Assembly (NCBI RefSeq): GCF_000230995.2
Contig: NC_019973.1
Location: 5,470,001 to 5,534,000, forward strand
Length of the DNA: 64,000 bases
Source of the DNA: Mesorhizobium australicum WSM2073
GTDB lineage: Bacteria; Pseudomonadota; Alphaproteobacteria; Rhizobiales; Rhizobiaceae
Direction: 5' to 3'
A program made the position numbers and the translations under genes. The notes under the pieces were generated by a model. The model was given only the letters and a program-made list of their open reading frames with translations. It had not been told where the DNA came from and did not search any database. Below are positions 1 to 64,000 of this stretch, one piece after another; the stretch's first letter is position 1, and every line of letters starts with the position of its first letter.

Positions 1-19
1 CGAAGACTGGACATCGGGC

Positions 20-1198
20 TCAATCCTTCACCACCAGCTTGCGCGGCACGTTGGCCAGGCACTCCACACCGGTTTCGGTGATCAGGATGGATTCAGTGAT
101 CTCCAGCCCCATCGTCTCCAGCCACAGGCCGGTCATGAAATGGAAGGTCATGCCGGGCTTGAGTTCGGTGCGATCTCCGGGGCGCAGGCTCATCGTGCGC
201 TCGCCCCAGTCCGGTGGATAGGAAAGCCCGATCGAATAGCCGGTGCGGTTGTCCTTGACGATGCCGTATTTCTTCAACACGGCGAAGAAGGCATTGGCGA
301 TGTCCTCGCAGGCATTACCCGGCTTTGCGGCGGCAAGGCCAGCTTCCATGCCTTCCAGCGTTGCCTTCTCGGCATCGAGGAATTCCTGCGTCGGCTTGCC
401 GAGGAAGACGGTGCGCGACAGCGGGCAATGGTACCTGTTGTAGCAGCCGGCGATCTCGAAGAAAGTGCCCTCGCCCGACTTCATCGGCTTATCGTCCCAG
501 GTCAGGTGCGGCGCCGAGGCGTCGGCGCCCGAGGGCAGCAGCGGCACGATCGCGGGATAGTCACCGCCAATGCCGCCGACGCCGCGCGTGCCGGCATCGT
601 AGATCTCGGCGACGAGATCGTTCTTACGCATGCCGACTTCGATCTTGTCGACGATGCGCTGGTGCATCGCCTCGACGATACGGGCGGCCTTGCGCATATA
701 GTCGATCTCGGTTGGGCTCTTCACCGCGCGCTGCCAGTTGACCAGCGCGGTGGCATCGACGAAACGGGCGTTGGGCAGATGCTTCTGCAGCGAGGCGAAG
801 GCGGCGGCGGAGAACCAGTAATTGTCCATCTCGACGCCGACGGTGAGCTTGCCCCAGCCGCGATCGGTCAGCACACTCGACAGGAAATCCATCGGGTGGC
901 GCTCGGTCGACTGCACATAGTGGTCGGCATAGCCGACGATGTTGTCATGGGCGAGGTAGGCGGTGCGCTTGGCGCCGTTCGCGTCCTGGCCACGGCCGTA
1001 CCAGACCGGCTCGCCCGATGGCGGCACGATGACCGCCTGGTGGACGTAGAAGGACCAGCCGTCGTAGCCGGTGAGCCAGGCCATGTTGGAGGGATCGCTG
1101 ACGATCAAAAGATCGACGCCTTTCGCCTCCATGGCTTTCCGCGTCTTGGCGAGGCGTTCCGCATATTCGCTTCGCGAGAATTTCAGGTTTGGCAGCAT
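20..1198 (-). CDS. eutD: Ectoine hydrolase EutD (DoeA), M24 peptidase fold
   Basis: This 392-residue cytoplasmic protein has the M24/creatinase-like two-domain layout: an N-terminal domain with the motif DPSNMAWLTGYDGWSFY near residues 35-51, then a pita-bread domain ending in GLWLETMGLEITESILI. In the known pathway EutD opens the ectoine ring to give N-acetyl-diaminobutyrate, which EutE deacetylates. The assignment rests on the family look and on position last in the eutABCD series. The stop codon is at 20-22, so eutE, if present, lies outside the window. It is separated from eutC by 132 bp that hold two palindromes. Start ATG at 1198. The main alternative is another Xaa-Pro-dipeptidase-like hydrolase, which is unlikely in this context. 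Confidence 0.93.
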   Translation of the reverse strand: MLPNLKFSRSEYAERLAKTRKAMEAKGVDLLIVSDPSNMAWLTGYDGWSFYVHQAVIVPPSGEPVWYGRGQDANGAKRTAYLAHDNIVGYADHYVQSTERHPMDFLSSVLTDRGWGKLTVGVEMDNYWFSAAAFASLQKHLPNARFVDATALVNWQRAVKSPTEIDYMRKAARIVEAMHQRIVDKIEVGMRKNDLVAEIYDAGTRGVGGIGGDYPAIVPLLPSGADASAPHLTWDDKPMKSGEGTFFEIAGCYNRYHCPLSRTVFLGKPTQEFLDAEKATLEGMEAGLAAAKPGNACEDIANAFFAVLKKYGIVKDNRTGYSIGLSYPPDWGERTMSLRPGDRTELKPGMTFHFMTGLWLETMGLEITESILITETGVECLANVPRKLVVKD

Positions 1199-1222
1199 TT
1201 TGTTGGTCCTCGTTTGTTGGGG

Positions 1223-1258
1223 CTGGAGCCCGTTTCAACTCGTTGAATCCGGCTCCAG
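1223..1258. repeat. Hairpin in eutC-eutD intergenic region
   Basis: Arms CTGGAGCC (1223-1230) and GGCTCCAG (1251-1258) are exact complements. Inside them TTCAAC and GTTGAA form a second stem. It lies inside the eut transcription unit. It could stabilise mRNA or be a dispersed repeat; function is not visible. Confidence 0.6.
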
Positions 1259-1272
1259 GGAATTTTTTGATT

Positions 1273-1318
1273 GAGCATGATGCTGGGGAAACCGGTTGCC
1301 ATTTTCCGGATCATGCTC
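1273..1318. repeat. Intergenic palindromic repeat (REP-like, GAGCATGAT type)
   Basis: A 46-bp imperfect palindrome has 9-bp arms GAGCATGAT (1273-1281) and ATCATGCTC (1310-1318) and an inner AACCGGTT core. From memory this resembles palindromes dispersed widely in Mesorhizobium and related genomes. It lies between eutC and eutD on the transcribed strand. Confidence 0.7.
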
Positions 1319-1330
1319 CTGCGGCCGGCG

Positions 1331-2323
1331 TCAGCTTTCAAAGATCGTTCCGGCTTTCGCGGCCAGCGCACGGTCGCGGGCGAGCGTGGCGATCGCCGTA
1401 TCCTGCACGCCCGTGCCGGTCAGATCGGCGATGGTGATGTCGCCAGCCGAGCGCCGGCCATGCCTCGCGCCGGCGATGATCTGGCCGAGCTCGGTCACCT
1501 CCGCGTCTCCAGCCATCAAGCCCGCCGCGATGGCATGGTGCAATTCGCCCAGGCGCCGCGTCTGTTTCGCGCTGTCGGCGACATAGAGATCGGCCATGCG
1601 CAGGATCGCCGGCGCTATCTCGTTCTTGTGCTCGGCGTCCGAACCCATGGCGGTGATGTGCTGGCCGGCCGAGACAAACCCTGCCTTGATCAGTGGTTCG
1701 GTCGACGGGGTGGTCGTGACGATGATGTCGGCACCGGCAACAGCGTTGGCTGCGTCAGTCTCGGCGCGCACGTCGATGCCGAGCCTTTCGCGTAAGGTGG
1801 CCGCGGTCACTTCGGCCTTGGCGGCATCGCGCGCCCAGATGCGGGCCTGCGTGATCGGCCGCACCAGCATCAGCGCTTGCAGTTGCAGCCCAGCCTGCAC
1901 GCCGGCGCCGAAGATCGAGGCGACCGACGAGTCCGGCCGCGACAGATGCTTGGCCGCGACGGCTCCCGCAGCAGCGGTGCGGACATCGGTGAGATAGCCG
2001 TTGTCGAGCAGCAAAGCCTCGACCAACCCTGTCTTCGACGACAGCAGCACCATCATGCCGTTGACGCTGGGCAGGCCAAGTTTGGGATTGTCGAAGAAGC
2101 CGGGGCTGATCTTGATGGCGAAGCCATCGATACCAGGCACATAGGCGGTCTTGACGTCAACCTCGCCGCGATGCTGCGGGATATCGAGCCGCAGGATCGG
2201 CGGCATCGCCACCGGCAGCGTGGCGAGCGCACGAAAAGCGTTCTCGACACAGGCGACGGCGTCGAGATCGAGCGTCACGATTGCGCGCAGTTCAGCTTCG
2301 GTGAGGATGGTCATCCTGCTCAT
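1331..2323 (-). CDS. eutC: EutC, ornithine cyclodeaminase/mu-crystallin family (hydroxyectoine pathway)
   Basis: This 330-residue Rossmann-fold protein is of the ornithine cyclodeaminase/mu-crystallin family. The nucleotide-binding glycine segment is seen in SVASIFGAGVQAGLQLQAL (about residues 133-151), followed by ADIIVTTTPSTEPL, both typical of the family. In ectoine users EutA, EutB and EutC together convert 5-hydroxyectoine to ectoine; the family alone does not reveal the substrate. The start overlaps the eutB stop by 4 bp (ATGA), which implies translational coupling. Alternative family members are alanine dehydrogenase or lysine cyclodeaminase, but the eutA-eutB neighbours decide the call. 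Confidence 0.92.
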   Translation of the reverse strand: MSRMTILTEAELRAIVTLDLDAVACVENAFRALATLPVAMPPILRLDIPQHRGEVDVKTAYVPGIDGFAIKISPGFFDNPKLGLPSVNGMMVLLSSKTGLVEALLLDNGYLTDVRTAAAGAVAAKHLSRPDSSVASIFGAGVQAGLQLQALMLVRPITQARIWARDAAKAEVTAATLRERLGIDVRAETDAANAVAGADIIVTTTPSTEPLIKAGFVSAGQHITAMGSDAEHKNEIAPAILRMADLYVADSAKQTRRLGELHHAIAAGLMAGDAEVTELGQIIAGARHGRRSAGDITIADLTGTGVQDTAIATLARDRALAAKAGTIFES

Positions 2324-3321
2324 GCGGCGCGCTCCGAAATCGATGGCATTTCCCCGCAGACAATCTTCCTGTGCAGTTGCATGTCGATGTTGCGGCCGGA
2401 AAGCAGAACCACAACCGGCCCCTCCGCCTTGACCTTGCCGGCGAGCAGCGCCGCGATGCCTACCGCACCGGCTCCCTCGACGATCTCGCGTTCCTGTTCA
2501 TAGGCGTGGCGAATGCCGGCAGCGATTTCATCCTCGCTGAGCAGGACGACATCGTCGAGCAGGTCGCGGCACATGGCGAAGGTCAGCCGGTTGTCGAGGC
2601 CGATGCCGCCGCCGAGCGAATCCGCCAGCGTCGGCAGTTCCTCGACCAGCACAGGGCGGCCCGCATCGAGGCTGGCCTTCATCGCGGCGCCCCGCGCCAT
2701 CGACACGCCGACGACTCTTGTTCCGGGACGGACACTTTTGACGGCCGCCGCTACACCCGAGGCCAACCCACCTCCGGACAGTTGCACCAGCACCAGAGCT
2801 GCATCCGGGACCTGGTCCATCACCTCCAGCCCGAGCGTGCCTTGACCGGCTATGATGGCCGGATGGTCGAAGGGCGGCAGCATGACAAGCCCCTCCTCCG
2901 TCACCAGCCGCTCGACCTCGTGCTGGGCATCGTCCTGGCTGTTGCCGACGATACGGATTTCCGCGCCGAGGCGGCGAATTTCGTCCAGCTTATTCCTGGG
3001 TACCAGTCGAGACATGCAGATCACAGCACGCATGCCCTCGAGCTTTGCCGCATGCGCAAGCGCACGGCCATGATTGCCGGTCGATGCCGCGACGACGCCG
3101 CGCGCCTTCTCCCTTGCGCTGAGCGAAGCGACGGCGTTGGAAGCGCCCCGCAATTTGAAGCTGCCGGTGGTCTGGCGGTGCTCGAGCTTGAGTTGAACCG
3201 GGACGCCCAGCCTTTCGGAGAGACTTGCCGAAAGCACGATCGACGTGCGCTCGATCTTGCCGGCAATTCGCTCGCCCGCGGCACGGATATCGCCAAGGGT
3301 GACGGTCGCCATGGTCGTCAA
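2320..3321 (-). CDS. eutB: EutB, PLP-dependent threonine dehydratase-like enzyme
   Basis: This 333-residue fold-type II PLP enzyme resembles threonine/serine dehydratase. The Schiff-base lysine is in GSFKLRGA (Lys56), the substrate loop is ASTGNHGRALA, and the phosphate-binding glycine stretch is SGGGLASG. With EutA and EutC it acts in conversion of 5-hydroxyectoine to ectoine, where loss of the hydroxyl group suits a dehydratase. It overlaps both neighbours by 4 bp (eutA stop at 3318, eutC start at 2323), so eutABC is translated as a coupled set. An M-T-T-M start leaves ATG at 3321 or 3312; the overlap favours 3321. Confidence 0.93.
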   Translation of the reverse strand: MTTMATVTLGDIRAAGERIAGKIERTSIVLSASLSERLGVPVQLKLEHRQTTGSFKLRGASNAVASLSAREKARGVVAASTGNHGRALAHAAKLEGMRAVICMSRLVPRNKLDEIRRLGAEIRIVGNSQDDAQHEVERLVTEEGLVMLPPFDHPAIIAGQGTLGLEVMDQVPDAALVLVQLSGGGLASGVAAAVKSVRPGTRVVGVSMARGAAMKASLDAGRPVLVEELPTLADSLGGGIGLDNRLTFAMCRDLLDDVVLLSEDEIAAGIRHAYEQEREIVEGAGAVGIAALLAGKVKAEGPVVVLLSGRNIDMQLHRKIVCGEMPSISERAA

Positions 3322-4097
3322 CCGCGCGGCAAGGGCAGCGTCATCAGACGGCCGAATTCGGGATGGGCTGTCTCATCACCGCAAAGGCGCAGACAATTCC
3401 AGGCGGTCGCCTGGTTGCTGGTCACCACCGGGCGGCCGATCGCCTCTTCCATGCCGGTGACCGCCAGCGCGCCGCGCAGTGCCGTGCACGACACGAACAG
3501 CGCATCGGCTTGCGGATGCGTCGCCTGGCGCGCGAGATCGATGAGGGCTGCCGGGGCAATGCGCGCCATCTCGCGGTCGTCCTCGAAGCCGAGACAGGTG
3601 AAGCTTAGGACTTCGAAGCCACGTTCGGCGAAATAGGTCGCCATCGGTCTGGAGGTTTCCACGGTATAGGGCGTGAGGATGCTGATCCGGCGCACGCCGA
3701 AGGCGTTCAGCCCGCGCACGCCAGCCATCGGAGGAGTGACAACGGGTATACCTGACTTGGCGGCCTGGATCGCCGTCTCGATCTCGGCATCGCCAATCAC
3801 CACCGAGGCCGACGTGCAGGAGTAGCAGATGGCGTCGAGCGGCTCGTCGGGCAGGATCAAGGCAGCGCCCGCCGTCAGCGCCGGCTGCATCTTGCGCAGG
3901 TTCTCAGGCGTCGTCGGGTTGGCGTAGGGAATGCGCGCGACATAGACGCCGATCCGTTCGCTCGCCACCATGCGGCGAAAATCCGGCTCGGTCGTGTGGT
4001 CGGTGGCCAGGATGATCAGCCCGACACGGCGTTCCAGCGGACGCTCATCGAGCGCTGGCCGGTCGGGCACAAGCTTGATCTCGGACAAGAGCTTCAT
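3318..4097 (-). CDS. eutA: EutA, Asp/Glu racemase / arylmalonate decarboxylase-like
   Basis: This 259-residue protein is of the Asp/Glu/hydantoin racemase superfamily, close to maleate isomerase and arylmalonate decarboxylase. Two cysteine motifs typical of the fold are present: CYSCTSASVVIGDAE (about residues 90-105) and FVSCTALRGA (about 200). It is the first gene of the eutABC block and is assigned to conversion of hydroxyectoine to ectoine by that context. It starts 3 bp after the ehuD stop (4101), so importer and enzymes form one operon. On sequence alone, 'maleate cis-trans isomerase family' would be the safe call. Confidence 0.92.
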   Translation of the reverse strand: MKLLSEIKLVPDRPALDERPLERRVGLIILATDHTTEPDFRRMVASERIGVYVARIPYANPTTPENLRKMQPALTAGAALILPDEPLDAICYSCTSASVVIGDAEIETAIQAAKSGIPVVTPPMAGVRGLNAFGVRRISILTPYTVETSRPMATYFAERGFEVLSFTCLGFEDDREMARIAPAALIDLARQATHPQADALFVSCTALRGALAVTGMEEAIGRPVVTSNQATAWNCLRLCGDETAHPEFGRLMTLPLPRG

Positions 4098-4100
4098 CTT

Positions 4101-4760
4101 TTATCTTTCGATCTTGCCGTAGCGGCGTTCCAGCCAGCGCAGCAGCACGACCGAAATCAGGCTGATGGCGAGGAAGAAGGCGCCGACCAGCGTGATCGGC
4201 TCAAGGTAGCGATAATAGGTGTTGGCGACGCTTTTCGCCTGGTTCATCAGCTCCAGCACTGTGATCGCCGAGAGCAGCGGCGTCTCCTTGAACATGGCGA
4301 TGAAATAGTTGGCCAGCGCCGGGATCATCGGCGGAATAGCCTGCGGGATGATGATGTGGGACCAGGTCTGCCGCGCGCTGAGATTGCACGCCTTGGCGGC
4401 TTCCCACTGACCACGCGGCACATTGTCGATGCCGGCGCGGTAGACCTCCGCCGTGTAGGTGCCGTAGTGCAGGCCAAGTCCGATGACGCCGGCGACCAGC
4501 GGCGGCAAGAGAATGCCGATGTCGGGCAAGACGTAGAAGATGAAATAGAGCTGCACCAGGAGCGGTGTGCCGCGGATGAATTCGGCCACCCAACCGACGG
4601 TGCGCGACAGCGCCTTGTTGGGCGAGCGGCGCGCCAGCGCGATGCCCAGACCGACGATCGCGGCCAGCACCGAGCCGAGCAGCGTCGCCAGGATGGTGAT
4701 CTTCACCCCCTGGATCAGCGTCGGCAGGATCTGCCGGACAAAGTCCCAGTCCCAATCCAT
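4101..4760 (-). CDS. ehuD: Ectoine/hydroxyectoine ABC importer permease EhuD
   Basis: This 219-residue inner-membrane permease is of the polar amino acid (HisM/GltK) family. It has about five hydrophobic segments and the EAA loop seen as QWEAAKACNLSARQTW, which contacts the ATPase EhuA. The open frame extends to 4850, but the family normally starts near MDWDWDFV, so ATG at 4760 is chosen; this leaves 34 bp after ehuC rather than a long overlap. It should pair with EhuC as a heterodimeric membrane channel fed by EhuB. The ribosome-binding site is weak. Confidence 0.9.
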   Translation of the reverse strand: MDWDWDFVRQILPTLIQGVKITILATLLGSVLAAIVGLGIALARRSPNKALSRTVGWVAEFIRGTPLLVQLYFIFYVLPDIGILLPPLVAGVIGLGLHYGTYTAEVYRAGIDNVPRGQWEAAKACNLSARQTWSHIIIPQAIPPMIPALANYFIAMFKETPLLSAITVLELMNQAKSVANTYYRYLEPITLVGAFFLAISLISVVLLRWLERRYGKIER

Positions 4761-4794
4761 CAGCGGACCCAATTCATCAGGAATGCTCTGGCCA

Positions 4795-5454
4795 TCAGAC
4801 GCGCACTCCGTCGAGGCCGCGCGCCATGCGGCGTTCCAGCGAGCGCACACCCCACGAGATGAGCAGCGCCAGGATGAAATAGATGATGAGGATGGTGGTG
4901 AACGGCACCATGGTGTTGCCGGTCTGGGCGCGCACCACCTGTGCCTGGAACGTCAGGTCGGCGAGCGAGATCAGCGAGACCACCGATGTCGCCTTGAGCA
5001 GTTCGATGGCGTTGTTGCCGAAGGTCGGCAGCATCACCAGAAACGCCTGCGGCAGGATGACGTGTCGCATGCCTTGCCAACGGCCGAGATTGAGCGCGAC
5101 GCAGGCCTCATGCTGTTCGCGGCCGATCGACTGCACGGCGCCGCGCACCACCTCGGCTGCATAGGCGCCCACATTCAAGCCCAGCGCCAACACACCGGCC
5201 TGCAGCGGGGTCAGTTCGAAACCCACCAGCGGCAACACGAAATAGGCGAAGAACAGCTGCACGAAGATCGAGGTGCCGCGGAAGAACTCGATATAGGCCG
5301 TGGCCAGGGCCCGCAGCACGAAGAAGCGCGACAGGCGCCCCATGCCGGCGAGAAAGGCCATGATCAGGGCGAGCACCGACCCCATCAGCGTCAGCTCGAT
5401 GGTGACAAGCGCTCCCTGCAATATCAGGCCGAAATAGCCGGACCACTGGGTCAT
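4795..5454 (-). CDS. ehuC: Ectoine/hydroxyectoine ABC importer permease EhuC
   Basis: This 219-residue polar amino acid-type ABC permease has an N-terminal hydrophobic segment GALVTIELTLMGSVLALIMAF and an EAA loop HEACVALNLGRWQGMRHVILP. It forms the transmembrane half of the importer with EhuD. Unusually, the gene is separated from ehuB by a 172-bp gap holding a mosaic of palindromes, so relative expression of binding protein and channel may be set there. Confidence 0.92.
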   Translation of the reverse strand: MTQWSGYFGLILQGALVTIELTLMGSVLALIMAFLAGMGRLSRFFVLRALATAYIEFFRGTSIFVQLFFAYFVLPLVGFELTPLQAGVLALGLNVGAYAAEVVRGAVQSIGREQHEACVALNLGRWQGMRHVILPQAFLVMLPTFGNNAIELLKATSVVSLISLADLTFQAQVVRAQTGNTMVPFTTILIIYFILALLISWGVRSLERRMARGLDGVRV

Positions 5455-5487
5455 AGAGTTGAAGTTTCCAACGTTGGTTTCAGCTTC

Positions 5488-5612
5488 CTTCTCCCCGTTT
5501 ATGGGGAGAAGATGCCGGCAGGCAGATGAGGGGCAGCGCTAGCTTGTCCAAATATGGCGCCGCCCCTCATCCGTCACTTCGTGACACCTTCTCCCCGTGA
5601 ACGGGGAGAAGG
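5488..5612. repeat. RIME-like mosaic palindromic element between ehuB and ehuC
   Basis: Four nested or adjacent inverted repeats are packed into 125 bp: CTTCTCCCC/GGGGAGAAG (5488-5496, 5503-5511); ATGAGGGGC/GCCCCTCAT (5526-5534, 5562-5570); GTCAC/GTGAC (5573-5577, 5581-5585); and a perfect 12-bp stem with a 2-nt loop, CCTTCTCCCCGT/ACGGGGAGAAGG (5587-5598, 5601-5612). The CTTCTCCCCG module appears twice. The layout matches the rhizobial intergenic mosaic elements (RIME) known from rhizobia. In the ehu mRNA it would fold strongly 3' of ehuB. Confidence 0.8.
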
Positions 5613-5626
5613 CAAGAAAGACGCCC

Positions 5627-6478
5627 TTATTTCGCCGCGCAGAGCTTGTCGCGCGTGGTCGACATAGCCGCCGCCGCCGAGAAACCGTAGGGCTCGATGA
5701 TCTTTGCGAACTCACCCGACTTCTTCATCTTGGCGAGTTCGACATCGAAGGCGTCGCGCAACGCCTCGTCACCCTTCTTGAAGGCGGCGCCGTCGCAATA
5801 GACCGGCGCGCCCTGCACCGGGGCGATGACTTCGAGGTTCGGATCGGCGGCCTTCTTCATCAGGTCGTTGATCGAAAGGACAGGCAGCGAATAGGCGTCG
5901 ATGCGGCCGTCCTGCACCATCTTCAGGCCACTCTGGCCGTCCGGCACGACGATGACGCGTTCGCGTGGCACGCCGGCGTTGAGCGCAAGCTTCTCCTCGG
6001 TGCCGCCGCCCGGCGCGCCGATGGTGGCTGACGTGTCCTTGGCGACATCCTCGTAGCTCTTGAAGCCTTTCGGATTGCCCTTCTTCACCAGCATCGCTTC
6101 GGCGTCGCACAGAACCGGCTCGGAATAGGCAACCGCGGCGCAACGCTCCGGCTTCATGAACAGGCCGGCGGTGACGACGTCGAAGCGGCCGGCCTGCAGG
6201 CCGGGAATCATGGCGCCATATTCCGAGATCGAGGCGGCGACATCGGCAACGCCCAGCCGCTTGAATATCTCGCGCGCGACGTCGGGCGCGGCACCCGAAA
6301 CCTTGCCGTCGGCGGCGACAGCCGTATAGGGCGGCTCATTGGCGATGGCCAAGCGAGCGAAGCCTTGCGACTTCAGCTGTTCAAGCTTGCTGTCGTCGGC
6401 CGAACCCGTGATCGAGGCGGCCAGAACCGCCGAAAGCGCGAGACCGGCGACGCCGGCCAGAGTTCCAAGTTTCTTCAT
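5627..6478 (-). CDS. ehuB: Ectoine/hydroxyectoine-binding periplasmic protein EhuB
   Basis: This is a solute-binding protein of the amino acid family (SBP_bac_3), 283 residues from ATG 6478. The signal peptide begins MKKLGTLAGVAGLALSAVLAASITGSA, so the mature protein is periplasmic. The domain start FARLAIANEPPYTA and PDVAREIFKRLGV are typical ligand-lobe motifs. EhuB delivers ectoine or hydroxyectoine to EhuCD. A TTG-initiated extension to 6487 exists, but AAGGAG 9-10 nt upstream of ATG 6478 fixes the start. The name depends on the ehuA, ehuCD and eut context; the family binds many amino acids. Confidence 0.92.
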   Translation of the reverse strand: MKKLGTLAGVAGLALSAVLAASITGSADDSKLEQLKSQGFARLAIANEPPYTAVAADGKVSGAAPDVAREIFKRLGVADVAASISEYGAMIPGLQAGRFDVVTAGLFMKPERCAAVAYSEPVLCDAEAMLVKKGNPKGFKSYEDVAKDTSATIGAPGGGTEEKLALNAGVPRERVIVVPDGQSGLKMVQDGRIDAYSLPVLSINDLMKKAADPNLEVIAPVQGAPVYCDGAAFKKGDEALRDAFDVELAKMKKSGEFAKIIEPYGFSAAAAMSTTRDKLCAAK

Positions 6479-6569
6479 TGTTCCCAACTCCTTGTTCTTG
6501 TCTTGGTTTGCGTGATCTTAGGACGGCTCAACCGCCCATGGGGACGGCATCGCCGCCTTTGGCATGCGG

Positions 6570-7361
6570 TCAGACACGATGTCCGGCCGCGATGATCTTC
6601 TTCAGGAACCCTTGCGTGCGCTCCTGCTTGGGATTGCGGAAAATCTCGTCGGGCTTGCCTTCCTCGACTATCCTGCCGCGATCGAAGAACAGCACCCGGT
6701 CGGCGAAGTCGTGGGCGAAACCCATCTCGTGGGTGACCAGCAGCATGGTCATGTCGGTCTCGGCGCAGAGCCGCCACAAGACACTGAGCACCTCCTCGAC
6801 CAGTTCCGGGTCGAGCGCCGACGTCACCTCATCGAACAGCATGATCTTCGGCTGCAAAGCAAGCGCACGGGCGATCGCCACGCGCTGCTTCTGACCGCCT
6901 GACAACTGCGCCGGCATCGCCTTCGCCTTGTCGGCCATGCCGACCATCTCGAGCAGTTCCATCGCCCGCTTCTGCGCCGCGGCGCGCGGCGTGCCCTTGG
7001 TCAGCATCGGCGCTAGGGTCACATTATCGATGACGCTCTTGTGCGGAAACAGGTTGAACAGCTGGAAGACCATGCCGGTTTTCTGGCGCATTCGCGCCAG
7101 GTGGCGCTCGTCAGCCGGCAGCAGCTGACCGTTGCGCTCCATGTGGTAGAGTTGCTCGCCGTCGATCTGGATGTGACCGCCGTCGATGCGCTCCAGCGTC
7201 ATCAGGATGCGCAAGATCGTCGTCTTGCCCGAGCCGGAGGGGCCGATCAGCGCCAGCTTCTCACGCGGCATGACCTGCATCGACAGGCCGTCCAGAACCT
7301 TGAAGCTGCCAAAGCTCTTCGAGATGCTGTCGATCTTGATGATGGGCGCGGTTGCGGACAA
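6570..7361 (-). CDS. ehuA: Ectoine/hydroxyectoine ABC importer ATPase EhuA
   Basis: This 263-residue cytoplasmic ATPase is of the polar amino acid importer class. Walker A GPSGSGKTT is at 40-48, signature LSGGQ at 153-157 and Walker B LFDEVTSALD with the catalytic pair at 177-178. It energises EhuBCD. It is the first importer gene after enuR, with 178 bp between them that hold repeated TCATGWCAATT elements and probably the ehu-eut promoter. Start is ATG 7361. Confidence 0.94.
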   Translation of the reverse strand: MSATAPIIKIDSISKSFGSFKVLDGLSMQVMPREKLALIGPSGSGKTTILRILMTLERIDGGHIQIDGEQLYHMERNGQLLPADERHLARMRQKTGMVFQLFNLFPHKSVIDNVTLAPMLTKGTPRAAAQKRAMELLEMVGMADKAKAMPAQLSGGQKQRVAIARALALQPKIMLFDEVTSALDPELVEEVLSVLWRLCAETDMTMLLVTHEMGFAHDFADRVLFFDRGRIVEEGKPDEIFRNPKQERTQGFLKKIIAAGHRV

Positions 7362-7417
7362 ATGAATTTCCCCGTGCTGGAGAAGCCTGGTGCCCTAACG
7401 ATGCGGAACGCGCCAAA

Positions 7418-7451
7418 TCATGTCAATTGGGAAAATAATATCATGACAATT
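7418..7451 (-). promoter_or_regulatory. Candidate EnuR operator upstream of ehuA
   Basis: Two copies of TCATGWCAATT lie at 7418-7428 and 7441-7451, 23 nt apart, between enuR and ehuA. The reverse complement of the first contains CAATTGACA, the same 9-mer found at 8951-8959 upstream of enuR and asnC. The spacing and the sharing suggest a MocR-type operator. This is inference only; no promoter hexamers are clear. Confidence 0.4.
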
Positions 7452-7539
7452 ATTCTGATTGCGCACATTTTCCGGTCAATCCCAGCCGGCTTTTTGGACA
7501 TGCCTTTGTCAGAACGCCTTGGTGTATTGGGCGGCATGC

Positions 7540-8925
7540 TCAGATTGCAAGCAGCAGATGCTCCGGATCGCCAAGCAAGAGCTTGGTGACAACGCCGAGA
7601 CCCGCGCGCAGTTCCCCCTCGGTGGTCGAACCCAGCGAAATGCGCACCGCCGGATGCCAGGGCGTATCCGAAATACGGAAGGAGGTGCCCGGCGCAATGG
7701 CCACGCCTTGCAGCCGAGCCTGGGCGACAAAGCTTTCCTCGGAACGGTCGGCCGGCAGTTGCAGCCAGATATGCAACCCGTCGCGACGGGCACGGTAGTC
7801 GACGCCGGCCAGCACCTCGCCCGCGATGTCCTGTCGCCGCCGCAACGCCGCGCGCTGCCAGCGCACCAGCTCCATCGCGGTGCCGTCGGTCACCCATTTG
7901 GTGGCGATCTCGGCCACCAGCGGTGTCGCCATCCAGTTCGAGACTAGATGCCGGTTGGCGACAGCGGCAACGTAGCGATCGGGCGCGGCGAGATAGCCGA
8001 TGCGCAGGCCGGGCACGGTGATCTTGGTGAAGGAGGTGACGTAGAGCGTCCGTTCCGGCGCGAAAGCGGCGACCGGCGGCGGTCGATCCTCGACCAAGGG
8101 ACCCAGCACGTCGTTCTCGATGATGGCGATGTCGTGCTTGCGCGCCACCGCCGCGATCTGCTCGCGACGCTCCGCATCCATGAGCGTTGCCGTGGGATTG
8201 ATTACCGAAGGCTGCACGAAGACGGCGCGGATGTCGGACAGCCGGCAGGCTTCGTCCAGCGCTTCCGGAATCAGGCCATTGCCGTCGATCGGCAGGCCTT
8301 GAAGATTGAAGCCGAGATAGCGCGCCAGCGGCACCAGCGTATGATGACCGATCGCCTCGGTGGCAACGGTGGAGCCGGGCGGCGCCACGCTCATCAGCGC
8401 CACCGTCATGCCGGCCGTGGCGCCATTGGTGAGGCTGATATTCTGCGCGGAGGCGTCCAGCCCGCACAACTTCAGCCATTCGACCGCTACGGCACGGTGG
8501 CGCGGGAACACCATGTTTGGCCGGAACGACAGTGCCGAACTGGAAGGCAGGTTTTCGGCGAGCCAGCCCAGCGCCTGCTTCATCCGCTCCAGGTGCATCG
8601 GCTCGCAGACCGGCTTCAGGATCGACAGGTCGATGACTTCACCCAGGCGCTCCGGCAGATAAGGCGGCTCCGGTTCGCGGCGCTGCGTCTGCACAAAGCT
8701 GCCGCGGCCGATCTCGCCCGAAATCAGGCCGCGCCGGATCAGTTCCTCATAGGCACGGCTGACCGTCTGCACTGAAAGCTTGAGGTCGTCGGCCAGGCGG
8801 CGATGGGTCGGCAACCGCGTGCCGTTGGCGAGGCGGCCGTCGTGGATGGCGCGCGCGAACTGGTCGGCCAACGATTGATAGGCCGGCCGCCGGATGAGCG
8901 CGGGATCAGGGTGCCACAATGTCAT
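7540..8925 (-). CDS. enuR: MocR/GabR-type regulator EnuR
   Basis: This 461-residue regulator has an N-terminal GntR winged helix (about residues 15-80, with LPTHRRLADDLKLSVQTVSRAYEEL) fused to a class I aminotransferase-like domain. PLP would bind Lys301 in YVTSFTKITVPGLRIGY. In characterised ectoine users EnuR represses the uptake and catabolic genes and responds to N-alpha-acetyl-diaminobutyrate or diaminobutyrate bound to PLP. Here it sits between the ehu-eut operon and the divergent asnC-ssd-atf operon, the right place to control both. Start ATG 8925, only 83 bp from the divergent gene. Confidence 0.92.
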   Translation of the reverse strand: MTLWHPDPALIRRPAYQSLADQFARAIHDGRLANGTRLPTHRRLADDLKLSVQTVSRAYEELIRRGLISGEIGRGSFVQTQRREPEPPYLPERLGEVIDLSILKPVCEPMHLERMKQALGWLAENLPSSSALSFRPNMVFPRHRAVAVEWLKLCGLDASAQNISLTNGATAGMTVALMSVAPPGSTVATEAIGHHTLVPLARYLGFNLQGLPIDGNGLIPEALDEACRLSDIRAVFVQPSVINPTATLMDAERREQIAAVARKHDIAIIENDVLGPLVEDRPPPVAAFAPERTLYVTSFTKITVPGLRIGYLAAPDRYVAAVANRHLVSNWMATPLVAEIATKWVTDGTAMELVRWQRAALRRRQDIAGEVLAGVDYRARRDGLHIWLQLPADRSEESFVAQARLQGVAIAPGTSFRISDTPWHPAVRISLGSTTEGELRAGLGVVTKLLLGDPEHLLLAI

Positions 8926-8950
8926 GACTTATTAGAGATCGAAATCAGTG

Positions 8951-8959
8951 CAATTGACA
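8951..8959. promoter_or_regulatory. CAATTGACA box in enuR-asnC divergent region
   Basis: CAATTGACA in the 83-bp divergent interval recurs (reverse orientation) at 7421-7429 upstream of ehuA. The embedded TTGACA (8954-8959) could be a -35 element for the plus-strand operon, but no good -10 hexamer is seen at 16-18 nt. Confidence 0.35.
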
Positions 8960-9008
8960 ATCGAAATAATGCGCCGTCATGGTACGATCGACGAGAAAGT
9001 GAGCGCTG

Positions 9009-9500
9009 ATGACTGCTGCGAAACTCGACGCGATCGACCTCAAAATCCTCGACGCCATCCAGCGTGATGGACGCATCACCAAGCTGGCGTTGGCCGAGCA
9101 GGTCGGGCTGTCGCCGACGCCGTGCTGGATGCGGCTGCGCAAGCTGGAAAAGGCCGGCATCGTCTCGGGTTATCATGCCCGGATCGCCATGCGCGTTGTG
9201 GCGCCAGTCGCCACCGTGCTGATGGAGGTGACGCTGGCCAGCCACCGCCAGGCCGATTTCGACCGCTTCGAGCGCGTCATCCGCGACATCCCCGAGATCG
9301 TCGCCTGCTGGTCGGTAGGCGGCGGCGTCGACTATGTGCTGAAGGTGATGGCGCGCGACATCGACGCCTATCAGCGGCTGGTCGACGGCTTGCTCGATCG
9401 CGAGATCGGCATCGACCGTTACTTCACCTACATCGTCATCAAGACGGTGAAGGATGACATCGCGCTGCCGATAGCGGACCTGCTGCCGGCGTCGACCTAG
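9009..9500 (+). CDS. Lrp/AsnC-family regulator of ectoine catabolism (DoeX/AsnC type)
   Basis: This 163-residue feast/famine regulator has an AsnC-type helix-turn-helix at residues 5-60 (LDAIDLKILDAIQRDGRITKLALAEQVGLSPTPCW, split here between helix and turn) and a RAM/AsnC ligand-binding domain after residue 65, with the conserved segment VVGGVDYVLK in the form VGGGVDYVLKVMARD. AsnC/DoeX genes accompany ectoine-degradation loci and are thought to act as activators that sense acetyl-diaminobutyrate or a related metabolite. It heads the plus-strand operon with ssd and atf and diverges from enuR. Autoregulation through the short shared intergenic region is likely. Confidence 0.88.
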   Translation: MTAAKLDAIDLKILDAIQRDGRITKLALAEQVGLSPTPCWMRLRKLEKAGIVSGYHARIAMRVVAPVATVLMEVTLASHRQADFDRFERVIRDIPEIVACWSVGGGVDYVLKVMARDIDAYQRLVDGLLDREIGIDRYFTYIVIKTVKDDIALPIADLLPAST

Positions 9501-9527
9501 ACCGGATCGACTGCCCCCTCGCCGCAA

Positions 9528-9544
9528 TAGAGAGACTCTCTCTA
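9528..9544. promoter_or_regulatory. Perfect TAGAGAG/CTCTCTA palindrome upstream of ssd
   Basis: TAGAGAG (9528-9534) and CTCTCTA (9538-9544) flank ACT, between the asnC-type gene and the dehydrogenase. It could be an operator or a processing hairpin. It lacks a T tract, so a terminator is not claimed. Confidence 0.35.
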
Positions 9545-9625
9545 CGGCCAGGCGTCCAAACAGCCTCTCTGTCTGCCGGTGATGGGTAGTCTCCCCGCAT
9601 CAAACCGAACCGGGAGGCTTCGACC

Positions 9626-11119
9626 ATGTCCGCGCATTTCGCCCGCTCGCATCGCCACGAAGCGCTCGACCGGCTCGCCGACCGCCGGCTGCTGCGCGAA
9701 CTCGCCTATATCGACGGCCACTGGACGGCAAGCGGGGCGGCCGAGAGTTTCGAGGTCACCGATCCCGCGACCGGCACCACCGTGGCCTTCGTCGCAGCGC
9801 TCGATGCCGGCCAGACGACAAAAGCCATCGACGCCGCCGCGCGCGCCTTTCCGGCCTGGCGGGCGCTGCTGCCGCAGGAGCGCTCCAAAATTCTGCGAAA
9901 ATGGTTCGAGCTGATCATCGCAGCGAAAGACGACCTCGCTCTGCTGATGACGCTTGAGCAAGGCAAACCGCTCAAGGAGTCGCTTGGCGAAATCGACTAC
10001 GCCGCCTCTTTCGCCGAGTGGTATGCCGAGGAAGCAAAGCGCCTCAACGCCGAGAGCGTCACCAGCCATCTGCCGAACGCGGAAATGATGGTGCGGCGCG
10101 AACCGCTCGGTGTCGTCGGCGTGGTCACGCCGTGGAATTTTCCTTCGGCGATGCTGACCCGCAAGGCAGCCGCCGCACTTGCCGCCGGCTGCACCATCGT
10201 TGCGCACCCGTCTTCCGAGACGCCACTTTCGGCGCTGGCGCTGGCCGAACTCGGCGAACGCGCCGGACTGCCGGCCGGCGTTTTCAACATCGTCACCGGC
10301 AAGGCCGCGACGATCGTTGGGCGCATGTGCGAAGATGCGCGCGTGCGCGCCATGAGTTTTACCGGCTCGACCGAGATCGGCCGGCTGATCGCCGCCCAAA
10401 GCGCGCCGACGATGAAGCGGCTGGTGATGGAGCTTGGTGGTCACGCGCCGCTGATCGTCTTTGCCGATGCCGATCTCGACAAAGCGGTGACCATTGCCAT
10501 CGACGCCAAATTCGCCACATCAGGCCAGGACTGCCTTGCGGCCAACCGCATCTATGTCCAGCGTCCGCTCTATGACCGCTTCTGCGCTGCTTTCGCCAAG
10601 CGCGTCGAGGCGCTGCGGGCCGGCAATGGCTTGGCCGATGACGTCGACATCGGGCCGCTGATGCATGAGCGCGCCGTCAAGAAGGTCGAGGAACAGGTCG
10701 CCGACGCCGTGGTCCTCGGCGCGCATTGCCTCGCCGGCGGCAAGCGCCATCAGGCCGGACCGCTCTTCTACCAGCCGACGCTGCTGGCCGATGTCGCCGA
10801 CGACGCGCTGATCATGCGCGAAGAGACCTTTGGTCCGGTCGCCGCCGTCACGCCTTTCGACAGCGAGGACGAAGTCATCGCACGCGCCAATGCGACCGAA
10901 TATGGCCTGGTCGCCTATGTGGTGACCGAGAACGGCGCGCGCCAGCAGCGCATGGGCCGCGCGCTCGACTACGGCATGGTCGCCATCAACCGTGTGAAGA
11001 TCACCGGCGCGCCGATCCCGTTCGGTGGCGTCAAGCAGTCCGGCATCGGCCGCGAAGGTTCGCGCCACGGGCTAGAAGCTTTCACCGACCTCAAATACCT
11101 TTGCCTGGATGTGGCGTAG
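9626..11119 (+). CDS. Succinate/aspartate-semialdehyde dehydrogenase of ectoine catabolism (Ssd/DoeC type)
   Basis: This 497-residue NAD(P)-dependent aldehyde dehydrogenase is close to GabD. It shows VTPWNFPSAMLTRKAAAALAAGC for cofactor binding, the general-base glutamate in MELGGHAPLIV and the catalytic cysteine in SGQDCLAANRIYV. The C-terminal motif FGGVKQSGIGREGS is typical of succinate-semialdehyde dehydrogenases. Beside the ectoine genes its role should be oxidation of aspartate semialdehyde to aspartate, the last step of the route. It is followed after 33 bp by the aminotransferase, which has a clear ribosome-binding site (AAGGAG). Confidence 0.9.
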   Translation: MSAHFARSHRHEALDRLADRRLLRELAYIDGHWTASGAAESFEVTDPATGTTVAFVAALDAGQTTKAIDAAARAFPAWRALLPQERSKILRKWFELIIAAKDDLALLMTLEQGKPLKESLGEIDYAASFAEWYAEEAKRLNAESVTSHLPNAEMMVRREPLGVVGVVTPWNFPSAMLTRKAAAALAAGCTIVAHPSSETPLSALALAELGERAGLPAGVFNIVTGKAATIVGRMCEDARVRAMSFTGSTEIGRLIAAQSAPTMKRLVMELGGHAPLIVFADADLDKAVTIAIDAKFATSGQDCLAANRIYVQRPLYDRFCAAFAKRVEALRAGNGLADDVDIGPLMHERAVKKVEEQVADAVVLGAHCLAGGKRHQAGPLFYQPTLLADVADDALIMREETFGPVAAVTPFDSEDEVIARANATEYGLVAYVVTENGARQQRMGRALDYGMVAINRVKITGAPIPFGGVKQSGIGREGSRHGLEAFTDLKYLCLDVA

Positions 11120-11152
11120 GCTCGCACCCGGATCTCTTTCAAGGAGTTAAAA

Positions 11153-12532
11153 ATGCTCGACCAATCCAACGAACTCGCCGCATGGGATCGCGACCATTTC
11201 TTCCATCCCTCAACGCATATGGGCACCCACGCACGCGGTGAATCGCCGACGCGGATCATGGCCGGCGGTGAAGGCGTCACCGTCTGGGACAACAATGGCA
11301 GGAAGAGCATCGATGCCTTCGCCGGCCTCTATTGCGTCAATGTCGGCTATGGCCGCCAGAAGATATCAGATGCCATCGCGACCCAGGCGAAGAACCTGGC
11401 CTATTACCACGCCTATGTCGGGCACGGCACCGAGGCGTCGATCACGCTCGCCAAGATGATCATCGACCGCGCGCCGAAGGGCATGTCGAGGGTCTATTTC
11501 GGCCTCTCCGGTTCGGATGCCAACGAAACCAACATCAAGCTGATCTGGTACTACAACAATGTGCTGGGGCGGCCGGAGAAGAAGAAGATCATCTCGCGCT
11601 GGCGCGGCTATCACGGCTCGGGTGTCATGACGGGCTCGCTGACCGGGCTGGACCTCTTCCACAACGCCTTCGACCTGCCGCGCGCACCAATCCTGCATAC
11701 CGAGGCGCCGTACTATTTCCGCCGCGTCGACCGCTCGATGAGCGAGGAGCAGTTCTCGCAGCATTGCGCCGACAAGCTCGAGGAGATGATCCTCGCCGAA
11801 GGGCCCGAAACCGTCGCCGCCTTCATCGGCGAGCCGATCCTCGGCACCGGCGGCATCGTGCCGCCGCCCGCCGGCTATTGGGAAAAGATCCAGGCGGTGC
11901 TGAAGAAGTATGACGTGCTCCTGGTCGCCGACGAGGTGGTGACGGGCTTCGGCCGGCTGGGCACCATGTTCGGCTCTGACCATTACGGCATGAAGCCCGA
12001 CCTTATCACCATCGCCAAGGGCCTGACCTCGGCCTATGCGCCGCTGTCGGGCGTCATCGTGGCCGACAAGATGTGGCAGGTGCTGGTGCAAGGCTCCGAC
12101 AAGCTCGGCTCGCTCGGCCATGGCTGGACTTATTCGGCGCATCCGATCTGCGTTGCCGCCGGCGTCGCCAATCTTGAACTGATCGATGAGATGGACCTGG
12201 TGCGGAATGCTGGCGAGACCGGCGTCTATTTCCGTGCCGAACTGGCCAAGGCCGTCGGGGGTCACAAACATGTCGGCGAGGTGCGTGGCGACGGCATGCT
12301 GGCGGCGGTGGAATTCGTCAAAGACCGCGACGACCGTGTCTTCTTCGATGCTTCGCTCAAGATCGGGCCGCAAATTGCCACGGCCCTTGCCGCGAGCGGC
12401 GTCATCGGCCGCGCCATGCCGCAGGGCGACATTCTTGGCTTCGCGCCGCCGTTGTGCCTGACCCGCGAGGAAGCCGACATCGTGGTGGCCAAGACCGCCG
12501 ATGCCGTGAACAGCGTATTTGCAAATCTCTGA
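11153..12532 (+). CDS. Class III aminotransferase, diaminobutyrate transaminase (Atf/DoeD type)
   Basis: This 459-residue omega-amino acid aminotransferase has the PLP-phosphate region GLSGSDANETNIKLIWYYN, the Asp of VADEVVTGFGRLG that contacts the pyridine nitrogen, and the Schiff-base lysine in ITIAKGLTSAYAPLSG. The family also acts on putrescine, beta-alanine and pyruvate. Context points to transamination of L-2,4-diaminobutyrate to aspartate semialdehyde, the substrate of the preceding dehydrogenase. AAGGAG lies 9 nt upstream of the ATG. The next gene starts 9 bp after the stop. Confidence 0.9.
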   Translation: MLDQSNELAAWDRDHFFHPSTHMGTHARGESPTRIMAGGEGVTVWDNNGRKSIDAFAGLYCVNVGYGRQKISDAIATQAKNLAYYHAYVGHGTEASITLAKMIIDRAPKGMSRVYFGLSGSDANETNIKLIWYYNNVLGRPEKKKIISRWRGYHGSGVMTGSLTGLDLFHNAFDLPRAPILHTEAPYYFRRVDRSMSEEQFSQHCADKLEEMILAEGPETVAAFIGEPILGTGGIVPPPAGYWEKIQAVLKKYDVLLVADEVVTGFGRLGTMFGSDHYGMKPDLITIAKGLTSAYAPLSGVIVADKMWQVLVQGSDKLGSLGHGWTYSAHPICVAAGVANLELIDEMDLVRNAGETGVYFRAELAKAVGGHKHVGEVRGDGMLAAVEFVKDRDDRVFFDASLKIGPQIATALAASGVIGRAMPQGDILGFAPPLCLTREEADIVVAKTADAVNSVFANL

Positions 12533-12541
12533 GACCGACTC

Positions 12542-13636
12542 ATGAATGCCATAACCAAAACCCTCCCCGCCACCATGGCCGCCGTGCTGCTCACCGGGCA
12601 CGGCGGACCGGAAAAGCTCGTCTACCGAACCGATGTGAAAGTGCCCGCGCCTGCGTCAGGTGAAGTGCTGGTGAAAGTCACCGCTTGCGGCATGAACAAT
12701 ACCGATGTCTGGGTGCGCCAGGGCGCCTATGGCACGGAAGAGGACGCGGCCGCCGTTTCGACTTGGCGCCGCCAGGGCAACACGCTGACCTTCCCGCGCA
12801 TCCAGGGCACCGACACTGTCGGCACCATCGTTGCCGTCGGCGAAGGCGTTTCGTCGGATCGAATCGGCGAACGGGTGATGGTCGATTTCTCCATCTACAA
12901 CCGCGACGACGATTCCCTGGCCGACATCGACTATATGGGCCATGGCCGCGACGGCGGCTATGCCGAGTATCAGACCGTGCCGGCCGAGAACGCGCATGTT
13001 GTCGACACTATTTTGAGCGACGTCGAACTCGCCACCTTCTGCTGCGCCTATCTCACCGGCGAACAGATGCTGGAACGGGCTAACCTCAAGGCAGGCGAGC
13101 GCGTGCTGGTCACCGGCGCGTCGGGCGGCGTCGGCTCCGGCATCGTGCAACTGGCGCGGGCGCGTGGAGCCATTCCCTTTGCTGTCGTGGGCAAGGGCAA
13201 GGAAAAGGCGGTGCTCGACATCGGCGCCGAGGCGGTCGTCACCCGTGGCGTCGCGGACCTGCCGCAAGCCGTGAGCGAGGCGACCGGCGGCCAGCCGATC
13301 GATGTGGTCGCCGATCTCGTTGGCGGCGCGATCTTCAACGACCTGCTGCGCATCCTGAGGCCCGAGGGCCGCTACACCACGGCCGGCGCGATCGCAGGTC
13401 CGGTCGTCCAGCTCGATCTCAGGACCATGTATCTGAAACAGTTGCAGCTGCACGGATCGAGCCAGGGCACGCGCGCCGATTTCCGCCGCATCGTTCGCTA
13501 CATCGAACAGGGCAAGATCCGGCCGCTTGTCGGCGGCGTCTACAAACTCTCCGATTTCCACCGCGCACAAGCCGATTTCGTCGCCAAGGATTTCGTCGGC
13601 AAGCTGGTGGTGGTGCCCGACGCCGTCGCGAAGTGA
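12542..13636 (+). CDS. Quinone oxidoreductase-like MDR protein, last gene of the ectoine plus-strand operon
   Basis: This 364-residue medium-chain dehydrogenase/reductase has a GroES-like N-terminal domain and a Rossmann domain with VLVTGASGGVGSGIVQLARARGA (about 190-212). The catalytic-zinc cysteine context is replaced (ACGMNNTDVW) and no structural zinc cysteine cluster is visible, as in zinc-free quinone oxidoreductases. The gene begins 9 bp after the aminotransferase stop, so it is co-transcribed with ectoine catabolism. It is not one of the standard eut/doe genes and its substrate is unknown. A reductase acting on an aldehyde or enone side product is one possibility. Confidence 0.82.
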   Translation: MNAITKTLPATMAAVLLTGHGGPEKLVYRTDVKVPAPASGEVLVKVTACGMNNTDVWVRQGAYGTEEDAAAVSTWRRQGNTLTFPRIQGTDTVGTIVAVGEGVSSDRIGERVMVDFSIYNRDDDSLADIDYMGHGRDGGYAEYQTVPAENAHVVDTILSDVELATFCCAYLTGEQMLERANLKAGERVLVTGASGGVGSGIVQLARARGAIPFAVVGKGKEKAVLDIGAEAVVTRGVADLPQAVSEATGGQPIDVVADLVGGAIFNDLLRILRPEGRYTTAGAIAGPVVQLDLRTMYLKQLQLHGSSQGTRADFRRIVRYIEQGKIRPLVGGVYKLSDFHRAQADFVAKDFVGKLVVVPDAVAK

Positions 13637-13784
13637 CCTGCCGAAACCTGCATTTCGCCTGAAGCTCCCCTCGCCTGCTGCTGCCACGATCGGAATGGCT
13701 TGCAGACCAGCCGGTAAGCCGCCACAAACGGTGACGCCCGCCGCGCCGTCGGCCCGGGCATACGGTCACGGATACAGGCGAGAC

Positions 13785-15281
13785 ATGACAGCCCGAATGA
13801 TACTGCTCGACGCCAAGCCGCTTGGCATCGAGGATGTCGCCGAGATCGCGCGGCGCAATGCGCGGCTGATGTTGGGCGAGGAGGCGATGCGCCGCATCCG
13901 GGCGAGCCGCGCGCTCATCGAGCAGCTGACGCAACTCGGCAAGCCGATGTACGGCGTCACCACCGGCCTCGGCGCCTGCGTCGACACGCCGCTCGCGCAG
14001 GCCGATCTGATCGCCTTCCAACACAGCGTGCCGCTCAGCCACAGCATGGGCATCGGCCCGGCCCTTCCCACCGAGGCGGTCCGCGCGCTGATGGCCGCGC
14101 GCATTTCGGGAATGGCCGCCGGCGGCACCGGCACTTCCGAACGCGTGGTGATGGGCCTTGTGGCGGCACTCAACGCCGGCGTCCATCCGGTGATCCCGAC
14201 CTGGGGATCGATCGGAGCGGCGGACCTTGCCCATCTCGGCCACATGGCGCGAGCGCTGCGCGGCGACGGCGAGACGGAGTTCCAGGGCAGGATCATGCCG
14301 TCGGCCGAGGCGCTCGCGCTCGCCGGGCTCGAACGGCTCGACCTGCGCGAGAAGGACGGCCATGCCATCATCGTCGCCAACAGCCTGTCGACCGGCGCGG
14401 CTTGCCTCTGCCTGGAGGATGTCGCCCACCTCATCGACTGGTCGCTGGCCGCGGTGGCACTCAACCACGAAGCGTTCCGCTCGTCACTCACCGCCATCGA
14501 TGAAGCTGCGCTGTCGGCGCGACCGGCGTTCGGCCAGCGGGAGATCGGGGCGCGGCTGCGGGCGGAACTCGCTGGAAGCGGGCTCTGGAGGGAGAACGTC
14601 GCGCGGCGGCTCCAGGATCCGCTCAGCTATCGTTGCGTGCCGCAGGTGTGGGGCGGCCTGTTGCATGCGTTCGAACAGGCGAAGCTGGCAACGGAGATCG
14701 AACTGGCCCATTCCGGCGACAACCCGGTGATCCTACCCGAGGACGGATGCGTCGTCTCGAACGGCAATTTCGACCTCACCGCGATGACGCTGGCCTGGGA
14801 GCAGCTCGGCCAGGCGCTTGCGCATTGCGCCGTGGGCACCGCCAATCGCTGCATGAAGCTGATGTCGCCGACGGTGGCGGAACTGCCGCGCTTCCTGTCG
14901 GCCAGGGGCGGCAGCCGCCAAGGCTACGCCGAATTGCAGAAACCGCTTGCCGCGCTGGAGGCCGAGATCCGGCATCTGGCCAACCCGATGTCGCTCAGCC
15001 CGCTTGCCGTATCGGACGGGATCGAGGACCAGTCGTCGATGGCACCACGGGTGGTGGCCAAGACAGCCGAGATTGTCGAACGCCTGCGCTATCTCGTTGC
15101 GATGGAGCTGATCTTCGCGGCGACGGGCGTGGAGTTGCGCGGCGTCGTCGACAGTATGGGCGAAGGACCACGGCGCACCTACGCCGCCGTGCGTGCGCTC
15201 GTCAGCCCGCTCGACGACGACCGCGAGATGAGCGCGGACATGACGCGGGTCGCCCGGATGGTGGCTGGTCCCCGAGACTGA
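13785..15281 (+). CDS. Aromatic ammonia-lyase family protein lacking the MIO tripeptide
   Basis: This 498-residue member of the HAL/PAL/TAL family keeps the catalytic-loop tyrosine motif YGVTTGLG (56-63), the SGDNPVI segment and a C-terminal SDGIEDQSSMAPR corresponding to the family's SADQEDHVSM. At residues 141-149 the sequence reads GSIGAADLA, where the family has GSVGASGDLAPL. The Ala-Ser-Gly that cyclises to the electrophilic MIO group is therefore absent, with a one-residue deletion and no serine. I checked the codons at 14205-14231 and the frame is intact. It cannot be an ordinary histidine or phenylalanine ammonia-lyase. A lyase for a substrate with a better leaving group is one possibility, since ergothionase is, as I recall, a MIO-free relative. 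Convergent with the dehydrogenase that follows. Confidence 0.85.
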   Translation: MTARMILLDAKPLGIEDVAEIARRNARLMLGEEAMRRIRASRALIEQLTQLGKPMYGVTTGLGACVDTPLAQADLIAFQHSVPLSHSMGIGPALPTEAVRALMAARISGMAAGGTGTSERVVMGLVAALNAGVHPVIPTWGSIGAADLAHLGHMARALRGDGETEFQGRIMPSAEALALAGLERLDLREKDGHAIIVANSLSTGAACLCLEDVAHLIDWSLAAVALNHEAFRSSLTAIDEAALSARPAFGQREIGARLRAELAGSGLWRENVARRLQDPLSYRCVPQVWGGLLHAFEQAKLATEIELAHSGDNPVILPEDGCVVSNGNFDLTAMTLAWEQLGQALAHCAVGTANRCMKLMSPTVAELPRFLSARGGSRQGYAELQKPLAALEAEIRHLANPMSLSPLAVSDGIEDQSSMAPRVVAKTAEIVERLRYLVAMELIFAATGVELRGVVDSMGEGPRRTYAAVRALVSPLDDDREMSADMTRVARMVAGPRD

Positions 15282-15289
15282 GTTCCGGC

Positions 15290-16732
15290 TTATCGCTGGA
15301 AAGGTCCCCTGAGATTGAGGTTCTCGGCCAGAAGGCAGAAGCGGTCGATCAACCGGACAAGGTCCTCGCCCTGCTCGGCGACAACGGCGCCTCGCTCGGC
15401 AGGCGAGTTATCGGAGAGAGCCTTCCACAACCGGCCTTGCCGATCGCAGAGATCCGCCAGCTCGGAACATTCGCTAGCGGTCAGTTTCAAGAGCTGGCCG
15501 GAGGTCACCAATCCAATGCCTGGAGGCGTGGTTGCTCCAAGGGAAAGATAGGCCGGCGGCACGCTGCCTTTTGCGTTCGTCACCGACTTTCGGCAGATGA
15601 CATCGAAGATCTGGTCGACGGCCTGCTTGGCGCCGGCGACGCGCGAGGGATGATCCGTATCGGCTGCCGCATGCGGCAGAAGCTCGAGTTTTCCGCTGTG
15701 CTTCTCGACGAGGCCCAGATAGGGCAGCATCGGTCCGGAAAGGCGACCGGTCGCGGCATCCTTGAACAGGTCGGCATCGATCGCGGCATGACGCACCCTG
15801 CCCGAGGACAAGGCTTCGCCGAGGGCCGCAACGTCGACAAGCTCGCCGCGATCGTAGTTGACCAGCACCGCGCCTTTGTTCAGGCGCGACAGGACATCCG
15901 CGCCGATGAGCCCGGCATTGGCGTAGCGGCCGGTCTGCGCATCCTGCTTGCCCAGGCCGACATGAACACTCAAGACATCGGCACCATCAGCCGCATCGAG
16001 GAGATCCGCCGCATAGACAAAGCCTTCGGCCTCTATCCAGTCCCGATGCCGGGGCCGTGCGTGGATCACCACGCGCATGCCGAAGGCCTGGGCAAGTTTG
16101 GCCACCTCCCTGCCGATATTGCCGTAGCCGACGATCGCGATCGTCTTGCCTTCGAGCTTTTCGGTCGGGAAATCGCGCAGCTCCCTGCCGGTGTCGAAGG
16201 CGCCGCGCGCCACCCGGTTGTGAAGCAAGTCCACCGGGAGATCCGGCAGCACTTTCAGGATCGCCTTCATCACCATCTGCGCCGTGGCGCGGCTGTTGAT
16301 GCCGGGCGTATTCATCAGCACGGCCGTACCGCCTTCGCCGCTGCCGCCGCCCCAGGAGTGCGAACCCATATTGCCGGTGCCGGCGCCGATGCGGACGCCG
16401 GCGAGCGGAAAGACGGTTTCGGCGGGCAGGAAGGTCGCGGCGGCAATGACGGCATCATAGCGTCCATCGCCGGCGACTTCGATCAGCTCTTCGCGGGTGC
16501 TGAGGTCCGGCTGATAGAAGAAATGCACGCGGCCAGATTCGAGAGCGGCCTTGTCGCCAAGCGCAGCCGCATGAAAGCGGCCGCCCTTGGCTTCGATATG
16601 CGCACGCACCTCCGACGGGTCGGGCTTTCCGTCGGCGTCGAAGCGCAGGCCGATCAGATCGCAGACCAGCACGGTGTAGGCGCGTTGCGGATCGACCGGT
16701 TCAACGGCGCGGGTGTCGGCATTTGCGATCAC
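15290..16732 (-). CDS. D-isomer-specific 2-hydroxyacid dehydrogenase family protein with C-terminal extension
   Basis: This 480-residue NAD(P)-dependent dehydrogenase is of the D-2-hydroxyacid/formate dehydrogenase superfamily. The Rossmann glycine motif is AIVGYGNIGREVAKLAQAFG (about 208-227), followed by VLVNYDRGELVD with the substrate-binding arginine and LLPHAAADTDH with the catalytic histidine. It is about 130 residues longer than typical members, the extra part following the catalytic domain. A glycine/serine-rich stretch GSHSWGGGSGEGG precedes the cofactor domain. Substrate unknown. It is convergent with the lyase (8-bp gap) and divergent from the ABC exporter, so shared function is only suggested. 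Confidence 0.82.
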   Translation of the reverse strand: MIANADTRAVEPVDPQRAYTVLVCDLIGLRFDADGKPDPSEVRAHIEAKGGRFHAAALGDKAALESGRVHFFYQPDLSTREELIEVAGDGRYDAVIAAATFLPAETVFPLAGVRIGAGTGNMGSHSWGGGSGEGGTAVLMNTPGINSRATAQMVMKAILKVLPDLPVDLLHNRVARGAFDTGRELRDFPTEKLEGKTIAIVGYGNIGREVAKLAQAFGMRVVIHARPRHRDWIEAEGFVYAADLLDAADGADVLSVHVGLGKQDAQTGRYANAGLIGADVLSRLNKGAVLVNYDRGELVDVAALGEALSSGRVRHAAIDADLFKDAATGRLSGPMLPYLGLVEKHSGKLELLPHAAADTDHPSRVAGAKQAVDQIFDVICRKSVTNAKGSVPPAYLSLGATTPPGIGLVTSGQLLKLTASECSELADLCDRQGRLWKALSDNSPAERGAVVAEQGEDLVRLIDRFCLLAENLNLRGPFQR

Positions 16733-16995
16733 GTCGATTTCCCTCGTGCAAGAGCGGAGTCCTGCTGGTCCAGCAGGCTTTGAATAATCAGAACCTATCC
16801 GCCGGGAACGGCGCGAGATCGATCACCGGCGGCAGACCAGCGGCGAGTTGCGACACGATCTTGCCGGTTTCAGGTACAGTGCGATGCCGCCATTGGCCCC
16901 TTGAACGGGCAGGTCGGACGCGCGTAAAATCGCGCTATCTGATTGAGTCTGCTACATTCGTTCGGGCTAATGCTCGGATCGGTCTGGGTATTTCC

Positions 16996-18849
16996 TTGCA
17001 CACGGATGCGACCAGCGCGGCCAAGCGCGGCAAATCATTTGCCCATGTGGCGGAGGCCTCCTGGGGCAAGGGCCTCAGCACCTTGCTGCGCATCGTGCGC
17101 ATGACGCTGCGCCATCCCTGGCAGGTTGCAATCACCCTCATCTCGACATTTATCGCGGCGACGCTGCAGCTTTTCATTCCGCGTCTCCTGGGGCGCGCCA
17201 TAGACCAGGCGCAAGGGGTGATGGCGGCGGGGGCCGGCACCGCGGCCGAGCAGGCGCTGTGGAATACGGCGCTGACGCTGTTGGTCGTCAGCATCCTGCG
17301 AGGCCTCTTCACCATGGCGCAGAATTACTATGGCGAGGCCGTCGGCCACCGGACAGGCTATGAGCTGCGGCTCGCCTTCTACGAGAAGATCCAGCGGCTG
17401 AGCTTTTCCTTCCACGACAAGGTCCATACCGGCGATCTCATCACCCTCGGGCTGCTCGACCTCGACGGCGTGCGCATGTTCTTTTCGACCGGTATCCTAC
17501 GCGTGGTGCTGCTTGGCGTGCTGATCGGTGTCGGCGCCTATCTGTTGATCAGCACCGATCTCGTGCTCGGGTTGTTGAGCCTCAGCTTCGTGCCATTTGT
17601 TGCCTGGCGCTCGTCAGTGACGCAGCTCCGACTGCGCAGCACCTGGCTGACGCTGCAGGAGCGACTGTCGGTGCTGAGCCGGGTGATGGACGAGAATCTC
17701 GGCGGCATCCGTGTCGTGCGCGCCTTCGCGGCTCAACGGCATGAGCTGGCAAAATTCGACCGTGCCAAACGGGACGCACTGGACCTCGCCAATGAGCGTG
17801 TCGACATCCGCGTCTCGAACACCAGCGCCATGAATTTTTCCTTCCTTGCCGCCATGGGCCTGGTGCTGTGGTTCGGCGGCCAGAAGGTGATCGCGGGTCA
17901 GATCAGCGTCGGCACGCTGGCCCAGTTCCTCACCTTCATGACCATATTGCAGATGCCGGTGCGCCAGCTCGGCCTGATGGTCAACTCCTTCGCGCGCGCC
18001 TCGACCTGCGGCACGCGGCTGTTCGAACTGCTCGACGCTGAGCTCGACATCGAGGACGCGCCCGACGCCAGGGAGCTCGTCATCGCCGAGGGCGTGCTGC
18101 GCTTCGACAATGTCGGTTTTCGCTATCAGGGCGCGGGCGAGCGTCCGACGCTTTCCGGCGTTTCCTTCGAAGCAAGGCCCGGCGAGACCGTCGGCATCGT
18201 CGGGCCGCCAGGCAGCGGCAAGTCGACCATCGCGCACCTGATCCCGCGCTTCTACGACGTGACCTCGGGCGCGATCACCATCGACGGACAGGACATCCGC
18301 AAGGTCACGCTGCAATCGCTGCGCAAGGCGGTCGGCGTCGTGCAGCAGGATGCGTTCCTGTTCACGACCTCGATCGAAAACAACATCGCCTACGGCAATC
18401 CCTGGGCGCGCGAGACCCGCATCGGCCAGGCCGCCGAATATGCCCAGCTGCACAATTACATCATCGGGCTTCCGGCCGGCTACACCACGGTCGTGGGGGA
18501 ACGCGGCGCCTCGCTTTCCGGCGGCCAGCGGCAGCGCCTGACCATCGCGCGCAGCCTGATGTTAAGACCATCGGTGCTGGTCTTCGACGATTCCACGGCC
18601 GCGGTCGACGCCGGCACCGAGCAGCGGATCCGGGCGGCGATGAAGCGCTTCGCCAGGGATCGCGTGACGCTCATCATTTCGCATCGGCTGAGTTCGCTGA
18701 TGCATGCCGACCAGATCCTGTTCGTCGAGCGCGGCCGGATCGTGGAGCGCGGCACGCATGAGGAATTGCTGGCGCTCGGCGGACGCTACCGCGCGCTTTA
18801 CGACCTGCAGTTGCGGCCGGACGACGATCGGCTCGAGGGAGCCGCCTGA
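16996..18849 (+). CDS. ABC exporter half-transporter, degenerate-site subunit (TM287-like)
   Basis: This type I exporter half (about 617 residues) has a six-helix membrane domain (about residues 30-320) followed by an ATPase domain with Walker A GPPGSGKST and signature LSGGQ. At 18589-18591 the codon after the Walker B aspartate encodes Asp where Glu is catalytic (VFDDSTA). This is the pattern of the non-hydrolysing subunit of heterodimeric exporters. The start is uncertain: no good ribosome-binding site is seen, the frame is open to 16723, and TTG 16996 was taken because it gives the family length; GTG 17047 is an alternative. The stop shares one base with the next ATG, so the partner is translationally coupled. 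Confidence 0.85.
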   Translation: MHTDATSAAKRGKSFAHVAEASWGKGLSTLLRIVRMTLRHPWQVAITLISTFIAATLQLFIPRLLGRAIDQAQGVMAAGAGTAAEQALWNTALTLLVVSILRGLFTMAQNYYGEAVGHRTGYELRLAFYEKIQRLSFSFHDKVHTGDLITLGLLDLDGVRMFFSTGILRVVLLGVLIGVGAYLLISTDLVLGLLSLSFVPFVAWRSSVTQLRLRSTWLTLQERLSVLSRVMDENLGGIRVVRAFAAQRHELAKFDRAKRDALDLANERVDIRVSNTSAMNFSFLAAMGLVLWFGGQKVIAGQISVGTLAQFLTFMTILQMPVRQLGLMVNSFARASTCGTRLFELLDAELDIEDAPDARELVIAEGVLRFDNVGFRYQGAGERPTLSGVSFEARPGETVGIVGPPGSGKSTIAHLIPRFYDVTSGAITIDGQDIRKVTLQSLRKAVGVVQQDAFLFTTSIENNIAYGNPWARETRIGQAAEYAQLHNYIIGLPAGYTTVVGERGASLSGGQRQRLTIARSLMLRPSVLVFDDSTAAVDAGTEQRIRAAMKRFARDRVTLIISHRLSSLMHADQILFVERGRIVERGTHEELLALGGRYRALYDLQLRPDDDRLEGAA

Positions 18850-20738
18850 TGTCGACGCAGGACGACGAGAAGGAAGATACAAGCCGACGCCCGACCAAGG
18901 CCGTCGTCGGCTCGCACCGCGATGAGGAAGAGGTCTTCGGCAAGGCCTACGATCCACGAATCGTCAGGCGCATCTGGAGCTTCGTCAGACCATATCGGGG
19001 CCGGATCTTCATCTCGGTCGCGGCGGTGCTGGTGTTCACGCTGACACAGTTGGCGATCCCGCTGGTCATCCGCTACGCCATCGATCACGGCATGGCGCCA
19101 GGCAGGCTCGACCGTTCGGTGATGATCACCGCGATCGCCGCTTTTGCCGTGATCATCCTCATCAACTACGCCGCCAGCCATGTCCAGGAGAGCGTCGTCG
19201 GCAAGGTGGCGGAGAACGTGCTGTCCGACCTGCGCCGCGCCATGTTCAGCCACCTGCAGCGTGTCTCTCTGGGCTTCATGGACAAGACCGAGGTCGGCCG
19301 GCTGATGTCGCGCCTGCAGGGCGACGTCAATTCGATGCAGGAATTCCTCGAGACGTCCGTGATGTCGGTTGGCGACATCGTGCTTCTGTTCGGCATCGTC
19401 ACCGTCCTGCTGTGGTTGGACTTCCGGCTCGGGCTGCTGACGCTGTCGACCATGCCGGCGCTGTTCATCGTGCGCCTGTTCTGGCTGCCGCGCGCCAAGG
19501 TCGCCTTCATGGCCGCGCACGAGACCAACTCCATCGCCAACGGGGCGCTGGCCGAAGGCATCCATGGCGTGCGTACGGTGCAGAGCCTGGAACGCCAGCA
19601 CGTCAATTTCGATCTCTATGACGAGAAGGTGCTGGCCAATCTCAACGCCCATCTGCGGTCGGCGAGATATGCGCAGGTGATGGTGCCGATCGTCGACACA
19701 CTGACGGGCATCGCCATGGCGACCGTGATCGTCGTCGGCGGGTCGATGGTGCTGTCGCACAGTCTCGATATCGGCGTGATGGTGGCGTTCCTGTTCTACA
19801 TCCAGCGCTTCTTCGACCCGATCCGCTCGCTCACCATGCAATACAGCGTCATGCAGCGCGCCATGGCGTCAGGCCAGCGCATTTCCGAAGTGCTCGACGT
19901 GCCCGTGGATGTCAGCGACAAGGAAAATGCGGTGGCGCTGTCGCGCGACATGGACGGTTCGGTCGAGTTCCGGAATGTCACCTTCGGCTACCGGCCTAAC
20001 CAGCCGGTGCTGAAGAACATCTCCTTCCGCGTCTGTCCGGGCGAGACGGTCGCGCTTGTTGGGCCGACCGGATCAGGCAAGTCGAGTTCGATGGCGCTGG
20101 TGCACCGCTTCTACGATGTCTGGTCGGGTGAGGTCCTGGTCGGCGGCCATGACGTGCGCGACCTGACGCAAGATTCGCTCGGCGATCAGGTAGCCATGGT
20201 GCTGCAGGAGCCGTTCCTGTTCTCCGGCACGGTGCTGGAGAACATCCGCTATCACAAGACCGGCGCCAGCCGCGAAGAGGTGGTCCGCGCCGCACAAGCC
20301 GTCGGCGCGCACGACTTCATCGAGCAACTGCCTGACGGCTACGACACCGAACTCGAGCAGCGCGGCGGCAATCTCTCGCTCGGTCAGCGCCAGTTGATCA
20401 GCTTCGCGCGGGCGCTGGTGGCCGACGCCAAGATCCTGGTGCTCGACGAAGCCACCGCCAGCATCGATTCCTACACCGAGATGCTGATCCAAAAGGCATT
20501 GGTCAAGCTGCTCGAAGGGCGCACCGGGTTGGTCATCGCGCACCGGCTGGCGACCATAAGGGGCGCCGACCGCATCATCGTACTGCAGAATGGCGAGATC
20601 GTCGAAAGCGGCAACCATGAACAGTTGATGAAGAGAAAAGGTCTTTACGCCCGCCTCTACAACATGAACTACGCTTCCTTCGACGACATTTCCGAGGAAG
20701 ACATGGGAATGGACGCTTCGGTCGGCAAAGCGACGTGA
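18849..20738 (+). CDS. ABC exporter half-transporter, catalytic-site subunit (TM288-like)
   Basis: This 629-residue exporter half has a roughly 70-residue hydrophilic N-terminus, six membrane helices and an ATPase domain with Walker A GPTGSGKSS. Walker B is canonical (VLDEATASID) but the signature is LSLGQ instead of LSGGQ (20374-20388). The changes complement those in its partner: the partner's weak Walker B pairs with this weak signature in one ATP site, leaving the other site fully functional. Substrate unknown; relatives export drugs, lipids or peptides. It overlaps the upstream gene by 1 bp. Confidence 0.9.
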   Translation: MSTQDDEKEDTSRRPTKAVVGSHRDEEEVFGKAYDPRIVRRIWSFVRPYRGRIFISVAAVLVFTLTQLAIPLVIRYAIDHGMAPGRLDRSVMITAIAAFAVIILINYAASHVQESVVGKVAENVLSDLRRAMFSHLQRVSLGFMDKTEVGRLMSRLQGDVNSMQEFLETSVMSVGDIVLLFGIVTVLLWLDFRLGLLTLSTMPALFIVRLFWLPRAKVAFMAAHETNSIANGALAEGIHGVRTVQSLERQHVNFDLYDEKVLANLNAHLRSARYAQVMVPIVDTLTGIAMATVIVVGGSMVLSHSLDIGVMVAFLFYIQRFFDPIRSLTMQYSVMQRAMASGQRISEVLDVPVDVSDKENAVALSRDMDGSVEFRNVTFGYRPNQPVLKNISFRVCPGETVALVGPTGSGKSSSMALVHRFYDVWSGEVLVGGHDVRDLTQDSLGDQVAMVLQEPFLFSGTVLENIRYHKTGASREEVVRAAQAVGAHDFIEQLPDGYDTELEQRGGNLSLGQRQLISFARALVADAKILVLDEATASIDSYTEMLIQKALVKLLEGRTGLVIAHRLATIRGADRIIVLQNGEIVESGNHEQLMKRKGLYARLYNMNYASFDDISEEDMGMDASVGKAT

Positions 20739-20791
20739 GCCGGTGCCGGCAGGGTGCGAGCCGACGGATTGCCTGATGCCTCCGACACGAC

Positions 20792-22237
20792 CTATTTGCG
20801 AGATCCCTTGATGTGGCCGCTAACTTGAACGCCGTCTTCGGCGCGCAGGTACAGGAAGCCCGGAATCGAGAGCAGCGGGATGATCGCGGTCAGCAGGAAC
20901 ACCTGATGAAAGCGTTCCGGCGTCAGGACATGGCTTTCGCCCGCAATCAGGCCCAGCAGCATGGCGGCGATCGAGACGCCAAGCGACACGCTGAGCTGCT
21001 GCAGCACACCGCCAAGGCTAGTGGCGCGGCTGAGTTTGTCGGCCGGAAGATCGGCGTAGGACAGGGTGTTGGATGTCATGAACTGCGCCGAGCGGACGAT
21101 GCCGAACAGAAAGACATAGAAACCGATCAGCCAATGCGGCGTATCGGGACCCATCAGGGCGAAGCCCGCCACGGTGGCGGAGCCGACGAGCGCGCTGCCG
21201 ACCAGCACCACACCGAAGCCAAAGCGCCGCAGCAGCGGCGACAGCAGCGGCCGCATGAGCAGCGCCCCAAAGCTGCCGACGAATGTCAGCGAGCCTGATG
21301 TGACCGGGCTCATGCCGAAGCCGACCTGCAGCATCAGCGGCACCAGGAAAGGCACGCCGTTGAGACCGACGCGGCACAGGCCGCCCGCCAGCGTGCCGAC
21401 CCAGAACGAGCGGAACCGAAACAGCGTCAGGTCGACAGCCGGCGCCACGACGCGGCGTGCATAGCGCCCGAAGGCAAGCAGCAGCAACGCGGCCGCGGCC
21501 AACACCAGCACCGTCGCGGACCCGGGAATGACCGGCCGGCCGATATTCTCCAGCCCGAACTGCAGTAGTGCCACGCCAAACCCCACCATCAGGAAGCCCG
21601 GGACATCGAAACGCTGCACCGCCTCGCCATGGAAGTCGTCGACGAAGCGCAGCGCGGCAACGATACCAAGGCAGCCGAACGGCACGTTGACATAGAATAT
21701 CCAGCGCCACGACGCGTAGGTGGTCAGCAGGCCGCCGAGCAGCGGCCCGATGACCGGCCCCATGATGGCCGGCAGGGTCATATAGGTCATGGCGGTGATC
21801 AGGCCGCTGCGCGGAAAGCTGCGCAGCAGGATCAGCCGGCCGACCGGCGTCATCATGGCGCCGCCCAGCCCCTGCAGGGCACGCATCGCCAGCAGCATGC
21901 CGAAACTGTCGGCCATGCCGCACAGCGCCGAGCCAAGGGTGAAGGTGAAAAGCGCCAGCGCGAACACCCTGCGCGCGCCGAACCTGTCGGCAAACCAACC
22001 GCTGACCGGGATGAACACGGCGAGCGTCAAGATGTAGGTGGTGATCGCAAGGTTCAGACGGACCGGCGTCGTGTCGAGACTTTGCGCTATTGCCGGGATC
22101 GCGGTGGTGATGATGGTGGAATCGAGCTGCTCCATCAAAAACGCGATGGCGACGATGATCGGAATGATCAGCCGCAGCCTCGGGTCGCGCTCGGTGGCAA
22201 ATTGAGGCTGTTCCAATGCTCTGGTCAATTCCGTCAT
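20792..22237 (-). CDS. MFS multidrug exporter, DHA2 (EmrB/QacA) family
   Basis: This protein of about 481 residues probably has 14 membrane segments. Hallmarks are LMEQLDSTIITTAIPAIAQSL in helix 1, the loop 2-3 motif GWFADRFGARRVF and helix 5 motif C around PAIMGPVIGPLLGGLL. It should be a proton-driven exporter at the inner membrane. The frame is open to 22339, but MTELTRALEQ at 22237 matches the usual short N-terminus. It converges with the ABC exporter genes and has no adjacent HlyD partner, unlike the EmrAB pair at 46-49 kb. Confidence 0.88.
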   Translation of the reverse strand: MTELTRALEQPQFATERDPRLRLIIPIIVAIAFLMEQLDSTIITTAIPAIAQSLDTTPVRLNLAITTYILTLAVFIPVSGWFADRFGARRVFALALFTFTLGSALCGMADSFGMLLAMRALQGLGGAMMTPVGRLILLRSFPRSGLITAMTYMTLPAIMGPVIGPLLGGLLTTYASWRWIFYVNVPFGCLGIVAALRFVDDFHGEAVQRFDVPGFLMVGFGVALLQFGLENIGRPVIPGSATVLVLAAAALLLLAFGRYARRVVAPAVDLTLFRFRSFWVGTLAGGLCRVGLNGVPFLVPLMLQVGFGMSPVTSGSLTFVGSFGALLMRPLLSPLLRRFGFGVVLVGSALVGSATVAGFALMGPDTPHWLIGFYVFLFGIVRSAQFMTSNTLSYADLPADKLSRATSLGGVLQQLSVSLGVSIAAMLLGLIAGESHVLTPERFHQVFLLTAIIPLLSIPGFLYLRAEDGVQVSGHIKGSRK

Positions 22238-22454
22238 GCAGATGGCTTCTATCGGCCAAAGTGGCTTGTCCCGGTTCAAAGGCAAGATTGCCTTGCCGGC
22301 CAGCCGGGCCTGATCGCAGGCCCTCTTGTGATCCGGCAAATCGGTGAGCGGTAGTCATTTCCGCTTCGCTGGAAGTCAACAAATCTTGACCGGCACCGCG
22401 AGTGCCGCGGACAAACACTGCCCATTTCAGCGGGCGCCGTCCCGATTTCGTGAA

Positions 22455-22480
22455 GGAACGTGTGCAGCGAGGCGGGCGTT
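22455..22480 (+). promoter_or_regulatory. EcfG-type promoter of the secreted protein gene
   Basis: GGAAC (22455-22459), 17 nt, CGTT (22477-22480): an exact match to the alphaproteobacterial general stress sigma factor consensus, 37 nt before the ATG at 22518. Confidence 0.7.
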
Positions 22481-22517
22481 CTTTCCCATATGTCTCGAAT
22501 GGCAAGGAGACATGCTG

Positions 22518-22847
22518 ATGAGAAAGCGAAGCGTATTCCTCGGCTCCCTCGTGGTGCTGTTGGCCGCGAGCGCCGTCCCGTTTGCCGCTGTGGCCGATGC
22601 CGCCGTCACCAGGCACCATTATGTCCGCGTCAACGCCGCCCATAATGACCACGCGCACGCCGCGAACCGCAGACGCGGCCACCGTGACGGTTGGGTCGGC
22701 AGGGGCTGGACCGGCGAGAATTCGGCCGACAATAACGACTGGATGGACAGCTACTACAATGGCTACGGCAGTTACCGGGGCCGTGCCGACGACTTCTGTG
22801 GAACCATCCAGTGGACGCTCGGCCTGTGCGGTCCCCACGGCCCCTAA
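22518..22847 (+). CDS. Small secreted His/Gly/Tyr-rich hypothetical protein
   Basis: This 109-residue protein has a cleavable signal peptide (MRKRSVFLGSLVVLLAAS followed by AVPFAAVADA) and a polar mature part rich in His, Asn, Arg and Gly, ending with a segment that holds two cysteines (DDFCGTIQWTLGLCGP). AAGGAG is 8 nt before ATG 22518 and only 2 nt before ATG 22512, so 22518 is preferred. An EcfG-type promoter precedes it, so it is probably made under stress. No function recognised; an exported envelope protein is likely. Confidence 0.8.
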   Translation: MRKRSVFLGSLVVLLAASAVPFAAVADAAVTRHHYVRVNAAHNDHAHAANRRRGHRDGWVGRGWTGENSADNNDWMDSYYNGYGSYRGRADDFCGTIQWTLGLCGPHGP

Positions 22848-22882
22848 CGCCTGACCGCCGGAGCCGACGAAGGTTGCTGGCA

Positions 22883-23665
22883 TCACGCCATTTCGGGACG
22901 TCTCGACGCCTCGCGGATGGCCTTGTGCACGCCGCGCTGCAAGTCCATGAAGGCCGGGGTCTCCATGACCTCTTCCCGGCGCGGGCGCTCGATGTCGACG
23001 TTGAAGGTCTGCATGATGCGTCCCGGGCCGATCCCCATGACGACGATGCGGTCCGATAGATAAACGGCCTCCTCCACGTCATGCGTGACGAACAGCACCG
23101 TGAGCCGGTGCTCCTCCCAGATCTGGGTCAGCAGTTCCTGCATCTGGTGTCGGGTCAAGGCATCGAGCGCGCCGAAGGGTTCGTCCATCAGCAGCATTTT
23201 GGGGCGATAGGAGAGAGCGCGCGCGATGGCGACGCGCTGCTTCATGCCGCCCGACAGTTCGGACGGGAAGCGATCGGCGCTTTGCGTGAGCTTGACGAGG
23301 TCGAGATGCTCGAGCGCGATCTCGCGGCAGGCGGCGCGATCATAGCCGGCGGCCTTGAGAGCAAACTCGATGTTCTGCCGCGCCGTCAGCCAGGGGAGCA
23401 GCGTATAGGACTGGAAGACAACACCACGGTCGAGGCCCGGCTGCAGGATCGGCGCGCCATCGATGCTGAGATCGCCGGCGTCGAAATCCTGCAGTCCCGC
23501 GACGATCGACAGCAGCGTGCTCTTGCCGCAGCCCGACGTGCCGACGAGGGAGACGAACTCGTTGTCGGCGAGGTCGAGATTGATGTCCCGCAGCACTTGC
23601 GTGCGCCGCTCACCGGTGCCGAAGCTCTTGTCGAGACCCGCGATGCGCAATTTGGGAACAGTCAC
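22883..23665 (-). CDS. ABC importer ATPase, nitrate/sulfonate/taurine family (SsuB/TauB type)
   Basis: This 260-residue ATPase has Walker A GTSGCGKST at 42-50, signature LSGGM at 137-141 and Walker B LLMDEPFGALDALTR near 158-172, typical of the taurine/nitrate/sulfonate group. It is the last gene of a binding protein-permease-ATPase operon, 10 bp after the permease. Given the DHPS enzymes immediately upstream on the same strand, an organosulfonate importer is the best guess. Taurine, other sulfonates or unrelated small acids remain possible. Confidence 0.88.
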   Translation of the reverse strand: MTVPKLRIAGLDKSFGTGERRTQVLRDINLDLADNEFVSLVGTSGCGKSTLLSIVAGLQDFDAGDLSIDGAPILQPGLDRGVVFQSYTLLPWLTARQNIEFALKAAGYDRAACREIALEHLDLVKLTQSADRFPSELSGGMKQRVAIARALSYRPKMLLMDEPFGALDALTRHQMQELLTQIWEEHRLTVLFVTHDVEEAVYLSDRIVVMGIGPGRIMQTFNVDIERPRREEVMETPAFMDLQRGVHKAIREASRRPEMA

Positions 23666-23675
23666 CGGCGGTTCC

Positions 23676-24551
23676 TCATTGCTGGTGGCCTTCCTGCCGA
23701 AACAGCACCTTCTCCAGGGCCTTCATGACCTGATCGGTGATGAGGCCAAGCACGCCCAAGAGCAGGATGTAGCCGATGATGGTGTTTGTCTGGAAATAGC
23801 GCTGCGACACGGTGATGCGATAGCCGAGGCCGGATGTCGCAGCGACGAGTTCGGCCAGCACCAGCCAGGTCCATGCCCAGCCAAGGCTGATGCGCAGCGT
23901 GTCCCAGATGCCCGGCAAGGCGCTGGGAACGACGATGCGCGTCAGGATCTTGCGGTCCGGCAGGCCGAGCGTGCGCCCAAGGCCGATGAAGTCGGCGGGA
24001 ACCCGTTTCACATTGTCCATGATCATCAGCACCTGCTGGAAGAAAGTGCCGATGAAGATGATCAGGAATTTCTGGGTATCGCCGGTGCCTGCCCACAGGA
24101 TGGAGAGCGGCACGAAGGCAACAACCGGCATGTAACGGATGAAATCGACCAGCGGCTCGATGGCCGCCTCCCAGGAACGGAAACTGCCGATCAGCACGCC
24201 GATCGGTATGGACAGTGCCGAGGCGAGGAGGAAGCCGATGGAAATGCGGTACATCGAAGCCCTGAGGTCGAGCCACAAGGTGCCGTCGGCGGCGAGCTTG
24301 GCGATCTGGGTCGCAACGCTGCCCGGCGACGGCAGGAAGATGGGTTTCACCCATCCCAGCCCGGTCGCTGCCCACCAGGCAAGGCCAAGGCCAACAAAGA
24401 CGGCCACCGCTATCGCGAGGAAACGCGACCGGGCGATGGGCACGCCGATCCCGGAGGATCGGCGTCGCCTTGCCTGTGTTGCGGCGGGCGCTCGTGCCGG
24501 GCGGGCCAAGCCGGTTTTCGCGGGAGGCTCCCCGGACATCCGCGTTACCAC
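23676..24551 (-). CDS. ABC importer permease, nitrate/sulfonate/taurine family (SsuC/TauC type)
   Basis: This 291-residue inner-membrane permease has a basic N-terminus, a first hydrophobic segment LAIAVAVFVGLGLAWWAATG and the binding-protein-dependent transport signature in SRSLG-like position FIGLGRTLGLPDRKILTRIVVPSALPG. The translation start is probably GTG 24551 (GTG-GTA-ACG-CGG-ATG); ATG 24539 is the alternative. It lies 16 bp downstream of the binding-protein stop and 10 bp upstream of the ATPase start. Confidence 0.87.
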   Translation of the reverse strand: MVTRMSGEPPAKTGLARPARAPAATQARRRRSSGIGVPIARSRFLAIAVAVFVGLGLAWWAATGLGWVKPIFLPSPGSVATQIAKLAADGTLWLDLRASMYRISIGFLLASALSIPIGVLIGSFRSWEAAIEPLVDFIRYMPVVAFVPLSILWAGTGDTQKFLIIFIGTFFQQVLMIMDNVKRVPADFIGLGRTLGLPDRKILTRIVVPSALPGIWDTLRISLGWAWTWLVLAELVAATSGLGYRITVSQRYFQTNTIIGYILLLGVLGLITDQVMKALEKVLFRQEGHQQ

Positions 24552-24567
24552 CGCGATCCGGATCTCG

Positions 24568-25578
24568 TCACTGCGCCGCCTTGACGAAGGACGGATCGAT
24601 CATCTGCTCCGGCGTCACATCGGCCTGCAGAAGCTTGGCGTTCTTGGCGGCCGCTTCGACATCGGCGAATGTCTTGGTGGTAAACTCGCCGGTGAGCGCC
24701 GTCTTGTTTTCGGCGAGCGAATAGTAGCGCACCCCGTCGAAAGCGGTGTTGAGGTCCTTGACGTCGGAACCGACCGCCTTGGCGATGATGGCGCGGCCGC
24801 CGGCGGTGTCGGCGTTATAATCCTTGAGCGCGGCGTCCCAGCTCTTGATCATGGCCAGCACCTGGCCGGGTCGCGATTTGATCACCTCGTCACGCACCAC
24901 CAGCACGTCGCTGATCAGGCCGGGATCCTCGCCGGCGGTGAACAGCAGCTTGACGTCCTTGTTCTGCGCCATGGCGACAGTGAGGTACGGCTCGTAGGTG
25001 ACCGCGACCGGCACCTGGCCCGCGATCAGGGCGCCGCCGGCGTCGGCGGCAGGCATCGGAACCGGCTGGATATCGGCGACCGACATGCCGTTCCTGGCGA
25101 GCGCGTATTTGAGCAGGATGTCGCTCGTCGTGCCTTCCTCGAAAGCGACCTGCTTGCCCTTGAGATCGGCGACGGAGGTGACATCCTTGCCTGCGACGAT
25201 GGCGTCGGCGGTCATGGAGACATCGAGCAGCAGCACGATCTTCACCGGCAGACCGGCCGCAACCATGCCCATCGCCGTGTGGGTGGCGATGTTGGCGGCG
25301 TCGAGCTGGCCGCTTGCGAGCGCCGCGTTGATATCCTTGTCCTCGGCAAAGTTGACGATCTGGACGTCCGACAGACCGTTTGTCTTGAACAGTCCCTTGG
25401 CCTCGGCGACGTGCCATTGACCATATCCAAGCCAGGGCTCGATGCCTATCTTGAACGATCCAGCTTCAGGTGTCGTCGGGATGGCAGCATCGGCTGCGTG
25501 GGCCACCGGGGCGGTGGCGAGCCCGATCGCGGCGGCCATCACGAGCGCGCGAAATTGTCCTGCTAGGTTAAGCGTCAT
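24568..25578 (-). CDS. Periplasmic substrate-binding protein, SsuA/TauA/NrtA-like
   Basis: This 336-residue binding protein has a Sec signal peptide (to about residue 29, APVAHAADA) and the family motif FKIGIEPWLGYGQWHVAEAKG, followed by VNFAEDKDINAALASGQLDA. Members bind sulfonates, nitrate, thiamine precursors or related small molecules. It is the first gene of the importer operon; GGGGAACG precedes ATG 25578. The 265-bp leader upstream holds a copy of the operator-like repeat found before the DHPS catabolic genes, which links transport and catabolism. Confidence 0.87.
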   Translation of the reverse strand: MTLNLAGQFRALVMAAAIGLATAPVAHAADAAIPTTPEAGSFKIGIEPWLGYGQWHVAEAKGLFKTNGLSDVQIVNFAEDKDINAALASGQLDAANIATHTAMGMVAAGLPVKIVLLLDVSMTADAIVAGKDVTSVADLKGKQVAFEEGTTSDILLKYALARNGMSVADIQPVPMPAADAGGALIAGQVPVAVTYEPYLTVAMAQNKDVKLLFTAGEDPGLISDVLVVRDEVIKSRPGQVLAMIKSWDAALKDYNADTAGGRAIIAKAVGSDVKDLNTAFDGVRYYSLAENKTALTGEFTTKTFADVEAAAKNAKLLQADVTPEQMIDPSFVKAAQ

Positions 25579-25744
25579 CTTTCGTTCCCCTTGATGATCA
25601 GACCGCTTTTTACCCAGGCATCCGGTCTGGTGAGACTGCGGGGTTCTGCTCTTGCGGCACTGTGCCTCGGCGTCTTGCCCGCCACTTCATGGTTGAAGCG
25701 CTGACATATTTCAGCGGCAGCGGCAGCGGATGTCAAGGCTGAAA

Positions 25745-25764
25745 TACATACATGCATATACAAG
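25745..25764 (-). promoter_or_regulatory. Candidate GntR operator upstream of the ABC importer
   Basis: Plus strand TACATACATGCATATACAAG; read on the minus strand it is a tandem of TTGTATATGC-like half-sites. It matches the element at 29845-29864 in 16 of 20 positions. It lies 167 bp upstream of the binding-protein ATG and just after the GntR gene. Confidence 0.5.
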
Positions 25765-25843
25765 TTGGAGAGACTCAAATTTCAGGTTGATCCAGCTCGG
25801 CGGCTTGCATTGGCCCGTCGCGTTCAGCTCGCTCCCGTCGCCT

Positions 25844-26575
25844 TCAGCTCGCTTTGGAAGGCGAGTAGCGGCTGCCGAGCGAGTAGCGGCTGCCGGCATA
25901 GGTCAGCTTGCTGATCGTGGCCACGATGGCCCCCGTCCATGTCCGGCGATGCAGGAGAAGGCAGCAACTGCCGACATCGATGCCGAGATGCTGTGCGGCC
26001 TCCTTGTCGGCCGGGATGGCGGAGATGATATGCTCGACCTCGGTCACCGGCGTCTTCTGCATCAGGTAGTCATAGGTCGCTGTCTTGGTGAAGTCCTGCT
26101 TGTCGTAGTCGGGGATCAGGCCCGGATTGACGAAACGCTCCTCCAGTTGCACCGGCAAGTCGTTCTCGAAATTGACGACGACGGAGTGATAGATCGAAAC
26201 CCGCTTCGCAAACTCGAACGACAGTGCCAATTCCTTGGTCGGCATCATCGTTTCGAGAACGAGGACTTCGGAGCGGTGGCTGTTGCCGCGCTCGACGATC
26301 TCCGCAGCGATATTGTTGATCTCGATCAGCGTCGACTGCGGCCGGGGCGGCGCGATGAATGTTCCCACACCCTGCAGCCGGATCAGGAATCCCGCCGAGG
26401 TCAGCTCCCGCAGAGCCCGGTGGACCGTCATCCGCGACACGCCCAGTGACGCCACCAGCTCATTCTCGGACGGCAGCTTGCGGTCCTTGCCCCACCGGCC
26501 CGTCCCGATATTGGTCAGGATATAGTCCTTCACCTTCTCGTAGAGGGGGCTTGCCGTGTCGGGCAAATCGATCAT
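25844..26575 (-). CDS. GntR/HutC-family regulator of the DHPS cluster (HpsR-like)
   Basis: This 243-residue regulator has a winged helix at residues 8-75 (KLPSENELVASLGVSRMTVHRALREL) and a UTRA ligand-binding domain (about 90-235). It sits between the catabolic genes and the transporter genes on the same strand and is the obvious candidate for a repressor responding to the sulfonate or an intermediate. An 18-bp near-exact tandem repeat (25861-25878, 25879-25896) encodes the C-terminal GSRYS-LGSRYS. The gene starts 1 bp after the zinc dehydrogenase stop (26577). Confidence 0.88.
   Translation of the reverse strand: MIDLPDTASPLYEKVKDYILTNIGTGRWGKDRKLPSENELVASLGVSRMTVHRALRELTSAGFLIRLQGVGTFIAPPRPQSTLIEINNIAAEIVERGNSHRSEVLVLETMMPTKELALSFEFAKRVSIYHSVVVNFENDLPVQLEERFVNPGLIPDYDKQDFTKTATYDYLMQKTPVTEVEHIISAIPADKEAAQHLGIDVGSCCLLLHRRTWTGAIVATISKLTYAGSRYSLGSRYSPSKAS
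25861..25896. repeat. 18-bp tandem duplication at the 3' end of the GntR gene
   Basis: GCGAGTAGCGGCTGCCGA is followed at once by GCGAGTAGCGGCTGCCGG (17 of 18 identical). It adds six residues near the C-terminus without breaking the frame. Confidence 0.85.
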
Positions 26576-26576
26576 T

Positions 26577-27605
26577 TCAAAAATCCTTTCCGGCAGGTTG
26601 CCGCATGCGGATGATTGTTTTCAAGCCATCGCTGCTTCCCGCCAACAGCCGCTCATAGGCGGCTGGGATGTCGTCCAGACCGATCTCGCAATCGACCAGG
26701 GCCAGCAGCGGTTCACTCAGCTCACCCAGCATCCGGACAGCGTCTGGCAATTCGTCCGCGAAAGCATGGCATCCGAGCAACGCGATCTCGCGTTCGACAA
26801 GAACATTGGGGTCGATGTCGAGGCGGCCATGGAAGATGCCGACCATCGCTATCGCACCACCAGGATCGAGAACGCCGAGCAACTGGCTGAACGCCGCGAT
26901 GCTGCCGGTCGCCTCGATGGCCGCCAGCAACGGGACATTGGCGGTCGCGGCTGCAATGACCTCGCGGTCGAGATCGACGATCGTGGCGCCCGTCACTCGC
27001 GCCACGCGGGCGCAGCGCGCCTGGTTGCGGTCGGCGACAAGCACGGTGCCGGCGAAGGTTCGCGAAAGCAACAGCGCGGCAAGACCGCCGATCGGCCCGC
27101 AGCCGACGACCAGAACCGAACCCGCCGTCTTCGGCAGACGCCGCACCGCGTGCAGCGCGACGGCAAGCGGCTCGGCCATCGCCGCGACGCGCTCGTCAAG
27201 GCTCGCATCGATGACATGCAGCAGACGTGCGGGCAACACCGCCTGTTCGGCAAAGCCGCCATCGCAGATTTCGCCGACGAAGCCCAGCGCTGCGCAGAGA
27301 TGCCGCTTGCCGGCACGGCATTGCGCGCAGTCTCCGCACCAGAAACGGGAATCGGCGACGACCCTGTCGCCGACGGCAATGGTATCGACGCCCTCGCCCA
27401 GCGCGATCACCGTGCCGGTCAACTCGTGGCCCGCCGTCGAGGGCGCCCGGCTTATCCATTGGCCGGTGCGGAAATTGTGCAGGTCCGAACCGCAGATGCC
27501 GGCGGCATCGACCCTGAGCTTTACCCAGCCGGCATCGGGAATGCCTGGCGCGGCGATGTCCTCGACGCGCAGGTCGCCCGGTCCATAAAGTCGTGCCGCC
27601 CTCAT
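26577..27605 (-). CDS. hpsP: Zinc-dependent alcohol dehydrogenase, probable DHPS 2-dehydrogenase HpsP
   Basis: This 342-residue zinc MDR has the catalytic-zinc motif GICGSDLHNFR and GHELTG, the structural-zinc cluster C-G-D-C-A-Q-C with a fourth Cys (CRAGKRHLC), and the Rossmann motif VLVVGCGPIGGLAALL. In DHPS degradation HpsP, with HpsO, interconverts the DHPS enantiomers through the 2-keto form so that the R form reaches HpsN. The specific name rests on the neighbouring HisD-like and SDR genes; on sequence it could be any sorbitol/threonine dehydrogenase-like enzyme. It lies 14 bp after the hpsN stop. Confidence 0.78.
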   Translation of the reverse strand: MRAARLYGPGDLRVEDIAAPGIPDAGWVKLRVDAAGICGSDLHNFRTGQWISRAPSTAGHELTGTVIALGEGVDTIAVGDRVVADSRFWCGDCAQCRAGKRHLCAALGFVGEICDGGFAEQAVLPARLLHVIDASLDERVAAMAEPLAVALHAVRRLPKTAGSVLVVGCGPIGGLAALLLSRTFAGTVLVADRNQARCARVARVTGATIVDLDREVIAAATANVPLLAAIEATGSIAAFSQLLGVLDPGGAIAMVGIFHGRLDIDPNVLVEREIALLGCHAFADELPDAVRMLGELSEPLLALVDCEIGLDDIPAAYERLLAGSSDGLKTIIRMRQPAGKDF

Positions 27606-27619
27606 CGCGATCGTCTCCG

Positions 27620-28942
27620 CTAGCCGGCGAGATAGCGGTCGCGGATTTCCGAGACCGCGTTTTCGTGCGAGCTGAAGCCCTCGTAGCGGGCGAGCCTGCG
27701 GGCATGCTGCGCCAATTCCGGATACGCGGCCGAGGTGACATAGCCGACCGAGGAGCGCTTGACGAAATCCGTCACCGAAAGCGGCCCGTAGGTTCGCGCC
27801 CAGCGGCTGGTCGGCAGCACCGCATTCGGCCCGAGGATGAAGTTGGCAAGGGTCACCGGCGTATGCGGGCCCATGAGGATTTCGGCCGCCTCGGTGATGT
27901 GGCCGAGATGCGCGAACGGCTCCTTCGACAGGATTTCCAGATGTTCAGGCGCGTAGTCGTTGATGAAGCGATAGCTTTCCTCCAGCGACGCCGTCAGCAC
28001 GATGCCGCCGCGCTTTCCGGTCAGCACCGCGCGCGAGAATTCCACACGCTGTTCGGTCATCCGCGACCAGTGGTCGGGAAATGCAGCAAGGGCTGCTTCG
28101 GCGACCTTGCGGCTGTGCGTCACCAGATAGGCTGAAGAATCCGGCCCGTGCTCGGCTTCGATCAGCAGATCGAGCGCGGCAAGGCCTCCGTCGACGCTGT
28201 CGTCGGCAAAGATGATGGCTTCCGACGGTCCGGCCGGGAGCCCCGTATTGATGATCGAGGACAGCACGCTCTTGGCCGCCACCACCCAGGGACTGCCCGG
28301 GCCGACGATCTTGAGCGCCGGCTTCACCGTCTCGGTGCCGTAGGCGACGGCGGCAACGGCTTGCGCGCCGCCGCATTTATAGACGGTTTCGACGCCGGCA
28401 AGGCGAGCGGCGACCAGCGTGGCCGCGTCCACCGAACCATCCGAGGTTGGCGGCGTCACGATCGCGATCCGCGGCACGCCGGCAATCACAGCCGGAACCG
28501 ACGTCATCATCGTCACCGATGGAAAGGCGCCCTTGCCGCGCGGCACGTAGAGCGCGACCGATGCGATGGGCGTATACCGGTCGCCGGCATAGGCGCCCGG
28601 CCGGATCTCCTTGAGCCACATGGTCTCCGGCTTCTGCTCCTCATGAAAATGCCTGATATTCTCGATGCCGAACCTGATGCTCTCCACGACTTCCTTCTCG
28701 ACCTTGTCGAAGGCCGCATCGAACTCCGCTTCCGACACTTTCAGTCCGCCTTCCCTCACATTGGCCTTGTCGAACTCCCTGGCGAAACGGATCAGGGCGG
28801 CGTCACCCTCTTCCCTGACGGCCTGGATGATCGGGCGGACCTTTTCGACGAAGGCCGACAGATCGCCTTCGGCGCGTTTCAGCAGACCGGCCCGTTGCGT
28901 GGTATTGAGGGATGACAGATCGTGGAAGCTGATGTCGGACAT
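27620..28942 (-). CDS. hpsN: HisD-like sulfopropanediol 3-dehydrogenase HpsN
   Basis: This 440-residue NAD+-dependent member of the histidinol dehydrogenase family has the conserved YVPRGKGAFPSVTMM, GPGSPWVVAAK and zinc-site region IEAEHGPDSSAY. The gene is far from any histidine biosynthesis gene and is flanked by an SDR and a zinc dehydrogenase, the known hpsNOP arrangement, so oxidation of (R)-2,3-dihydroxypropanesulfonate to (R)-sulfolactate is the likely reaction. In HisD the zinc-site glutamine precedes this motif; here the segment reads LLIEAEHG. A true HisD would be expected in a his locus. Confidence 0.83.
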   Translation of the reverse strand: MSDISFHDLSSLNTTQRAGLLKRAEGDLSAFVEKVRPIIQAVREEGDAALIRFAREFDKANVREGGLKVSEAEFDAAFDKVEKEVVESIRFGIENIRHFHEEQKPETMWLKEIRPGAYAGDRYTPIASVALYVPRGKGAFPSVTMMTSVPAVIAGVPRIAIVTPPTSDGSVDAATLVAARLAGVETVYKCGGAQAVAAVAYGTETVKPALKIVGPGSPWVVAAKSVLSSIINTGLPAGPSEAIIFADDSVDGGLAALDLLIEAEHGPDSSAYLVTHSRKVAEAALAAFPDHWSRMTEQRVEFSRAVLTGKRGGIVLTASLEESYRFINDYAPEHLEILSKEPFAHLGHITEAAEILMGPHTPVTLANFILGPNAVLPTSRWARTYGPLSVTDFVKRSSVGYVTSAAYPELAQHARRLARYEGFSSHENAVSEIRDRYLAG

Positions 28943-29021
28943 GGGTGCTCCTTCTGTTCAGAGCAATGCGCCGGCCGGTCACATTGCGGAAGACTTTGTT
29001 CTCTAACCTGGGCGAGTCGCC

Positions 29022-29795
29022 TCAGATCGATGCGAGGAAACCGCCATCCACCGGAATGGACTGGCCGGTAATGTAGGCTGAGGCATCCGAAGCAAGGAAC
29101 ACGGCGACGCCGTGCAGATCGCGCAGATCGCCGAAACGATGCTGCGGGATTTTGGCGAGCATGGATTGCCGCCACGCTTCGTCGGCGTAGAACACCTCCG
29201 TCATCGCCGTCCTGAAATAGCCCGGGGCGATGGCGTTGACCCTGATGCCAAGCTGCGCCCATTCCGCTGCCAGCGCCCGGGTCATGCCGAGCAGGCCCGA
29301 CTTGGACGAGCCGTATGGCACCGCCGTCGGAATGCCGACTTCTGAAGTCAACGAGCAGAGGTTGATGATGGCGCCGGGCCGCCCGGCGTCCCGCATCTGC
29401 CGTGCCGCCGCCTGGGCGCAGAAGAACGCCCCTTTGAGATTGGTATCGACGATCCGGTCCCACAGCGGCTCGTCAACGTCGAGCGAGGGCCGGACCTCTT
29501 CCACTCCGGCATTGTTGACGAGAATGTCGAAGCCGCCAAGCAGGCGGGCTGCCTCGGCGATAACCGTGCGGCACTGGTCGACATCGGTCACGTCAAGCGC
29601 AATGGCGTGCGCAACCCCGCCGGCCGCGCGGATGGCCGCCGTCGTCTCGTCAAGCGAGTCCAGGCTACGCGCCGTGACCGCGACGTCGGCGCCGGCCGCG
29701 CTCAGCGCCCCGGCGATGCTGCGGCCAATGCCACGGCTGGCGCCGGTGACAAGCGCCTTCCTGCCGGAGAGGTCGAAAAGAGAAGCGTCGCGCAT
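29022..29795 (-). CDS. hpsO: Short-chain dehydrogenase, probable DHPS 2-dehydrogenase HpsO
   Basis: This 257-residue classical SDR has the cofactor motif VTGASRGIGRSIAGAL near residues 17-32, NNAGVEEVR, and catalytic Tyr-Lys in VPYGSSKSGLLG. It ends in the tetramer-forming GQSIPVDGGFLASI. It is the first gene of the minus-strand catabolic unit, 79 bp before hpsN, with an operator-like tandem repeat 50 bp upstream. Paired with the HisD-like and zinc enzymes, a role as the second DHPS 2-dehydrogenase is proposed. Sequence alone supports only 'glucose/ribitol-type SDR'. Confidence 0.78.
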   Translation of the reverse strand: MRDASLFDLSGRKALVTGASRGIGRSIAGALSAAGADVAVTARSLDSLDETTAAIRAAGGVAHAIALDVTDVDQCRTVIAEAARLLGGFDILVNNAGVEEVRPSLDVDEPLWDRIVDTNLKGAFFCAQAAARQMRDAGRPGAIINLCSLTSEVGIPTAVPYGSSKSGLLGMTRALAAEWAQLGIRVNAIAPGYFRTAMTEVFYADEAWRQSMLAKIPQHRFGDLRDLHGVAVFLASDASAYITGQSIPVDGGFLASI

Positions 29796-29844
29796 GTGAT
29801 CCTCCTTGGCCGCTCCATAGCCCAGAGACTACCAGATCGACTTA

Positions 29845-29864
29845 CATATACAAGCATATACAAA
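29845..29864 (-). promoter_or_regulatory. Tandem operator candidate upstream of the DHPS catabolic unit
   Basis: CATATACAAG-CATATACAAA on the plus strand is two adjacent 10-mers differing at one base (TTTGTATATGC-TTGTATATG on minus). It is 50 bp before the SDR start and is also upstream of the plus-strand oxidase. The remaining 29796-30099 interval (304 bp) shows no gene I can support. Confidence 0.55.
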
Positions 29865-30099
29865 CAAAGCTGATTGCGATAACGTGACGTCAGCCGCCGC
29901 ACCAGGATCGCGTAGTTGGCTCTTCATACGAGATGCCACGGGCGGCAGCCCTGTCGCAAATGTCGTAACCTCCCGAAAGCAAGCAGAATTGCCTGGCGTA
30001 CCCGACACGAAAGTCTGGGTCTGCCGCGCGTGCGGGATATCGGCCATTGAAAGCTATCGTGCCCCTCGAGCCGGCCGCCTTGTCGTGAGAGCCTCGTCC

Positions 30100-31383
30100 A
30101 TGAACGAAAGCAGCCCGCCCCGGAGCCTCTATCGCGATACGGCTGGCGGCACCGGCAACTACCCCTCCCTTGCCGGCGCGCAGCGGGCAAGGGTCGCCAT
30201 TGTCGGCGCTGGCTTGACCGGCCTGTCGACTGCCTTGCATCTGGCGGAAGCCGGCGACGACGTCTGCGTGCTCGAGGCCTATCAGCCGGGATGGGGAGCC
30301 TCGGGCAGGAATGGCGGCCAGGTCAATCCCGGCCTCAAATACGATCCCGACACGATCGAAGCCATGTTCGGCCCCGAGCTGGGGTCGCGGATGATCGACT
30401 TCTCCTACGGTGCTCCGGATTTCACCTTCAGCCTCATCAAGCGCCTGTCGATCGATTGCGAGGTCCGGCAGAACGGCACCATACGCGCGGCCATCCGGCC
30501 GCAGCCGGCAGCCGCGGTGCGGGCCACGGCCAACCAATGCGAGCGGCGGGGGATGCCGGTCGGCTTGCTTGACGCAAAAGCGATGGCGGCGCGAACCGGC
30601 ACGGACAGATACATGTTCGGCATGTTCGATGCTCGCGGCGGCGACCTCCATCCCTTGAAATACGCGCGTGGCCTGGCGGCCGCCGCGCGGAAGGCCGGCG
30701 CGCGGATATTTGGCGGCAGCGAGGTTCTCTCGCTCAGCAGGCAGGCCGGGCGCTGGCTCCTCGAGACCGCAAACGGATCCGTCAGCGCCGAGAAGGTCCT
30801 TGTGGCGACGAACGGCTACACGGGAAACTTGTGGCCTGGCCTGGAGCAGTCGCTGGTTCCGGTGTTCAGCGCCATCGCAGCGACCGAACCGCTGTCGCCC
30901 ACGGTCGCGGCCGCAATTCTTCCCGAAAGGCCGGTCGTCTACGAAGCCGGCAACATCACCGTCTATTACCGCATCGACGTCCAGAACCGGCTCCTCATGG
31001 GCGGACGGGGACCGATGAGGCCCATCGGCGATGCTTCCGCCATCCGCTATCTCACCGACTATGCGCTACGGCTCTGGCCGGCGCTTGCTGGAGCGGGGTG
31101 GACACATGGCTGGAACGGCCGGGTCGCGGTCACCAAGGACCATCTTCTACACGTTCACGAGCCGGAAGACGGCGTGCTGATCTGCCTTGGCTACAATGGC
31201 CGCGGTGTTGCCATGGCCTCGGCGATGGGCGATGCGCTGGCAAACCGCCTTCGCGGCGACGAGACCACTGCCTTCCCGATGCCGATATCGGGGCTGAAGC
31301 CAATCCGGCTCCACCGCTTCTGGCCGCTTGGCGTCAGGGCGGCGATCCTTTCGGGCCGGGTGAAGGACCGGTTCGGCCGATAA
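30100..31383 (+). CDS. FAD-dependent oxidoreductase, DAO family (PuuB/glycine oxidase-like)
   Basis: This 427-residue flavoprotein has an N-terminal dinucleotide fold VAIVGAGLTGLSTALHLAEAG (about residues 29-49), then GASGRNGGQVNPGL, a hallmark of gamma-glutamylputrescine oxidase and related amine oxidases, and a C-terminal YNGRGVAMASAMG. It should oxidise a secondary or primary amine with O2 as acceptor in the cytoplasm. The frame is open to 29884, but MNESSPPRSLY at 30100 is the natural start for the family. It is divergent from the DHPS unit and may share the operator at 29845. Substrate unknown. Confidence 0.83.
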   Translation: MNESSPPRSLYRDTAGGTGNYPSLAGAQRARVAIVGAGLTGLSTALHLAEAGDDVCVLEAYQPGWGASGRNGGQVNPGLKYDPDTIEAMFGPELGSRMIDFSYGAPDFTFSLIKRLSIDCEVRQNGTIRAAIRPQPAAAVRATANQCERRGMPVGLLDAKAMAARTGTDRYMFGMFDARGGDLHPLKYARGLAAAARKAGARIFGGSEVLSLSRQAGRWLLETANGSVSAEKVLVATNGYTGNLWPGLEQSLVPVFSAIAATEPLSPTVAAAILPERPVVYEAGNITVYYRIDVQNRLLMGGRGPMRPIGDASAIRYLTDYALRLWPALAGAGWTHGWNGRVAVTKDHLLHVHEPEDGVLICLGYNGRGVAMASAMGDALANRLRGDETTAFPMPISGLKPIRLHRFWPLGVRAAILSGRVKDRFGR

Positions 31384-31585
31384 CGGAAGAGCACGCCGCT
31401 ATGCTCCGGTCTTGGCATCGGACAATCTTCGGGCGTGGTCGTCCATGCATGCGGAGCATCAGCGCCCGCTGATTGCGACCGGTGCACTGCAGGTCGCCCT
31501 GCGGCGCGCAGGCGCGTTCAACGGCCGGGCTTCAGCCAAGCGCTTCAGCGCGCCAGCGGTCGGAGCGGGATATGTTCCGAGCACG

Positions 31586-32146
31586 CTACTCGGCGGCTAT
31601 CCTGGCGCGCTGCCGGCCGAAGAGCGCCAGACCGACATCGTCCACGGCGAGGCCAATGCGGGTCTGGATCGCTTCGGATGCCAGCACGCCATCAGCGAAA
31701 TCTTTCTCCGAGGCGTATATGGCCGTCGGCAGCGCAAAGGCTTCGAAAAAGCCGAACAGCGGCCGCAGCTGATGCTCGACGATCAATGCATGGCGATCGC
31801 CGCCGCCGGTCGCCGCCAGCAGCACCGGCTTGCCCCTGAGGGCCGCCGGATCGACTAGATCGAAGAAATGCTTGAACAGCCCGGTATAGCTGCCTTTGTA
31901 GGTGGGCGAGCCGACCACCAGGACATCGGCGGTCAGGATCCGCTCGAGGACGGCGCGGGCCTGCTCGTCCAGGTCCCGAGTGGCTTTGGCATTGCCAAGG
32001 CTGGGACCGAGATCGACGATGTCATGGGTGCTGGCGGCGAGGCCGTATCGTCCGGCGATCTCCGTCACGATATGGTCCACGAAGCCACGGGTCTTGGAGG
32101 GCCGCGTGAAATTGCCGGAGAAGCCGACAATGGCCGGATTGGTCAT
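31586..32146 (-). CDS. NADPH-dependent FMN reductase, SsuE/MsuE-like
   Basis: This 186-residue flavodoxin-fold reductase has the family motifs VGFSGNFTRPSKTRGFVD for the phosphate loop and VGSPTYKGSYTGLFKHFFD, the hallmark of SsuE/MsuE enzymes that feed FMNH2 to two-component alkanesulfonate monooxygenases. No monooxygenase is visible in the window. The nearby organosulfonate cluster makes a link to sulfur acquisition attractive but unproven. The frame runs to 32482; ATG 32146 with AGGG about 8 nt upstream is chosen. It is convergent with the oxidase gene. Confidence 0.82.
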   Translation of the reverse strand: MTNPAIVGFSGNFTRPSKTRGFVDHIVTEIAGRYGLAASTHDIVDLGPSLGNAKATRDLDEQARAVLERILTADVLVVGSPTYKGSYTGLFKHFFDLVDPAALRGKPVLLAATGGGDRHALIVEHQLRPLFGFFEAFALPTAIYASEKDFADGVLASEAIQTRIGLAVDDVGLALFGRQRARIAAE

Positions 32147-32392
32147 GATGGATGCCCTGTGATCTTTTCGAACCAGTTTGCCAATGCCCATAGTTTTTAT
32201 AGACATTACTGCCGAACAAAAGGAATTCACGGTCGCCGTGGGACGAAATCGGAAAAGATTTTTCTCCCGGGAGCCAGATCGCCCGCCTGCATGCCGGATG
32301 ATGACGTCACCCGATCCAGATGCACTTGGCAGCCGTCCCACGCGAAGGGCGATGCGACCGGTGGCGAAAAGGGGGACCATCACCGTTTGTTC

Positions 32393-32417
32393 GGAACCTG
32401 ATCGCCCGGCGGCTGTT
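32393..32417 (+). promoter_or_regulatory. EcfG-type promoter of the stress operon beginning at 32446
   Basis: GGAAC (32393-32397), 16 nt, TGTT (32414-32417), 28 nt before the ATG. Confidence 0.5.
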
Positions 32418-32445
32418 TTCCGTTCAGCCAAATACGGAGGAAGCC

Positions 32446-32760
32446 ATGGCACGCGACAGAACCGAATATGAAACGGGCGCACGGAAGTATCCCGCCAGGA
32501 CCGGCCCGGATCCGAACGATGATTTCTCGGTTGACGCAGCGGGCAACAAGCCGCCGGCAGGCGGAATGGGGCTTACGCGACCGGCGGATCAGACAAATGA
32601 AGAGACACACCAGTCAGAAGGACAGAACCCGCCTCCCAAGGCGACGCCCAGCCCCGCAACGGAGAAGACATCCGGCGCGGGTCCGGCGATCTCCGAGCAC
32701 TCGAAGGACGCGAAGGCTCCAAGGTCGGGCCGCCAACCCGGCGCCTATGTCAAGGACTGA
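32446..32760 (+). CDS. Small Pro-rich hypothetical protein, first gene of stress operon
   Basis: This 104-residue hydrophilic, probably disordered protein is rich in Pro, Thr, Asp and Lys (begins MARDRTEYETGARKYPARTG), with no signal peptide or membrane segment. A strong ribosome-binding site (ACGGAGGAAGCC) precedes ATG 32446, and an EcfG-type promoter lies just upstream. It is followed after 92 bp by the YghA-like SDR. No family recognised; low-complexity stress proteins of this kind are common in rhizobia. Confidence 0.75.
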   Translation: MARDRTEYETGARKYPARTGPDPNDDFSVDAAGNKPPAGGMGLTRPADQTNEETHQSEGQNPPPKATPSPATEKTSGAGPAISEHSKDAKAPRSGRQPGAYVKD

Positions 32761-32852
32761 CGCGGACGGGGGCGATACCTTCTGACAAGCCATGCGCCGC
32801 GCAGACCGCCGGTCTGCCGCGCGTTGAACTTTCTTCAGCCGAGGAGACGACC

Positions 32853-33824
32853 ATGCAGACGAAGTCACAAACGGCCGGTGAAGTCGCCAAGCAGCGCCAT
32901 ATCCAGCGCGGGATCGATGCCAAGGACAAATCGAAGCGCAACGGAAAGGCGGAGCACGCCATGCAGGCAGGCGCGCGCCCCTATCCCGAGCCGCCCTTCC
33001 CCAAGCAACATCAGGCGAAACCCGGGCATGAAGCGACGATCGAGCCTGCTCCGCTCTACGATGCACCCTACTATGTCGGATCAAAGAAACTCGAAGGGAA
33101 GGTGGCTCTCATCACTGGTGGCGATTCGGGTATCGGCCGCGCGGTCGCGGTTTTGTTCGCTCGCGAAGGCGCCGACATCGCAGTCGTCTATCTGGCCGAG
33201 GACAGGGATGCCGAGGAGACAAAATCCGCTGTCGAAAAAGAAGGCCGACGCTGCATCCTGTTGAAGGCCGACGTCAGTGAACGCCAGGACTGCCACGATG
33301 CCGTGGCGACCACGGTCGAAACATTCGGCCGCATCGACGTGCTGGTCAACAACGCCGCCTTCCAGATCCATTCCAGCGACTTCGGCAACCTGACCGAAGA
33401 ACATTTCGACACGACGCTGAAGACCAATCTCTATGGCTATTTCCATATGGCGCAGGAAGCCGTGCCCCACATGAAGCCGGGCTCGGCGATCGTCAACACG
33501 GGTTCGGTTACCGGCATAGAAGGCTCGAAGCAGCTGGTCGACTATTCGATGACCAAGGGCGGCATCCATGCCTTCACGCGCGCGCTTTCGGGCAACCTCA
33601 TCGCCAAGGGCATCAGGGTGAACGCGGTCGCGCCTGGCCCGGTGTGGACGCCGCTCAATCCGTCCGACAAGGAAGCCGACGACGTCTCGAAATTTGGCGC
33701 CGACACGCCGATGAAACGGCCGGCCCAACCGGAGGAACTGGCTCCCGCCTATGTCTTCCTCGCCTCCCCGCACTGCTCGAGTTACATCACCGGCGAGATC
33801 CTGCCGATCGTCGGCGGCTACTGA
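32853..33824 (+). CDS. Short-chain dehydrogenase, YghA/general stress protein 39-like
   Basis: This 323-residue SDR has the roughly 60-residue N-terminal extension typical of the YghA/YdaD group (YPEPPFPKQHQAKPGHEATI), then the cofactor motif ITGGDSGIGRAVAVLFAREGAD and catalytic VDYSMTKGGIHAF. It ends in ASPHCSSYITGEILPIVGGY. The group is stress-induced in several bacteria and reduces aldehydes or ketones with NAD(P)H; the exact substrate is unknown. The next gene starts 10 bp after the stop. Confidence 0.87.
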   Translation: MQTKSQTAGEVAKQRHIQRGIDAKDKSKRNGKAEHAMQAGARPYPEPPFPKQHQAKPGHEATIEPAPLYDAPYYVGSKKLEGKVALITGGDSGIGRAVAVLFAREGADIAVVYLAEDRDAEETKSAVEKEGRRCILLKADVSERQDCHDAVATTVETFGRIDVLVNNAAFQIHSSDFGNLTEEHFDTTLKTNLYGYFHMAQEAVPHMKPGSAIVNTGSVTGIEGSKQLVDYSMTKGGIHAFTRALSGNLIAKGIRVNAVAPGPVWTPLNPSDKEADDVSKFGADTPMKRPAQPEELAPAYVFLASPHCSSYITGEILPIVGGY

Positions 33825-33834
33825 GGTCAGCGCA

Positions 33835-35547
33835 ATGTATTTCATTGCCCTGGCGACCGACTATGACGGGACGCTCGCACATGACGGGACGGTCTCCAAC
33901 AAGACGCTCGCGGCACTGGAGCGGTTCAAGAAAAGTGGCCGCAAACTGCTTCTGGTCACTGGCCGCGAGTTGCCCGACCTCAAGCGCGTGTTTCCCGATG
34001 TCGGCCTGTTCGACAAGGTCGTCGCCGAAAACGGCGCCTTGATCTACACACCGGCTAGCGAGGAAGAGCGGGCGATCTCACCATCGCCGGAGCCCGAATT
34101 CGTCGCCAGGCTGAAAAAGCAGGGGGTGAAGCCACTTTCCGTGGGGCGGTCGATCGTCGCCACCTGGGAACCGCATCAGGCGACCGTGCTCGAGGTCATC
34201 AAGAAGATGGGGCTCGAACTCGAAATCATCTTCAACAAGGGCGCGGTGATGATCCTGCCGAGCGGCGTCAACAAGGCCACCGGTCTGGCGGCCGCGCTCG
34301 AGGACCTTCACCTGTCGCCGCACAATGTTGTGGGTATCGGCGACGCCGAGAACGATCACGCCTTCCTGAAGGCCTGCGGCTGCAGCGTTGCGGTCGACAA
34401 TGCCATTCCCGCGGTCAAAAGCACCGCGGACCTGGTTACGCGCGGCGCACGCGGCAAAGGCGTCGAGGAACTGATCGCCAAGCTGATAAAAAGCGACCAC
34501 GGGATCGTGCCGAAGCGTCATGGCGGGATTGTTCTGGGATCGTCCGGTGGCGATGACATCTATCTGTCGCCGACCGAAAGCGTGCTCATCGCCGGCAGTT
34601 CGGGCATCGGCAAATCCACTTTGGCCACCGCACTGACGGAACGCTTCGTCGACAGCCAATTTCAGTTTTGCGTCTTCGACCCGGAGGGTGACTATGACGG
34701 CCTCGAGGGCGCCGTTCGGCTGGGGGATGCATCGAGCGCGCCGACAAAGGCGCAGGTGCTCGACCTGATCGCCAAGGCCGACAGCAATGTCGTCGTCAAC
34801 GGGCTGGCGCTGCGTGTCAACGAACGGCCAGACTTCTTTGCCGACCTGCTGCCTGACCTTGGCAGTTTCCGTCGCCGCACCGCAAGGCCGCATTGGCTGG
34901 TCATCGACGAAGCGCACCATCTTCTTCCGAAGCGGCGCGACGACACCCGCGCCGTGCTCTCCCTGGAACTGCCGGGCACGATCCTGATCACCGTCCATCC
35001 CGAGGCGATTTCGACCGACGCCCTGCGCCTGATGACGGCCGTCATCGCCCTTGGCCCGAAGGCGAAGGACGTGGTGAAGACCTTCTGCCATGAGACCGGC
35101 ATCGAGCCGCCGAAGGACATTCCCACGCCCAAGGGCGATCGGGTTCTGTTCTGGCGGCCGGGGGCGCGCAAAAAACTCACGACGGTCAAGGTCATAGAAC
35201 CTCGCCAGTCGCTCAAGCGCCACAGCCGTAAATATGCCGAGGGTCAACTCGATGAGACCGGCAGCTTCTATTTCCGCGGTCCCGACGACGCGATGAACCT
35301 CAGGGCCCATAATCTGATGATCTTTGCTCAGATGGCCGAAGGCATAGACGACAAGACCTGGGAGTTCCATTTGCGCGCGGGCGACTATTCGAAATGGTTC
35401 CGCCACCAGATCAGGGACAAGGACCTCGCCCGCGAAACCGCCGAGGCGGAAAAGGACAGCAAGCTTTCGGCGGACGAGAGCCGCAAACGGGTGCTCGATG
35501 CCGTTCGGCGGCGCTACACGGCACCCGCGACGGCGCCAGAGGCGTAA
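33835..35547 (+). CDS. HAD-IIB phosphatase fused to a HerA/DUF87-like P-loop ATPase
   Basis: This 570-residue two-domain protein joins two unrelated enzymes. Residues 1-215 form a Cof-type HAD phosphatase: motif I DYDGTLA (nucleophile Asp9, acid Asp11), motif II LLLVTGR, and motif III-IV GIGDAENDHAFL. Residues 245-450 form a P-loop ATPase: Walker A GSSGIGKST near 254-262 and Walker B LVIDEAHHLL near 355-364, with ITVHPEAIS after it. The C-terminal 120 residues are hydrophilic, including TWEFHLRAGDYSKWFR. No membrane segment. ATG 33835 with GAGG upstream, 10 bp after the SDR, so same operon. Substrate and target are unknown. Confidence 0.85.
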   Translation: MYFIALATDYDGTLAHDGTVSNKTLAALERFKKSGRKLLLVTGRELPDLKRVFPDVGLFDKVVAENGALIYTPASEEERAISPSPEPEFVARLKKQGVKPLSVGRSIVATWEPHQATVLEVIKKMGLELEIIFNKGAVMILPSGVNKATGLAAALEDLHLSPHNVVGIGDAENDHAFLKACGCSVAVDNAIPAVKSTADLVTRGARGKGVEELIAKLIKSDHGIVPKRHGGIVLGSSGGDDIYLSPTESVLIAGSSGIGKSTLATALTERFVDSQFQFCVFDPEGDYDGLEGAVRLGDASSAPTKAQVLDLIAKADSNVVVNGLALRVNERPDFFADLLPDLGSFRRRTARPHWLVIDEAHHLLPKRRDDTRAVLSLELPGTILITVHPEAISTDALRLMTAVIALGPKAKDVVKTFCHETGIEPPKDIPTPKGDRVLFWRPGARKKLTTVKVIEPRQSLKRHSRKYAEGQLDETGSFYFRGPDDAMNLRAHNLMIFAQMAEGIDDKTWEFHLRAGDYSKWFRHQIRDKDLARETAEAEKDSKLSADESRKRVLDAVRRRYTAPATAPEA

Positions 35548-35567
35548 CAGCCCGACAGGAGGCGGTC

Positions 35568-35753
35568 ATGAGCGACGACCGGCATGGCAAAGACGACAAA
35601 GACGGACCCGGCGAAAATGGACCTGTCTTCTCCGCGCGCCAGGCTTCGCAAGGCGAGATCATCCTGCGAACCCGCACGCGCCGGATCATCTTCGTGGCAG
35701 GACTGGTCGGCATCCTGATCCTGGCGGCGGTGGTCAGGTTCGCGATCGGTTAA
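35568..35753 (+). CDS. Small single-span membrane protein
   Basis: This 61-residue protein has a charged N-terminus (MSDDRHGKDDKDGPGENG) and one C-terminal membrane helix IIFVAGLVGILILAAVVRFA. It is probably tail-anchored with its N-terminus in the cytoplasm. ACAGGAGGC precedes the ATG and it starts 20 bp after the phosphatase-ATPase fusion, so it is likely co-expressed with that protein. No family recognised. Confidence 0.72.
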   Translation: MSDDRHGKDDKDGPGENGPVFSARQASQGEIILRTRTRRIIFVAGLVGILILAAVVRFAIG

Positions 35754-35812
35754 ACCTGCCTGGTTGCAACAGCCGCCGCGACAGGGTGTGTCGGGCAAGG
35801 CTGACCGCGATT

Positions 35813-35837
35813 GGAACCCGGGCGCCGACTTGGCGTT
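35813..35837 (+). promoter_or_regulatory. EcfG-type promoter
   Basis: GGAAC (35813-35817), 16 nt, CGTT (35834-35837): an exact consensus match 28 nt before ATG 35866. Confidence 0.7.
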
Positions 35838-35865
35838 CAACCTCCATCGAGAAGGAGAAACGATC

Positions 35866-36183
35866 ATGCCCCGAGGCGATAAATCCAAATACACCGACAA
35901 GCAGGAACGCAAGGCCGACCATATTGCCGAAGGCTACGAGAAGCGTGGCGTCTCCGACAAGGAAGCCGAGCGGCGCGCATGGGCGACGGTCAACAAGGAC
36001 GATGGTGGCGGCAAGAAGGAAGGCGGCTCCGGGCGTGGCAAGCACACAGGTCACCCAGCGGCGCACAAGGGCGGCAAAAGCGGCGGAAAGGCGTCCGCTT
36101 CCCGATCGGCCGCCAGCCGGTCCGAATCGGCAAAGAAGGCGGCGGCGACCCGCAAGAGGAACGCCGAACACCACGCCCACTGA
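35866..36183 (+). CDS. Basic Lys/Ala/Ser-rich stress protein (plasmid-stabilisation-like)
   Basis: This 105-residue protein has an ordered N-terminal part, YTDKQERKADHIAEGYEKRG with KEAERRAWATVNK, similar to small proteins often labelled plasmid stabilisation or Rho-termination-like. Its C-terminal tail is histone-like, rich in Gly, Lys, Ala and Ser. It might bind nucleic acid. A strong ribosome-binding site (GAAGGAGAAA) and an exact EcfG-type promoter precede it, so stress induction is expected. Confidence 0.8.
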   Translation: MPRGDKSKYTDKQERKADHIAEGYEKRGVSDKEAERRAWATVNKDDGGGKKEGGSGRGKHTGHPAAHKGGKSGGKASASRSAASRSESAKKAAATRKRNAEHHAH

Positions 36184-36208
36184 CCGACCGCGAGGATTGG
36201 ACGCCGGC

Positions 36209-36652
36209 ATGAAATCGCGACTCGTCAACGAGGCCAATGGCCAACGGACATTTGTCGTGGTGCTCGACCCGGGCGAGGAAGCGTTCGCGGCACTGACCAG
36301 CTTCGCGGTCGAGCAGAAGATCGGCAGCGCCTCCCTGACGGCGATCGGCGCGTTCCAACGGGCCACCGTCGGTTGGTTCGACCTGGAGGCGAAGAGCTAT
36401 CGAAAAATCCCGATCGACGAACAATGCGAGGTCCTGAGCGCGATCGGTGATGTCGCGACGGGCGATGATGGCAAGCCAAGCCTTCATGTCCACGCGGTGC
36501 TTGGCTTGAGCGACGGCACGACCAAAGGCGGCCATCTGCTCGAAGGCACCGTTCGGCCGACATTGGAAATCACCGTGGTGGAAGCGCCGGGTCACCTGCG
36601 CCGCCGCAAGCGAGCCGAATTCGGCGTGGCTTTGATCGATCTCGGTGCCTGA
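36209..36652 (+). CDS. PPC/DUF296-domain protein
   Basis: This 147-residue single-domain protein has the DUF296/PPC (plant and prokaryote conserved) fold. Characteristic are GSASLTAIGAFQRATVGWFD, and the histidine-bearing SLHVHAVLGLSDGTTKGGHLLEG, where His residues may bind metal. In prokaryotes the domain stands alone with unknown function. It starts 25 bp after the preceding gene. Usual length 130-150 residues, so it is complete. Confidence 0.85.
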   Translation: MKSRLVNEANGQRTFVVVLDPGEEAFAALTSFAVEQKIGSASLTAIGAFQRATVGWFDLEAKSYRKIPIDEQCEVLSAIGDVATGDDGKPSLHVHAVLGLSDGTTKGGHLLEGTVRPTLEITVVEAPGHLRRRKRAEFGVALIDLGA

Positions 36653-36718
36653 AGCTGCCGCGGGTGCCGGTTGGCGGGCTTCGCCGCTGGCGCGTGCCCC
36701 AGAAAGCGACGTAAGGCA

Positions 36719-37720
36719 ATGACGGACAGCTTTGCCCTACCCCTGAACACGCCCCCCATGGAGGCCAAGGCAGCCGACGCTCTGCCGGATGGGGAGGGCT
36801 TTTGGCAATACGAGCCCAAATGGGACGGGTTTCGCTGCCTCGCCTTCAAAGGCGACACGGATGTCGACTTGCGCGCCAAATCCGGCAAACCGCTCGGTCG
36901 TTACTTCCCGGAGCTCGTCGCCATGCTGCGGCAAGTCAAGGCCCGCAATTTCGTGGTCGATGGCGAGATCGTCATCGAGCTCGAAGGCCAGCTTTCTTTC
37001 GACGCGCTGCAGATGCGGCTTCACCCAGCCGAAAGCCGCATCCGCAAGCTGAGCGCGCAAACGCCTGCCCGGCTGATCCTGTTCGACATGCCGGTCGCGC
37101 CGGGCGGCACGATCCTGCTCGGCGAGCCGTTGTCGCAACGACGCCGGGCGGTCGAGGGCTTCGTTCAGGACTACGCCGAGCCTGGCTTGCGGCTATCGCC
37201 CAGCACGACCGATCCGGCGGCCGCCAGACGCTGGCTTGAGGAAGCCGGTCATGGTTCCACCGACGGCGTGGTCGCCAAATTGCTGGCCGACCCCTACCGT
37301 CCAGGGGAACGCGCGATGGTCAAGGTCAAACGGTTGCGTACGGCCGACTGCGTGGTTGGAGGATTCCGCTATCTGACCGGCAGCAAGGAGGTCGGCTCGC
37401 TCCTGCTCGGCCTTTACGATGATAGGGGCAAGCTCGACCATGTCGGCTTTACCTCGACCATCGGCAGGGATGACCGGGCTGGCGTCACCCGAAAGCTGGA
37501 AAAGCTGCGTGGCGGACCCGGCTTCACCGGCAAGGCGCCGGGCGGGCCTAGCCGCTGGAGCACGCAGCGCAGCGGCGAATGGGAGCCCCTGCGGCCGGAA
37601 CTGGTGGTCGAGGTCCGCTTCGACCATGTCACCGGCGACAGGTTCCGGCATGGCACCAAACTGTTGCGCTGGCGGCCGGACAAGGCGCCGCGTCAATGCA
37701 CCATGCAACAGATCCAGTGA
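36719..37720 (+). CDS. ATP-dependent DNA ligase, LigC/LigD-ligase-domain type
   Basis: This 333-residue stand-alone ligase has adenylated lysine Lys34 in EPKWDGFRC, motif Ia-III region FVVDGEIVIELEGQL, motif IV DGVVAK, and motif V in RAMVKVKRLRTADCVV. An OB-fold domain follows, ending in FRHGTKLLRWRPDKAP. No primase or nuclease domain is fused, so it matches LigC-type ligases used in bacterial end joining or in excision repair backup. No Ku gene is in the window. TAAGG lies just before ATG 36719. Confidence 0.88.
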   Translation: MTDSFALPLNTPPMEAKAADALPDGEGFWQYEPKWDGFRCLAFKGDTDVDLRAKSGKPLGRYFPELVAMLRQVKARNFVVDGEIVIELEGQLSFDALQMRLHPAESRIRKLSAQTPARLILFDMPVAPGGTILLGEPLSQRRRAVEGFVQDYAEPGLRLSPSTTDPAAARRWLEEAGHGSTDGVVAKLLADPYRPGERAMVKVKRLRTADCVVGGFRYLTGSKEVGSLLLGLYDDRGKLDHVGFTSTIGRDDRAGVTRKLEKLRGGPGFTGKAPGGPSRWSTQRSGEWEPLRPELVVEVRFDHVTGDRFRHGTKLLRWRPDKAPRQCTMQQIQ

Positions 37721-37801
37721 TGGAGTTCGTGCCGCGGACGCGCTTGCGAAGCCCGGTCGCGATGAGAGCCTACGCAGCGGTCGCCTCTTTGCGAGATGGC
37801 T

Positions 37802-37826
37802 GGAACAACCGTCCTCACGGCAAGTT
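37802..37826 (+). promoter_or_regulatory. EcfG-type promoter of the YciE-like gene
   Basis: GGAAC (37802-37806), 16 nt, AGTT (37823-37826), 51 nt before ATG 37878. Confidence 0.5.
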
Positions 37827-37877
37827 GTGCTCCAGCTACACCGCTGGTGGGCTTCACGACAATTGGAGATGACAATC

Positions 37878-38396
37878 ATGGCGACTGCGAAGAAAGCGGC
37901 AACGAAAGGGCTTGAAGCCCTGTTCCTCGACGGGCTGAAGGACATCTACTACGCCGAGAAGAAAATCCTGAAGGCGCTGCCGAAAATGGCAAAAGGCGCC
38001 GAATCCGAAGATGTTTCGGCAGCATTCGAGAAACACCTGCAGGAAACCGAGGGCCAGGTCGACCGCCTCGAACAGATCTTCGAACTCCTCGACAAGCCGG
38101 CCCGGGGCAAGACCTGTCCGGCCATCGACGGCATCATCGAGGAGGGTTCGGAAATCCTCCAGGAATACAAGGGCGACCCCGCGCTGGATGCTGGGCTAGT
38201 CGGAGCGGCGCAGGCCGTCGAACACTACGAGATCGCGCGCTACGGGACGCTGATCGCCTGGGCCGAACAGCTCGGCAAGAGCGACGTGGTCAAACTCCTG
38301 AACGAGACTCTCGAGGAGGAGACGGCGACCGACGAGGCACTTTCCAGCCTTGGCGAGGGTGGCGTCAACGAGCGTGCCCTGGAACAGGCCGCCTAG
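37878..38396 (+). CDS. Ferritin-like DUF892 (YciE/YciF) stress protein
   Basis: This 172-residue four-helix protein has the DUF892 signature near the start (LEALFLDGLKDIYYAEKKIL), the second-helix HLQETEGQVDRLEQIF, and the fourth-helix VEHYEIARYGTLIAWAEQLG. The Glu and His residues are placed as for a ferritin-type di-metal centre. Relatives are induced by osmotic or general stress. GGAG lies about 10 nt before ATG 37878; the in-frame ATG at 37869 has no room for a ribosome-binding site. Preceded by an EcfG-type promoter. Confidence 0.9.
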   Translation: MATAKKAATKGLEALFLDGLKDIYYAEKKILKALPKMAKGAESEDVSAAFEKHLQETEGQVDRLEQIFELLDKPARGKTCPAIDGIIEEGSEILQEYKGDPALDAGLVGAAQAVEHYEIARYGTLIAWAEQLGKSDVVKLLNETLEEETATDEALSSLGEGGVNERALEQAA

Positions 38397-38464
38397 CTGG
38401 CGAGCTGTTGCCCCGGGCGCTTCAGGCGATCCGGGGCAAACTCCCCGGATTTCGGAGAACGACA

Positions 38465-38740
38465 ATGGACCCCCGCAAAAGAGAGCAACCCGCAGTTCAG
38501 ACGGAAGACCCGACGGAGACTGAAGGTCCCACGGTAGAGCAGCAGGACTGGGACGCGCTAGCAGGCGCGAAAATCCTTCCGGACGACGTCGAGGTGGAAG
38601 ACGAGGCCGACGGCGAATTGCCCGAGGAAGATGACGACAACGCCTACCAGGAAAGCGACGAGGCATTGCCCGACGATGTCGAGGAAGCGGTGCTGTCACG
38701 CGATCCTTCAAGGGAAGGCGGCCGCTTCGACGAGGAGTGA
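38465..38740 (+). CDS. Very acidic small hypothetical protein
   Basis: This 91-residue protein has a low-complexity Asp/Glu-rich centre (EVEDEADGELPEEDDDNAYQ) and is probably disordered. It starts 68 bp after the YciE-like gene, and CGGAGAAC lies upstream. No family recognised. It may share the stress promoter of the preceding gene. Confidence 0.7.
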   Translation: MDPRKREQPAVQTEDPTETEGPTVEQQDWDALAGAKILPDDVEVEDEADGELPEEDDDNAYQESDEALPDDVEEAVLSRDPSREGGRFDEE

Positions 38741-38762
38741 CCAAACTACGGGCGGATTCCGC

Positions 38763-38927
38763 TCAGCCGACCGCGTGCATTGGGGGCTCTTCGTTCTCGT
38801 CAGGATTGGGTAACGGCGCCTCATCGGGCAATCCTTCCGGCTCCGGTTCGCCGATCGGCTTGGGCTTCCAATTGGGAGCCGGCATGGGTACGTCGCGGTT
38901 GGGGTCGGGTTCTCTCGGATCGGGCAT
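38763..38927 (-). CDS. Small Pro/Glu-rich hypothetical protein
   Basis: This 54-residue protein is dominated by Pro, Glu, Asp and Asn (MPDPREPDPNRDVPMPAPNW and onward). It converges with the acidic gene before it. AGAGAGA upstream of the ATG is a weak ribosome-binding site. The periodic P-x-P composition suggests an extended coil. Coding status is moderately supported by frame-specific composition only. Confidence 0.5.
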   Translation of the reverse strand: MPDPREPDPNRDVPMPAPNWKPKPIGEPEPEGLPDEAPLPNPDENEEPPMHAVG

Positions 38928-39035
38928 CAAATCTGTCTCTCTTTCGGCGAACTGTGCGGGTCGGCTCTGCCCAGCACGGTCGCATGCAGAGCCCGTCCCG
39001 AGCGCTCGGGACGGGCACGGAGCCACACAGGTTTG

Positions 39036-39239
39036 CTAGCGATTCTTGTGGCTTTGCTCGCCAGCTCTCACATGCTGTTCATGGGTTCCGCCACGCTTCG
39101 TGCCGGCGCTGTCGCCGCCTTGTTGGCGATGGTTGTCACCGGCCGCCTGCTGCTGACGGCGGTTCTTATCGTCCATGTTCTTGTGGCTCTGCTGGCCTGC
39201 TTTCACATGTTGCTCATGGCTACCACCTTGATTGGGCAT
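39036..39239 (-). CDS. Small protein with two GG-[ST]-HEQHV repeats (KGG-like stress protein)
   Basis: This 67-residue hydrophilic protein is built of two copies of a 17-residue unit, GGSHEQHVKAGQQSHKN (residues 5-21) and GGTHEQHVRAGEQSHKN near the C-terminus, joined by a Gln-rich linker. The units resemble the stress-induced KGG/GsiB-type repeat. AAGGAG precedes ATG 39239; a longer form to 39281 lacks this. A perfect 8-bp-stem hairpin lies 23 nt upstream in the leader. Confidence 0.78.
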   Translation of the reverse strand: MPNQGGSHEQHVKAGQQSHKNMDDKNRRQQQAAGDNHRQQGGDSAGTKRGGTHEQHVRAGEQSHKNR

Positions 39240-39261
39240 CTTCTTCTCCTTTGAGTTATGC

Positions 39262-39279
39262 GAGGCGGTCAACCGCCTC
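39262..39279. promoter_or_regulatory. Perfect inverted repeat in the leader of the repeat protein gene
   Basis: GAGGCGGT (39262-39269) and ACCGCCTC (39272-39279) are separated by CA. The hairpin sits 23-40 nt upstream of the start codon, so it could be an operator or an mRNA structure. Confidence 0.45.
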
Positions 39280-39358
39280 AAGGGTCAAAGACGCTGGCGG
39301 CCAGGACGTTCCCTCACGTAATATTTCGTGAATCGGACCGTCCATGGGGTAGGCCAGA

Positions 39359-41644
39359 TCAGACGATAAGCTGCTCGATCCTGATCGGAAGATCGCGGAT
39401 GCGTTTGCCAGTCGCATGGTAGACCGCGCTGGCAACGGCGGCCGCCGTGCCGACATTGCCCAGTTCTCCGAGGCCTTTGACGCCTGCCGGATTGACCTCG
39501 TGGTCAATCTCCGGAACCAGAATCACCTGGAGATCCTTGATGTCGGCATTGACCGGCACGAGGTAGTCCTGCAGATCTCGATTGACGTAGCGGGCATAGC
39601 GGCTGTCGACCTCGGTCGCCTCATGCAGCGCCTGGCCGATGCCCCAGATCATTCCGCCCATCAGTTGGCTGCGCGCCGTGCGCGTGTTCATGATGCGGCC
39701 GGCGGCAAAGGCCCCGACAATGCGCGGCACGCGGATTTCCCTGGTAAGGCGATTGATGCGAACTTCGACGAATTCCGCGCCGAATGCATATTTCACCGAA
39801 TCCTCGTCCTGCTCGCCGCCGTGAAACTCCGGCTGGCCGGCATAGAGCTTCTTGAGCGCTTCGGGGCTCGCCCCCTTGGGCGCATACTCGGCATACTCCT
39901 CGATCGCCCCCACCCGCATGGTTTTCAAGACGTCCTCGACCTTTGCCGAAGCGCCGCCCTTGGCAATGATTTTGCCATCAACGATATCCAGTTCCTCATT
40001 GTGGGCGCCGGCAAGCGCACCACCTTCGCCGCTCGCCGCGGCAAACAGCTTCGTCCTGATCGCGTCGCAGGCCTTGAGCACCGCCGAACAGACGCTTGCC
40101 GTGGAGATAGACCCTCCCGACACGGGCGCCGGGGGCAAGGTGCTGTCGCCCATCTCGACGCTCACCCTGTCCATGGCGACACCGAGGCGCTCTGCTGCCA
40201 TCTGGCCGGCGACCGTGCGCACGCCGGTGCCGATTTCATGCGAGCCGCTCTGGACGCGCACATCGCCGTCGACGGTCAGCCATACGCGCGCAGCGCAGGG
40301 AGCCGACGAGGTCGGATAGACTGCCGTCGCGCAACCCATGCCGATCAACCAGTCGCCGTCGTGCATCGATCCGACCTTGGCGTCCCGTTTCGTCCAGCCG
40401 AACGCGTCCGCCGCCTGATCGTAGCATTGCATCAGCGAGCGGCTCGAGAACGGCTTTCTTCCAATCGGCTCGGCTTTTGGCTCGTTCACCCTCCGGAACT
40501 CCACCGGGTCCATGGCCAGGGCCACCGCCATCTCGTCCATGGCGTTCTCCAGCGCATAGACGTAAGGCGTCTCGGGAGGCGAACGCATGTAGCCGGGCGT
40601 GTTGCGGTCCGCCTGGACCAGCGACACGTGCGTAAGCACCGCGCCGTAATCATACATGCGGCCGGTCGCCGACGTTCCCCCGACCACGTAGGGATCGGGG
40701 CGCGATGTCACCTCCCAGCCCTCATGCGCGAAAGCGGTTATGCGGCCGTCCTTGTCGGCGCCCATGCGGATCCGGTGCCTGGTCTCGGCGCGATAGGTCT
40801 GGGTACCAAACGCCTGCATGCGGCTGACCACGCAACGCACCGGCCGGCCGAGACGCCTTGCCGCAACCGCGACGATCGCCGTGCGGGCCGTCATCGGTCC
40901 CTTCGAGCCGAATGCGCCGCCGATGTATGGGCTGACAATGCGCACCTTCGCCGGATCGATCTTCAACTGCCTGGCAAGTTCGGCCTTCCAGCCGGTGACG
41001 TTCTGGGACGGCTCATGAATGGTGAGTTGATCGCCCTGCCACATTGCCGTCGTCGAAAACAGTTCGATCGGATTGTGGTGCTGCGTTGGTGTCGAATAGC
41101 GTGCATCGATCCTGACCGGAGCAGCGGCATAGGCAACATCGAAATCGCCGACCTTGACGTCTTCCTTGAACATCGGGCTTTTGCCCGCGGCGGCAATGGT
41201 CGTTGCTCCAGGGCTGTCGAAGCCCGCACTCGGTTTCTCCTCGGCGTAGTCGGCACGGATCAGCAGCGCAGCCTGCTCCGCCGCCTCGAAGGTCTCGGCG
41301 ACCACCAAGGCAATGATCTGCCCATCGTGAAAGACCTTCCGGTCATGCAGCGGCGCGATCGAGGCGGCGGCGGTATTGCCGAATTTCGGCTTGTCCACCG
41401 CGTCCATGTCGCCATAGGTCACGATGTCGAGCACGCCCGGCACCGCTCGGGCATTGTCCAGGTGAAGTGCCGTCACCGTGCCCCTGGCGATACTGCTGGT
41501 GGCCAGCACGCCATAGGCGACATTGGCCGCCGCGAGGTCCGCCGGATAACTCGCCTGGCCGGTCACCTTCAGCCGCCCGTCGATGCGCGGCAGCGGGGCA
41601 CCCATGTTCTCCTTGGGCTGCGGAGCGGCTGCGTTCATGATCAC
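39359..41644 (-). CDS. paoC: Periplasmic aldehyde oxidoreductase molybdenum subunit PaoC
   Basis: This 761-residue large subunit is of the xanthine oxidase family and binds molybdopterin cytosine dinucleotide. Seen are GGAFGSKGPMTARTAIVA in the cofactor region, SHEIGTGVRTVAGQMAAERL, and the catalytic glutamate in GVKGLGELGNVGTAAAV. With PaoA (FeS) and PaoB (FAD, FeS) it forms a heterotrimer that detoxifies aldehydes in the periplasm. It overlaps paoB by 4 bp. No paoD-type maturation gene is adjacent, which the E. coli operon has. Stress control through the EcfG-type promoter before paoA is plausible. Confidence 0.9.
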   Translation of the reverse strand: MIMNAAAPQPKENMGAPLPRIDGRLKVTGQASYPADLAAANVAYGVLATSSIARGTVTALHLDNARAVPGVLDIVTYGDMDAVDKPKFGNTAAASIAPLHDRKVFHDGQIIALVVAETFEAAEQAALLIRADYAEEKPSAGFDSPGATTIAAAGKSPMFKEDVKVGDFDVAYAAAPVRIDARYSTPTQHHNPIELFSTTAMWQGDQLTIHEPSQNVTGWKAELARQLKIDPAKVRIVSPYIGGAFGSKGPMTARTAIVAVAARRLGRPVRCVVSRMQAFGTQTYRAETRHRIRMGADKDGRITAFAHEGWEVTSRPDPYVVGGTSATGRMYDYGAVLTHVSLVQADRNTPGYMRSPPETPYVYALENAMDEMAVALAMDPVEFRRVNEPKAEPIGRKPFSSRSLMQCYDQAADAFGWTKRDAKVGSMHDGDWLIGMGCATAVYPTSSAPCAARVWLTVDGDVRVQSGSHEIGTGVRTVAGQMAAERLGVAMDRVSVEMGDSTLPPAPVSGGSISTASVCSAVLKACDAIRTKLFAAASGEGGALAGAHNEELDIVDGKIIAKGGASAKVEDVLKTMRVGAIEEYAEYAPKGASPEALKKLYAGQPEFHGGEQDEDSVKYAFGAEFVEVRINRLTREIRVPRIVGAFAAGRIMNTRTARSQLMGGMIWGIGQALHEATEVDSRYARYVNRDLQDYLVPVNADIKDLQVILVPEIDHEVNPAGVKGLGELGNVGTAAAVASAVYHATGKRIRDLPIRIEQLIV

Positions 41645-42663
41645 ACCTTCATGTCACGGGTTTCGAGGAGCGCCCGCACCAGCGTCCGTTTGCCAAGCTC
41701 GATCTTGAACGCATTGTGGCCGCGCGGCCTGGCATCGGCGAAAGCCGTCTCCGCGGCCGCCCGCGCCATTGCCTCGTCCAGCATCTTGTCGTGCAGGACC
41801 GCTTCCGCTTCCCTCGCCCGCCACGGCACCGTGGCGACGCCGCCAAGGGCTATGCGTGCCTCGCGGACGTTGTTGCCGTCGAGGTCGAGAGCGACCGCCG
41901 CGGAAGCCAGGGCGAAGGCATAGGATTCGCGGTCACGAACCTTAAGGTAGCGGGAACGGCGGGTCCAAGGACCCGCGGGCACGTCGATGGCGGTGATGAT
42001 CTCGTCAGCGGCGAGGCCGGTCTCGACATGCGGCGTATCGCCGGGCAAGCGATGCAGGTTGGCGAACCGGATTTCGCGCGCGCCGCCAGAACCCTCGACA
42101 TGGAGGTTGGCGTCAAGGGCAATCAGTGCCTGGGCGAAATCACCATGATAGGTGGCGATGCAGGCATCACTGACGCCCAGCACCGCGTGTTGCCTATTGA
42201 AACCGTCCATTGCCGCGCAGCCCGAACCCGGCTGGCGCTTGTTGCAGGCCCATGAGATCTCCCTGAAATACTCGCACCGCGTCCGTTGCAGCACGTTGCC
42301 GGCAAGGCTGGCCATGTTGCGGAGTTGGCCGCTGGCTGCCAGCCTGAGGCTGTCGGCAATGACCGGATAGTGGAGCTTGACGTCCTTATCGTCAGCCGCC
42401 TCGCCCATCCGCACCAGCGCGCCGAAACGAACCCCTTCGGCGGTGACGCGGATTTGCCGAAGCGCCGGCTCGGAGAGACGATTGAGATCGAGCAGGCGGT
42501 TCGGCCGGGCAACGTCGAGCTTCATGTAGTCGGCCAGATTGGTGCCGCCAGCGATGAATTGCATGTCTGACTGGGTCGGCGGCCGATCCGGCGCGGCAAA
42601 GTTCGAAGCGAGGGCGATAGCCGCCGGGATGTTGGCCGGTTGCTCGAGAACGAAAGGACGCAT
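41641..42663 (-). CDS. paoB: Periplasmic aldehyde oxidoreductase FAD subunit PaoB
   Basis: This 340-residue FAD-binding subunit has the pyrophosphate motif FIAGGTNLADYMKLDVARP and the second flavin segment ASLAGNVLQRTRC. The cysteine-rich insert RTRCEYFREISWACNK with SGCAAMDG matches the extra [4Fe-4S] cluster of PaoB/YagS-type subunits. It starts 1 bp after the paoA stop (42665) and overlaps paoC by 4 bp. Confidence 0.9.
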   Translation of the reverse strand: MRPFVLEQPANIPAAIALASNFAAPDRPPTQSDMQFIAGGTNLADYMKLDVARPNRLLDLNRLSEPALRQIRVTAEGVRFGALVRMGEAADDKDVKLHYPVIADSLRLAASGQLRNMASLAGNVLQRTRCEYFREISWACNKRQPGSGCAAMDGFNRQHAVLGVSDACIATYHGDFAQALIALDANLHVEGSGGAREIRFANLHRLPGDTPHVETGLAADEIITAIDVPAGPWTRRSRYLKVRDRESYAFALASAAVALDLDGNNVREARIALGGVATVPWRAREAEAVLHDKMLDEAMARAAAETAFADARPRGHNAFKIELGKRTLVRALLETRDMKV

Positions 42664-42664
42664 G

Positions 42665-43285
42665 TCAGGCTCTCCCGGTTTCGTCGCGAGCCTGCACGAT
42701 CGCGGCCACGATGTTGGGGTATGCGGCGCACCGGCAGATGTTGCCGCTCATGTATTCCCGGATATCGGCCTCGGAACCGGCGTGGCCTTCGTTGACACAG
42801 CCGATGGCCGACAGAATCTGGCCCGGCGTGCAATAGCCGCACTGGAAGGCGTCATGGTCGATAAAGGCCTGCTGCATCGGATGCAGGGCGCCGTCGCGCG
42901 AGGCGAGCCCCTCCACGGTCGTCACATCCTTGCCCTGCATCATCACCGCGAAGCTCAGGCAGGAGAGGACCCGTTTTCCGTCGACGAGCACGGTGCATGC
43001 ACCGCATTGCCCATGGTCGCAGCCCTTTTTCGTCCCGGTCAGCCCAACGTGGTCACGCAAGGCGTCGAGCAGGCTGGTCCTGGTGTCGAGCGAAAGCTCG
43101 TAAGCTTGCCTGTTGATACGAAGCGAGGTGACGACCGGCTCCCGGAGCTTGGAACGGGACGCGGCCACTTCCTCCGCCTTGGCCTCAGGAGACAGGAGCG
43201 GTGCGACCGCAGCGGCCGAAACCGTGCCCGTCATGAAACGTCTCCGGCTGAGGCTAATTGGCTTTGGGACGAGGGTTTCGGACAT
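42665..43285 (-). CDS. paoA: Periplasmic aldehyde oxidoreductase iron-sulfur subunit PaoA
   Basis: This 206-residue subunit begins with a twin-arginine signal (LSRRRFMTGTVSAAAVAPLL), which carries the folded complex to the periplasm. Two [2Fe-2S] clusters are visible: the plant-type motif CDHGQCGACTVLVDG followed by LSCL, and CGYCTPGQI with NICRCAAY. It is the first gene of paoABC, with an EcfG-type promoter 30-54 bp upstream. Confidence 0.92.
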   Translation of the reverse strand: MSETLVPKPISLSRRRFMTGTVSAAAVAPLLSPEAKAEEVAASRSKLREPVVTSLRINRQAYELSLDTRTSLLDALRDHVGLTGTKKGCDHGQCGACTVLVDGKRVLSCLSFAVMMQGKDVTTVEGLASRDGALHPMQQAFIDHDAFQCGYCTPGQILSAIGCVNEGHAGSEADIREYMSGNICRCAAYPNIVAAIVQARDETGRA

Positions 43286-43314
43286 GGCTCGCTCCTGGGC
43301 TGGCTTTCGCCGCT

Positions 43315-43339
43315 AACCTTTCACTCCGGGCATTGTTCC
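43315..43339 (-). promoter_or_regulatory. EcfG-type promoter of paoABC
   Basis: On the minus strand GGAAC (43339-43335), 16 nt, GGTT (43318-43315), 30 bp before the paoA ATG. Confidence 0.55.
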
Positions 43340-43514
43340 GAATGCAGTGCGACAAAACCCTGCCTGATCGCGAAAGAGTGATTTTGCTCCGGCATGGCGG
43401 TGAGGCGCGGCTAAACCCGATCGAAGCGGCCGCAACGAGGCTTCTTGGTGGAGGGTGGATCGATGAGGGGAAGGCTCGGACTCGCACCGGTGCCGCTGAC
43501 CCTGGCGGCGGCCA

Positions 43515-43534
43515 CTTGCCGGCATGCCGGCAAG
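43515..43534. repeat. 20-bp perfect palindrome between paoA and the DUF427 gene
   Basis: CTTGCCGGCATGCCGGCAAG is a perfect palindrome 29 bp downstream of the DUF427 stop. It may end DUF427 transcription or be an operator; no T tract follows on either strand. Confidence 0.5.
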
Positions 43535-43562
43535 CAAGAAGAACGACGGTCGAGGCGGCATC

Positions 43563-43973
43563 CTACTCCATGACATGTGGAGTGTGCCGCTTATCCTCCT
43601 TCGGATCGACGTCAATACGTGCCTTTTTCGGATCGAAGGCGCCATGACGCGCGATGGCCAGGGCCGCGGTATCCGGCGTCTCATACGCCCACATGAAGTC
43701 ATCGGCCGAGCCGCCGACGGCATGAACACGCCAATAGCTCGCTGTTCCCTTCAACGGGCACTCGCTGGTGGTGTTGGTCTTCTCGAGGAGGTCGAAATAG
43801 ATATCCTCGAAGGGGATATAGAAGACCGGCTCATGGCCCTCCTCCCGAAGAATTTTCGCACGGTCGCTTGCGGCGACTATCGCGTCGGAGAACCGGACCG
43901 TCACCGTGCCGAGGAATGGTTCTATGCTCATGCCGCCGATAGGGCGCCTGGAAATCGCTTCTGAACCTTGCAT
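43563..43973 (-). CDS. DUF427-domain protein
   Basis: This 136-residue protein has the DUF427 beta-barrel hallmarks: the central YIPFEDIYFDLLEKTNTTSECPLKGTA, cut here for length, then ASYWRV and the closing FMWAYETPDTAAL. AAGGAG lies 8 nt before ATG 43973; the frame runs upstream to 44096 without support. DUF427 proteins are widespread in rhizobia and of unknown function. Confidence 0.87.
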   Translation of the reverse strand: MQGSEAISRRPIGGMSIEPFLGTVTVRFSDAIVAASDRAKILREEGHEPVFYIPFEDIYFDLLEKTNTTSECPLKGTASYWRVHAVGGSADDFMWAYETPDTAALAIARHGAFDPKKARIDVDPKEDKRHTPHVME

Positions 43974-44186
43974 CTGAATTCTCCTTGGCCAGCGTCTTGA
44001 TGGTTGGATGACATTTGTCTTCCACGCGTGAAGTCGAAATGCGCGGCAGTGGATTGAGGTTCCGGTCCCTCCGGAAATCCTGGCGTCCGCAGTCATCAGC
44101 CTAGCCGCGCCAGGGGAATGACCGGAGCCTCATCCGTCAGGCCAGCCACGCAAGCGGCAGCGGCGTATAGCAATAGGAAATCACGT

Positions 44187-44369
44187 TCATTTGGTCGCCG
44201 GGGCAGTTGGCTGATCGCCACCGGTCGTCGACTTCGGTCTGGCGTCCTGGTCGACTGGTGGGTTCTTGGTGACGGTGTCGGTGTTGGCCTTCGTCGGCTC
44301 GGTGTTGTTGTCACATGCGGTGAGCGCAAGACCCGTTGCCAGGATCAGAAAGGATAGGAACCTCGTCAT
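44187..44369 (-). CDS. Small lipoprotein with STGGDQ-like tail, copy 1
   Basis: This 60-residue lipoprotein has a signal peptide and lipobox (SFLILATGLALTAC), so the mature form begins at Cys and is lipid-anchored. The tail is Thr/Pro/Asp-rich and disordered, with STTGGDQ. GAGGAG is 6 nt before ATG 44369, which is preferred over ATG 44375. The ATG overlaps the stop of the DUF768-like gene (ATGA). A second protein of the same design is at 57851-58075. Confidence 0.8.
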   Translation of the reverse strand: MTRFLSFLILATGLALTACDNNTEPTKANTDTVTKNPPVDQDARPKSTTGGDQPTAPATK

Positions 44370-44725
44370 CGCCATCTCCTCGAGTTGACACTCGACAAAC
44401 GAGGTTCCGCGATTTTGGTTGCCGCCGTGGCCACCCCTTCCAAGGGGGAGCCGTTCCCTTCATCGATCGTTTCCGCGATGTATTCAGTAAGATCGCCCAC
44501 CTCATCCTGGATGTCCTGCGCCGCGATCCCCTCATCTTGCGCATCCGCCACGCACTGATTTGCGAGTTCCTCCGCGGCATCGATGCCGGACATAGGGATA
44601 GGCTCGTCAACGACGTGTTCTTCGATCCAATCCGAAATGAAGTGGGCTGTTCGATTGACGATCAGGTCGGCGTCCTCGGACAACTCCGCTTCGCCCCTGA
44701 GCTTATCCCTGGTTGTCGTTCTCAT
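44366..44725 (-). CDS. DUF768-like small acidic protein
   Basis: This 119-residue acidic cytosolic protein has a helical central region HFISDWIEEHVVDEPIP and EGIAAQDIQDEVGDLTEYI that resembles DUF768, a family I know almost only from Mesorhizobium. ATG 44725 is chosen; GTG 44734 is also possible. It is translationally coupled to the lipoprotein that follows. Function unknown. Confidence 0.7.
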   Translation of the reverse strand: MRTTTRDKLRGEAELSEDADLIVNRTAHFISDWIEEHVVDEPIPMSGIDAAEELANQCVADAQDEGIAAQDIQDEVGDLTEYIAETIDEGNGSPLEGVATAATKIAEPRLSSVNSRRWR

Positions 44726-44815
44726 CGGACACACCCGTTCACTTGACCAATTTCAAACGCCGATCGGCCGCAAAAGATGCAGGGAAGGAGGAAAATCGTG
44801 ATCGGCCGCGCATCG

Positions 44816-44840
44816 GGAACGGGTGTCTTCATCCCGCGTT
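44816..44840 (+). promoter_or_regulatory. EcfG-type promoter of the BrkB-family gene
   Basis: GGAAC (44816-44820), 16 nt, CGTT (44837-44840): exact consensus, 34 nt before ATG 44875. Confidence 0.7.
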
Positions 44841-44874
44841 GTCAGCCACGCTTTGGACATCAGCGAACCCGGTA

Positions 44875-45945
44875 ATGGCTTTGAAACCACAACGAGGCTC
44901 TCCGCCGAACGACAAGCAGCCCTCGCTGATCGATGAGGAAGCAGCCGGCCGCGCGGCCTCGACAACGAAGGACAGCAACGCCGCGGCAGGGCGGGAGCCA
45001 GGAAGCCGTGGGCGCGACGCCACGTGGCCATCTCAAATCACTGGGCTGGGGTGGAAGGACATCTTCTGGCGACTTTGGGAAGAGTTCAACAAGGACCGGG
45101 TTCTGCTGGTGGCTGCCGGCGCAACCTTCTATCTCCTGCTCGCCTTGTTTCCCGCCCTGGCAGCCTTCATCTCGATCTATGGCTTCGTCGCGGACCCGGT
45201 CACGGTCGCCGACCATGTCGCTTACCTCCAGGGATTGCTACCGCAGGGCGGGCTCGATCTTATCCGCGATCAGTTGCAGGCCTTGGCCCGCCAGAAAGCA
45301 GGCGCTCTCGGCACAGGCTTTTTCATAGGCCTGACAATCGCCCTCTGGAGCGCCAACAGCGGCATGAAGGCGCTCTTCGACGCGATGAACATCGCCTACG
45401 AAGAGCGTGAGAAACGCTCGTTCATTACCCTCAATCTGATGTCGATCCTGTTCACGGTCGGAGCCCTGCTCATCGGCATCGTGCTGCTGCTTACGGTGGG
45501 TGTTGTCCCGGCGCTGTTGCGCTTTTTCTACCTTGATGCCTGGACAGAAACCGTGGTTGCGGTATCTCGATGGCCCATCCTGGTAGTGTCGATCCTAACC
45601 GGCATTTCCTTGCTCTACCGCTTCGGGCCGAGCCGGGAACATGCGAAATGGCGATGGTTGAGCTGGGGAGCGCTTGCGGCAACCGCGGCATGGATCATCG
45701 CGTCGTGGCTGTTCTCGTTCTACCTCCAGCATTTTGCCAACTATAACGCGACATACGGCTCGCTCGGTGCCGTGGTCGGCCTGATGATGTGGACATGGAT
45801 TTCAGTCATCATCCTGATCGCCGGCGCCGCCATCAACGCGGAAATGGAACATCAGACAGCCTGTGACTCGACCACAGGCCTGGCGGTTCCCATGGGTGAG
45901 CGCGGCGCGGTCGTCGCCGACACATTGGGCAAGACTGCGGACTGA
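44875..45945 (+). CDS. YihY/BrkB-family inner-membrane protein
   Basis: This 356-residue membrane protein has a polar N-terminus of about 65 residues and then six predicted helices. The family hallmark is VLLVAAGATFYLLLALFPAL near residue 80, and YGSLGAVVGLMMWTWIS near the end. Often annotated ribonuclease BN by old error; the true function is unknown, with an envelope role likely. It is monocistronic under an exact EcfG-type promoter. The frame extends to 44713 but the promoter position excludes that start. Confidence 0.88.
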   Translation: MALKPQRGSPPNDKQPSLIDEEAAGRAASTTKDSNAAAGREPGSRGRDATWPSQITGLGWKDIFWRLWEEFNKDRVLLVAAGATFYLLLALFPALAAFISIYGFVADPVTVADHVAYLQGLLPQGGLDLIRDQLQALARQKAGALGTGFFIGLTIALWSANSGMKALFDAMNIAYEEREKRSFITLNLMSILFTVGALLIGIVLLLTVGVVPALLRFFYLDAWTETVVAVSRWPILVVSILTGISLLYRFGPSREHAKWRWLSWGALAATAAWIIASWLFSFYLQHFANYNATYGSLGAVVGLMMWTWISVIILIAGAAINAEMEHQTACDSTTGLAVPMGERGAVVADTLGKTAD

Positions 45946-46174
45946 TGAAACTTTCAGGTAGATGTCCCATCGTCACCTGCACGAGCGACAAGGTTCGAGC
46001 CACTCTCACCAAGTGCGGCTATCGTCTATAAAACGGGAATGCTGGTACTCAGCGCCCCAGGTTGATGGGAGGGGGGTCCTATTGCCCAATCGGGCAGGCC
46101 AAAGAGGATGAGCAGCCACACACCGACTTGCTGAAGGGCGTCGCTGCCCATGGCGCTGGCGGGAAGTCAAAACA
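45946..46174. other. Gene-free stretch between the BrkB-family gene and the EmrA-like gene
   Basis: No supported gene is seen. It contains a short hairpin TGCCC-AATC-GGGCA (46083-46096) without a T tract, and leads into the EcfG-type promoter at 46175. Confidence 0.5.
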
Positions 46175-46200
46175 GGAACCTTTGCCAAGGCTTTGCCGTT
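46175..46200 (+). promoter_or_regulatory. EcfG-type promoter of the EmrAB-like operon
   Basis: GGAAC (46175-46179), 17 nt, CGTT (46197-46200): exact consensus. It rules out the TTG at 46193 as the translation start of the next gene. Confidence 0.65.
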
Positions 46201-46255
46201 GAAACCGCGTTCGCCATCGCGGACATCACCCTTCAGTCTGCTGAAAGCTAGTTCC

Positions 46256-47422
46256 GTGGATACGAAGCCTCAGAAAAGCGAGCCGGACCCGTCCGACGAC
46301 AGGGCTGGACAAAGCAAGCGTCTCGCCAGCCAGCCAAGTTCGCGGCACGACAAATCGGACGATCGGCAAATGGACGACAGGCCGCAGAAATCGAACCTGC
46401 TGGGCTTTCCCAGGCGCCATCCCTATTGGACAGCGGCAATTGTCCTCCTGCTTCTGCTTGTTGCGATGGGTGTAGCGATCTGGTGGCTGAATACGCGTCA
46501 GTATGAATCCACCGATGATGCCTTCATCGATGCCCGCACGGTAACGGTGAGCGCCGAGATTGCCGGGCGTATCACCGATGTGGCCGTCACCGACAACCAG
46601 CCGGTGCGCAAGGGTGACGTTCTCTTGCGCATCGACGACAGCGACTACCGGGCATCGCTCAGCCAAGCGGATGCCGGCGTAGCCGCCGCTCAGGCCGACA
46701 TCACCAATGTGGCGGCCCAGATCGAGGCGCAAAATGCCAAGATCGACGCCGCCCAGAAGCAGGTGGTGCTGGCCCAGGCAGCGCTCGACTTCGCCAAGGC
46801 CGAAGACCAGCGCAATCGCGAATTGCTGACGAAGGGCACGGTGACGCAGCAGCAGGCGCAGCAGGCTGCATCGACCCTTCGACAGGACCAGGCAACCCTG
46901 GACAGCGCCGAGGCGGACGTGGCCGCGGCGAAGAGCCAGGTGACAGTGCTGCAGGCACAGACCAAAAGCGGCGAAGCCAAGCTTCACCAGGCACAGGCCA
47001 GCCGGGATCAAGCCCGCACGGCACTGACCCGTACCACTATTACAGCCCCTGTCGCCGGCCGCGCGACAAGCATTTCGGCCGCCATCGGCACCTACACCCA
47101 GCCGGGTCAGGTGCTCATGATGTTCGTTCCCAACGAAGTCTGGGTAAAGGCGAACTTCAAGGAAACCCAACTCGACAGGATGCGAACCGGACAGCCGGTC
47201 GACATCGATATCGACGCCTATCCGGACAAGACCTTTCATGGCCATGTCGACAGCCTGCAGGCCGGCAGCGGCACCGCCTTCAGCCTGCTGCCCGCCGAAA
47301 ATGCCACCGGCAATTTCGTCAAGGTGGTGCAGCGTGTGCCGGTCAAGATCGTCTTCGAGAACCCGCCCGATGTGCTGCTCGGCCCAGGCCTGTCGGTGGT
47401 GCCGACGGTCAAGGTGCGATGA
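46256..47422 (+). CDS. HlyD/EmrA-family membrane fusion protein
   Basis: This periplasmic adaptor has a cytoplasmic N-terminus, one membrane helix (HPYWTAAIVLLLLLVAMGVA), a lipoyl half-motif ITDVAVTDNQPVRKGDVLLR, a long alpha-hairpin rich in Ala, Gln and Asp (about 100 residues) and the closing beta-barrel with TAPVAGRATSISAAIGTY. It joins the DHA2 pump that follows to an outer-membrane channel. The start is uncertain: GTG 46256 gives 388 residues; ATG 46370 also fits. Its stop overlaps the pump's start by 4 bp. Confidence 0.88.
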   Translation: MDTKPQKSEPDPSDDRAGQSKRLASQPSSRHDKSDDRQMDDRPQKSNLLGFPRRHPYWTAAIVLLLLLVAMGVAIWWLNTRQYESTDDAFIDARTVTVSAEIAGRITDVAVTDNQPVRKGDVLLRIDDSDYRASLSQADAGVAAAQADITNVAAQIEAQNAKIDAAQKQVVLAQAALDFAKAEDQRNRELLTKGTVTQQQAQQAASTLRQDQATLDSAEADVAAAKSQVTVLQAQTKSGEAKLHQAQASRDQARTALTRTTITAPVAGRATSISAAIGTYTQPGQVLMMFVPNEVWVKANFKETQLDRMRTGQPVDIDIDAYPDKTFHGHVDSLQAGSGTAFSLLPAENATGNFVKVVQRVPVKIVFENPPDVLLGPGLSVVPTVKVR

Positions 47423-49044
47423 GCCGCGACAACGCCAGCGACCAGGGCGAAAGCCGATCCGCGGCCGGTGAGCGCAATCCCTGGCTCATCGCCATCATTG
47501 TCTCCATTGCCACCTTCATGCTGGTGCTCGACACCTCGATCGCCAATGTGGCGCTGCGCAACATCGCCGGCAGCCTGGCTGCCGGCATGGATGAAAGTAC
47601 CTGGGTCATCACCACCTATCTGGTCGCCAACTCCGTGATCATTCCAATCAGTGGGTGGCTGGCCAGCGTGATCGGCCGCAAGCGCTACTACATGCTTTGC
47701 GTCGCGACGTTTACCCTGGCATCGCTGCTGTGCGGGCTGGCGCCCAATCTCGAGATGCTCATCGTCTTCAGGATCCTGCAGGGCCTCGGCGGCGGCGGCA
47801 TGGCGCCAAGCGAGCAATCCATCCTGGCCGACACCTTTCCGCCTGAAAAGCGCTCGCAGGCATTTGCCCTCTACGGCATCGCCGTCATCGTCGCGCCGAC
47901 GGTCGGGCCGACCATCGGCGGCTGGCTGACCGACAATTTTTCGTGGCACTGGATCTTCTTCATCAACGTGCCGTTCGGCATCATGTCACTGGCGTTGGTG
48001 CAGTGGCTGCTGGTCGAACCGGAGGTACTCGAACGCGAACGCCAGCAGCGGCTGAAAGGAGGTCTCAGGATCGACTGGGTCGGATTCATCCTGGTGGCGA
48101 CCGCGCTCGGCTGCCTCGAAATCTTTCTCGACGAGGGCCAGCGCAACGACTGGTTCGCGTCGAGCTTCATCACGACTTTCGCCATTATCTCGGCGATCTC
48201 CTTCGCCCTGCTGATCCCATGGGAATTCCGCCACCGCGATCCGATCGTCGACATGCGCCTGCTGTTCACCCGCCAGTTCGGTACATCCTTCCTGGTGATG
48301 ATGGCGGTCGGTGCGGTGCTGTTCAGCACCACGCAGCTGATGCCCCAGCTGCAGCAGACCGCCTTCGACTACACGGCGACGCTATCGGGCCTGTCGATGA
48401 TGCCGGGCGGCATCGCCATGCTGATGCTCATGCCGATTTCGGGATTTGCCGCCGGCATCGTCCAGCCAAAATACCTGATCATGGCGGGCATGGCGGTGGT
48501 GGCGATCGGCCTGTGGCATATGACTTCGCTTACGCCCGACGCCAGCTTCAGCTTCTTTGCCTTTGCCCGCATCTTCCTGATGATCGGATTGCCGTTCCTG
48601 TTTATCCCGATTTCGACCGCGGCATATGTCGGTCTGGCGCCGCAAAAGACCAACCAGGCCTCGGCCTTGATCAATGTTGCCCGCAATATCGGCGGCAGCA
48701 TCGGCGTGTCGCTCTCCAACACTGTGATCGCCCAGAACGCACAACTCCATCAGGCGAACCTTGTCGGCCACACCGCGCAATCGTCGCCCGCCTACCAGCA
48801 GGTGGTACGGCAGGCGACCGAGCACTTCGTCGCCGAGGGTTCCTCGATGCTCCAGGCCAAGCAGCAGGCCATTGGCTGGATCGGGCAGTTGATCGCCCGC
48901 CAGGCTTCACTGCTCGCCTATATCGACGTCTTTCGTTACTGCGCGGTGGCAACGGCGCTGCTGGTTCCTCTCGCCCTTCTGCTGCGGTCTTCGCAAGGAA
49001 ACCCGACCGGCAATAGCGGGGAGGCGTCTGGACCTCCTGGATGA
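47419..49044 (+). CDS. DHA2-family MFS multidrug pump, EmrB-like
   Basis: This 541-residue protein has about 14 membrane helices with DHA2 hallmarks: FMLVLDTSIANVALRNIAG in helix 1, GWLASVIGRKRYYM in loop 2-3 and VAPTVGPTIGGWLTDNFSW for motif C. With the preceding adaptor it forms a proton-driven tripartite exporter. The ATGA overlap ensures coupled translation. Substrate unknown; the stress-type promoter suggests protection from toxic compounds. Confidence 0.9.
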   Translation: MSRDNASDQGESRSAAGERNPWLIAIIVSIATFMLVLDTSIANVALRNIAGSLAAGMDESTWVITTYLVANSVIIPISGWLASVIGRKRYYMLCVATFTLASLLCGLAPNLEMLIVFRILQGLGGGGMAPSEQSILADTFPPEKRSQAFALYGIAVIVAPTVGPTIGGWLTDNFSWHWIFFINVPFGIMSLALVQWLLVEPEVLERERQQRLKGGLRIDWVGFILVATALGCLEIFLDEGQRNDWFASSFITTFAIISAISFALLIPWEFRHRDPIVDMRLLFTRQFGTSFLVMMAVGAVLFSTTQLMPQLQQTAFDYTATLSGLSMMPGGIAMLMLMPISGFAAGIVQPKYLIMAGMAVVAIGLWHMTSLTPDASFSFFAFARIFLMIGLPFLFIPISTAAYVGLAPQKTNQASALINVARNIGGSIGVSLSNTVIAQNAQLHQANLVGHTAQSSPAYQQVVRQATEHFVAEGSSMLQAKQQAIGWIGQLIARQASLLAYIDVFRYCAVATALLVPLALLLRSSQGNPTGNSGEASGPPG

Positions 49045-49089
49045 CAGGAACCGATCGCCGGCCGGTCCGCACCGCGAACCGCTCCAAGC

Positions 49090-49114
49090 GGAACGGATCG
49101 TCTTCTTGCCGGTT
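49090..49114 (+). promoter_or_regulatory. EcfG-type promoter of small membrane protein gene
   Basis: GGAAC (49090-49094), 16 nt, GGTT (49111-49114), 21 nt before ATG 49136. Confidence 0.55.
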
Positions 49115-49135
49115 GTGAAGGAAAGGAGATTTCCC

Positions 49136-49300
49136 ATGTCAGACGGTATCATGTGGCTAATCGTCGTCGCCGGCGGGCCAGCGTTGCTGGTCATACTGAT
49201 TGCCTATGTCCTGGTAACCCGCCGTAACCGTGGTCCGGTTGAACGCAGGGAAAGCGACCGCGCTACCGACCAGCTCTATCGCGAGGACGATCGGCGATAG
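49136..49300 (+). CDS. Small single-span membrane protein
   Basis: This 54-residue protein has one helix (MWLIVVAGGPALLVILIAYV, about residues 6-25) and a charged cytoplasmic tail RRNRGPVERRESDRATDQL. A strong ribosome-binding site (AAAGGAGA) and its own EcfG-type promoter support expression. It resembles small stress-induced membrane proteins of rhizobia. No function recognised. Confidence 0.77.
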   Translation: MSDGIMWLIVVAGGPALLVILIAYVLVTRRNRGPVERRESDRATDQLYREDDRR

Positions 49301-49357
49301 CTTGCGCATTGGCGGTGTAGGAGGTCGTCGCGGACATGCAACGACCTCCCCTTGGTC

Positions 49358-49789
49358 TCACCGCATCAAGCACCGCCTCAGGAACGCAAAGAGCCTGTTC
49401 CCGCTGATCGTTGCACGGACCCGAGCCGCGGCCCATCGTGCTTTCATGGTGGCACCGACGTGGCAATCACAGACAATGTCGTGGAGCTGCCAGTCGCTCA
49501 ATTCGAAGAAGCGCTTCGCCTCGCCGTATGTGTCGTCCCTCAGACCCGATGCACGCAAGATCGGGTCTTCGAAGGCAACCGCGAGTGCCGATCCTTCCCC
49601 ACGTGCGATGGCCCGTGCTTCAGGACGCAAATGTTCCGTGCCGGTTAGCGCACCGAGGCATCGTTCGGGATTTTGCTCGAGAAGTTCAGCCCAACGCGCG
49701 ATGCGTTCATTACGTGTCATTACCGAAAACGGCGCCAGCGGCTCAATCCTGGCGACGGTTTGGAGCTGGTCGAGTGTCTGATGTTTCAT
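49358..49789 (-). CDS. Conserved hypothetical protein
   Basis: This 143-residue protein contains MTRNERIARWAELLEQNP and a C-terminal part with two cysteines in HDIVCDCHVGATM. No membrane segment. AGGAG precedes ATG 49789. I do not recognise a named family; similar short proteins (leucine-rich start, then RWAELL) occur in rhizobia as hypothetical. It converges with the small membrane protein gene. Confidence 0.72.
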   Translation of the reverse strand: MKHQTLDQLQTVARIEPLAPFSVMTRNERIARWAELLEQNPERCLGALTGTEHLRPEARAIARGEGSALAVAFEDPILRASGLRDDTYGEAKRFFELSDWQLHDIVCDCHVGATMKARWAAARVRATISGNRLFAFLRRCLMR

Positions 49790-50001
49790 GGTCGGCTCCT
49801 GTCTGAGAGGGAGAAGCACCCACGCCTTCTGAAGAAATTATCGCCCGGCAGGGCTTCGACAAGACGGAGGTTTGACGAATTCGCCGCTGGCGACGAACTC
49901 CAAAATAATATCGCGGGCCAACAACCGTGATCAGCTCGCACTATCGCGCCGCCACTTCCTGGCAGAGCCTTCCAACTGAATGCTCGCACGATGCCGTGGC
50001 G

Positions 50002-50751
50002 TCAGAGTTCCAGCAGGGCATAGGGGCGGCCGTTCGGTTTGGCCACGTGCATGGCGACGTTGTAAACCTTGGCGCCGCCGGGCGTTTGGCCTTCATAGGA
50101 GCCGCGATGCGCGTGACCGTGCACAACGGCGCTGACCTTGAACCGATCGATCGTCTCGGCAAGGCGTGAAGAGCCAAGAAACGGAAATATCTCCAGCGGT
50201 TCTCCCTCGACGGTCTCAGCGATCGGCGCGTAGTGGAGGACCACGAGCGTCCGCTTCGCCCGTACCTGGCGCATCGCGTTTTCGAGGCGCATTGCCTCGT
50301 TGACACTTTCCGAGACCATCGCCTTGATCGCGGGTTCGCCGAAGGAGCCGAGCATGCGCGATCCGAAGCCACCGACGAACCCTTTCACGCCGACGAAGCC
50401 GACCTCCTCGATTTCGACCGCATGGCCATCGAGAAGGTGAACATGCGCCTGGCGCAGGATGTTTGCGACGTCGTCCACCGCGCCGGATTCGTAGTCGTGG
50501 TTGCCGAGCACCGCCACCACGGGGATCAAGCAGTTGCGCAGGTCCTCGGCGAGCATCTCCGCCTCACGAGGCTTGCCGAGATTGGTGAGATCTCCCGTCA
50601 GGACGAGAATCTCGGCTTCCCTCGATATCTCGCCGAAGAGATCGCGATACGAGGTTCGGGGATCTTCCCTGACATGCAAATCCCCCATGGCGGCAACTTT
50701 GAGTGTCCGTGCGCTATCCTTCGGCGCGACGTTCTCCAGGCGGTCAGGCAT
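50002..50751 (-). CDS. Calcineurin-like metallophosphoesterase
   Basis: This 249-residue enzyme has all the dimetal motifs in order: GDLHVRED (about 23-30), LTGDLTNLG (51-59), GNHDYES, LHYAP and VHGHAHRG. It should hydrolyse a phosphomono- or diester in the cytoplasm. Its start overlaps the end of the nucleotidyltransferase gene by 8 bp, so the two are translated together, which suggests they act on the same molecule. ATG 50751 is chosen over an extension to 50802 inside that gene. Confidence 0.88.
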   Translation of the reverse strand: MPDRLENVAPKDSARTLKVAAMGDLHVREDPRTSYRDLFGEISREAEILVLTGDLTNLGKPREAEMLAEDLRNCLIPVVAVLGNHDYESGAVDDVANILRQAHVHLLDGHAVEIEEVGFVGVKGFVGGFGSRMLGSFGEPAIKAMVSESVNEAMRLENAMRQVRAKRTLVVLHYAPIAETVEGEPLEIFPFLGSSRLAETIDRFKVSAVVHGHAHRGSYEGQTPGGAKVYNVAMHVAKPNGRPYALLEL

Positions 50752-51556
50752 CACGAAAATCTCCCACGCCGCCGACGCCGGCGAAGCCCCATTCCTTGAC
50801 ATCGATCTCGTAGTCGGTTTGCGACAGCAGCCGCCCGCGGCAGATCTTCATCCTGGGGGACGGCAATTGCCGTTGCTTGGCGAGGCGGTCGAGCAGTTCA
50901 TCGAGGAGCCATGCCGGGATGTGATCGCGCTCGCTTGGGTAAATCCATCTGAAGTTGATGAGCTGCATCAGCAGGACCTCCCAATGAACCTCCAGATAGG
51001 AAAGCAGCCGGTGCCAATCTATCTGGTCGTGTGCCTTGAGGATCGTGTGGGCGATATCGGCGCCGTCGTGCCGGCCCCTGTCTTGAATGAAGCATTTGGA
51101 CCAGATGAGTTCGGTCGGCCCGATGATCCGCACACGGCTGCCCAGCAACTCGGTCTGTCTGGCGTGCTCCAGCCATCGATCGCCAACAGGCATCATGCCG
51201 TTGGCCGATCCGAAGATGACGTCGAAGAAATGCCTGCCCTTGAACACCTTGCCAAGCCACCGGTCGTCCACGATTTCGACGGCATATCCAAGCTCCTTGA
51301 AATGGGCGAGGATCCGCGCGTAGTCACCGGCCTTGCAGAAGATATCGAGATCCTTGGTCTGGCGAGTGACGCCGGTATAGGCGCTTACCGCATAGGTTCC
51401 AGCGACCAGAAAGGGAATGTCCGTGGCGGTGAGCTCGCGGACGGCTTCCATGTAGAACACCTCCGCCCCGGCGTGCTTAAGCGTCGGCGCCGCCTTTGCA
51501 TTGATCAACGGGAGCGAAACCAGGACGTCTTCGCGTGATCGATCGGTGGTCATCAA
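50744..51556 (-). CDS. Nucleotidyltransferase-fold protein (AbiEii/DUF6036-like)
   Basis: This 270-residue protein has the minimal nucleotidyltransferase core: VAGTYAVSAYTGVTRQTKDLDIF, where the Gly-Thr and the Asp-x-Asp of KDLDIF match the GS...DxD active site, then FDVIFGSANGM. The C-terminal half is helical with no recognised domain. It is upstream of and overlapping a metallophosphoesterase. It may modify RNA or protein, like toxin-type nucleotidyltransferases, or a metabolite. ATG-ATG start at 51556 or 51553. Confidence 0.78.
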   Translation of the reverse strand: MMTTDRSREDVLVSLPLINAKAAPTLKHAGAEVFYMEAVRELTATDIPFLVAGTYAVSAYTGVTRQTKDLDIFCKAGDYARILAHFKELGYAVEIVDDRWLGKVFKGRHFFDVIFGSANGMMPVGDRWLEHARQTELLGSRVRIIGPTELIWSKCFIQDRGRHDGADIAHTILKAHDQIDWHRLLSYLEVHWEVLLMQLINFRWIYPSERDHIPAWLLDELLDRLAKQRQLPSPRMKICRGRLLSQTDYEIDVKEWGFAGVGGVGDFRDA

Positions 51557-51841
51557 TGATGGCTCCTAGCCGCCAACCGACAAGTCGGCCGCTGGGACAA
51601 CAACGTCGACCCCTCCATGGTTCCGCCTTGCGGGCGGGGTCCGTTTCGTCATGGAGCGATCTGTTCTGAGCGGCGGAGATTCCGCTGGGAACATGGCTTC
51701 AAACGCGATCGAACCCAGCCCGATGCCCTCGAGATGGATTCGATGGTGCTTAAACGCCGCAAAGCGCCCCAGCATAGCGCGGCAAGATCGATTTCCGCGA
51801 ACCTCGTCGCTGCGTGCCAGTGAAAGGAACGTGAGCCGCTT

Positions 51842-52444
51842 TCAGGGTCGATTGATTGCGCGTCCGCCGTCGCGATCGATCTCGCCCGGCACGTATTCGC
51901 CTGCATTGGCATCGAAGCCGGTCCAGCCGTCGGCCTCGTACGATCTGCGGCGTTCGGCCAGGTCCACCGATCGGGATTGCCCCAAAATCTGCTCGGCATT
52001 CGGCACGAGTTCGTCCTCCACCTTGGCCGTCACCAAGGTACCGCCGCGGCGTACACCTTCCGCATAGACGTGCGCATCGCGCTCGGGCACGCCCGATTCC
52101 GTCAGAGCGCCAATGATGCCGCCGGCCGCTCCACCGGCCACGGCACCGGCAACCGCACCGGCGGCGGTGGCGGCGAGCCATCCGGCCGCGACCACCGGGC
52201 CAACACCCGGGATGGCCATGACGCCAAGTCCCGTGAGCAACCCCCCGGCGCCGCCGATCACGGCTCCGATTCCGGCACCGCTGCCAGCGTCTTCAGCGGC
52301 CTCGGAACGATTTGCGTCGTACCAGTCATCCGAGTTGTTGGCGACGATGCTGATGTTGGAATGCGGGACTCCCGTCGCCTCAAGCTCGCCGACCGCATCG
52401 GCCGCGTCGTCATAATTGTCGAACAGTCCAGTTACGGTTTTCAT
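51842..52444 (-). CDS. General stress protein 17M-like domain protein with Gly-rich hydrophobic core
   Basis: This 200-residue protein begins with the GSP17M-type domain MKTVTGLFDNYDDAADAVGE and has a long Gly/Ala-rich hydrophobic middle (about 58-115, GSGAGIGAVIGGAGG and onward) that could insert into membranes. The tail contains EGVRRGGTLVTAKVEDE. It lies 21 bp after the DUF4142 gene and probably shares its stress promoter. The 285-bp region downstream (51557-51841) shows no other gene. Confidence 0.87.
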   Translation of the reverse strand: MKTVTGLFDNYDDAADAVGELEATGVPHSNISIVANNSDDWYDANRSEAAEDAGSGAGIGAVIGGAGGLLTGLGVMAIPGVGPVVAAGWLAATAAGAVAGAVAGGAAGGIIGALTESGVPERDAHVYAEGVRRGGTLVTAKVEDELVPNAEQILGQSRSVDLAERRRSYEADGWTGFDANAGEYVPGEIDRDGGRAINRP

Positions 52445-52465
52445 GTGATTTCTCCTGATCCACGC

Positions 52466-53209
52466 TCACTTGCTTGCGGCAACCACGTTGCCCTGGTAGT
52501 CGACGCCAACGTTGAGGTTTTCGCCTCCCTTGGCCGCCTGGCCGCGCCAGATGCCCTGATCGTCCTTGGTCAGCTTCGACACGTTCGAATATCCGGCGTT
52601 CTCGATACGGCTCTTGGCCTGGGCTTCGGTGAAGCTGTTTGCACCAGGAACGAGGGCGGCGGCGTTGGGAGTATTGTCGGTCTTCACCGCCGGCGTTGTC
52701 GCTCCCGTAACGGAATCTTGCCCGGCGGCGATCTTTTCGATCGCCTGCTGGTGCATCTTCAGCGTGCCGACCGTTTGCTGGGCAAAAGTCTTGAGCGCGG
52801 CGTTGTCACCCCCGCTGGCATAATCCTCGAACAGCTTGACGGCTTCGTCATGCGCCTTGCGCTGCGCGTCGACATAGGCCGGATCAATCGGCCCCTGCGC
52901 GTTCTTGAGCTTATCCAGATCGCCCTGATGCTGAGCGTCGAGCGCTGAGGGCACCTTCAGTTTTTGTTCGCCGGCGACCGCTTGCAGCTTGGTGTTGGCG
53001 GCGCCGTGGTCCCGGATCATCATCTGGGCAAAATCCTTGATGCGCTGGTCCTGGGCCTTGCCCAAGGCAATCTGACTCGAGTCCACTTCGAACTTGCCGC
53101 CGACGGCAGCCTTGTCGACAAAATCCTGGGCGCTGTCGGCCGCGAAGGCAGGCATTGCGAGAACCGTGGAAGCAACCGCGAGGGATGCGAGAAGGTGTCG
53201 TGTTTTCAT
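52466..53209 (-). CDS. Periplasmic DUF4142 protein with C-terminal PepSY-like domain
   Basis: This 247-residue exported protein has a signal peptide (MKTRHLLASLAVASTVLA, cleaved near AFA-AD), a four-helix DUF4142 domain (about 28-165) including DFAQMMIRDHGAANTKL, and a C-terminal region (185-247) with FTEAQAKSRIENAGYSNV and DDQGIWRGQA, typical of small PepSY-like or YpeB-like modules. DUF4142 is stress-associated and has a ferritin-like fold. An EcfG-type promoter is 42-66 bp upstream of the start. Confidence 0.87.
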   Translation of the reverse strand: MKTRHLLASLAVASTVLAMPAFAADSAQDFVDKAAVGGKFEVDSSQIALGKAQDQRIKDFAQMMIRDHGAANTKLQAVAGEQKLKVPSALDAQHQGDLDKLKNAQGPIDPAYVDAQRKAHDEAVKLFEDYASGGDNAALKTFAQQTVGTLKMHQQAIEKIAAGQDSVTGATTPAVKTDNTPNAAALVPGANSFTEAQAKSRIENAGYSNVSKLTKDDQGIWRGQAAKGGENLNVGVDYQGNVVAASK

Positions 53210-53250
53210 CGGCTTTGTCCTTGTCGGTGAGCGAATTTGCGCTGCGTCCT

Positions 53251-53275
53251 AACAAGCCAAGATGCGCTTTGTTCC
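53251..53275 (-). promoter_or_regulatory. EcfG-type promoter of the DUF4142-GSP17M operon
   Basis: Minus strand GGAAC (53275-53271), 16 nt, TGTT (53254-53251), 42 bp before ATG 53209. Confidence 0.55.
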
Positions 53276-53379
53276 GCTCTCCAGGCCCCATGCCGCTAGA
53301 CCCGGCAGCGCCAGAAAACCATGGGTGGAGACGAGCGGCTCAGGCGTCGTTATTCCAAATTCCAAACGCCAGGTGCACT

Positions 53380-53404
53380 GGAACAAATCGACTGTCGCGG
53401 CGTT
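53380..53404 (+). promoter_or_regulatory. EcfG-type promoter of the DUF982 gene
   Basis: GGAAC (53380-53384), 16 nt, CGTT (53401-53404): exact consensus. It faces away from the minus-strand promoter at 53251-53275, so two stress promoters are divergent here. Confidence 0.7.
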
Positions 53405-53461
53405 AGAGGCCGTCCGCGGAAGGCTCCGTGGGAGCAACAGGCGAAGGTCTTGGAGGGGCGG

Positions 53462-53716
53462 GTGCGTACAGGCCATTTCAGAAAACCGATCGTTATTCAA
53501 CCTGGCCGCATAGACCGCGACAGGGTTGTGGTCTCTGTGTCCGATGCCGCCGAAGTGCTGCTGCGGGACTGGCCAAAGCCGACGTCGGAAAGGCGTCTTG
53601 CCGCGATCAGGGCCTGCCTTGCGGTGATGCGTGGCGAAAAGCCTCCAAGGGTTGCACGACAGGCGTTCATTGTTGCGGCCAAGGACGCCAGGATTCTGCT
53701 CGGCGATCAAATCTAG
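53462..53716 (+). CDS. DUF982-family small protein (GTG start)
   Basis: This 84-residue protein has the DUF982 pattern: VVVSVSDAAEVLLRDWP, then ERRLAAIRACLAVMRGEKPP and ARQAFIVAAKDARI. DUF982 is restricted to rhizobia and relatives and its function is unknown. GTG 53462 has GGAGG 5 nt upstream and sits 57 nt after an exact EcfG-type promoter; the longer frame from 53321 would begin before the promoter and is rejected. Confidence 0.82.
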   Translation: MRTGHFRKPIVIQPGRIDRDRVVVSVSDAAEVLLRDWPKPTSERRLAAIRACLAVMRGEKPPRVARQAFIVAAKDARILLGDQI

Positions 53717-53788
53717 TCGTTGGCGCTATGCGCACCACCGCTGCGGATTTGGCAGAGCCTGGTTCGAACGAGAGAGGTCAGTGCCAAG

Positions 53789-54106
53789 ATGTCAATTCCT
53801 ACACCGGCCTCTGCCAGAGGCGAGATCCAGGGGGGAGAGACGCAGGACAAAACGCCGGGCTTCGATCCTGCCGTTGCTCCGATGGAGACCGATGCCGAGG
53901 CGGCGGACACACAAAATCCGATCCCTACGGAGCCGCCACGTTCCCGCCGGCCGAAATTCGAAAATGACGCCAGCTTCGCCAATGCGATGCGGCCGGTCGA
54001 AGGCGAGCCGGAACTACGACCTCGCAGCAACTGGCCGCTGTTGGTCGTTGCAGCCGTCGTTTTGGTAGCGGCCGCGGTTTTTCTGGCGGCGAGCATGCTG
54101 CGGTGA
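53789..54106 (+). CDS. C-terminally anchored small membrane protein
   Basis: This 105-residue protein has a polar, acidic and Pro-rich N-terminal part and one C-terminal helix WPLLVVAAVVLVAAAVFLAA, giving a tail-anchored layout with the bulk in the cytoplasm. GAGAGG precedes ATG 53789. It follows the DUF982 gene by 72 bp and may share its promoter. No family recognised. Confidence 0.75.
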   Translation: MSIPTPASARGEIQGGETQDKTPGFDPAVAPMETDAEAADTQNPIPTEPPRSRRPKFENDASFANAMRPVEGEPELRPRSNWPLLVVAAVVLVAAAVFLAASMLR

Positions 54107-54134
54107 AACGTCTACGAGAAAGCGCGGCGACGGC

Positions 54135-54470
54135 CTATTCGCGAAGATCGGGTGCGCTCTTCATGCCCGAAAGTTCGGTCATCGGACACAGCAGCCGCGG
54201 CCGCGCCGGGTTAGAAATGTCGAGCTTGTCCCAAGGGATGCGGTATAGGCCATCGCGGCGGCGCAGCCGAAAGAGATCGAGCACGGCCACGCCTATGGCC
54301 GAGGTCGAAAGACGCTCGAAAGCGGCGTAGACGCCGACATGGAATTCGGTAACGACAAAATCGTCGCCATCCGGTTCGGCGCGGATTTCCTCGATGTAGC
54401 CGATGCTCTTGCCCCGCTGCGAAAGCACGCGTCGCCCAGCCAGATGTTCAAGATTGACGATGGTCATCAT
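54135..54470 (-). CDS. PRC-barrel-like protein, second partner of the Nramp gene
   Basis: This small protein (111 residues) shows the beta-barrel pattern LAGRRVLSQRGKSIGYIEEI, DDFVVTEFHVGVYAAFERL and a YRIPWDKLDIS strand typical of PRC-barrel proteins. ATG 54470 or 54467; the stop of the preceding PRC gene at 54470 makes the genes abut. It is the last gene of the lipoprotein-Nramp-PRC-PRC operon. Confidence 0.73.
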   Translation of the reverse strand: MMTIVNLEHLAGRRVLSQRGKSIGYIEEIRAEPDGDDFVVTEFHVGVYAAFERLSTSAIGVAVLDLFRLRRRDGLYRIPWDKLDISNPARPRLLCPMTELSGMKSAPDLRE

Positions 54471-54832
54471 CAAGCTCCCGGAATGCGTCCGATGACATGA
54501 TCGCGCAACCAGTCCTGCCAGGCGAAGATCGTCGTGCGACGCACATCGATATCGAACTCGATGTCGACGCCGATATCCTTCACCTTGTGCCAGGCGATCC
54601 GATGCGGCTCGCCGTGGCGCTTGCCACCCAGCTTTGCCGCGAGTTGCGCCATCCATCGCCCCGGCCACGTGCCAAGGCGACGCGCCAAAGTGATGGAGCC
54701 GAGTTCGATCGCGACGATCCTTGGGGGCTTGCCCTGCCGCAATTCGGCCACCAGCCCATCGACCTTGCCGATTTTGACCTGGCGGCGGTCGACCACCTGC
54801 TTGTCCAGGAGATCACGCAGCAACTCCATCAT
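54470..54832 (-). CDS. PRC-barrel-like protein, first partner of the Nramp gene
   Basis: This 120-residue protein has LDKQVVDRRQVKIGKVDGLV and PPRIVAIELGSITLARRLG, a PRC-barrel arrangement, then HRIAWHKVKDIGVDIEF. PRC-like barrels accompany some magnesium transport proteins, so a cytosolic accessory or sensor role for the adjacent transporter is plausible. Its ATG 54832 overlaps the Nramp stop by 4 bp; ATG 54829 with GGAGG 6 nt upstream is also usable. Confidence 0.75.
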   Translation of the reverse strand: MMELLRDLLDKQVVDRRQVKIGKVDGLVAELRQGKPPRIVAIELGSITLARRLGTWPGRWMAQLAAKLGGKRHGEPHRIAWHKVKDIGVDIEFDIDVRRTTIFAWQDWLRDHVIGRIPGA

Positions 54833-56049
54833 GTGCCTCCGAATATCTGCAGCGGGATCGTCACCACGGCCAGCACAAAGCCGAGCGCGATGATGAAGAT
54901 GACCGCGGCATTCGAGAGAATGCCGTTGCGATGCTCGCCGACGTAGCGTTCGTCGTTCAGCAGAAACAGGAATGGAACCACCGTCAACGGCAGGCTGGCC
55001 GCCGTCAGCGCCATGGAAAATATAGTGAGCCTCAACGGATCGACACCAAGCATGATCGGGATGGCCGCAAGCAACAACGATACCGTATACACGGCGCTGA
55101 AGCCTGGATTGTCGCGCGGCTTGCGGTCCTCGCCCCAGGTCCAGCCGAAACCTTGCGCCACGAGGTAAGCCTGTTGCAGCGCGACTTCGAGTGCAGCGCC
55201 GAAGCAGGCAATGGCGAGAGAGGCTACGAACAGGATGAAACCCCAGAAGCCGAATACCGGGATCAGCATCAATGGCATTTGGTGATAGTCGTCGACCTGG
55301 TTGATGCCGTGCGTGGCCAGCACGAGAGCGGCCACGATCAACACGCCGATCGAAATGGTGCCGCCGAAGGTCATCCCCAGTCCCGCTATGGCCCGGTTGG
55401 CGCCGAGGTAGCTCTTGTCCCACTGGTCCTCGATAGCCCCCGAGGAATAGAACATGAACAGGTAGGGCGATATCGAGGCGCCGAGAATGCTGACCGCCAT
55501 GAACCAGTAATTGGCGGTATCGTGGGCTGGCAGCGAAGGCACCGCGCCAGCCGCGACCGCCGTCCAATCGGGTTTCAGCATCACGGCCGCGACGACGAAA
55601 CACAACGTCACCAGGCCCAGCATCGACACGCCTTTCTCGATGAAACCGAACGTGCCTTTCCAGAGCAGCAGCCATGCCAGAAAAGCCACCGGCAGAGCCC
55701 ACCACTGGAAGCCTATGCCCGTGGCAAGTTCGAGTGCGATGGCAACGCCGCCGATCTCGGCGGAGAGCACCATGAGACTGAGCAGCAAGGTGGCAAGCAA
55801 CGGCCACACAAAGACGTTGAAACCAAATCTCTCGCGGATGCCGTCGCAGATCGTGTGATGGCTCACCGCGGCGAACCGGCCGGCCATTTCCACCAGAAAG
55901 ATGATGCAGATGGTGCCGAGGACCACGGCCCAGATCAACTGGAAACCGAAGGTTGCGCCCGCCTGCGCCGCCGTCGCCATCGATCCGACTTCGAGGAAGC
56001 CGCCAACGCTGGTAACCACGCCGAGCGATATTTCCACGAGCTTCTTCAT
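54829..56049 (-). CDS. Divergent Nramp-family transporter lacking canonical metal motifs
   Basis: This 406-residue protein has about 11 membrane helices and aligns with the distant bacterial Nramp clade. Helix 1 reads VVTSVGGFLEVGSMATAAQA, where Nramp proteins have an Asp-Pro-Gly-Asn or a DDDPSG element. Helix 6 reads ILGASISPYLFMFYSSGA in place of the MPHN metal motif. Transition-metal coordination by the usual residues is therefore not possible; a different cation such as Mg2+ is one option. Coupled by 4-bp overlaps to both the lipoprotein before it and the PRC protein after it. Confidence 0.85.
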   Translation of the reverse strand: MKKLVEISLGVVTSVGGFLEVGSMATAAQAGATFGFQLIWAVVLGTICIIFLVEMAGRFAAVSHHTICDGIRERFGFNVFVWPLLATLLLSLMVLSAEIGGVAIALELATGIGFQWWALPVAFLAWLLLWKGTFGFIEKGVSMLGLVTLCFVVAAVMLKPDWTAVAAGAVPSLPAHDTANYWFMAVSILGASISPYLFMFYSSGAIEDQWDKSYLGANRAIAGLGMTFGGTISIGVLIVAALVLATHGINQVDDYHQMPLMLIPVFGFWGFILFVASLAIACFGAALEVALQQAYLVAQGFGWTWGEDRKPRDNPGFSAVYTVSLLLAAIPIMLGVDPLRLTIFSMALTAASLPLTVVPFLFLLNDERYVGEHRNGILSNAAVIFIIALGFVLAVVTIPLQIFGGT

Positions 56050-56507
56050 GGCTTCGGCGCGAAATATCTGGCATAGGCGGTCGCCAGCGTGCGCGAGCCC
56101 CGTCGAAGATCCTGCTTTGCGTTTTGGACCTCCGCTCGATTGTCCGCCTGCAATCCCGCGTCGGCGCGAGCCACCGCGGCTGACAGATCCTTGACCGCTG
56201 CCGCCAAAGCAGATTGCTCGGCGGGTTCAGCCGTTCCGGCCGATCGGATTTGTGCCTCGGCGTCGGCCAGAGTCTTGCCGGACGACCGCAGCGTGCCGGC
56301 TGTGTATGCGAACGGCGCCGCCCCATCCATCCAGGCATCCAGCACCACCGATACGGTCTGTGCCGCGGAGGCCGCCGTTTGTGATTGCTGCTCGATCTGA
56401 TCGGAGGACGAGCATCCCGCCAAGACGCCCGTGAGCAACAGCACGCACATACAACTCAGCCTGGGATATGGGCCACTAAAGGTCAAAGCCGGCGTTTGGT
56501 GCGCCAC
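56046..56507 (-). CDS. Small helical lipoprotein upstream of the Nramp gene
   Basis: This probable lipoprotein has lipobox VLLLTGVLAGC and an Ala/Gln-rich helical mature part (QSQTAASAAQTVSVVLDAW and ARADAGLQADNRAEVQNAK). GTG 56507 with GGGGAG 9 nt upstream gives 153 residues; ATG 56450 is an alternative that trims the signal. The stop overlaps the Nramp ATG by 4 bp. It might be the outer-membrane or periplasmic part of the same system. Confidence 0.72.
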   Translation of the reverse strand: MAHQTPALTFSGPYPRLSCMCVLLLTGVLAGCSSSDQIEQQSQTAASAAQTVSVVLDAWMDGAAPFAYTAGTLRSSGKTLADAEAQIRSAGTAEPAEQSALAAAVKDLSAAVARADAGLQADNRAEVQNAKQDLRRGSRTLATAYARYFAPKP

Positions 56508-56692
56508 GAGAATGATCTCCCCGAGCCGATGGAAGTCGCGGTCGGCGTGAATTGATCTAGAGCGCCCGGTGTGCCCGTCAATCAAACGCCACCGCTCGGA
56601 CAGGCGCCGACCGCGAGACATAAGGACCAACGACAGAGGCCCGCCGGCCACGAGACCCAATTCAAGCGGAACAAAGCATCGATTGTGGGATT

Positions 56693-56718
56693 GGAACACG
56701 GGAAGGTGGCGACCCGTC
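56693..56718 (+). promoter_or_regulatory. EcfG-type promoter of small membrane protein gene at 56761
   Basis: GGAAC (56693-56697), 17 nt, CGTC (56715-56718). A second GGAAC with 16 nt to GATT begins at 56668. The start codon is 42 nt downstream. Confidence 0.45.
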
Positions 56719-56760
56719 CTGATCATCGACGTGATGGACTGCTGCACAGAGGATTCGGCA

Positions 56761-56895
56761 ATGCCTCGTCTCATAGTCTGGATAGCCATCGTGGCAGCCG
56801 TCATCATTGCGGCTTGGTTGTGGCTCGGCAGCCATAGAACGAGCAACGATAGCGGCAGCCAGCCCGCGCCCCACGCGATCGACCAGAACGGCTAA
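56761..56895 (+). CDS. Very small single-span membrane protein
   Basis: This 44-residue protein is a single helix (LIVWIAIVAAVIIAAWLWLG) plus a short polar tail. AGAGGA lies 8 nt before ATG 56761. It belongs with the other tiny membrane proteins of this island (35568, 49136, 57379). Coding support comes from the ribosome-binding site, promoter match and the clear helix. Confidence 0.65.
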   Translation: MPRLIVWIAIVAAVIIAAWLWLGSHRTSNDSGSQPAPHAIDQNG

Positions 56896-56896
56896 T

Positions 56897-57124
56897 TCAC
56901 TCCTGCTCTGTTGGATCTGCAGGATTCTCGATCCTGTATTCGTGGACCAGGCCGAGAACCTGATTTCTCACTGTCTCGCGCGCTTCGGGCTGAATGAAAA
57001 GCATCAGCCGGTCGACGGTTTCAACGACCGGCCGCGGCAGGTCCGCTACCGCGTCGGTGAGCTCACTGCCATGTTCATACATGTTGTCCGTCAGCTTCTT
57101 GTCCAGATCGGAAAGGATACCCAT
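56897..57124 (-). CDS. Small acidic hypothetical protein
   Basis: This 75-residue cytosolic protein (MGILSDLDKKLTDNMYEHGS and onward) is predicted mostly helical and ends in ENPADPTEQE. GGAG is 8 nt before ATG 57124; the TTG at 57130 is rejected. It is convergent with the tiny membrane protein (1-bp gap). No family recognised. Confidence 0.72.
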   Translation of the reverse strand: MGILSDLDKKLTDNMYEHGSELTDAVADLPRPVVETVDRLMLFIQPEARETVRNQVLGLVHEYRIENPADPTEQE

Positions 57125-57158
57125 CACCAAGCTCCATAGCTTTGCTCTCCATCCTGAT

Positions 57159-57184
57159 AATGGTCAGTCCAGCGGAGATGTTCC
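57159..57184 (-). promoter_or_regulatory. EcfG-like promoter upstream of 57124
   Basis: Minus strand GGAAC (57184-57180), 17 nt, CATT (57162-57159). Three of four bases match at -10. Confidence 0.4.
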
Positions 57185-57378
57185 GAGAAGCACGCAAGCG
57201 CCCGGCGCCGTTTCGATATTCGAAGCGCGATGGCAGAGCCAGTCGGGAAACCAGCGACCAACCAGGCCGGGAGCAGAAGGAACGTCAGAACAACACGGTG
57301 GATGACAGACAACGCCCTCGGCTGAAATTAAAGACGGCGCCACTGGTGACCAAGTTGCGGCTGTTGGCGAGCCGAGAA

Positions 57379-57597
57379 TCACTGCTGCCCCGGCATCTCG
57401 GTATTTTCCTTGGGATCTTTCTTGACCCCTGCAGCCGGTGAGGTGTCCGCCGGAGCGTTGCCGCCCTGGTTCTGCTCAGGCGCTCGTTTCAGGGGCGAGG
57501 TGCGCCACCCCACATCGACGTAGAGAAAGCCGATCAGGAAACCGACGATGATGACAGCGGCTATCACCAGCGAGAGTAGTGCGTTGCGTCGTTCCAT
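57379..57597 (-). CDS. Small membrane protein with Pro/Asn-rich tail
   Basis: This 72-residue protein has one helix (LLSLVIAAVIIVGFLIGFLY, about residues 7-26) and a disordered, Pro/Asn/Lys-rich tail outside it. GGGAG precedes ATG 57597 and an EcfG-type promoter lies 24-48 bp upstream. It resembles other rhizobial stress membrane peptides. Confidence 0.75.
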   Translation of the reverse strand: MERRNALLSLVIAAVIIVGFLIGFLYVDVGWRTSPLKRAPEQNQGGNAPADTSPAAGVKKDPKENTEMPGQQ

Positions 57598-57620
57598 CCT
57601 GCGGCTCCCTTCGCCTGCCG

Positions 57621-57645
57621 AACAGCCACTGACGAAAATAGTTCC
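57621..57645 (-). promoter_or_regulatory. EcfG-type promoter upstream of 57597
   Basis: Minus strand GGAAC (57645-57641), 16 nt, TGTT (57624-57621), 24 bp before the ATG. Confidence 0.55.
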
Positions 57646-57850
57646 ACAGCCAGGTGGCACCGAGGCCGGGCGCCGGCCGTCACCGCAGCCGCGAAGCAAC
57701 GCAACGGGATCGAGCTCGGCCGGGTCGCGCCAGCGACGTGCGCCCTTGCTGTTGCGATCATATCGAAACCAGACGCGGCGTCACTTTGCAACTCATGCGC
57801 GTCTCACGATTCTCGCCGGCGTCACTACCCGGGCAAGCAACGGCAAAACC

Positions 57851-58075
57851 CTAACCACCAGATGGCTTCGGTGATGCCGGCTGTGTCGGCTGCGTGCCTT
57901 GCTGGTCCCCGCCGGTGCTGGACTGCGGTGTCGGATTGGTATCCGTCGTTGGATTCTTGTTCACCGGCTGGCTGTTCATCGTATCCGTCTTGGATTTGAC
58001 GGGGTCGGCATTGTTGTTGCACGCCGCCAGGGCGAGCAACGCCGATGCCGACCAAATCAACCACATCGCTTTCAT
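57851..58075 (-). CDS. Small lipoprotein with STGGDQ tail, copy 2
   Basis: This 74-residue lipoprotein has signal and lipobox LIWSASALLALAAC and a disordered Asn/Thr/Pro tail with NKNPTTDTNPTPQSSTGGDQ. It shares LAL-x-AC-x-NN, a TDT segment and STGGDQ with the lipoprotein at 44187-44369. Its ATG overlaps the stop of the preceding gene by 4 bp (ATGA), the same gene arrangement as copy 1. Confidence 0.82.
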   Translation of the reverse strand: MKAMWLIWSASALLALAACNNNADPVKSKTDTMNSQPVNKNPTTDTNPTPQSSTGGDQQGTQPTQPASPKPSGG

Positions 58076-58338
58076 ACTGACTTTTCCTGGATGAGTTCGG
58101 GTGAAGCAACCTGCAAGGGACCTATTCGATCGAACCGGATGGAAAGCCCTTGTTTGACGGCACTTTTAGCCAGCAAATGATCCAGCTCGCTATCGTCGAT
58201 GGGGCTGCGAACCAGCTGACGAATGGCCTTGCACGCCAACTCGGTCGAGACGAAGTCATATCTCCTGCTTCTGGCGGATACATATTGTTCGACCAGCATC
58301 TTCACGCGCCTGAGCGCGATTTCATCGGCATATTGCAT
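58072..58338 (-). CDS. Small hypothetical protein coupled to lipoprotein copy 2
   Basis: This 88-residue basic, helical cytosolic protein (MQYADEIALRRVKMLVEQYV and onward) shows DSELDHLLAKSAVKQG near the end. AGGAG precedes the ATG and an EcfG-type promoter is 22-46 bp upstream. No family recognised. It differs in sequence from the DUF768-like partner of lipoprotein copy 1. Confidence 0.75.
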   Translation of the reverse strand: MQYADEIALRRVKMLVEQYVSARSRRYDFVSTELACKAIRQLVRSPIDDSELDHLLAKSAVKQGLSIRFDRIGPLQVASPELIQEKSV

Positions 58339-58641
58339 TTTCGTTTCTCCTGCGCGCCGAACTGCCGAGTGTGTGGGTTGTTCCCAGCTGAACTCGAAAC
58401 ACGACCGCCAAGCTCATGAGAAAGCCCGCGCCTCCCGGCCGGGGAACGCGCGGGCTGATCAGGCTGAGGGGAACCCGATCGCGCGGCGCCAAACAAGGGG
58501 AGCGACGACGCCGCACGACACCGAACCTGGATCGGCCTCAGTTGTTCCACGTCGTCATCTTCGCGTTGTTTGCGCTTGAACGCGCCCAGGGTTTCGACTG
58601 GCATGGCCCTTCGGCAGCCCGGCATTCGATCCGGTCCACGC
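58339..58641. other. Gene-free stretch between divergent stress units
   Basis: Between the genes at 58338 (minus) and 58691 (plus) I see no supported coding region. It holds the minus-strand EcfG-type promoter at 58360-58384 and leads to the plus-strand one at 58642. Confidence 0.5.
58360..58384 (-). promoter_or_regulatory. EcfG-type promoter upstream of 58338
   Basis: Minus strand GGAAC (58384-58380), 16 nt, AGTT (58363-58360), 22 bp before the ATG. Confidence 0.5.
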
Positions 58642-58666
58642 GGAACAATCAGGGACCCCGCTGGTT
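58642..58666 (+). promoter_or_regulatory. EcfG-type promoter of the SDR gene
   Basis: GGAAC (58642-58646), 16 nt, GGTT (58663-58666), 25-28 nt before the start codon. Confidence 0.55.
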
Positions 58667-58690
58667 CGGCCGGAACGAACTTCGGAGGAC

Positions 58691-59479
58691 ATGATGACCA
58701 ATGCAAAGCTGGCCGTGGTGACGGGCGCATCGAGCGGCATCGGGAGGGAACTTGCCAAACTATGCGCCAAGGACGGCTATAATCTGGTCATAGCCGCCGA
58801 CGAGCCCGCGGTCCAACAGGCGGCCGAGGCTCTGGCTTCGCATGATGTGACCGTTGAAGCCGTCGAGGCAGATCTGGCATCCGTCGAAGGCGTCGATCAA
58901 CTCATTGCGCGGGTCGGCGATCGCGACATCGACCTTCTGTTCCTGAACGCCGGACGCGGCCTCGGCGACGGCTTTCTCGACCAGGACTGGCAGAAGGTTC
59001 GCCGGGTCATCGACACCAACATCACCGGCACGGTCTACCTTGCGCATGAGCTCGGCGCCAGGATGGCACGCCGCGGCCGTGGCCGAATTCTGTTCACCGG
59101 ATCGATTGCCGGCTTCATGCCCGGCACTTTCCAGGCCGTCTACAACGGCACCAAGGCGTTCATCGATTCCTTCTCGATCGCGCTGCGCCATGAGATGCGG
59201 GACACCGGCGTCACAGTCACGGTGCTGATGCCCGGGGCGACGCAAACGCGGTTCTTCGAACGCGCCGAAATGATGGATACCAAGGTCGGCACCGACGAGA
59301 AGGACAATCCGGCAGATGTCGCCAGAACCGGTTATGAGGCGATGATGGCGGGAGAGGAACAAGTGATCAGCGGCTGGAAGAACAAGCTGCAGGTCGCCGC
59401 CGCGCATATCACTCCGGCAGGTACGCTGGCCGAACAGCACCGCAAAATGGCCGAGCCGGGTTCAGCGTCCAGAGACTGA
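58691..59479 (+). CDS. Short-chain dehydrogenase/reductase (DltE/YqjQ-like)
   Basis: This 262-residue SDR has cofactor motif VVTGASSGIGRELAKLCAKDG (9-29), LNAGRGLGDGFLD and catalytic YNGTKAFIDSFS. It lacks a membrane segment and should be cytoplasmic. GGAGG precedes the tandem ATGs at 58691 and 58694; the second has better spacing. Under a stress promoter, a carbonyl-detoxifying role is reasonable; the substrate is unknown. The zinc dehydrogenase follows after 126 bp. Confidence 0.85.
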   Translation: MMTNAKLAVVTGASSGIGRELAKLCAKDGYNLVIAADEPAVQQAAEALASHDVTVEAVEADLASVEGVDQLIARVGDRDIDLLFLNAGRGLGDGFLDQDWQKVRRVIDTNITGTVYLAHELGARMARRGRGRILFTGSIAGFMPGTFQAVYNGTKAFIDSFSIALRHEMRDTGVTVTVLMPGATQTRFFERAEMMDTKVGTDEKDNPADVARTGYEAMMAGEEQVISGWKNKLQVAAAHITPAGTLAEQHRKMAEPGSASRD

Positions 59480-59605
59480 TCTCTACCTGTCTGCGGACGC
59501 AGACCCTTTGCGAGTATCGCAAGGTAATCGTCGGTGGCGCCCACTTCGGCTGAATGAAAGCTGCATTTGCCGATACCTCAAAATAGTCAACGCAGGAGCA
59601 ACAGG

Positions 59606-60784
59606 ATGAAAGCCCTCACATGGCACGGCAAAGGCGATATACGCTGCGATCAGGTGCAGGATCCGGCCATCGAGGATGACCGTGACGTCATCATCAAGGT
59701 CACCTGCTGCGCCATTTGCGGCTCGGACCTGCATCTGATGGACGGCTACATGCCGACCATGGAATCGGGCGACGTGCTTGGACACGAGACCATGGGAGAG
59801 GTCGTGGAGGTCGGCCGCGGTCATTCCAAGTTCAAGAAGGGCGACCGCATCGTGGTGCCGTTCAACATTTCATGCGGCGAATGCTGGTTTTGCCAGAAGG
59901 GGCTGTTCTCGCTTTGCGACCGGTCCAATCCCAATGCCAAGCAAGCGGCCGAGGTGATGGGACAATCGCCGGCCGGCCTGTTCGGCTATTCGCATCTGGT
60001 TGGCGGCTATTGGGGCGGCCAGGCCGAATATCTGCGCGTACCATTCGCCGATGTCGGCCCGATCAAGGTGCCGGAAGGCATGGATGACGAGCAGGTGCTG
60101 TTTCTTTCCGACATCTTTCCGACCGGCTACATGGCAGCGGAAAACGCCGGCATCGAGCCCGGCGACACGGTCGCGATCTGGGGCTGCGGTCCGGTCGGCC
60201 AGTTCGCCATCCAGAGCGCATGGATGCTCGGCGCCGGTCGCGTCATCGCGATCGACAAGGTTCCGGAACGACTGGCCATGGCTCGCGAACATGGCAAGGC
60301 CGAGACACTCGATTTCAGCAATTCAAAGATCTACGACGCCCTGATGGCGATGACCGATGGCCGAGGGCCGGATCGCTGCATCGATTGCGTGGGTACCGAA
60401 GCCGATGCCGGCGCCAGTGCAGACTCCATGCTCGACAAGGTCAAGGCGGCTGCCTTCCTCGGCACCGACAGGCCACATGTGCTGCGCGAAGCAATCTACT
60501 GTTGCCGCAAGGGCGGCACCATTTCGATCCCCGGCGTGTATATCGGCCTCGTCGATCATATCCCCTTTGGCGCCGCGATGAACAAGGGCCTGACGTTCCG
60601 TATGGGCCAGACCCACACGCAGCGGTATCTCGAACCGCTTTTGGCCAAGGTCCAGACCGGCGAGATCGACCCGTCCTTCGTGATCACGCACAGGGCCGGC
60701 CTTGAAGCCGGGCCCGATCTCTACAAGACGTTTCGCGACAAGCAGGACGGCTGCATCAAGGTGGTCATGCGGCCGCATGGGTGA
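59606..60784 (+). CDS. Zinc-dependent alcohol dehydrogenase, formaldehyde dehydrogenase-like
   Basis: This 392-residue zinc MDR has catalytic-zinc motif [16 protein letters not shown] and [12 protein letters not shown], structural-zinc cysteines [15 protein letters not shown], and Rossmann motif [18 protein letters not shown]. The long insert and length match glutathione-independent formaldehyde dehydrogenase-like proteins. CAGGAGC precedes ATG 59606. Located after a stress SDR, it probably handles aldehydes or alcohols produced under stress. Confidence 0.87.
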
Positions 60785-60854
60785 GCCGTTCATCGGCACG
60801 AGAACCGTTTCGTCTTCGCTCGTGCCTTCCCCTTCATGGCGCCGTCGCGGTCGC

Positions 60855-60879
60855 GGAACTTTCAATCGTGCCGATGATT
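60855..60879 (+). promoter_or_regulatory. Weak EcfG-like promoter upstream of 60911
   Basis: GGAAC (60855-60859), 16 nt, GATT (60876-60879). Only TT of the -10 agrees, so the support is weaker than for the others. Confidence 0.3.
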
Positions 60880-60910
60880 GAAATCGTTTCGTGCAAGGAA
60901 AGGAACCATC

Positions 60911-61150
60911 ATGGCCAAGGAAGATTCTGCCTCGAAACCCGCCGTCCGGTCACCCAACGCCGAGGGCCTGCCGCACCCAAGGAGGGATGCCAGCGACACG
61001 GATGCCGGTGCAAAACCGCTGACGCCAAAGACCGCGGGCGCGTCGCGCCCGTCAAGCGTTCCATTGGACAATCCGGTCGCCAACCGAAATGCCGGTCGGC
61101 CGCGCCAGGCGAGCACCACGCCCCGGCCCACCGACAAGCCGCTGGATTGA
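60911..61150 (+). CDS. Small Pro/Ala/Lys-rich hypothetical protein
   Basis: This 79-residue hydrophilic, likely disordered protein (MAKEDSASKPAVRSPNAEGL and onward) contains several Pro-Arg and Ala-Ser-Thr stretches. AAGGAAAGGAACC lies just upstream of ATG 60911. Composition is like the protein at 32446. No family recognised. Confidence 0.68.
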   Translation: MAKEDSASKPAVRSPNAEGLPHPRRDASDTDAGAKPLTPKTAGASRPSSVPLDNPVANRNAGRPRQASTTPRPTDKPLD

Positions 61151-61173
61151 TCGCGACAGGCTAGCTCCTTGGA

Positions 61174-61545
61174 TCACGGTTTCTTGGCGCGAAGCGATGC
61201 CAGGTCGGCCACGGCAGTGAGGATGGCCGCTTCGCTTGCGGGTTTTGCCACGAATTTGCAGTTTCGGAACCGGGCGGGAAGATCGCCCCGCCCATATCCC
61301 GTTACGAACGCGAAAGGAGTGCCGCGAGTCAGCAATATCTCCGCGATCGGCAGGCTCGTTTCGGCGTTCAGTTGAACGTCCAGCAACGCCATGTCGACCT
61401 TATCGGCCTCGACCAGCCGAAGTGCTGCGGCAACGGACGAAACAGGCCCGACCACGGGATAGCCCGCCGCACGCAGATCAGACGCGACGTCCTCCGCGAT
61501 CAGCCACTCGTCCTCAACCACCAGAACGCGCGGTCTGTCGCTCAC
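61174..61545 (-). CDS. Single-domain response regulator
   Basis: This 123-residue receiver domain has the acidic pair in VLVVEDEWLIAEDV, phosphoacceptor Asp in DMALLDVQLN (about residue 56), a Thr in FVTGYGRG and the conserved Lys in FVAKPAS. No output domain is present, so it works by protein-protein signalling. It overlaps the histidine kinase gene end by 4 bp and is its likely partner. Confidence 0.9.
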   Translation of the reverse strand: MSDRPRVLVVEDEWLIAEDVASDLRAAGYPVVGPVSSVAAALRLVEADKVDMALLDVQLNAETSLPIAEILLTRGTPFAFVTGYGRGDLPARFRNCKFVAKPASEAAILTAVADLASLRAKKP

Positions 61546-64000
61546 GGCGCGTCCTTGTGGTTTGCCGAAAAAGCGATCTGGACCTCAAGACCTTCCTTGT
61601 GGAAGGAGGTGTCGACCTGGCCCCCGAGCCTGTAGCCGATTTCCCCCTTCAACAGGTTCAGGCCAAAGCCGTTGTTCAACGGCTCCTTGACCGGAGGGCC
61701 GTCCTTTTCGCGCCAGCCAAGCGTGAAATTATCGCCGTCCATCGCCCATCTGACACCAATCCTGCCTCGAGGCTTGGACAGGGCGCCATACTTGGCCGCG
61801 TTGGTTGCCAGTTCATGGATGGCCATACTGAGGGAAAGCCCCTGTTGCGGGCCGAGTCTAACATCGTCGCCATCGAGTTCGATCCGTTCGATGCCGAACG
61901 GCTCGAGTTCCTGGTGGAGCAGTTCCTTGACCGAAGCTTCTTTCCACCTCTCGCGGGTCAGCAATCCGTAGGCCCGGGACATGGCATGCAGCCGGCCGAT
62001 CAAGGCCTCCGCGAACTCTTCTTTCGTATCCGAACTGTCCCGCGTCCGGTTGGCGATGCTGGCGATCACCGCCAGCATGTTCTTGACGCGATGGTTGAGC
62101 TCCGAGATGAGCACCTGCTGATGCTCTTCCGCCCGCGCCAGGGTGGTGACGTCGACCAGTGTCACCACGACGCCCTGTATCCTGTTGCCCTTGTCCCGAT
62201 AGGGATTGATGCGGACCATGTGAAACAGGCCCCTGGAATCGCGCGCAAGATGGTGGTTCAGGGTCTCGCCTGTCTCGAACACCTTGTCGATGTGCTGCTT
62301 CAACTCGGGATAATCGAGTTGGCTCGACAGATCCGTCAGCGGTCGGCCGACGTCGGAGGGGCGCAGACTGAAGAAGGACGAGGCCGCCGGCGTGAAGGTC
62401 CGCACCACAAGACTGCGGTCGAGAAAAATGGTCGCGATGTCGGTGCTTTCGAACAGATTGCGCAGATCGCTGTTGGCGTGATCGAGCTCTTCTATCTTGC
62501 TGGTCAACTCCGCGTTGATCGTGTTGAGCTCTTCGTTGAGCGACTGCATCTCTTCCTTGGACGCTTCAAGTTCCTCGTTGGTGGATTGCGCCTCTTCGTT
62601 GACGGAGACGAGTTCCTCGTTCGACGATTTCACCTCTTCGAGGGCCGTCTCGTATTCCTCTATGGTGGATTGAAGGCGCTCTCTTGTGTCGCGCAGTTCC
62701 CGCTCAAGATCGGCGGTGCTGTCGCTGTCACGGCCGCCCCCGGCCTCATCGGATCGGGCCTGGGTCGGGCCCGACGGCTCGAAGAGGACAAGGTAAAGCG
62801 GCTCACCATTGCCCCTCTCGGCCAGGGGTTCGATGGTCAGCCTGATCGGTTGGACGCGTTCGTCGTCTTCCTCGACGGCGAGATTGTCCCGCACAACAGT
62901 GCGGCGTGTCGTCGTCGCCTCCCTCAATGCGGCGCGCAGGTCCAGGCGAAGCCCGCGGCGCGCCATCGTCAGCAACTGCCGGCTGGGGATGCCTTGCGGC
63001 GCTTCGAGGTATCTTCCGGTCCTCGCCGAATAGTAGACGACGTCGCCTTCGGCGTTGACGAGGACATGCGGCGGCGCGAACCGCTCCAGCACCTGCGCCT
63101 CGACAGCCTGGCGCAGCGGATAGCCGACCGTGCCCTTCTTCAAGCCGGCGGTTTCGGCGGGAAAGACGCCGGAATGGACATCCCCGATCAGCGCCGGCAG
63201 CCTGATATGTGGCGAGGCATGCTCCCGTGCTTGGAAGAGGCGATGCTTCTTGTCGACGGTGGCGAACAGATTTTCGTGCTGCCCAACGCTTTCGGACGTG
63301 CCGAGGAAAAGATAGCCACCCGGCTTCAGCGAATAGTGGAAGACAGGAAGAACGCGACTTTGAATGGCTGGGCCGAAATAGATCAGCAGATTGCGGCACG
63401 AAACCAGATCCATGCGCGAGAAGGGCGGATCGCGGATGACGCTGTGCGGCGAGAAGATGCACAGTTCCCGGATCTCGTTGCTGATGACGTAGCTTTCGCC
63501 ATCGCCGTTGAAAAACCGCTGTTTGCGCTCCGGGGAAAGACCCTGCATCAAGGCCTCGGGATAGCGTGCGGCGCGCGCCACGGCCAGGGCCGGCTCGTCT
63601 ATGTCGGTGGCGAATATCTGGACGCGCGGAACGGCTGAAAGCGTTTCCATGTGTTCACGCAGCAGGATGCCGATGGAGAACACCTCCTCGCCGGTGGCGC
63701 AGCCGGGAACCCAGACCCTGACCGTATCGGTCGCGGTCTTGCCCTCGAACAGCCGCGGGATGATCTTTTGCTCCAGCAATTCGAAGGCATCGGGATCGCG
63801 GAAGAAGTTGGTGACATTGATCAGCAGATCGCGAAACAGGTTCATCACCTCGCGAGGGTCCTTCTTCAGCCAGTCGATATAGCCATTGATGGACTGTATC
63901 TGGGCGATCTGCATGCGCCGCTTGATGCGGCGCAGGAATGTCTTGGTTTTATAGCCTGAAAAGTCGTGGCCGGAGTGGCTGCGCAAAATGCCGTATATCT
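61542..64000 (-). CDS. CheB/CheR-PAS-HWE histidine kinase (partial, 5' end beyond window)
   Basis: This is the C-terminal 818 residues of a large sensor. The first visible part is a CheR methyltransferase domain (VWVPGCATGEEVFSIGILL, then IFATDIDEPAL, CRNLLIYF). A coiled coil of about 90 residues (LESTIEEYETALEEVKSSNEEL-type) follows, then a PAS domain (SDVGRPLTDLSSQLDY), and a HWE-type kinase domain with phospho-accepting His in ISELNHRVKNML and the ATP-site GFGLNLLKGEI. In the family a CheB methylesterase domain precedes CheR, so about 200 residues are missing upstream. The reading frame stays open to 64000 (IYGILRSHSGHDF). Confidence 0.9.
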   Translation of the reverse strand, partial: IYGILRSHSGHDFSGYKTKTFLRRIKRRMQIAQIQSINGYIDWLKKDPREVMNLFRDLLINVTNFFRDPDAFELLEQKIIPRLFEGKTATDTVRVWVPGCATGEEVFSIGILLREHMETLSAVPRVQIFATDIDEPALAVARAARYPEALMQGLSPERKQRFFNGDGESYVISNEIRELCIFSPHSVIRDPPFSRMDLVSCRNLLIYFGPAIQSRVLPVFHYSLKPGGYLFLGTSESVGQHENLFATVDKKHRLFQAREHASPHIRLPALIGDVHSGVFPAETAGLKKGTVGYPLRQAVEAQVLERFAPPHVLVNAEGDVVYYSARTGRYLEAPQGIPSRQLLTMARRGLRLDLRAALREATTTRRTVVRDNLAVEEDDERVQPIRLTIEPLAERGNGEPLYLVLFEPSGPTQARSDEAGGGRDSDSTADLERELRDTRERLQSTIEEYETALEEVKSSNEELVSVNEEAQSTNEELEASKEEMQSLNEELNTINAELTSKIEELDHANSDLRNLFESTDIATIFLDRSLVVRTFTPAASSFFSLRPSDVGRPLTDLSSQLDYPELKQHIDKVFETGETLNHHLARDSRGLFHMVRINPYRDKGNRIQGVVVTLVDVTTLARAEEHQQVLISELNHRVKNMLAVIASIANRTRDSSDTKEEFAEALIGRLHAMSRAYGLLTRERWKEASVKELLHQELEPFGIERIELDGDDVRLGPQQGLSLSMAIHELATNAAKYGALSKPRGRIGVRWAMDGDNFTLGWREKDGPPVKEPLNNGFGLNLLKGEIGYRLGGQVDTSFHKEGLEVQIAFSANHKDAP

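Follow-up and report, generated by a model that had tools for sequence, protein, structure and literature searches.

What does a histidine ammonia-lyase-like protein do once the residues that form its MIO group are gone? The question is raised by a gene in the window, by which we mean the whole stretch of DNA analysed, 64,000 nucleotides of Mesorhizobium australicum WSM2073 (NC_019973.1, positions 5,470,001 to 5,534,000). The gene and its product, the query, have the following features, in window positions; conservation is given over 16 MIO-containing rows of the alignment (MIO rows) and over 47 clade rows, which form the smallest clade that holds the query and ergothionase and contains no MIO rows.

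13785..15281, forward strand: MIO-less lyase gene, 498 aa, PF00221 (434 bits)
13950..13973, forward strand: tyrosine loop YGVTTGLG, residues 56-63, with Tyr56 (from sequence and alignment)
14205..14243, forward strand: former MIO site GSIGAADLAHLGH, residues 141-153, with one residue fewer than GSVGASGDLAPL and no serine
14352..14384, forward strand: KDGHAIIVANS, residues 190-200, in place of KEGLALLNGTQ
14631..14633, forward strand: Arg283 in QDPLSYRC, in 47 of 47 clade rows and 16 of 16 MIO rows
14940..14942, forward strand: Lys386 (LQK), common to the query and ergothionase, in 41 of 47 clade rows and 0 of 16 MIO rows
15024..15026, forward strand: Glu414 (IEDQ), common to the query, ergothionase and histidine ammonia-lyase (HAL), in 47 of 47 clade rows and 15 of 16 MIO rows

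The query matches the Pfam Lyase_aromatic family over residues 13-470 and shares with HutH full-length homology, the tyrosine loop, the QDP..RC segment, the DNP segment (residues 312-314) and Glu414. It differs from HutH in lacking the ASG triad and in having Val at position 197, where the Asn of KEGLALLNGTQ is found in all 16 MIO rows. Indeed, no MIO triad (Xaa-Ser/Cys-Gly) is present; the site reads GSIGAADL, and alignment to the HAL of P. putida places one missing residue there and leaves the triad without its serine. This agrees with the earlier note, which had recognized the lost triad at 14205 and had also seen that the tyrosine loop and DNP persist. Its view that this is a changed enzyme and not a pseudogene is borne out by the intact 498-codon frame and by low dN/dS. 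Tyr56, which we take to be the equivalent of catalytic Tyr53 of HAL, Arg283, presumably the carboxylate-binding Arg of HAL, and Glu414 each occur in 46-47 of the 47 clade rows. What survives beside the lost triad is the tyrosine loop, Arg283, Glu414 and a lysine of the ergothionase type, Lys386. Eight NCBIfam lyase models (HutH/PAL/TAL/aminomutase) matched the query, none of them over its cut-off (HutH, 379 against 539 bits). The MIO-dependent PAL/TAL enzymes and aminomutases belong to the same superfamily and score lower, and the host's own HutH, 32% identical to the query, has retained ASG. A promoter and terminator scan of 12400-15500 found none.

The site is no local oddity, as it could seem from this stretch alone, but the mark of a conserved lineage. 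GAAD was found in all 120 homologues among the matches listed, one row reading GAADSAPL. We also read 84 related loci from named records (80 loci and four plasmids), and in every one of them the lyase has GAAD (82 by pattern, L052 and L112 by eye), both residues of QK and the glutamate of ED. Since GAAD is shared by all of these loci and dN/dS between the query and nine orthologues is 0.06-0.13, the missing triad is neither chance nor a sequencing error. Seven of 297 genomes of the order, including the host, have a GAAD lyase at least 57% identical to the query, and five more, all of one genus, have one at 47-49% identity. More broadly, 190 alphaproteobacterial genomes, 57 of them with a match, gave 96 distinct PF00221 frames, of which four are the host's: 60 have ASG, two ACG, one TSG (L205), three are partial, and 30 have no triad. 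Here L135 and L013 count once, as a single gene; very short matches, such as L149 and L217-L218, are left out. One homologue, P0010, resembles a GAGD paralogue in its N-terminal part and a GAAD lyase in the remainder, as would follow from paralogue recombination or an assembly chimera.

Ergothionase is a trimethylamine lyase that works without MIO, according to the available part of a 2026 survey (PMC13405746). The comparison with this enzyme, proposed in the earlier note, proves to be the correct one. Ergothionase of T. denticola (6s7j/6s7q) is the top-scoring solved structure; its lead is narrow in the sequence comparison (248 bits, with 244 for the runner-up) and clearer in the profile comparison (384 against 357). 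Like the query, it belongs to PF00221, has no MIO triad and carries QK and IED motifs, whose Lys and Glu, the counterparts of Lys386 and Glu414, we take to be among its essential residues; its SSIGEGDITTLSH has the one-residue deletion in common with the query. The two proteins are 29.5% identical over 481 residues, ergothionase having GEGD and the query GAAD, and they lie in separate subclades.

This kinship was also apparent in phylogenetic trees, from which P0177 was excluded. In a tree with rows chosen by hand and the MIO motif columns masked, a 48-row MIO-less clade holds both the query and ergothionase (SH-aLRT 92). The GAAD rows form a 10-row clade (99) inside a 27-row MIO-less subclade (99), and T. 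denticola ergothionase sits in another clade of 17 rows (100). Forcing the GAAD rows together with the MIO rows was rejected by an AU test (p 0.0014). In another tree, sequences shorter than 430 aa or more than 68% identical to a retained row were thinned, some being retained deliberately. The masked tree, a quick one, implied two MIO changes, but an unrooted arrangement with every MIO row on one side of a branch was not rejected (AU test, p 0.787) and scored better, so two independent losses of MIO are not upheld. Judged by the features tested, the query is not an ammonia-lyase; it belongs with the MIO-independent proteins of the wider clade around ergothionase. That it might be a standard MIO enzyme whose triad merely deviates, or the product of a sequencing error, is scarcely credible: we found no support for it, the TSG and ACG variants seen elsewhere retain Ser or Cys, no Ser or Cys stands at the site in any of the 84 loci, and the AU test separates the GAAD rows from the MIO enzymes.

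How might such a protein work? Our best explanation, to which we give not quite even chances, is that it is a MIO-independent C-N lyase acting on imidazole betaines related to ergothioneine, from which it eliminates the amine. The amine that is eliminated is likely to be pre-activated; for the family as a whole, our best guess at the substrate is a betaine of the ergothioneine group. The protein would bind an amino acid with an imidazole ring and an alpha-amine that leaves readily as it stands; the leaving group would most likely be the trimethylammonium of ergothioneine, of its S-oxidised or S-methyl forms, or of hercynine. Tyr56 would remove the beta-hydrogen while Lys386 and Glu414 polarise the ring, and the amine would depart to give a urocanate-type acid. 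A good leaving group would fit the clade, in line with the earlier proposal of a substrate that needs no electrophilic help. The same residues bear on the idea that lyase activity has been lost and that what remains is a HAL-fold relic with a binding or regulatory role. The missing triad and a very divergent host paralogue (L004) speak for a relic; the near-invariance of Tyr56, Arg283 and Glu414 in the clade, the low dN/dS and the activity of ergothionase without MIO, reported in PMC13405746, leave it only a slight chance.

The genes around the lyase offer a different kind of evidence. Its neighbours in the window are these.

20..8925, reverse strand: eutD, eutC, eutB, eutA, ehuD, ehuC, ehuB, ehuA, ehuR (nine of nine over NCBIfam cut-offs)
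9009..12532, forward strand: AsnC-type regulator, aldehyde dehydrogenase, class-III aminotransferase (Pfam/NCBIfam matches), presumably the ectoine-degradation genes doeX-doeC-doeD
12542..13636, forward strand: zinc/MDR-type alcohol dehydrogenase, directly upstream of the lyase, present in 13 of 84 loci
15290..16732, reverse strand: gene of the D-2-hydroxyacid dehydrogenase family, running convergently to the lyase (PF02826; no listed NCBIfam model over cut-off)

The lyase does lie beside ectoine catabolism (eutDCBA-ehuDCBA-ehuR) and a 2-hydroxyacid dehydrogenase gene, as had been noted. The eut and ehu genes, for ectoine uptake and degradation, are its neighbours, and at most candidate partners. 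The arrangement ehuR / asnC-ALDH-AT-ADH-lyase occurs in 13 of the 84 loci, all 13 among the 40 whose lyase is at least 86% identical to the query (some of the 40 end early, and L050 has it in part), and none of the 44 more distant loci has an ectoine-type set. A general link to ectoine is thereby ruled out and, despite the consistent gene order in those 13 loci, the chance that the lyase performs a step of ectoine catabolism is negligible. Of the earlier suggestion that the ectoine genes point to betaine-like or osmolyte substrates, the osmolyte hint is consequently weak. Betaine-like substrates are plausible on other grounds: two relatives adjoin genes for ergothioneine utilisation, and others adjoin an OpuAC-type binding protein.

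The ergothioneine-utilisation pathway is now modelled in NCBIfam. In Rhizobium setariae (L082), four genes of this pathway, all over cut-off, lie opposite a GAAD lyase that has 58% identity to the query: thiourocanate hydratase (1024 bits, cut-off 930), thiohydantoin desulfurase (571 against 440), ErtE (591 against 520) and ErtD (766 against 600). At L076, where the lyase is 71% identical to the query, the neighbours are UbiX, UbiD, ErtE (583) and ErtD (776), the two Ert proteins again over cut-off. UbiX and UbiD lie there between the GAAD lyase and ErtE/ErtD (L076:11553-16198), in an interval without thiourocanate hydratase and desulfurase, and UbiD may stand in for these two enzymes. We had considered UbiD as a sign of cinnamate-type products and dropped this idea because ErtD and ErtE lie beside it. 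L082 and L076 are the only two of the 84 loci with Ert-type neighbours. In the host, thiourocanate hydratase (675 against 930 bits) and ErtD (208 against 600) stay below cut-off, and thiohydantoin desulfurase has no match. Among 12 GAAD genomes checked, G468 alone has all three genes, which accompany a lyase of the GCAD type and not the GAAD lyase of that genome; G238 and G274 pass the ErtD cut-off only. The egtD model for ergothioneine synthesis was over cut-off in none of 15 genomes, and likewise in none of the control genomes. To judge by these neighbours, the GAAD family can serve ergothioneine breakdown; the host enzyme is without a visible downstream route of that kind.

Other neighbours recur among the relatives, as called and clustered with our own gene caller, Pfam and NCBIfam being run on representatives only. 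A gene of the OCD family is present in 33 of 84 loci, in 32 of them no more than two genes from the lyase. Its subfamily (64-98% identity) occurs in 19 of 297 genomes, 17 of which are among the at least 23 with a verified clade lyase, a minimum in that only the loci of best matches were read in the 297 genomes; this co-occurrence has a Fisher value of 9e-21, which ignores the relatedness of the genomes. Five OCD genomes (G225, G461, G238, G226, G228) have no lyase beside the OCD gene. A PhnD-like protein with no obvious signal peptide is found in 28 of 84 loci, an OpuAC-type binding protein adjoins the lyase in 15 and a HutC-type regulator in 19 (both checked by Pfam/NCBIfam on L035). A CoA-transferase, SDR and MaoC set is present in 15 loci, and additionally in Paracoccus aminophilus with a CaiB-type enzyme; UbiD is present in three. 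No gene across the 84 loci had an ordinary HutU or HutI as its best match. As to the OpuAC-type proteins, the ergothioneine importer EgtU is, according to PMC9732360, annotated as an Opu-type system.

The OCD association extends beyond the GAAD lyases. The host genome has four PF00221 genes: HutH (ASG), the query, a GAGD lyase and a divergent GEGD protein. The GAGD lyase (C1:3328224-3329678), also found on plasmids L121, L123 and L124, is MIO-less with QK and VED motifs and has 39% identity, across 482 residues, to the query, from which it differs in having GAGD for GAAD and in retaining Asn197. It lies directly beside an OCD-family gene (the pair spans C1:3328224-3330685; L127:9171-11770), and such a gene adjoins the GAGD lyase in all five loci read (L121, L123, L124, L127, L225). 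The same subfamily adjoins some other MIO-less lyases; in Polaromonas it is one gene away from an ergothionase-like lyase.

Lyases of the ergothionase and GCAD kinds accompany thiourocanate hydratase in L125, L134 and L272, and a third MIO-less type, GSVGYL... (GSVGYLIATAHI/GSVGYLSHMAHI; L126:7914-9446, L280-L290), is found among hut genes. On a Klebsiella pneumoniae plasmid (L126) it lies with hutI, hutU, hutC, hutF and an OpuAC-type transporter, and the 17 kb of that plasmid seen contain no HutH. Of 11 alphaproteobacterial loci of this type, seven have HutU and nine HutC, two (L286, L287) have no hut genes, and the ABC system next to the lyase was not recognised as one of OpuAC type. The natural guess is that the GSVGYL-type lyase is a histidine betaine (hercynine) trimethylamine lyase.

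The presence of thiourocanate hydratase and Ert genes at L082 and L076 leads us to prefer imidazole betaines over other aromatic betaines, and the association of other MIO-less lyases with trimethylated-histidine pathways also counts for an ergothioneine-group substrate, as do the OpuAC-type binding proteins and HutC-type regulators that adjoin the lyase in 15 and 19 of the 84 loci. Against it we count that the CoA-transferase, SDR and MaoC set is not obviously needed by a urocanate-type acid, that Ert-type neighbours are rare and the host is without the three downstream genes sought, that the conserved OCD-like and PhnD-like proteins are not accounted for, and that ordinary HutU and HutI are missing as best matches. 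Narrower forms of the reading fare less well. A strict ergothionase, acting on ergothioneine itself, would explain why the GAAD lyase at L082 is paired with thiourocanate hydratase and three later steps, and would account for the top solved-structure score; we consider it unlikely, because the host has neither thiourocanate hydratase, ErtD nor desulfurase, G468 keeps these genes with a different lyase and the query falls outside the 17-row ergothionase clade. A lyase that supplies urocanate from hercynine to the host hut pathway is distinctly unlikely. It would suit the single host cluster of HutH with matches to HutU, HutI, HutF and HutG and the HutC-type regulators beside 19 relatives, but not the absence of ordinary HutU or HutI best matches from the 84 loci, and the GSVGYL... 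type is a better fit for this role.

Two further alternatives part with the imidazole betaine in different ways. If the substrate were the betaine of tryptophan, tyrosine or phenylalanine, the aryl-acrylate product would enter CoA-dependent chain shortening. The CoA-transferase, SDR and MaoC set, the CaiB-type set in Paracoccus and the OpuAC-type binding proteins agree with such a route, as does the failure to find the ergothioneine genes sought in the host. However, L082 and L076 link the family to hydantoin-5-propionate, an imidazole-derived intermediate; UbiD at L076 accompanies Ert genes and so is no argument for cinnamate-type acids; and a phenyl or indole ring would acidify the beta-hydrogen poorly. 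On this balance a non-imidazole betaine is also unlikely. Alternatively, a secondary amine might leave from an opine- or metallophore-type N-substituted aromatic amino acid, with the OCD-like partner acting on the N-alkyl amino acid. This would give meaning to the tight co-occurrence and proximity of OCD genes and clade lyases, to the relationship of the OCD protein with SbnB (below cut-off) and to the NtaA/DmoA-type monooxygenases that adjoin GAGD lyases. Nevertheless, we judge it very unlikely: the five OCD genomes noted above have no lyase beside the OCD gene, the Fisher value takes no account of relatedness, the OCD reaction is itself only putative, and the OpuAC and Ert neighbours indicate betaines.

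Alongside the preferred ergothioneine-group reading, we consider it possible, if on balance doubtful, that rhizobia and other alphaproteobacteria have a so far undescribed branch of betaine catabolism, defined by the GAAD and GAGD lyases and a dedicated OCD-like partner protein. An aromatic betaine, of the ergothioneine group or another, would then lose its amine without the help of MIO, and the product would be passed to CoA-transferase/SDR/MaoC or to UbiD before ErtD/ErtE, and not to urocanate or thiourocanate hydratase. Among the papers listed by our literature searches, none was on GAAD lyases or their OCD partner. Ergothionase is the sole MIO-free family member named in the part of PMC13405746 available to us, which calls the enzyme rare and yet warns of poorly annotated homologues. 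In database records, triad-less genes are often named histidine ammonia-lyase, and others HAL/PAL/TAL family. If these proteins are betaine lyases, many hutH annotations are misleading, soil and root nodules would hold hidden sources of trimethylamine, and the family would be a natural test of MIO's purpose, the activation of a poor leaving group.

Several observations concern the wider family. The divergent GEGD protein of the host, its third MIO-less paralogue (L128:9086-10906; C1:1236250-1237746), has GTLGEGDLATL and YWFNRGAG, a signal-peptide-like start and a very long tree branch. L148 and L190 have Ala-Cys-Gly at the MIO site, where a MIO-like group may still form. A further triad-less PF00221 group, with motifs such as GGAGEIL and QAPVSWR, comprises L138 and L216 (one genome), L139-L144 and L215, and occurs as tandem copies in one genome. 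PhnD/SsuA-type proteins with no obvious signal peptide lie near MIO-less lyases at L035:15612-16430, L121:11489-12289 and L118:11703-12539; they are perhaps cytosolic enzymes. Finally, on pSymA of Sinorhizobium meliloti (L119:13244-13912), an ergothionase-type lyase lies near an annotated dimethylsulfoniopropionate lyase and an ABC system.
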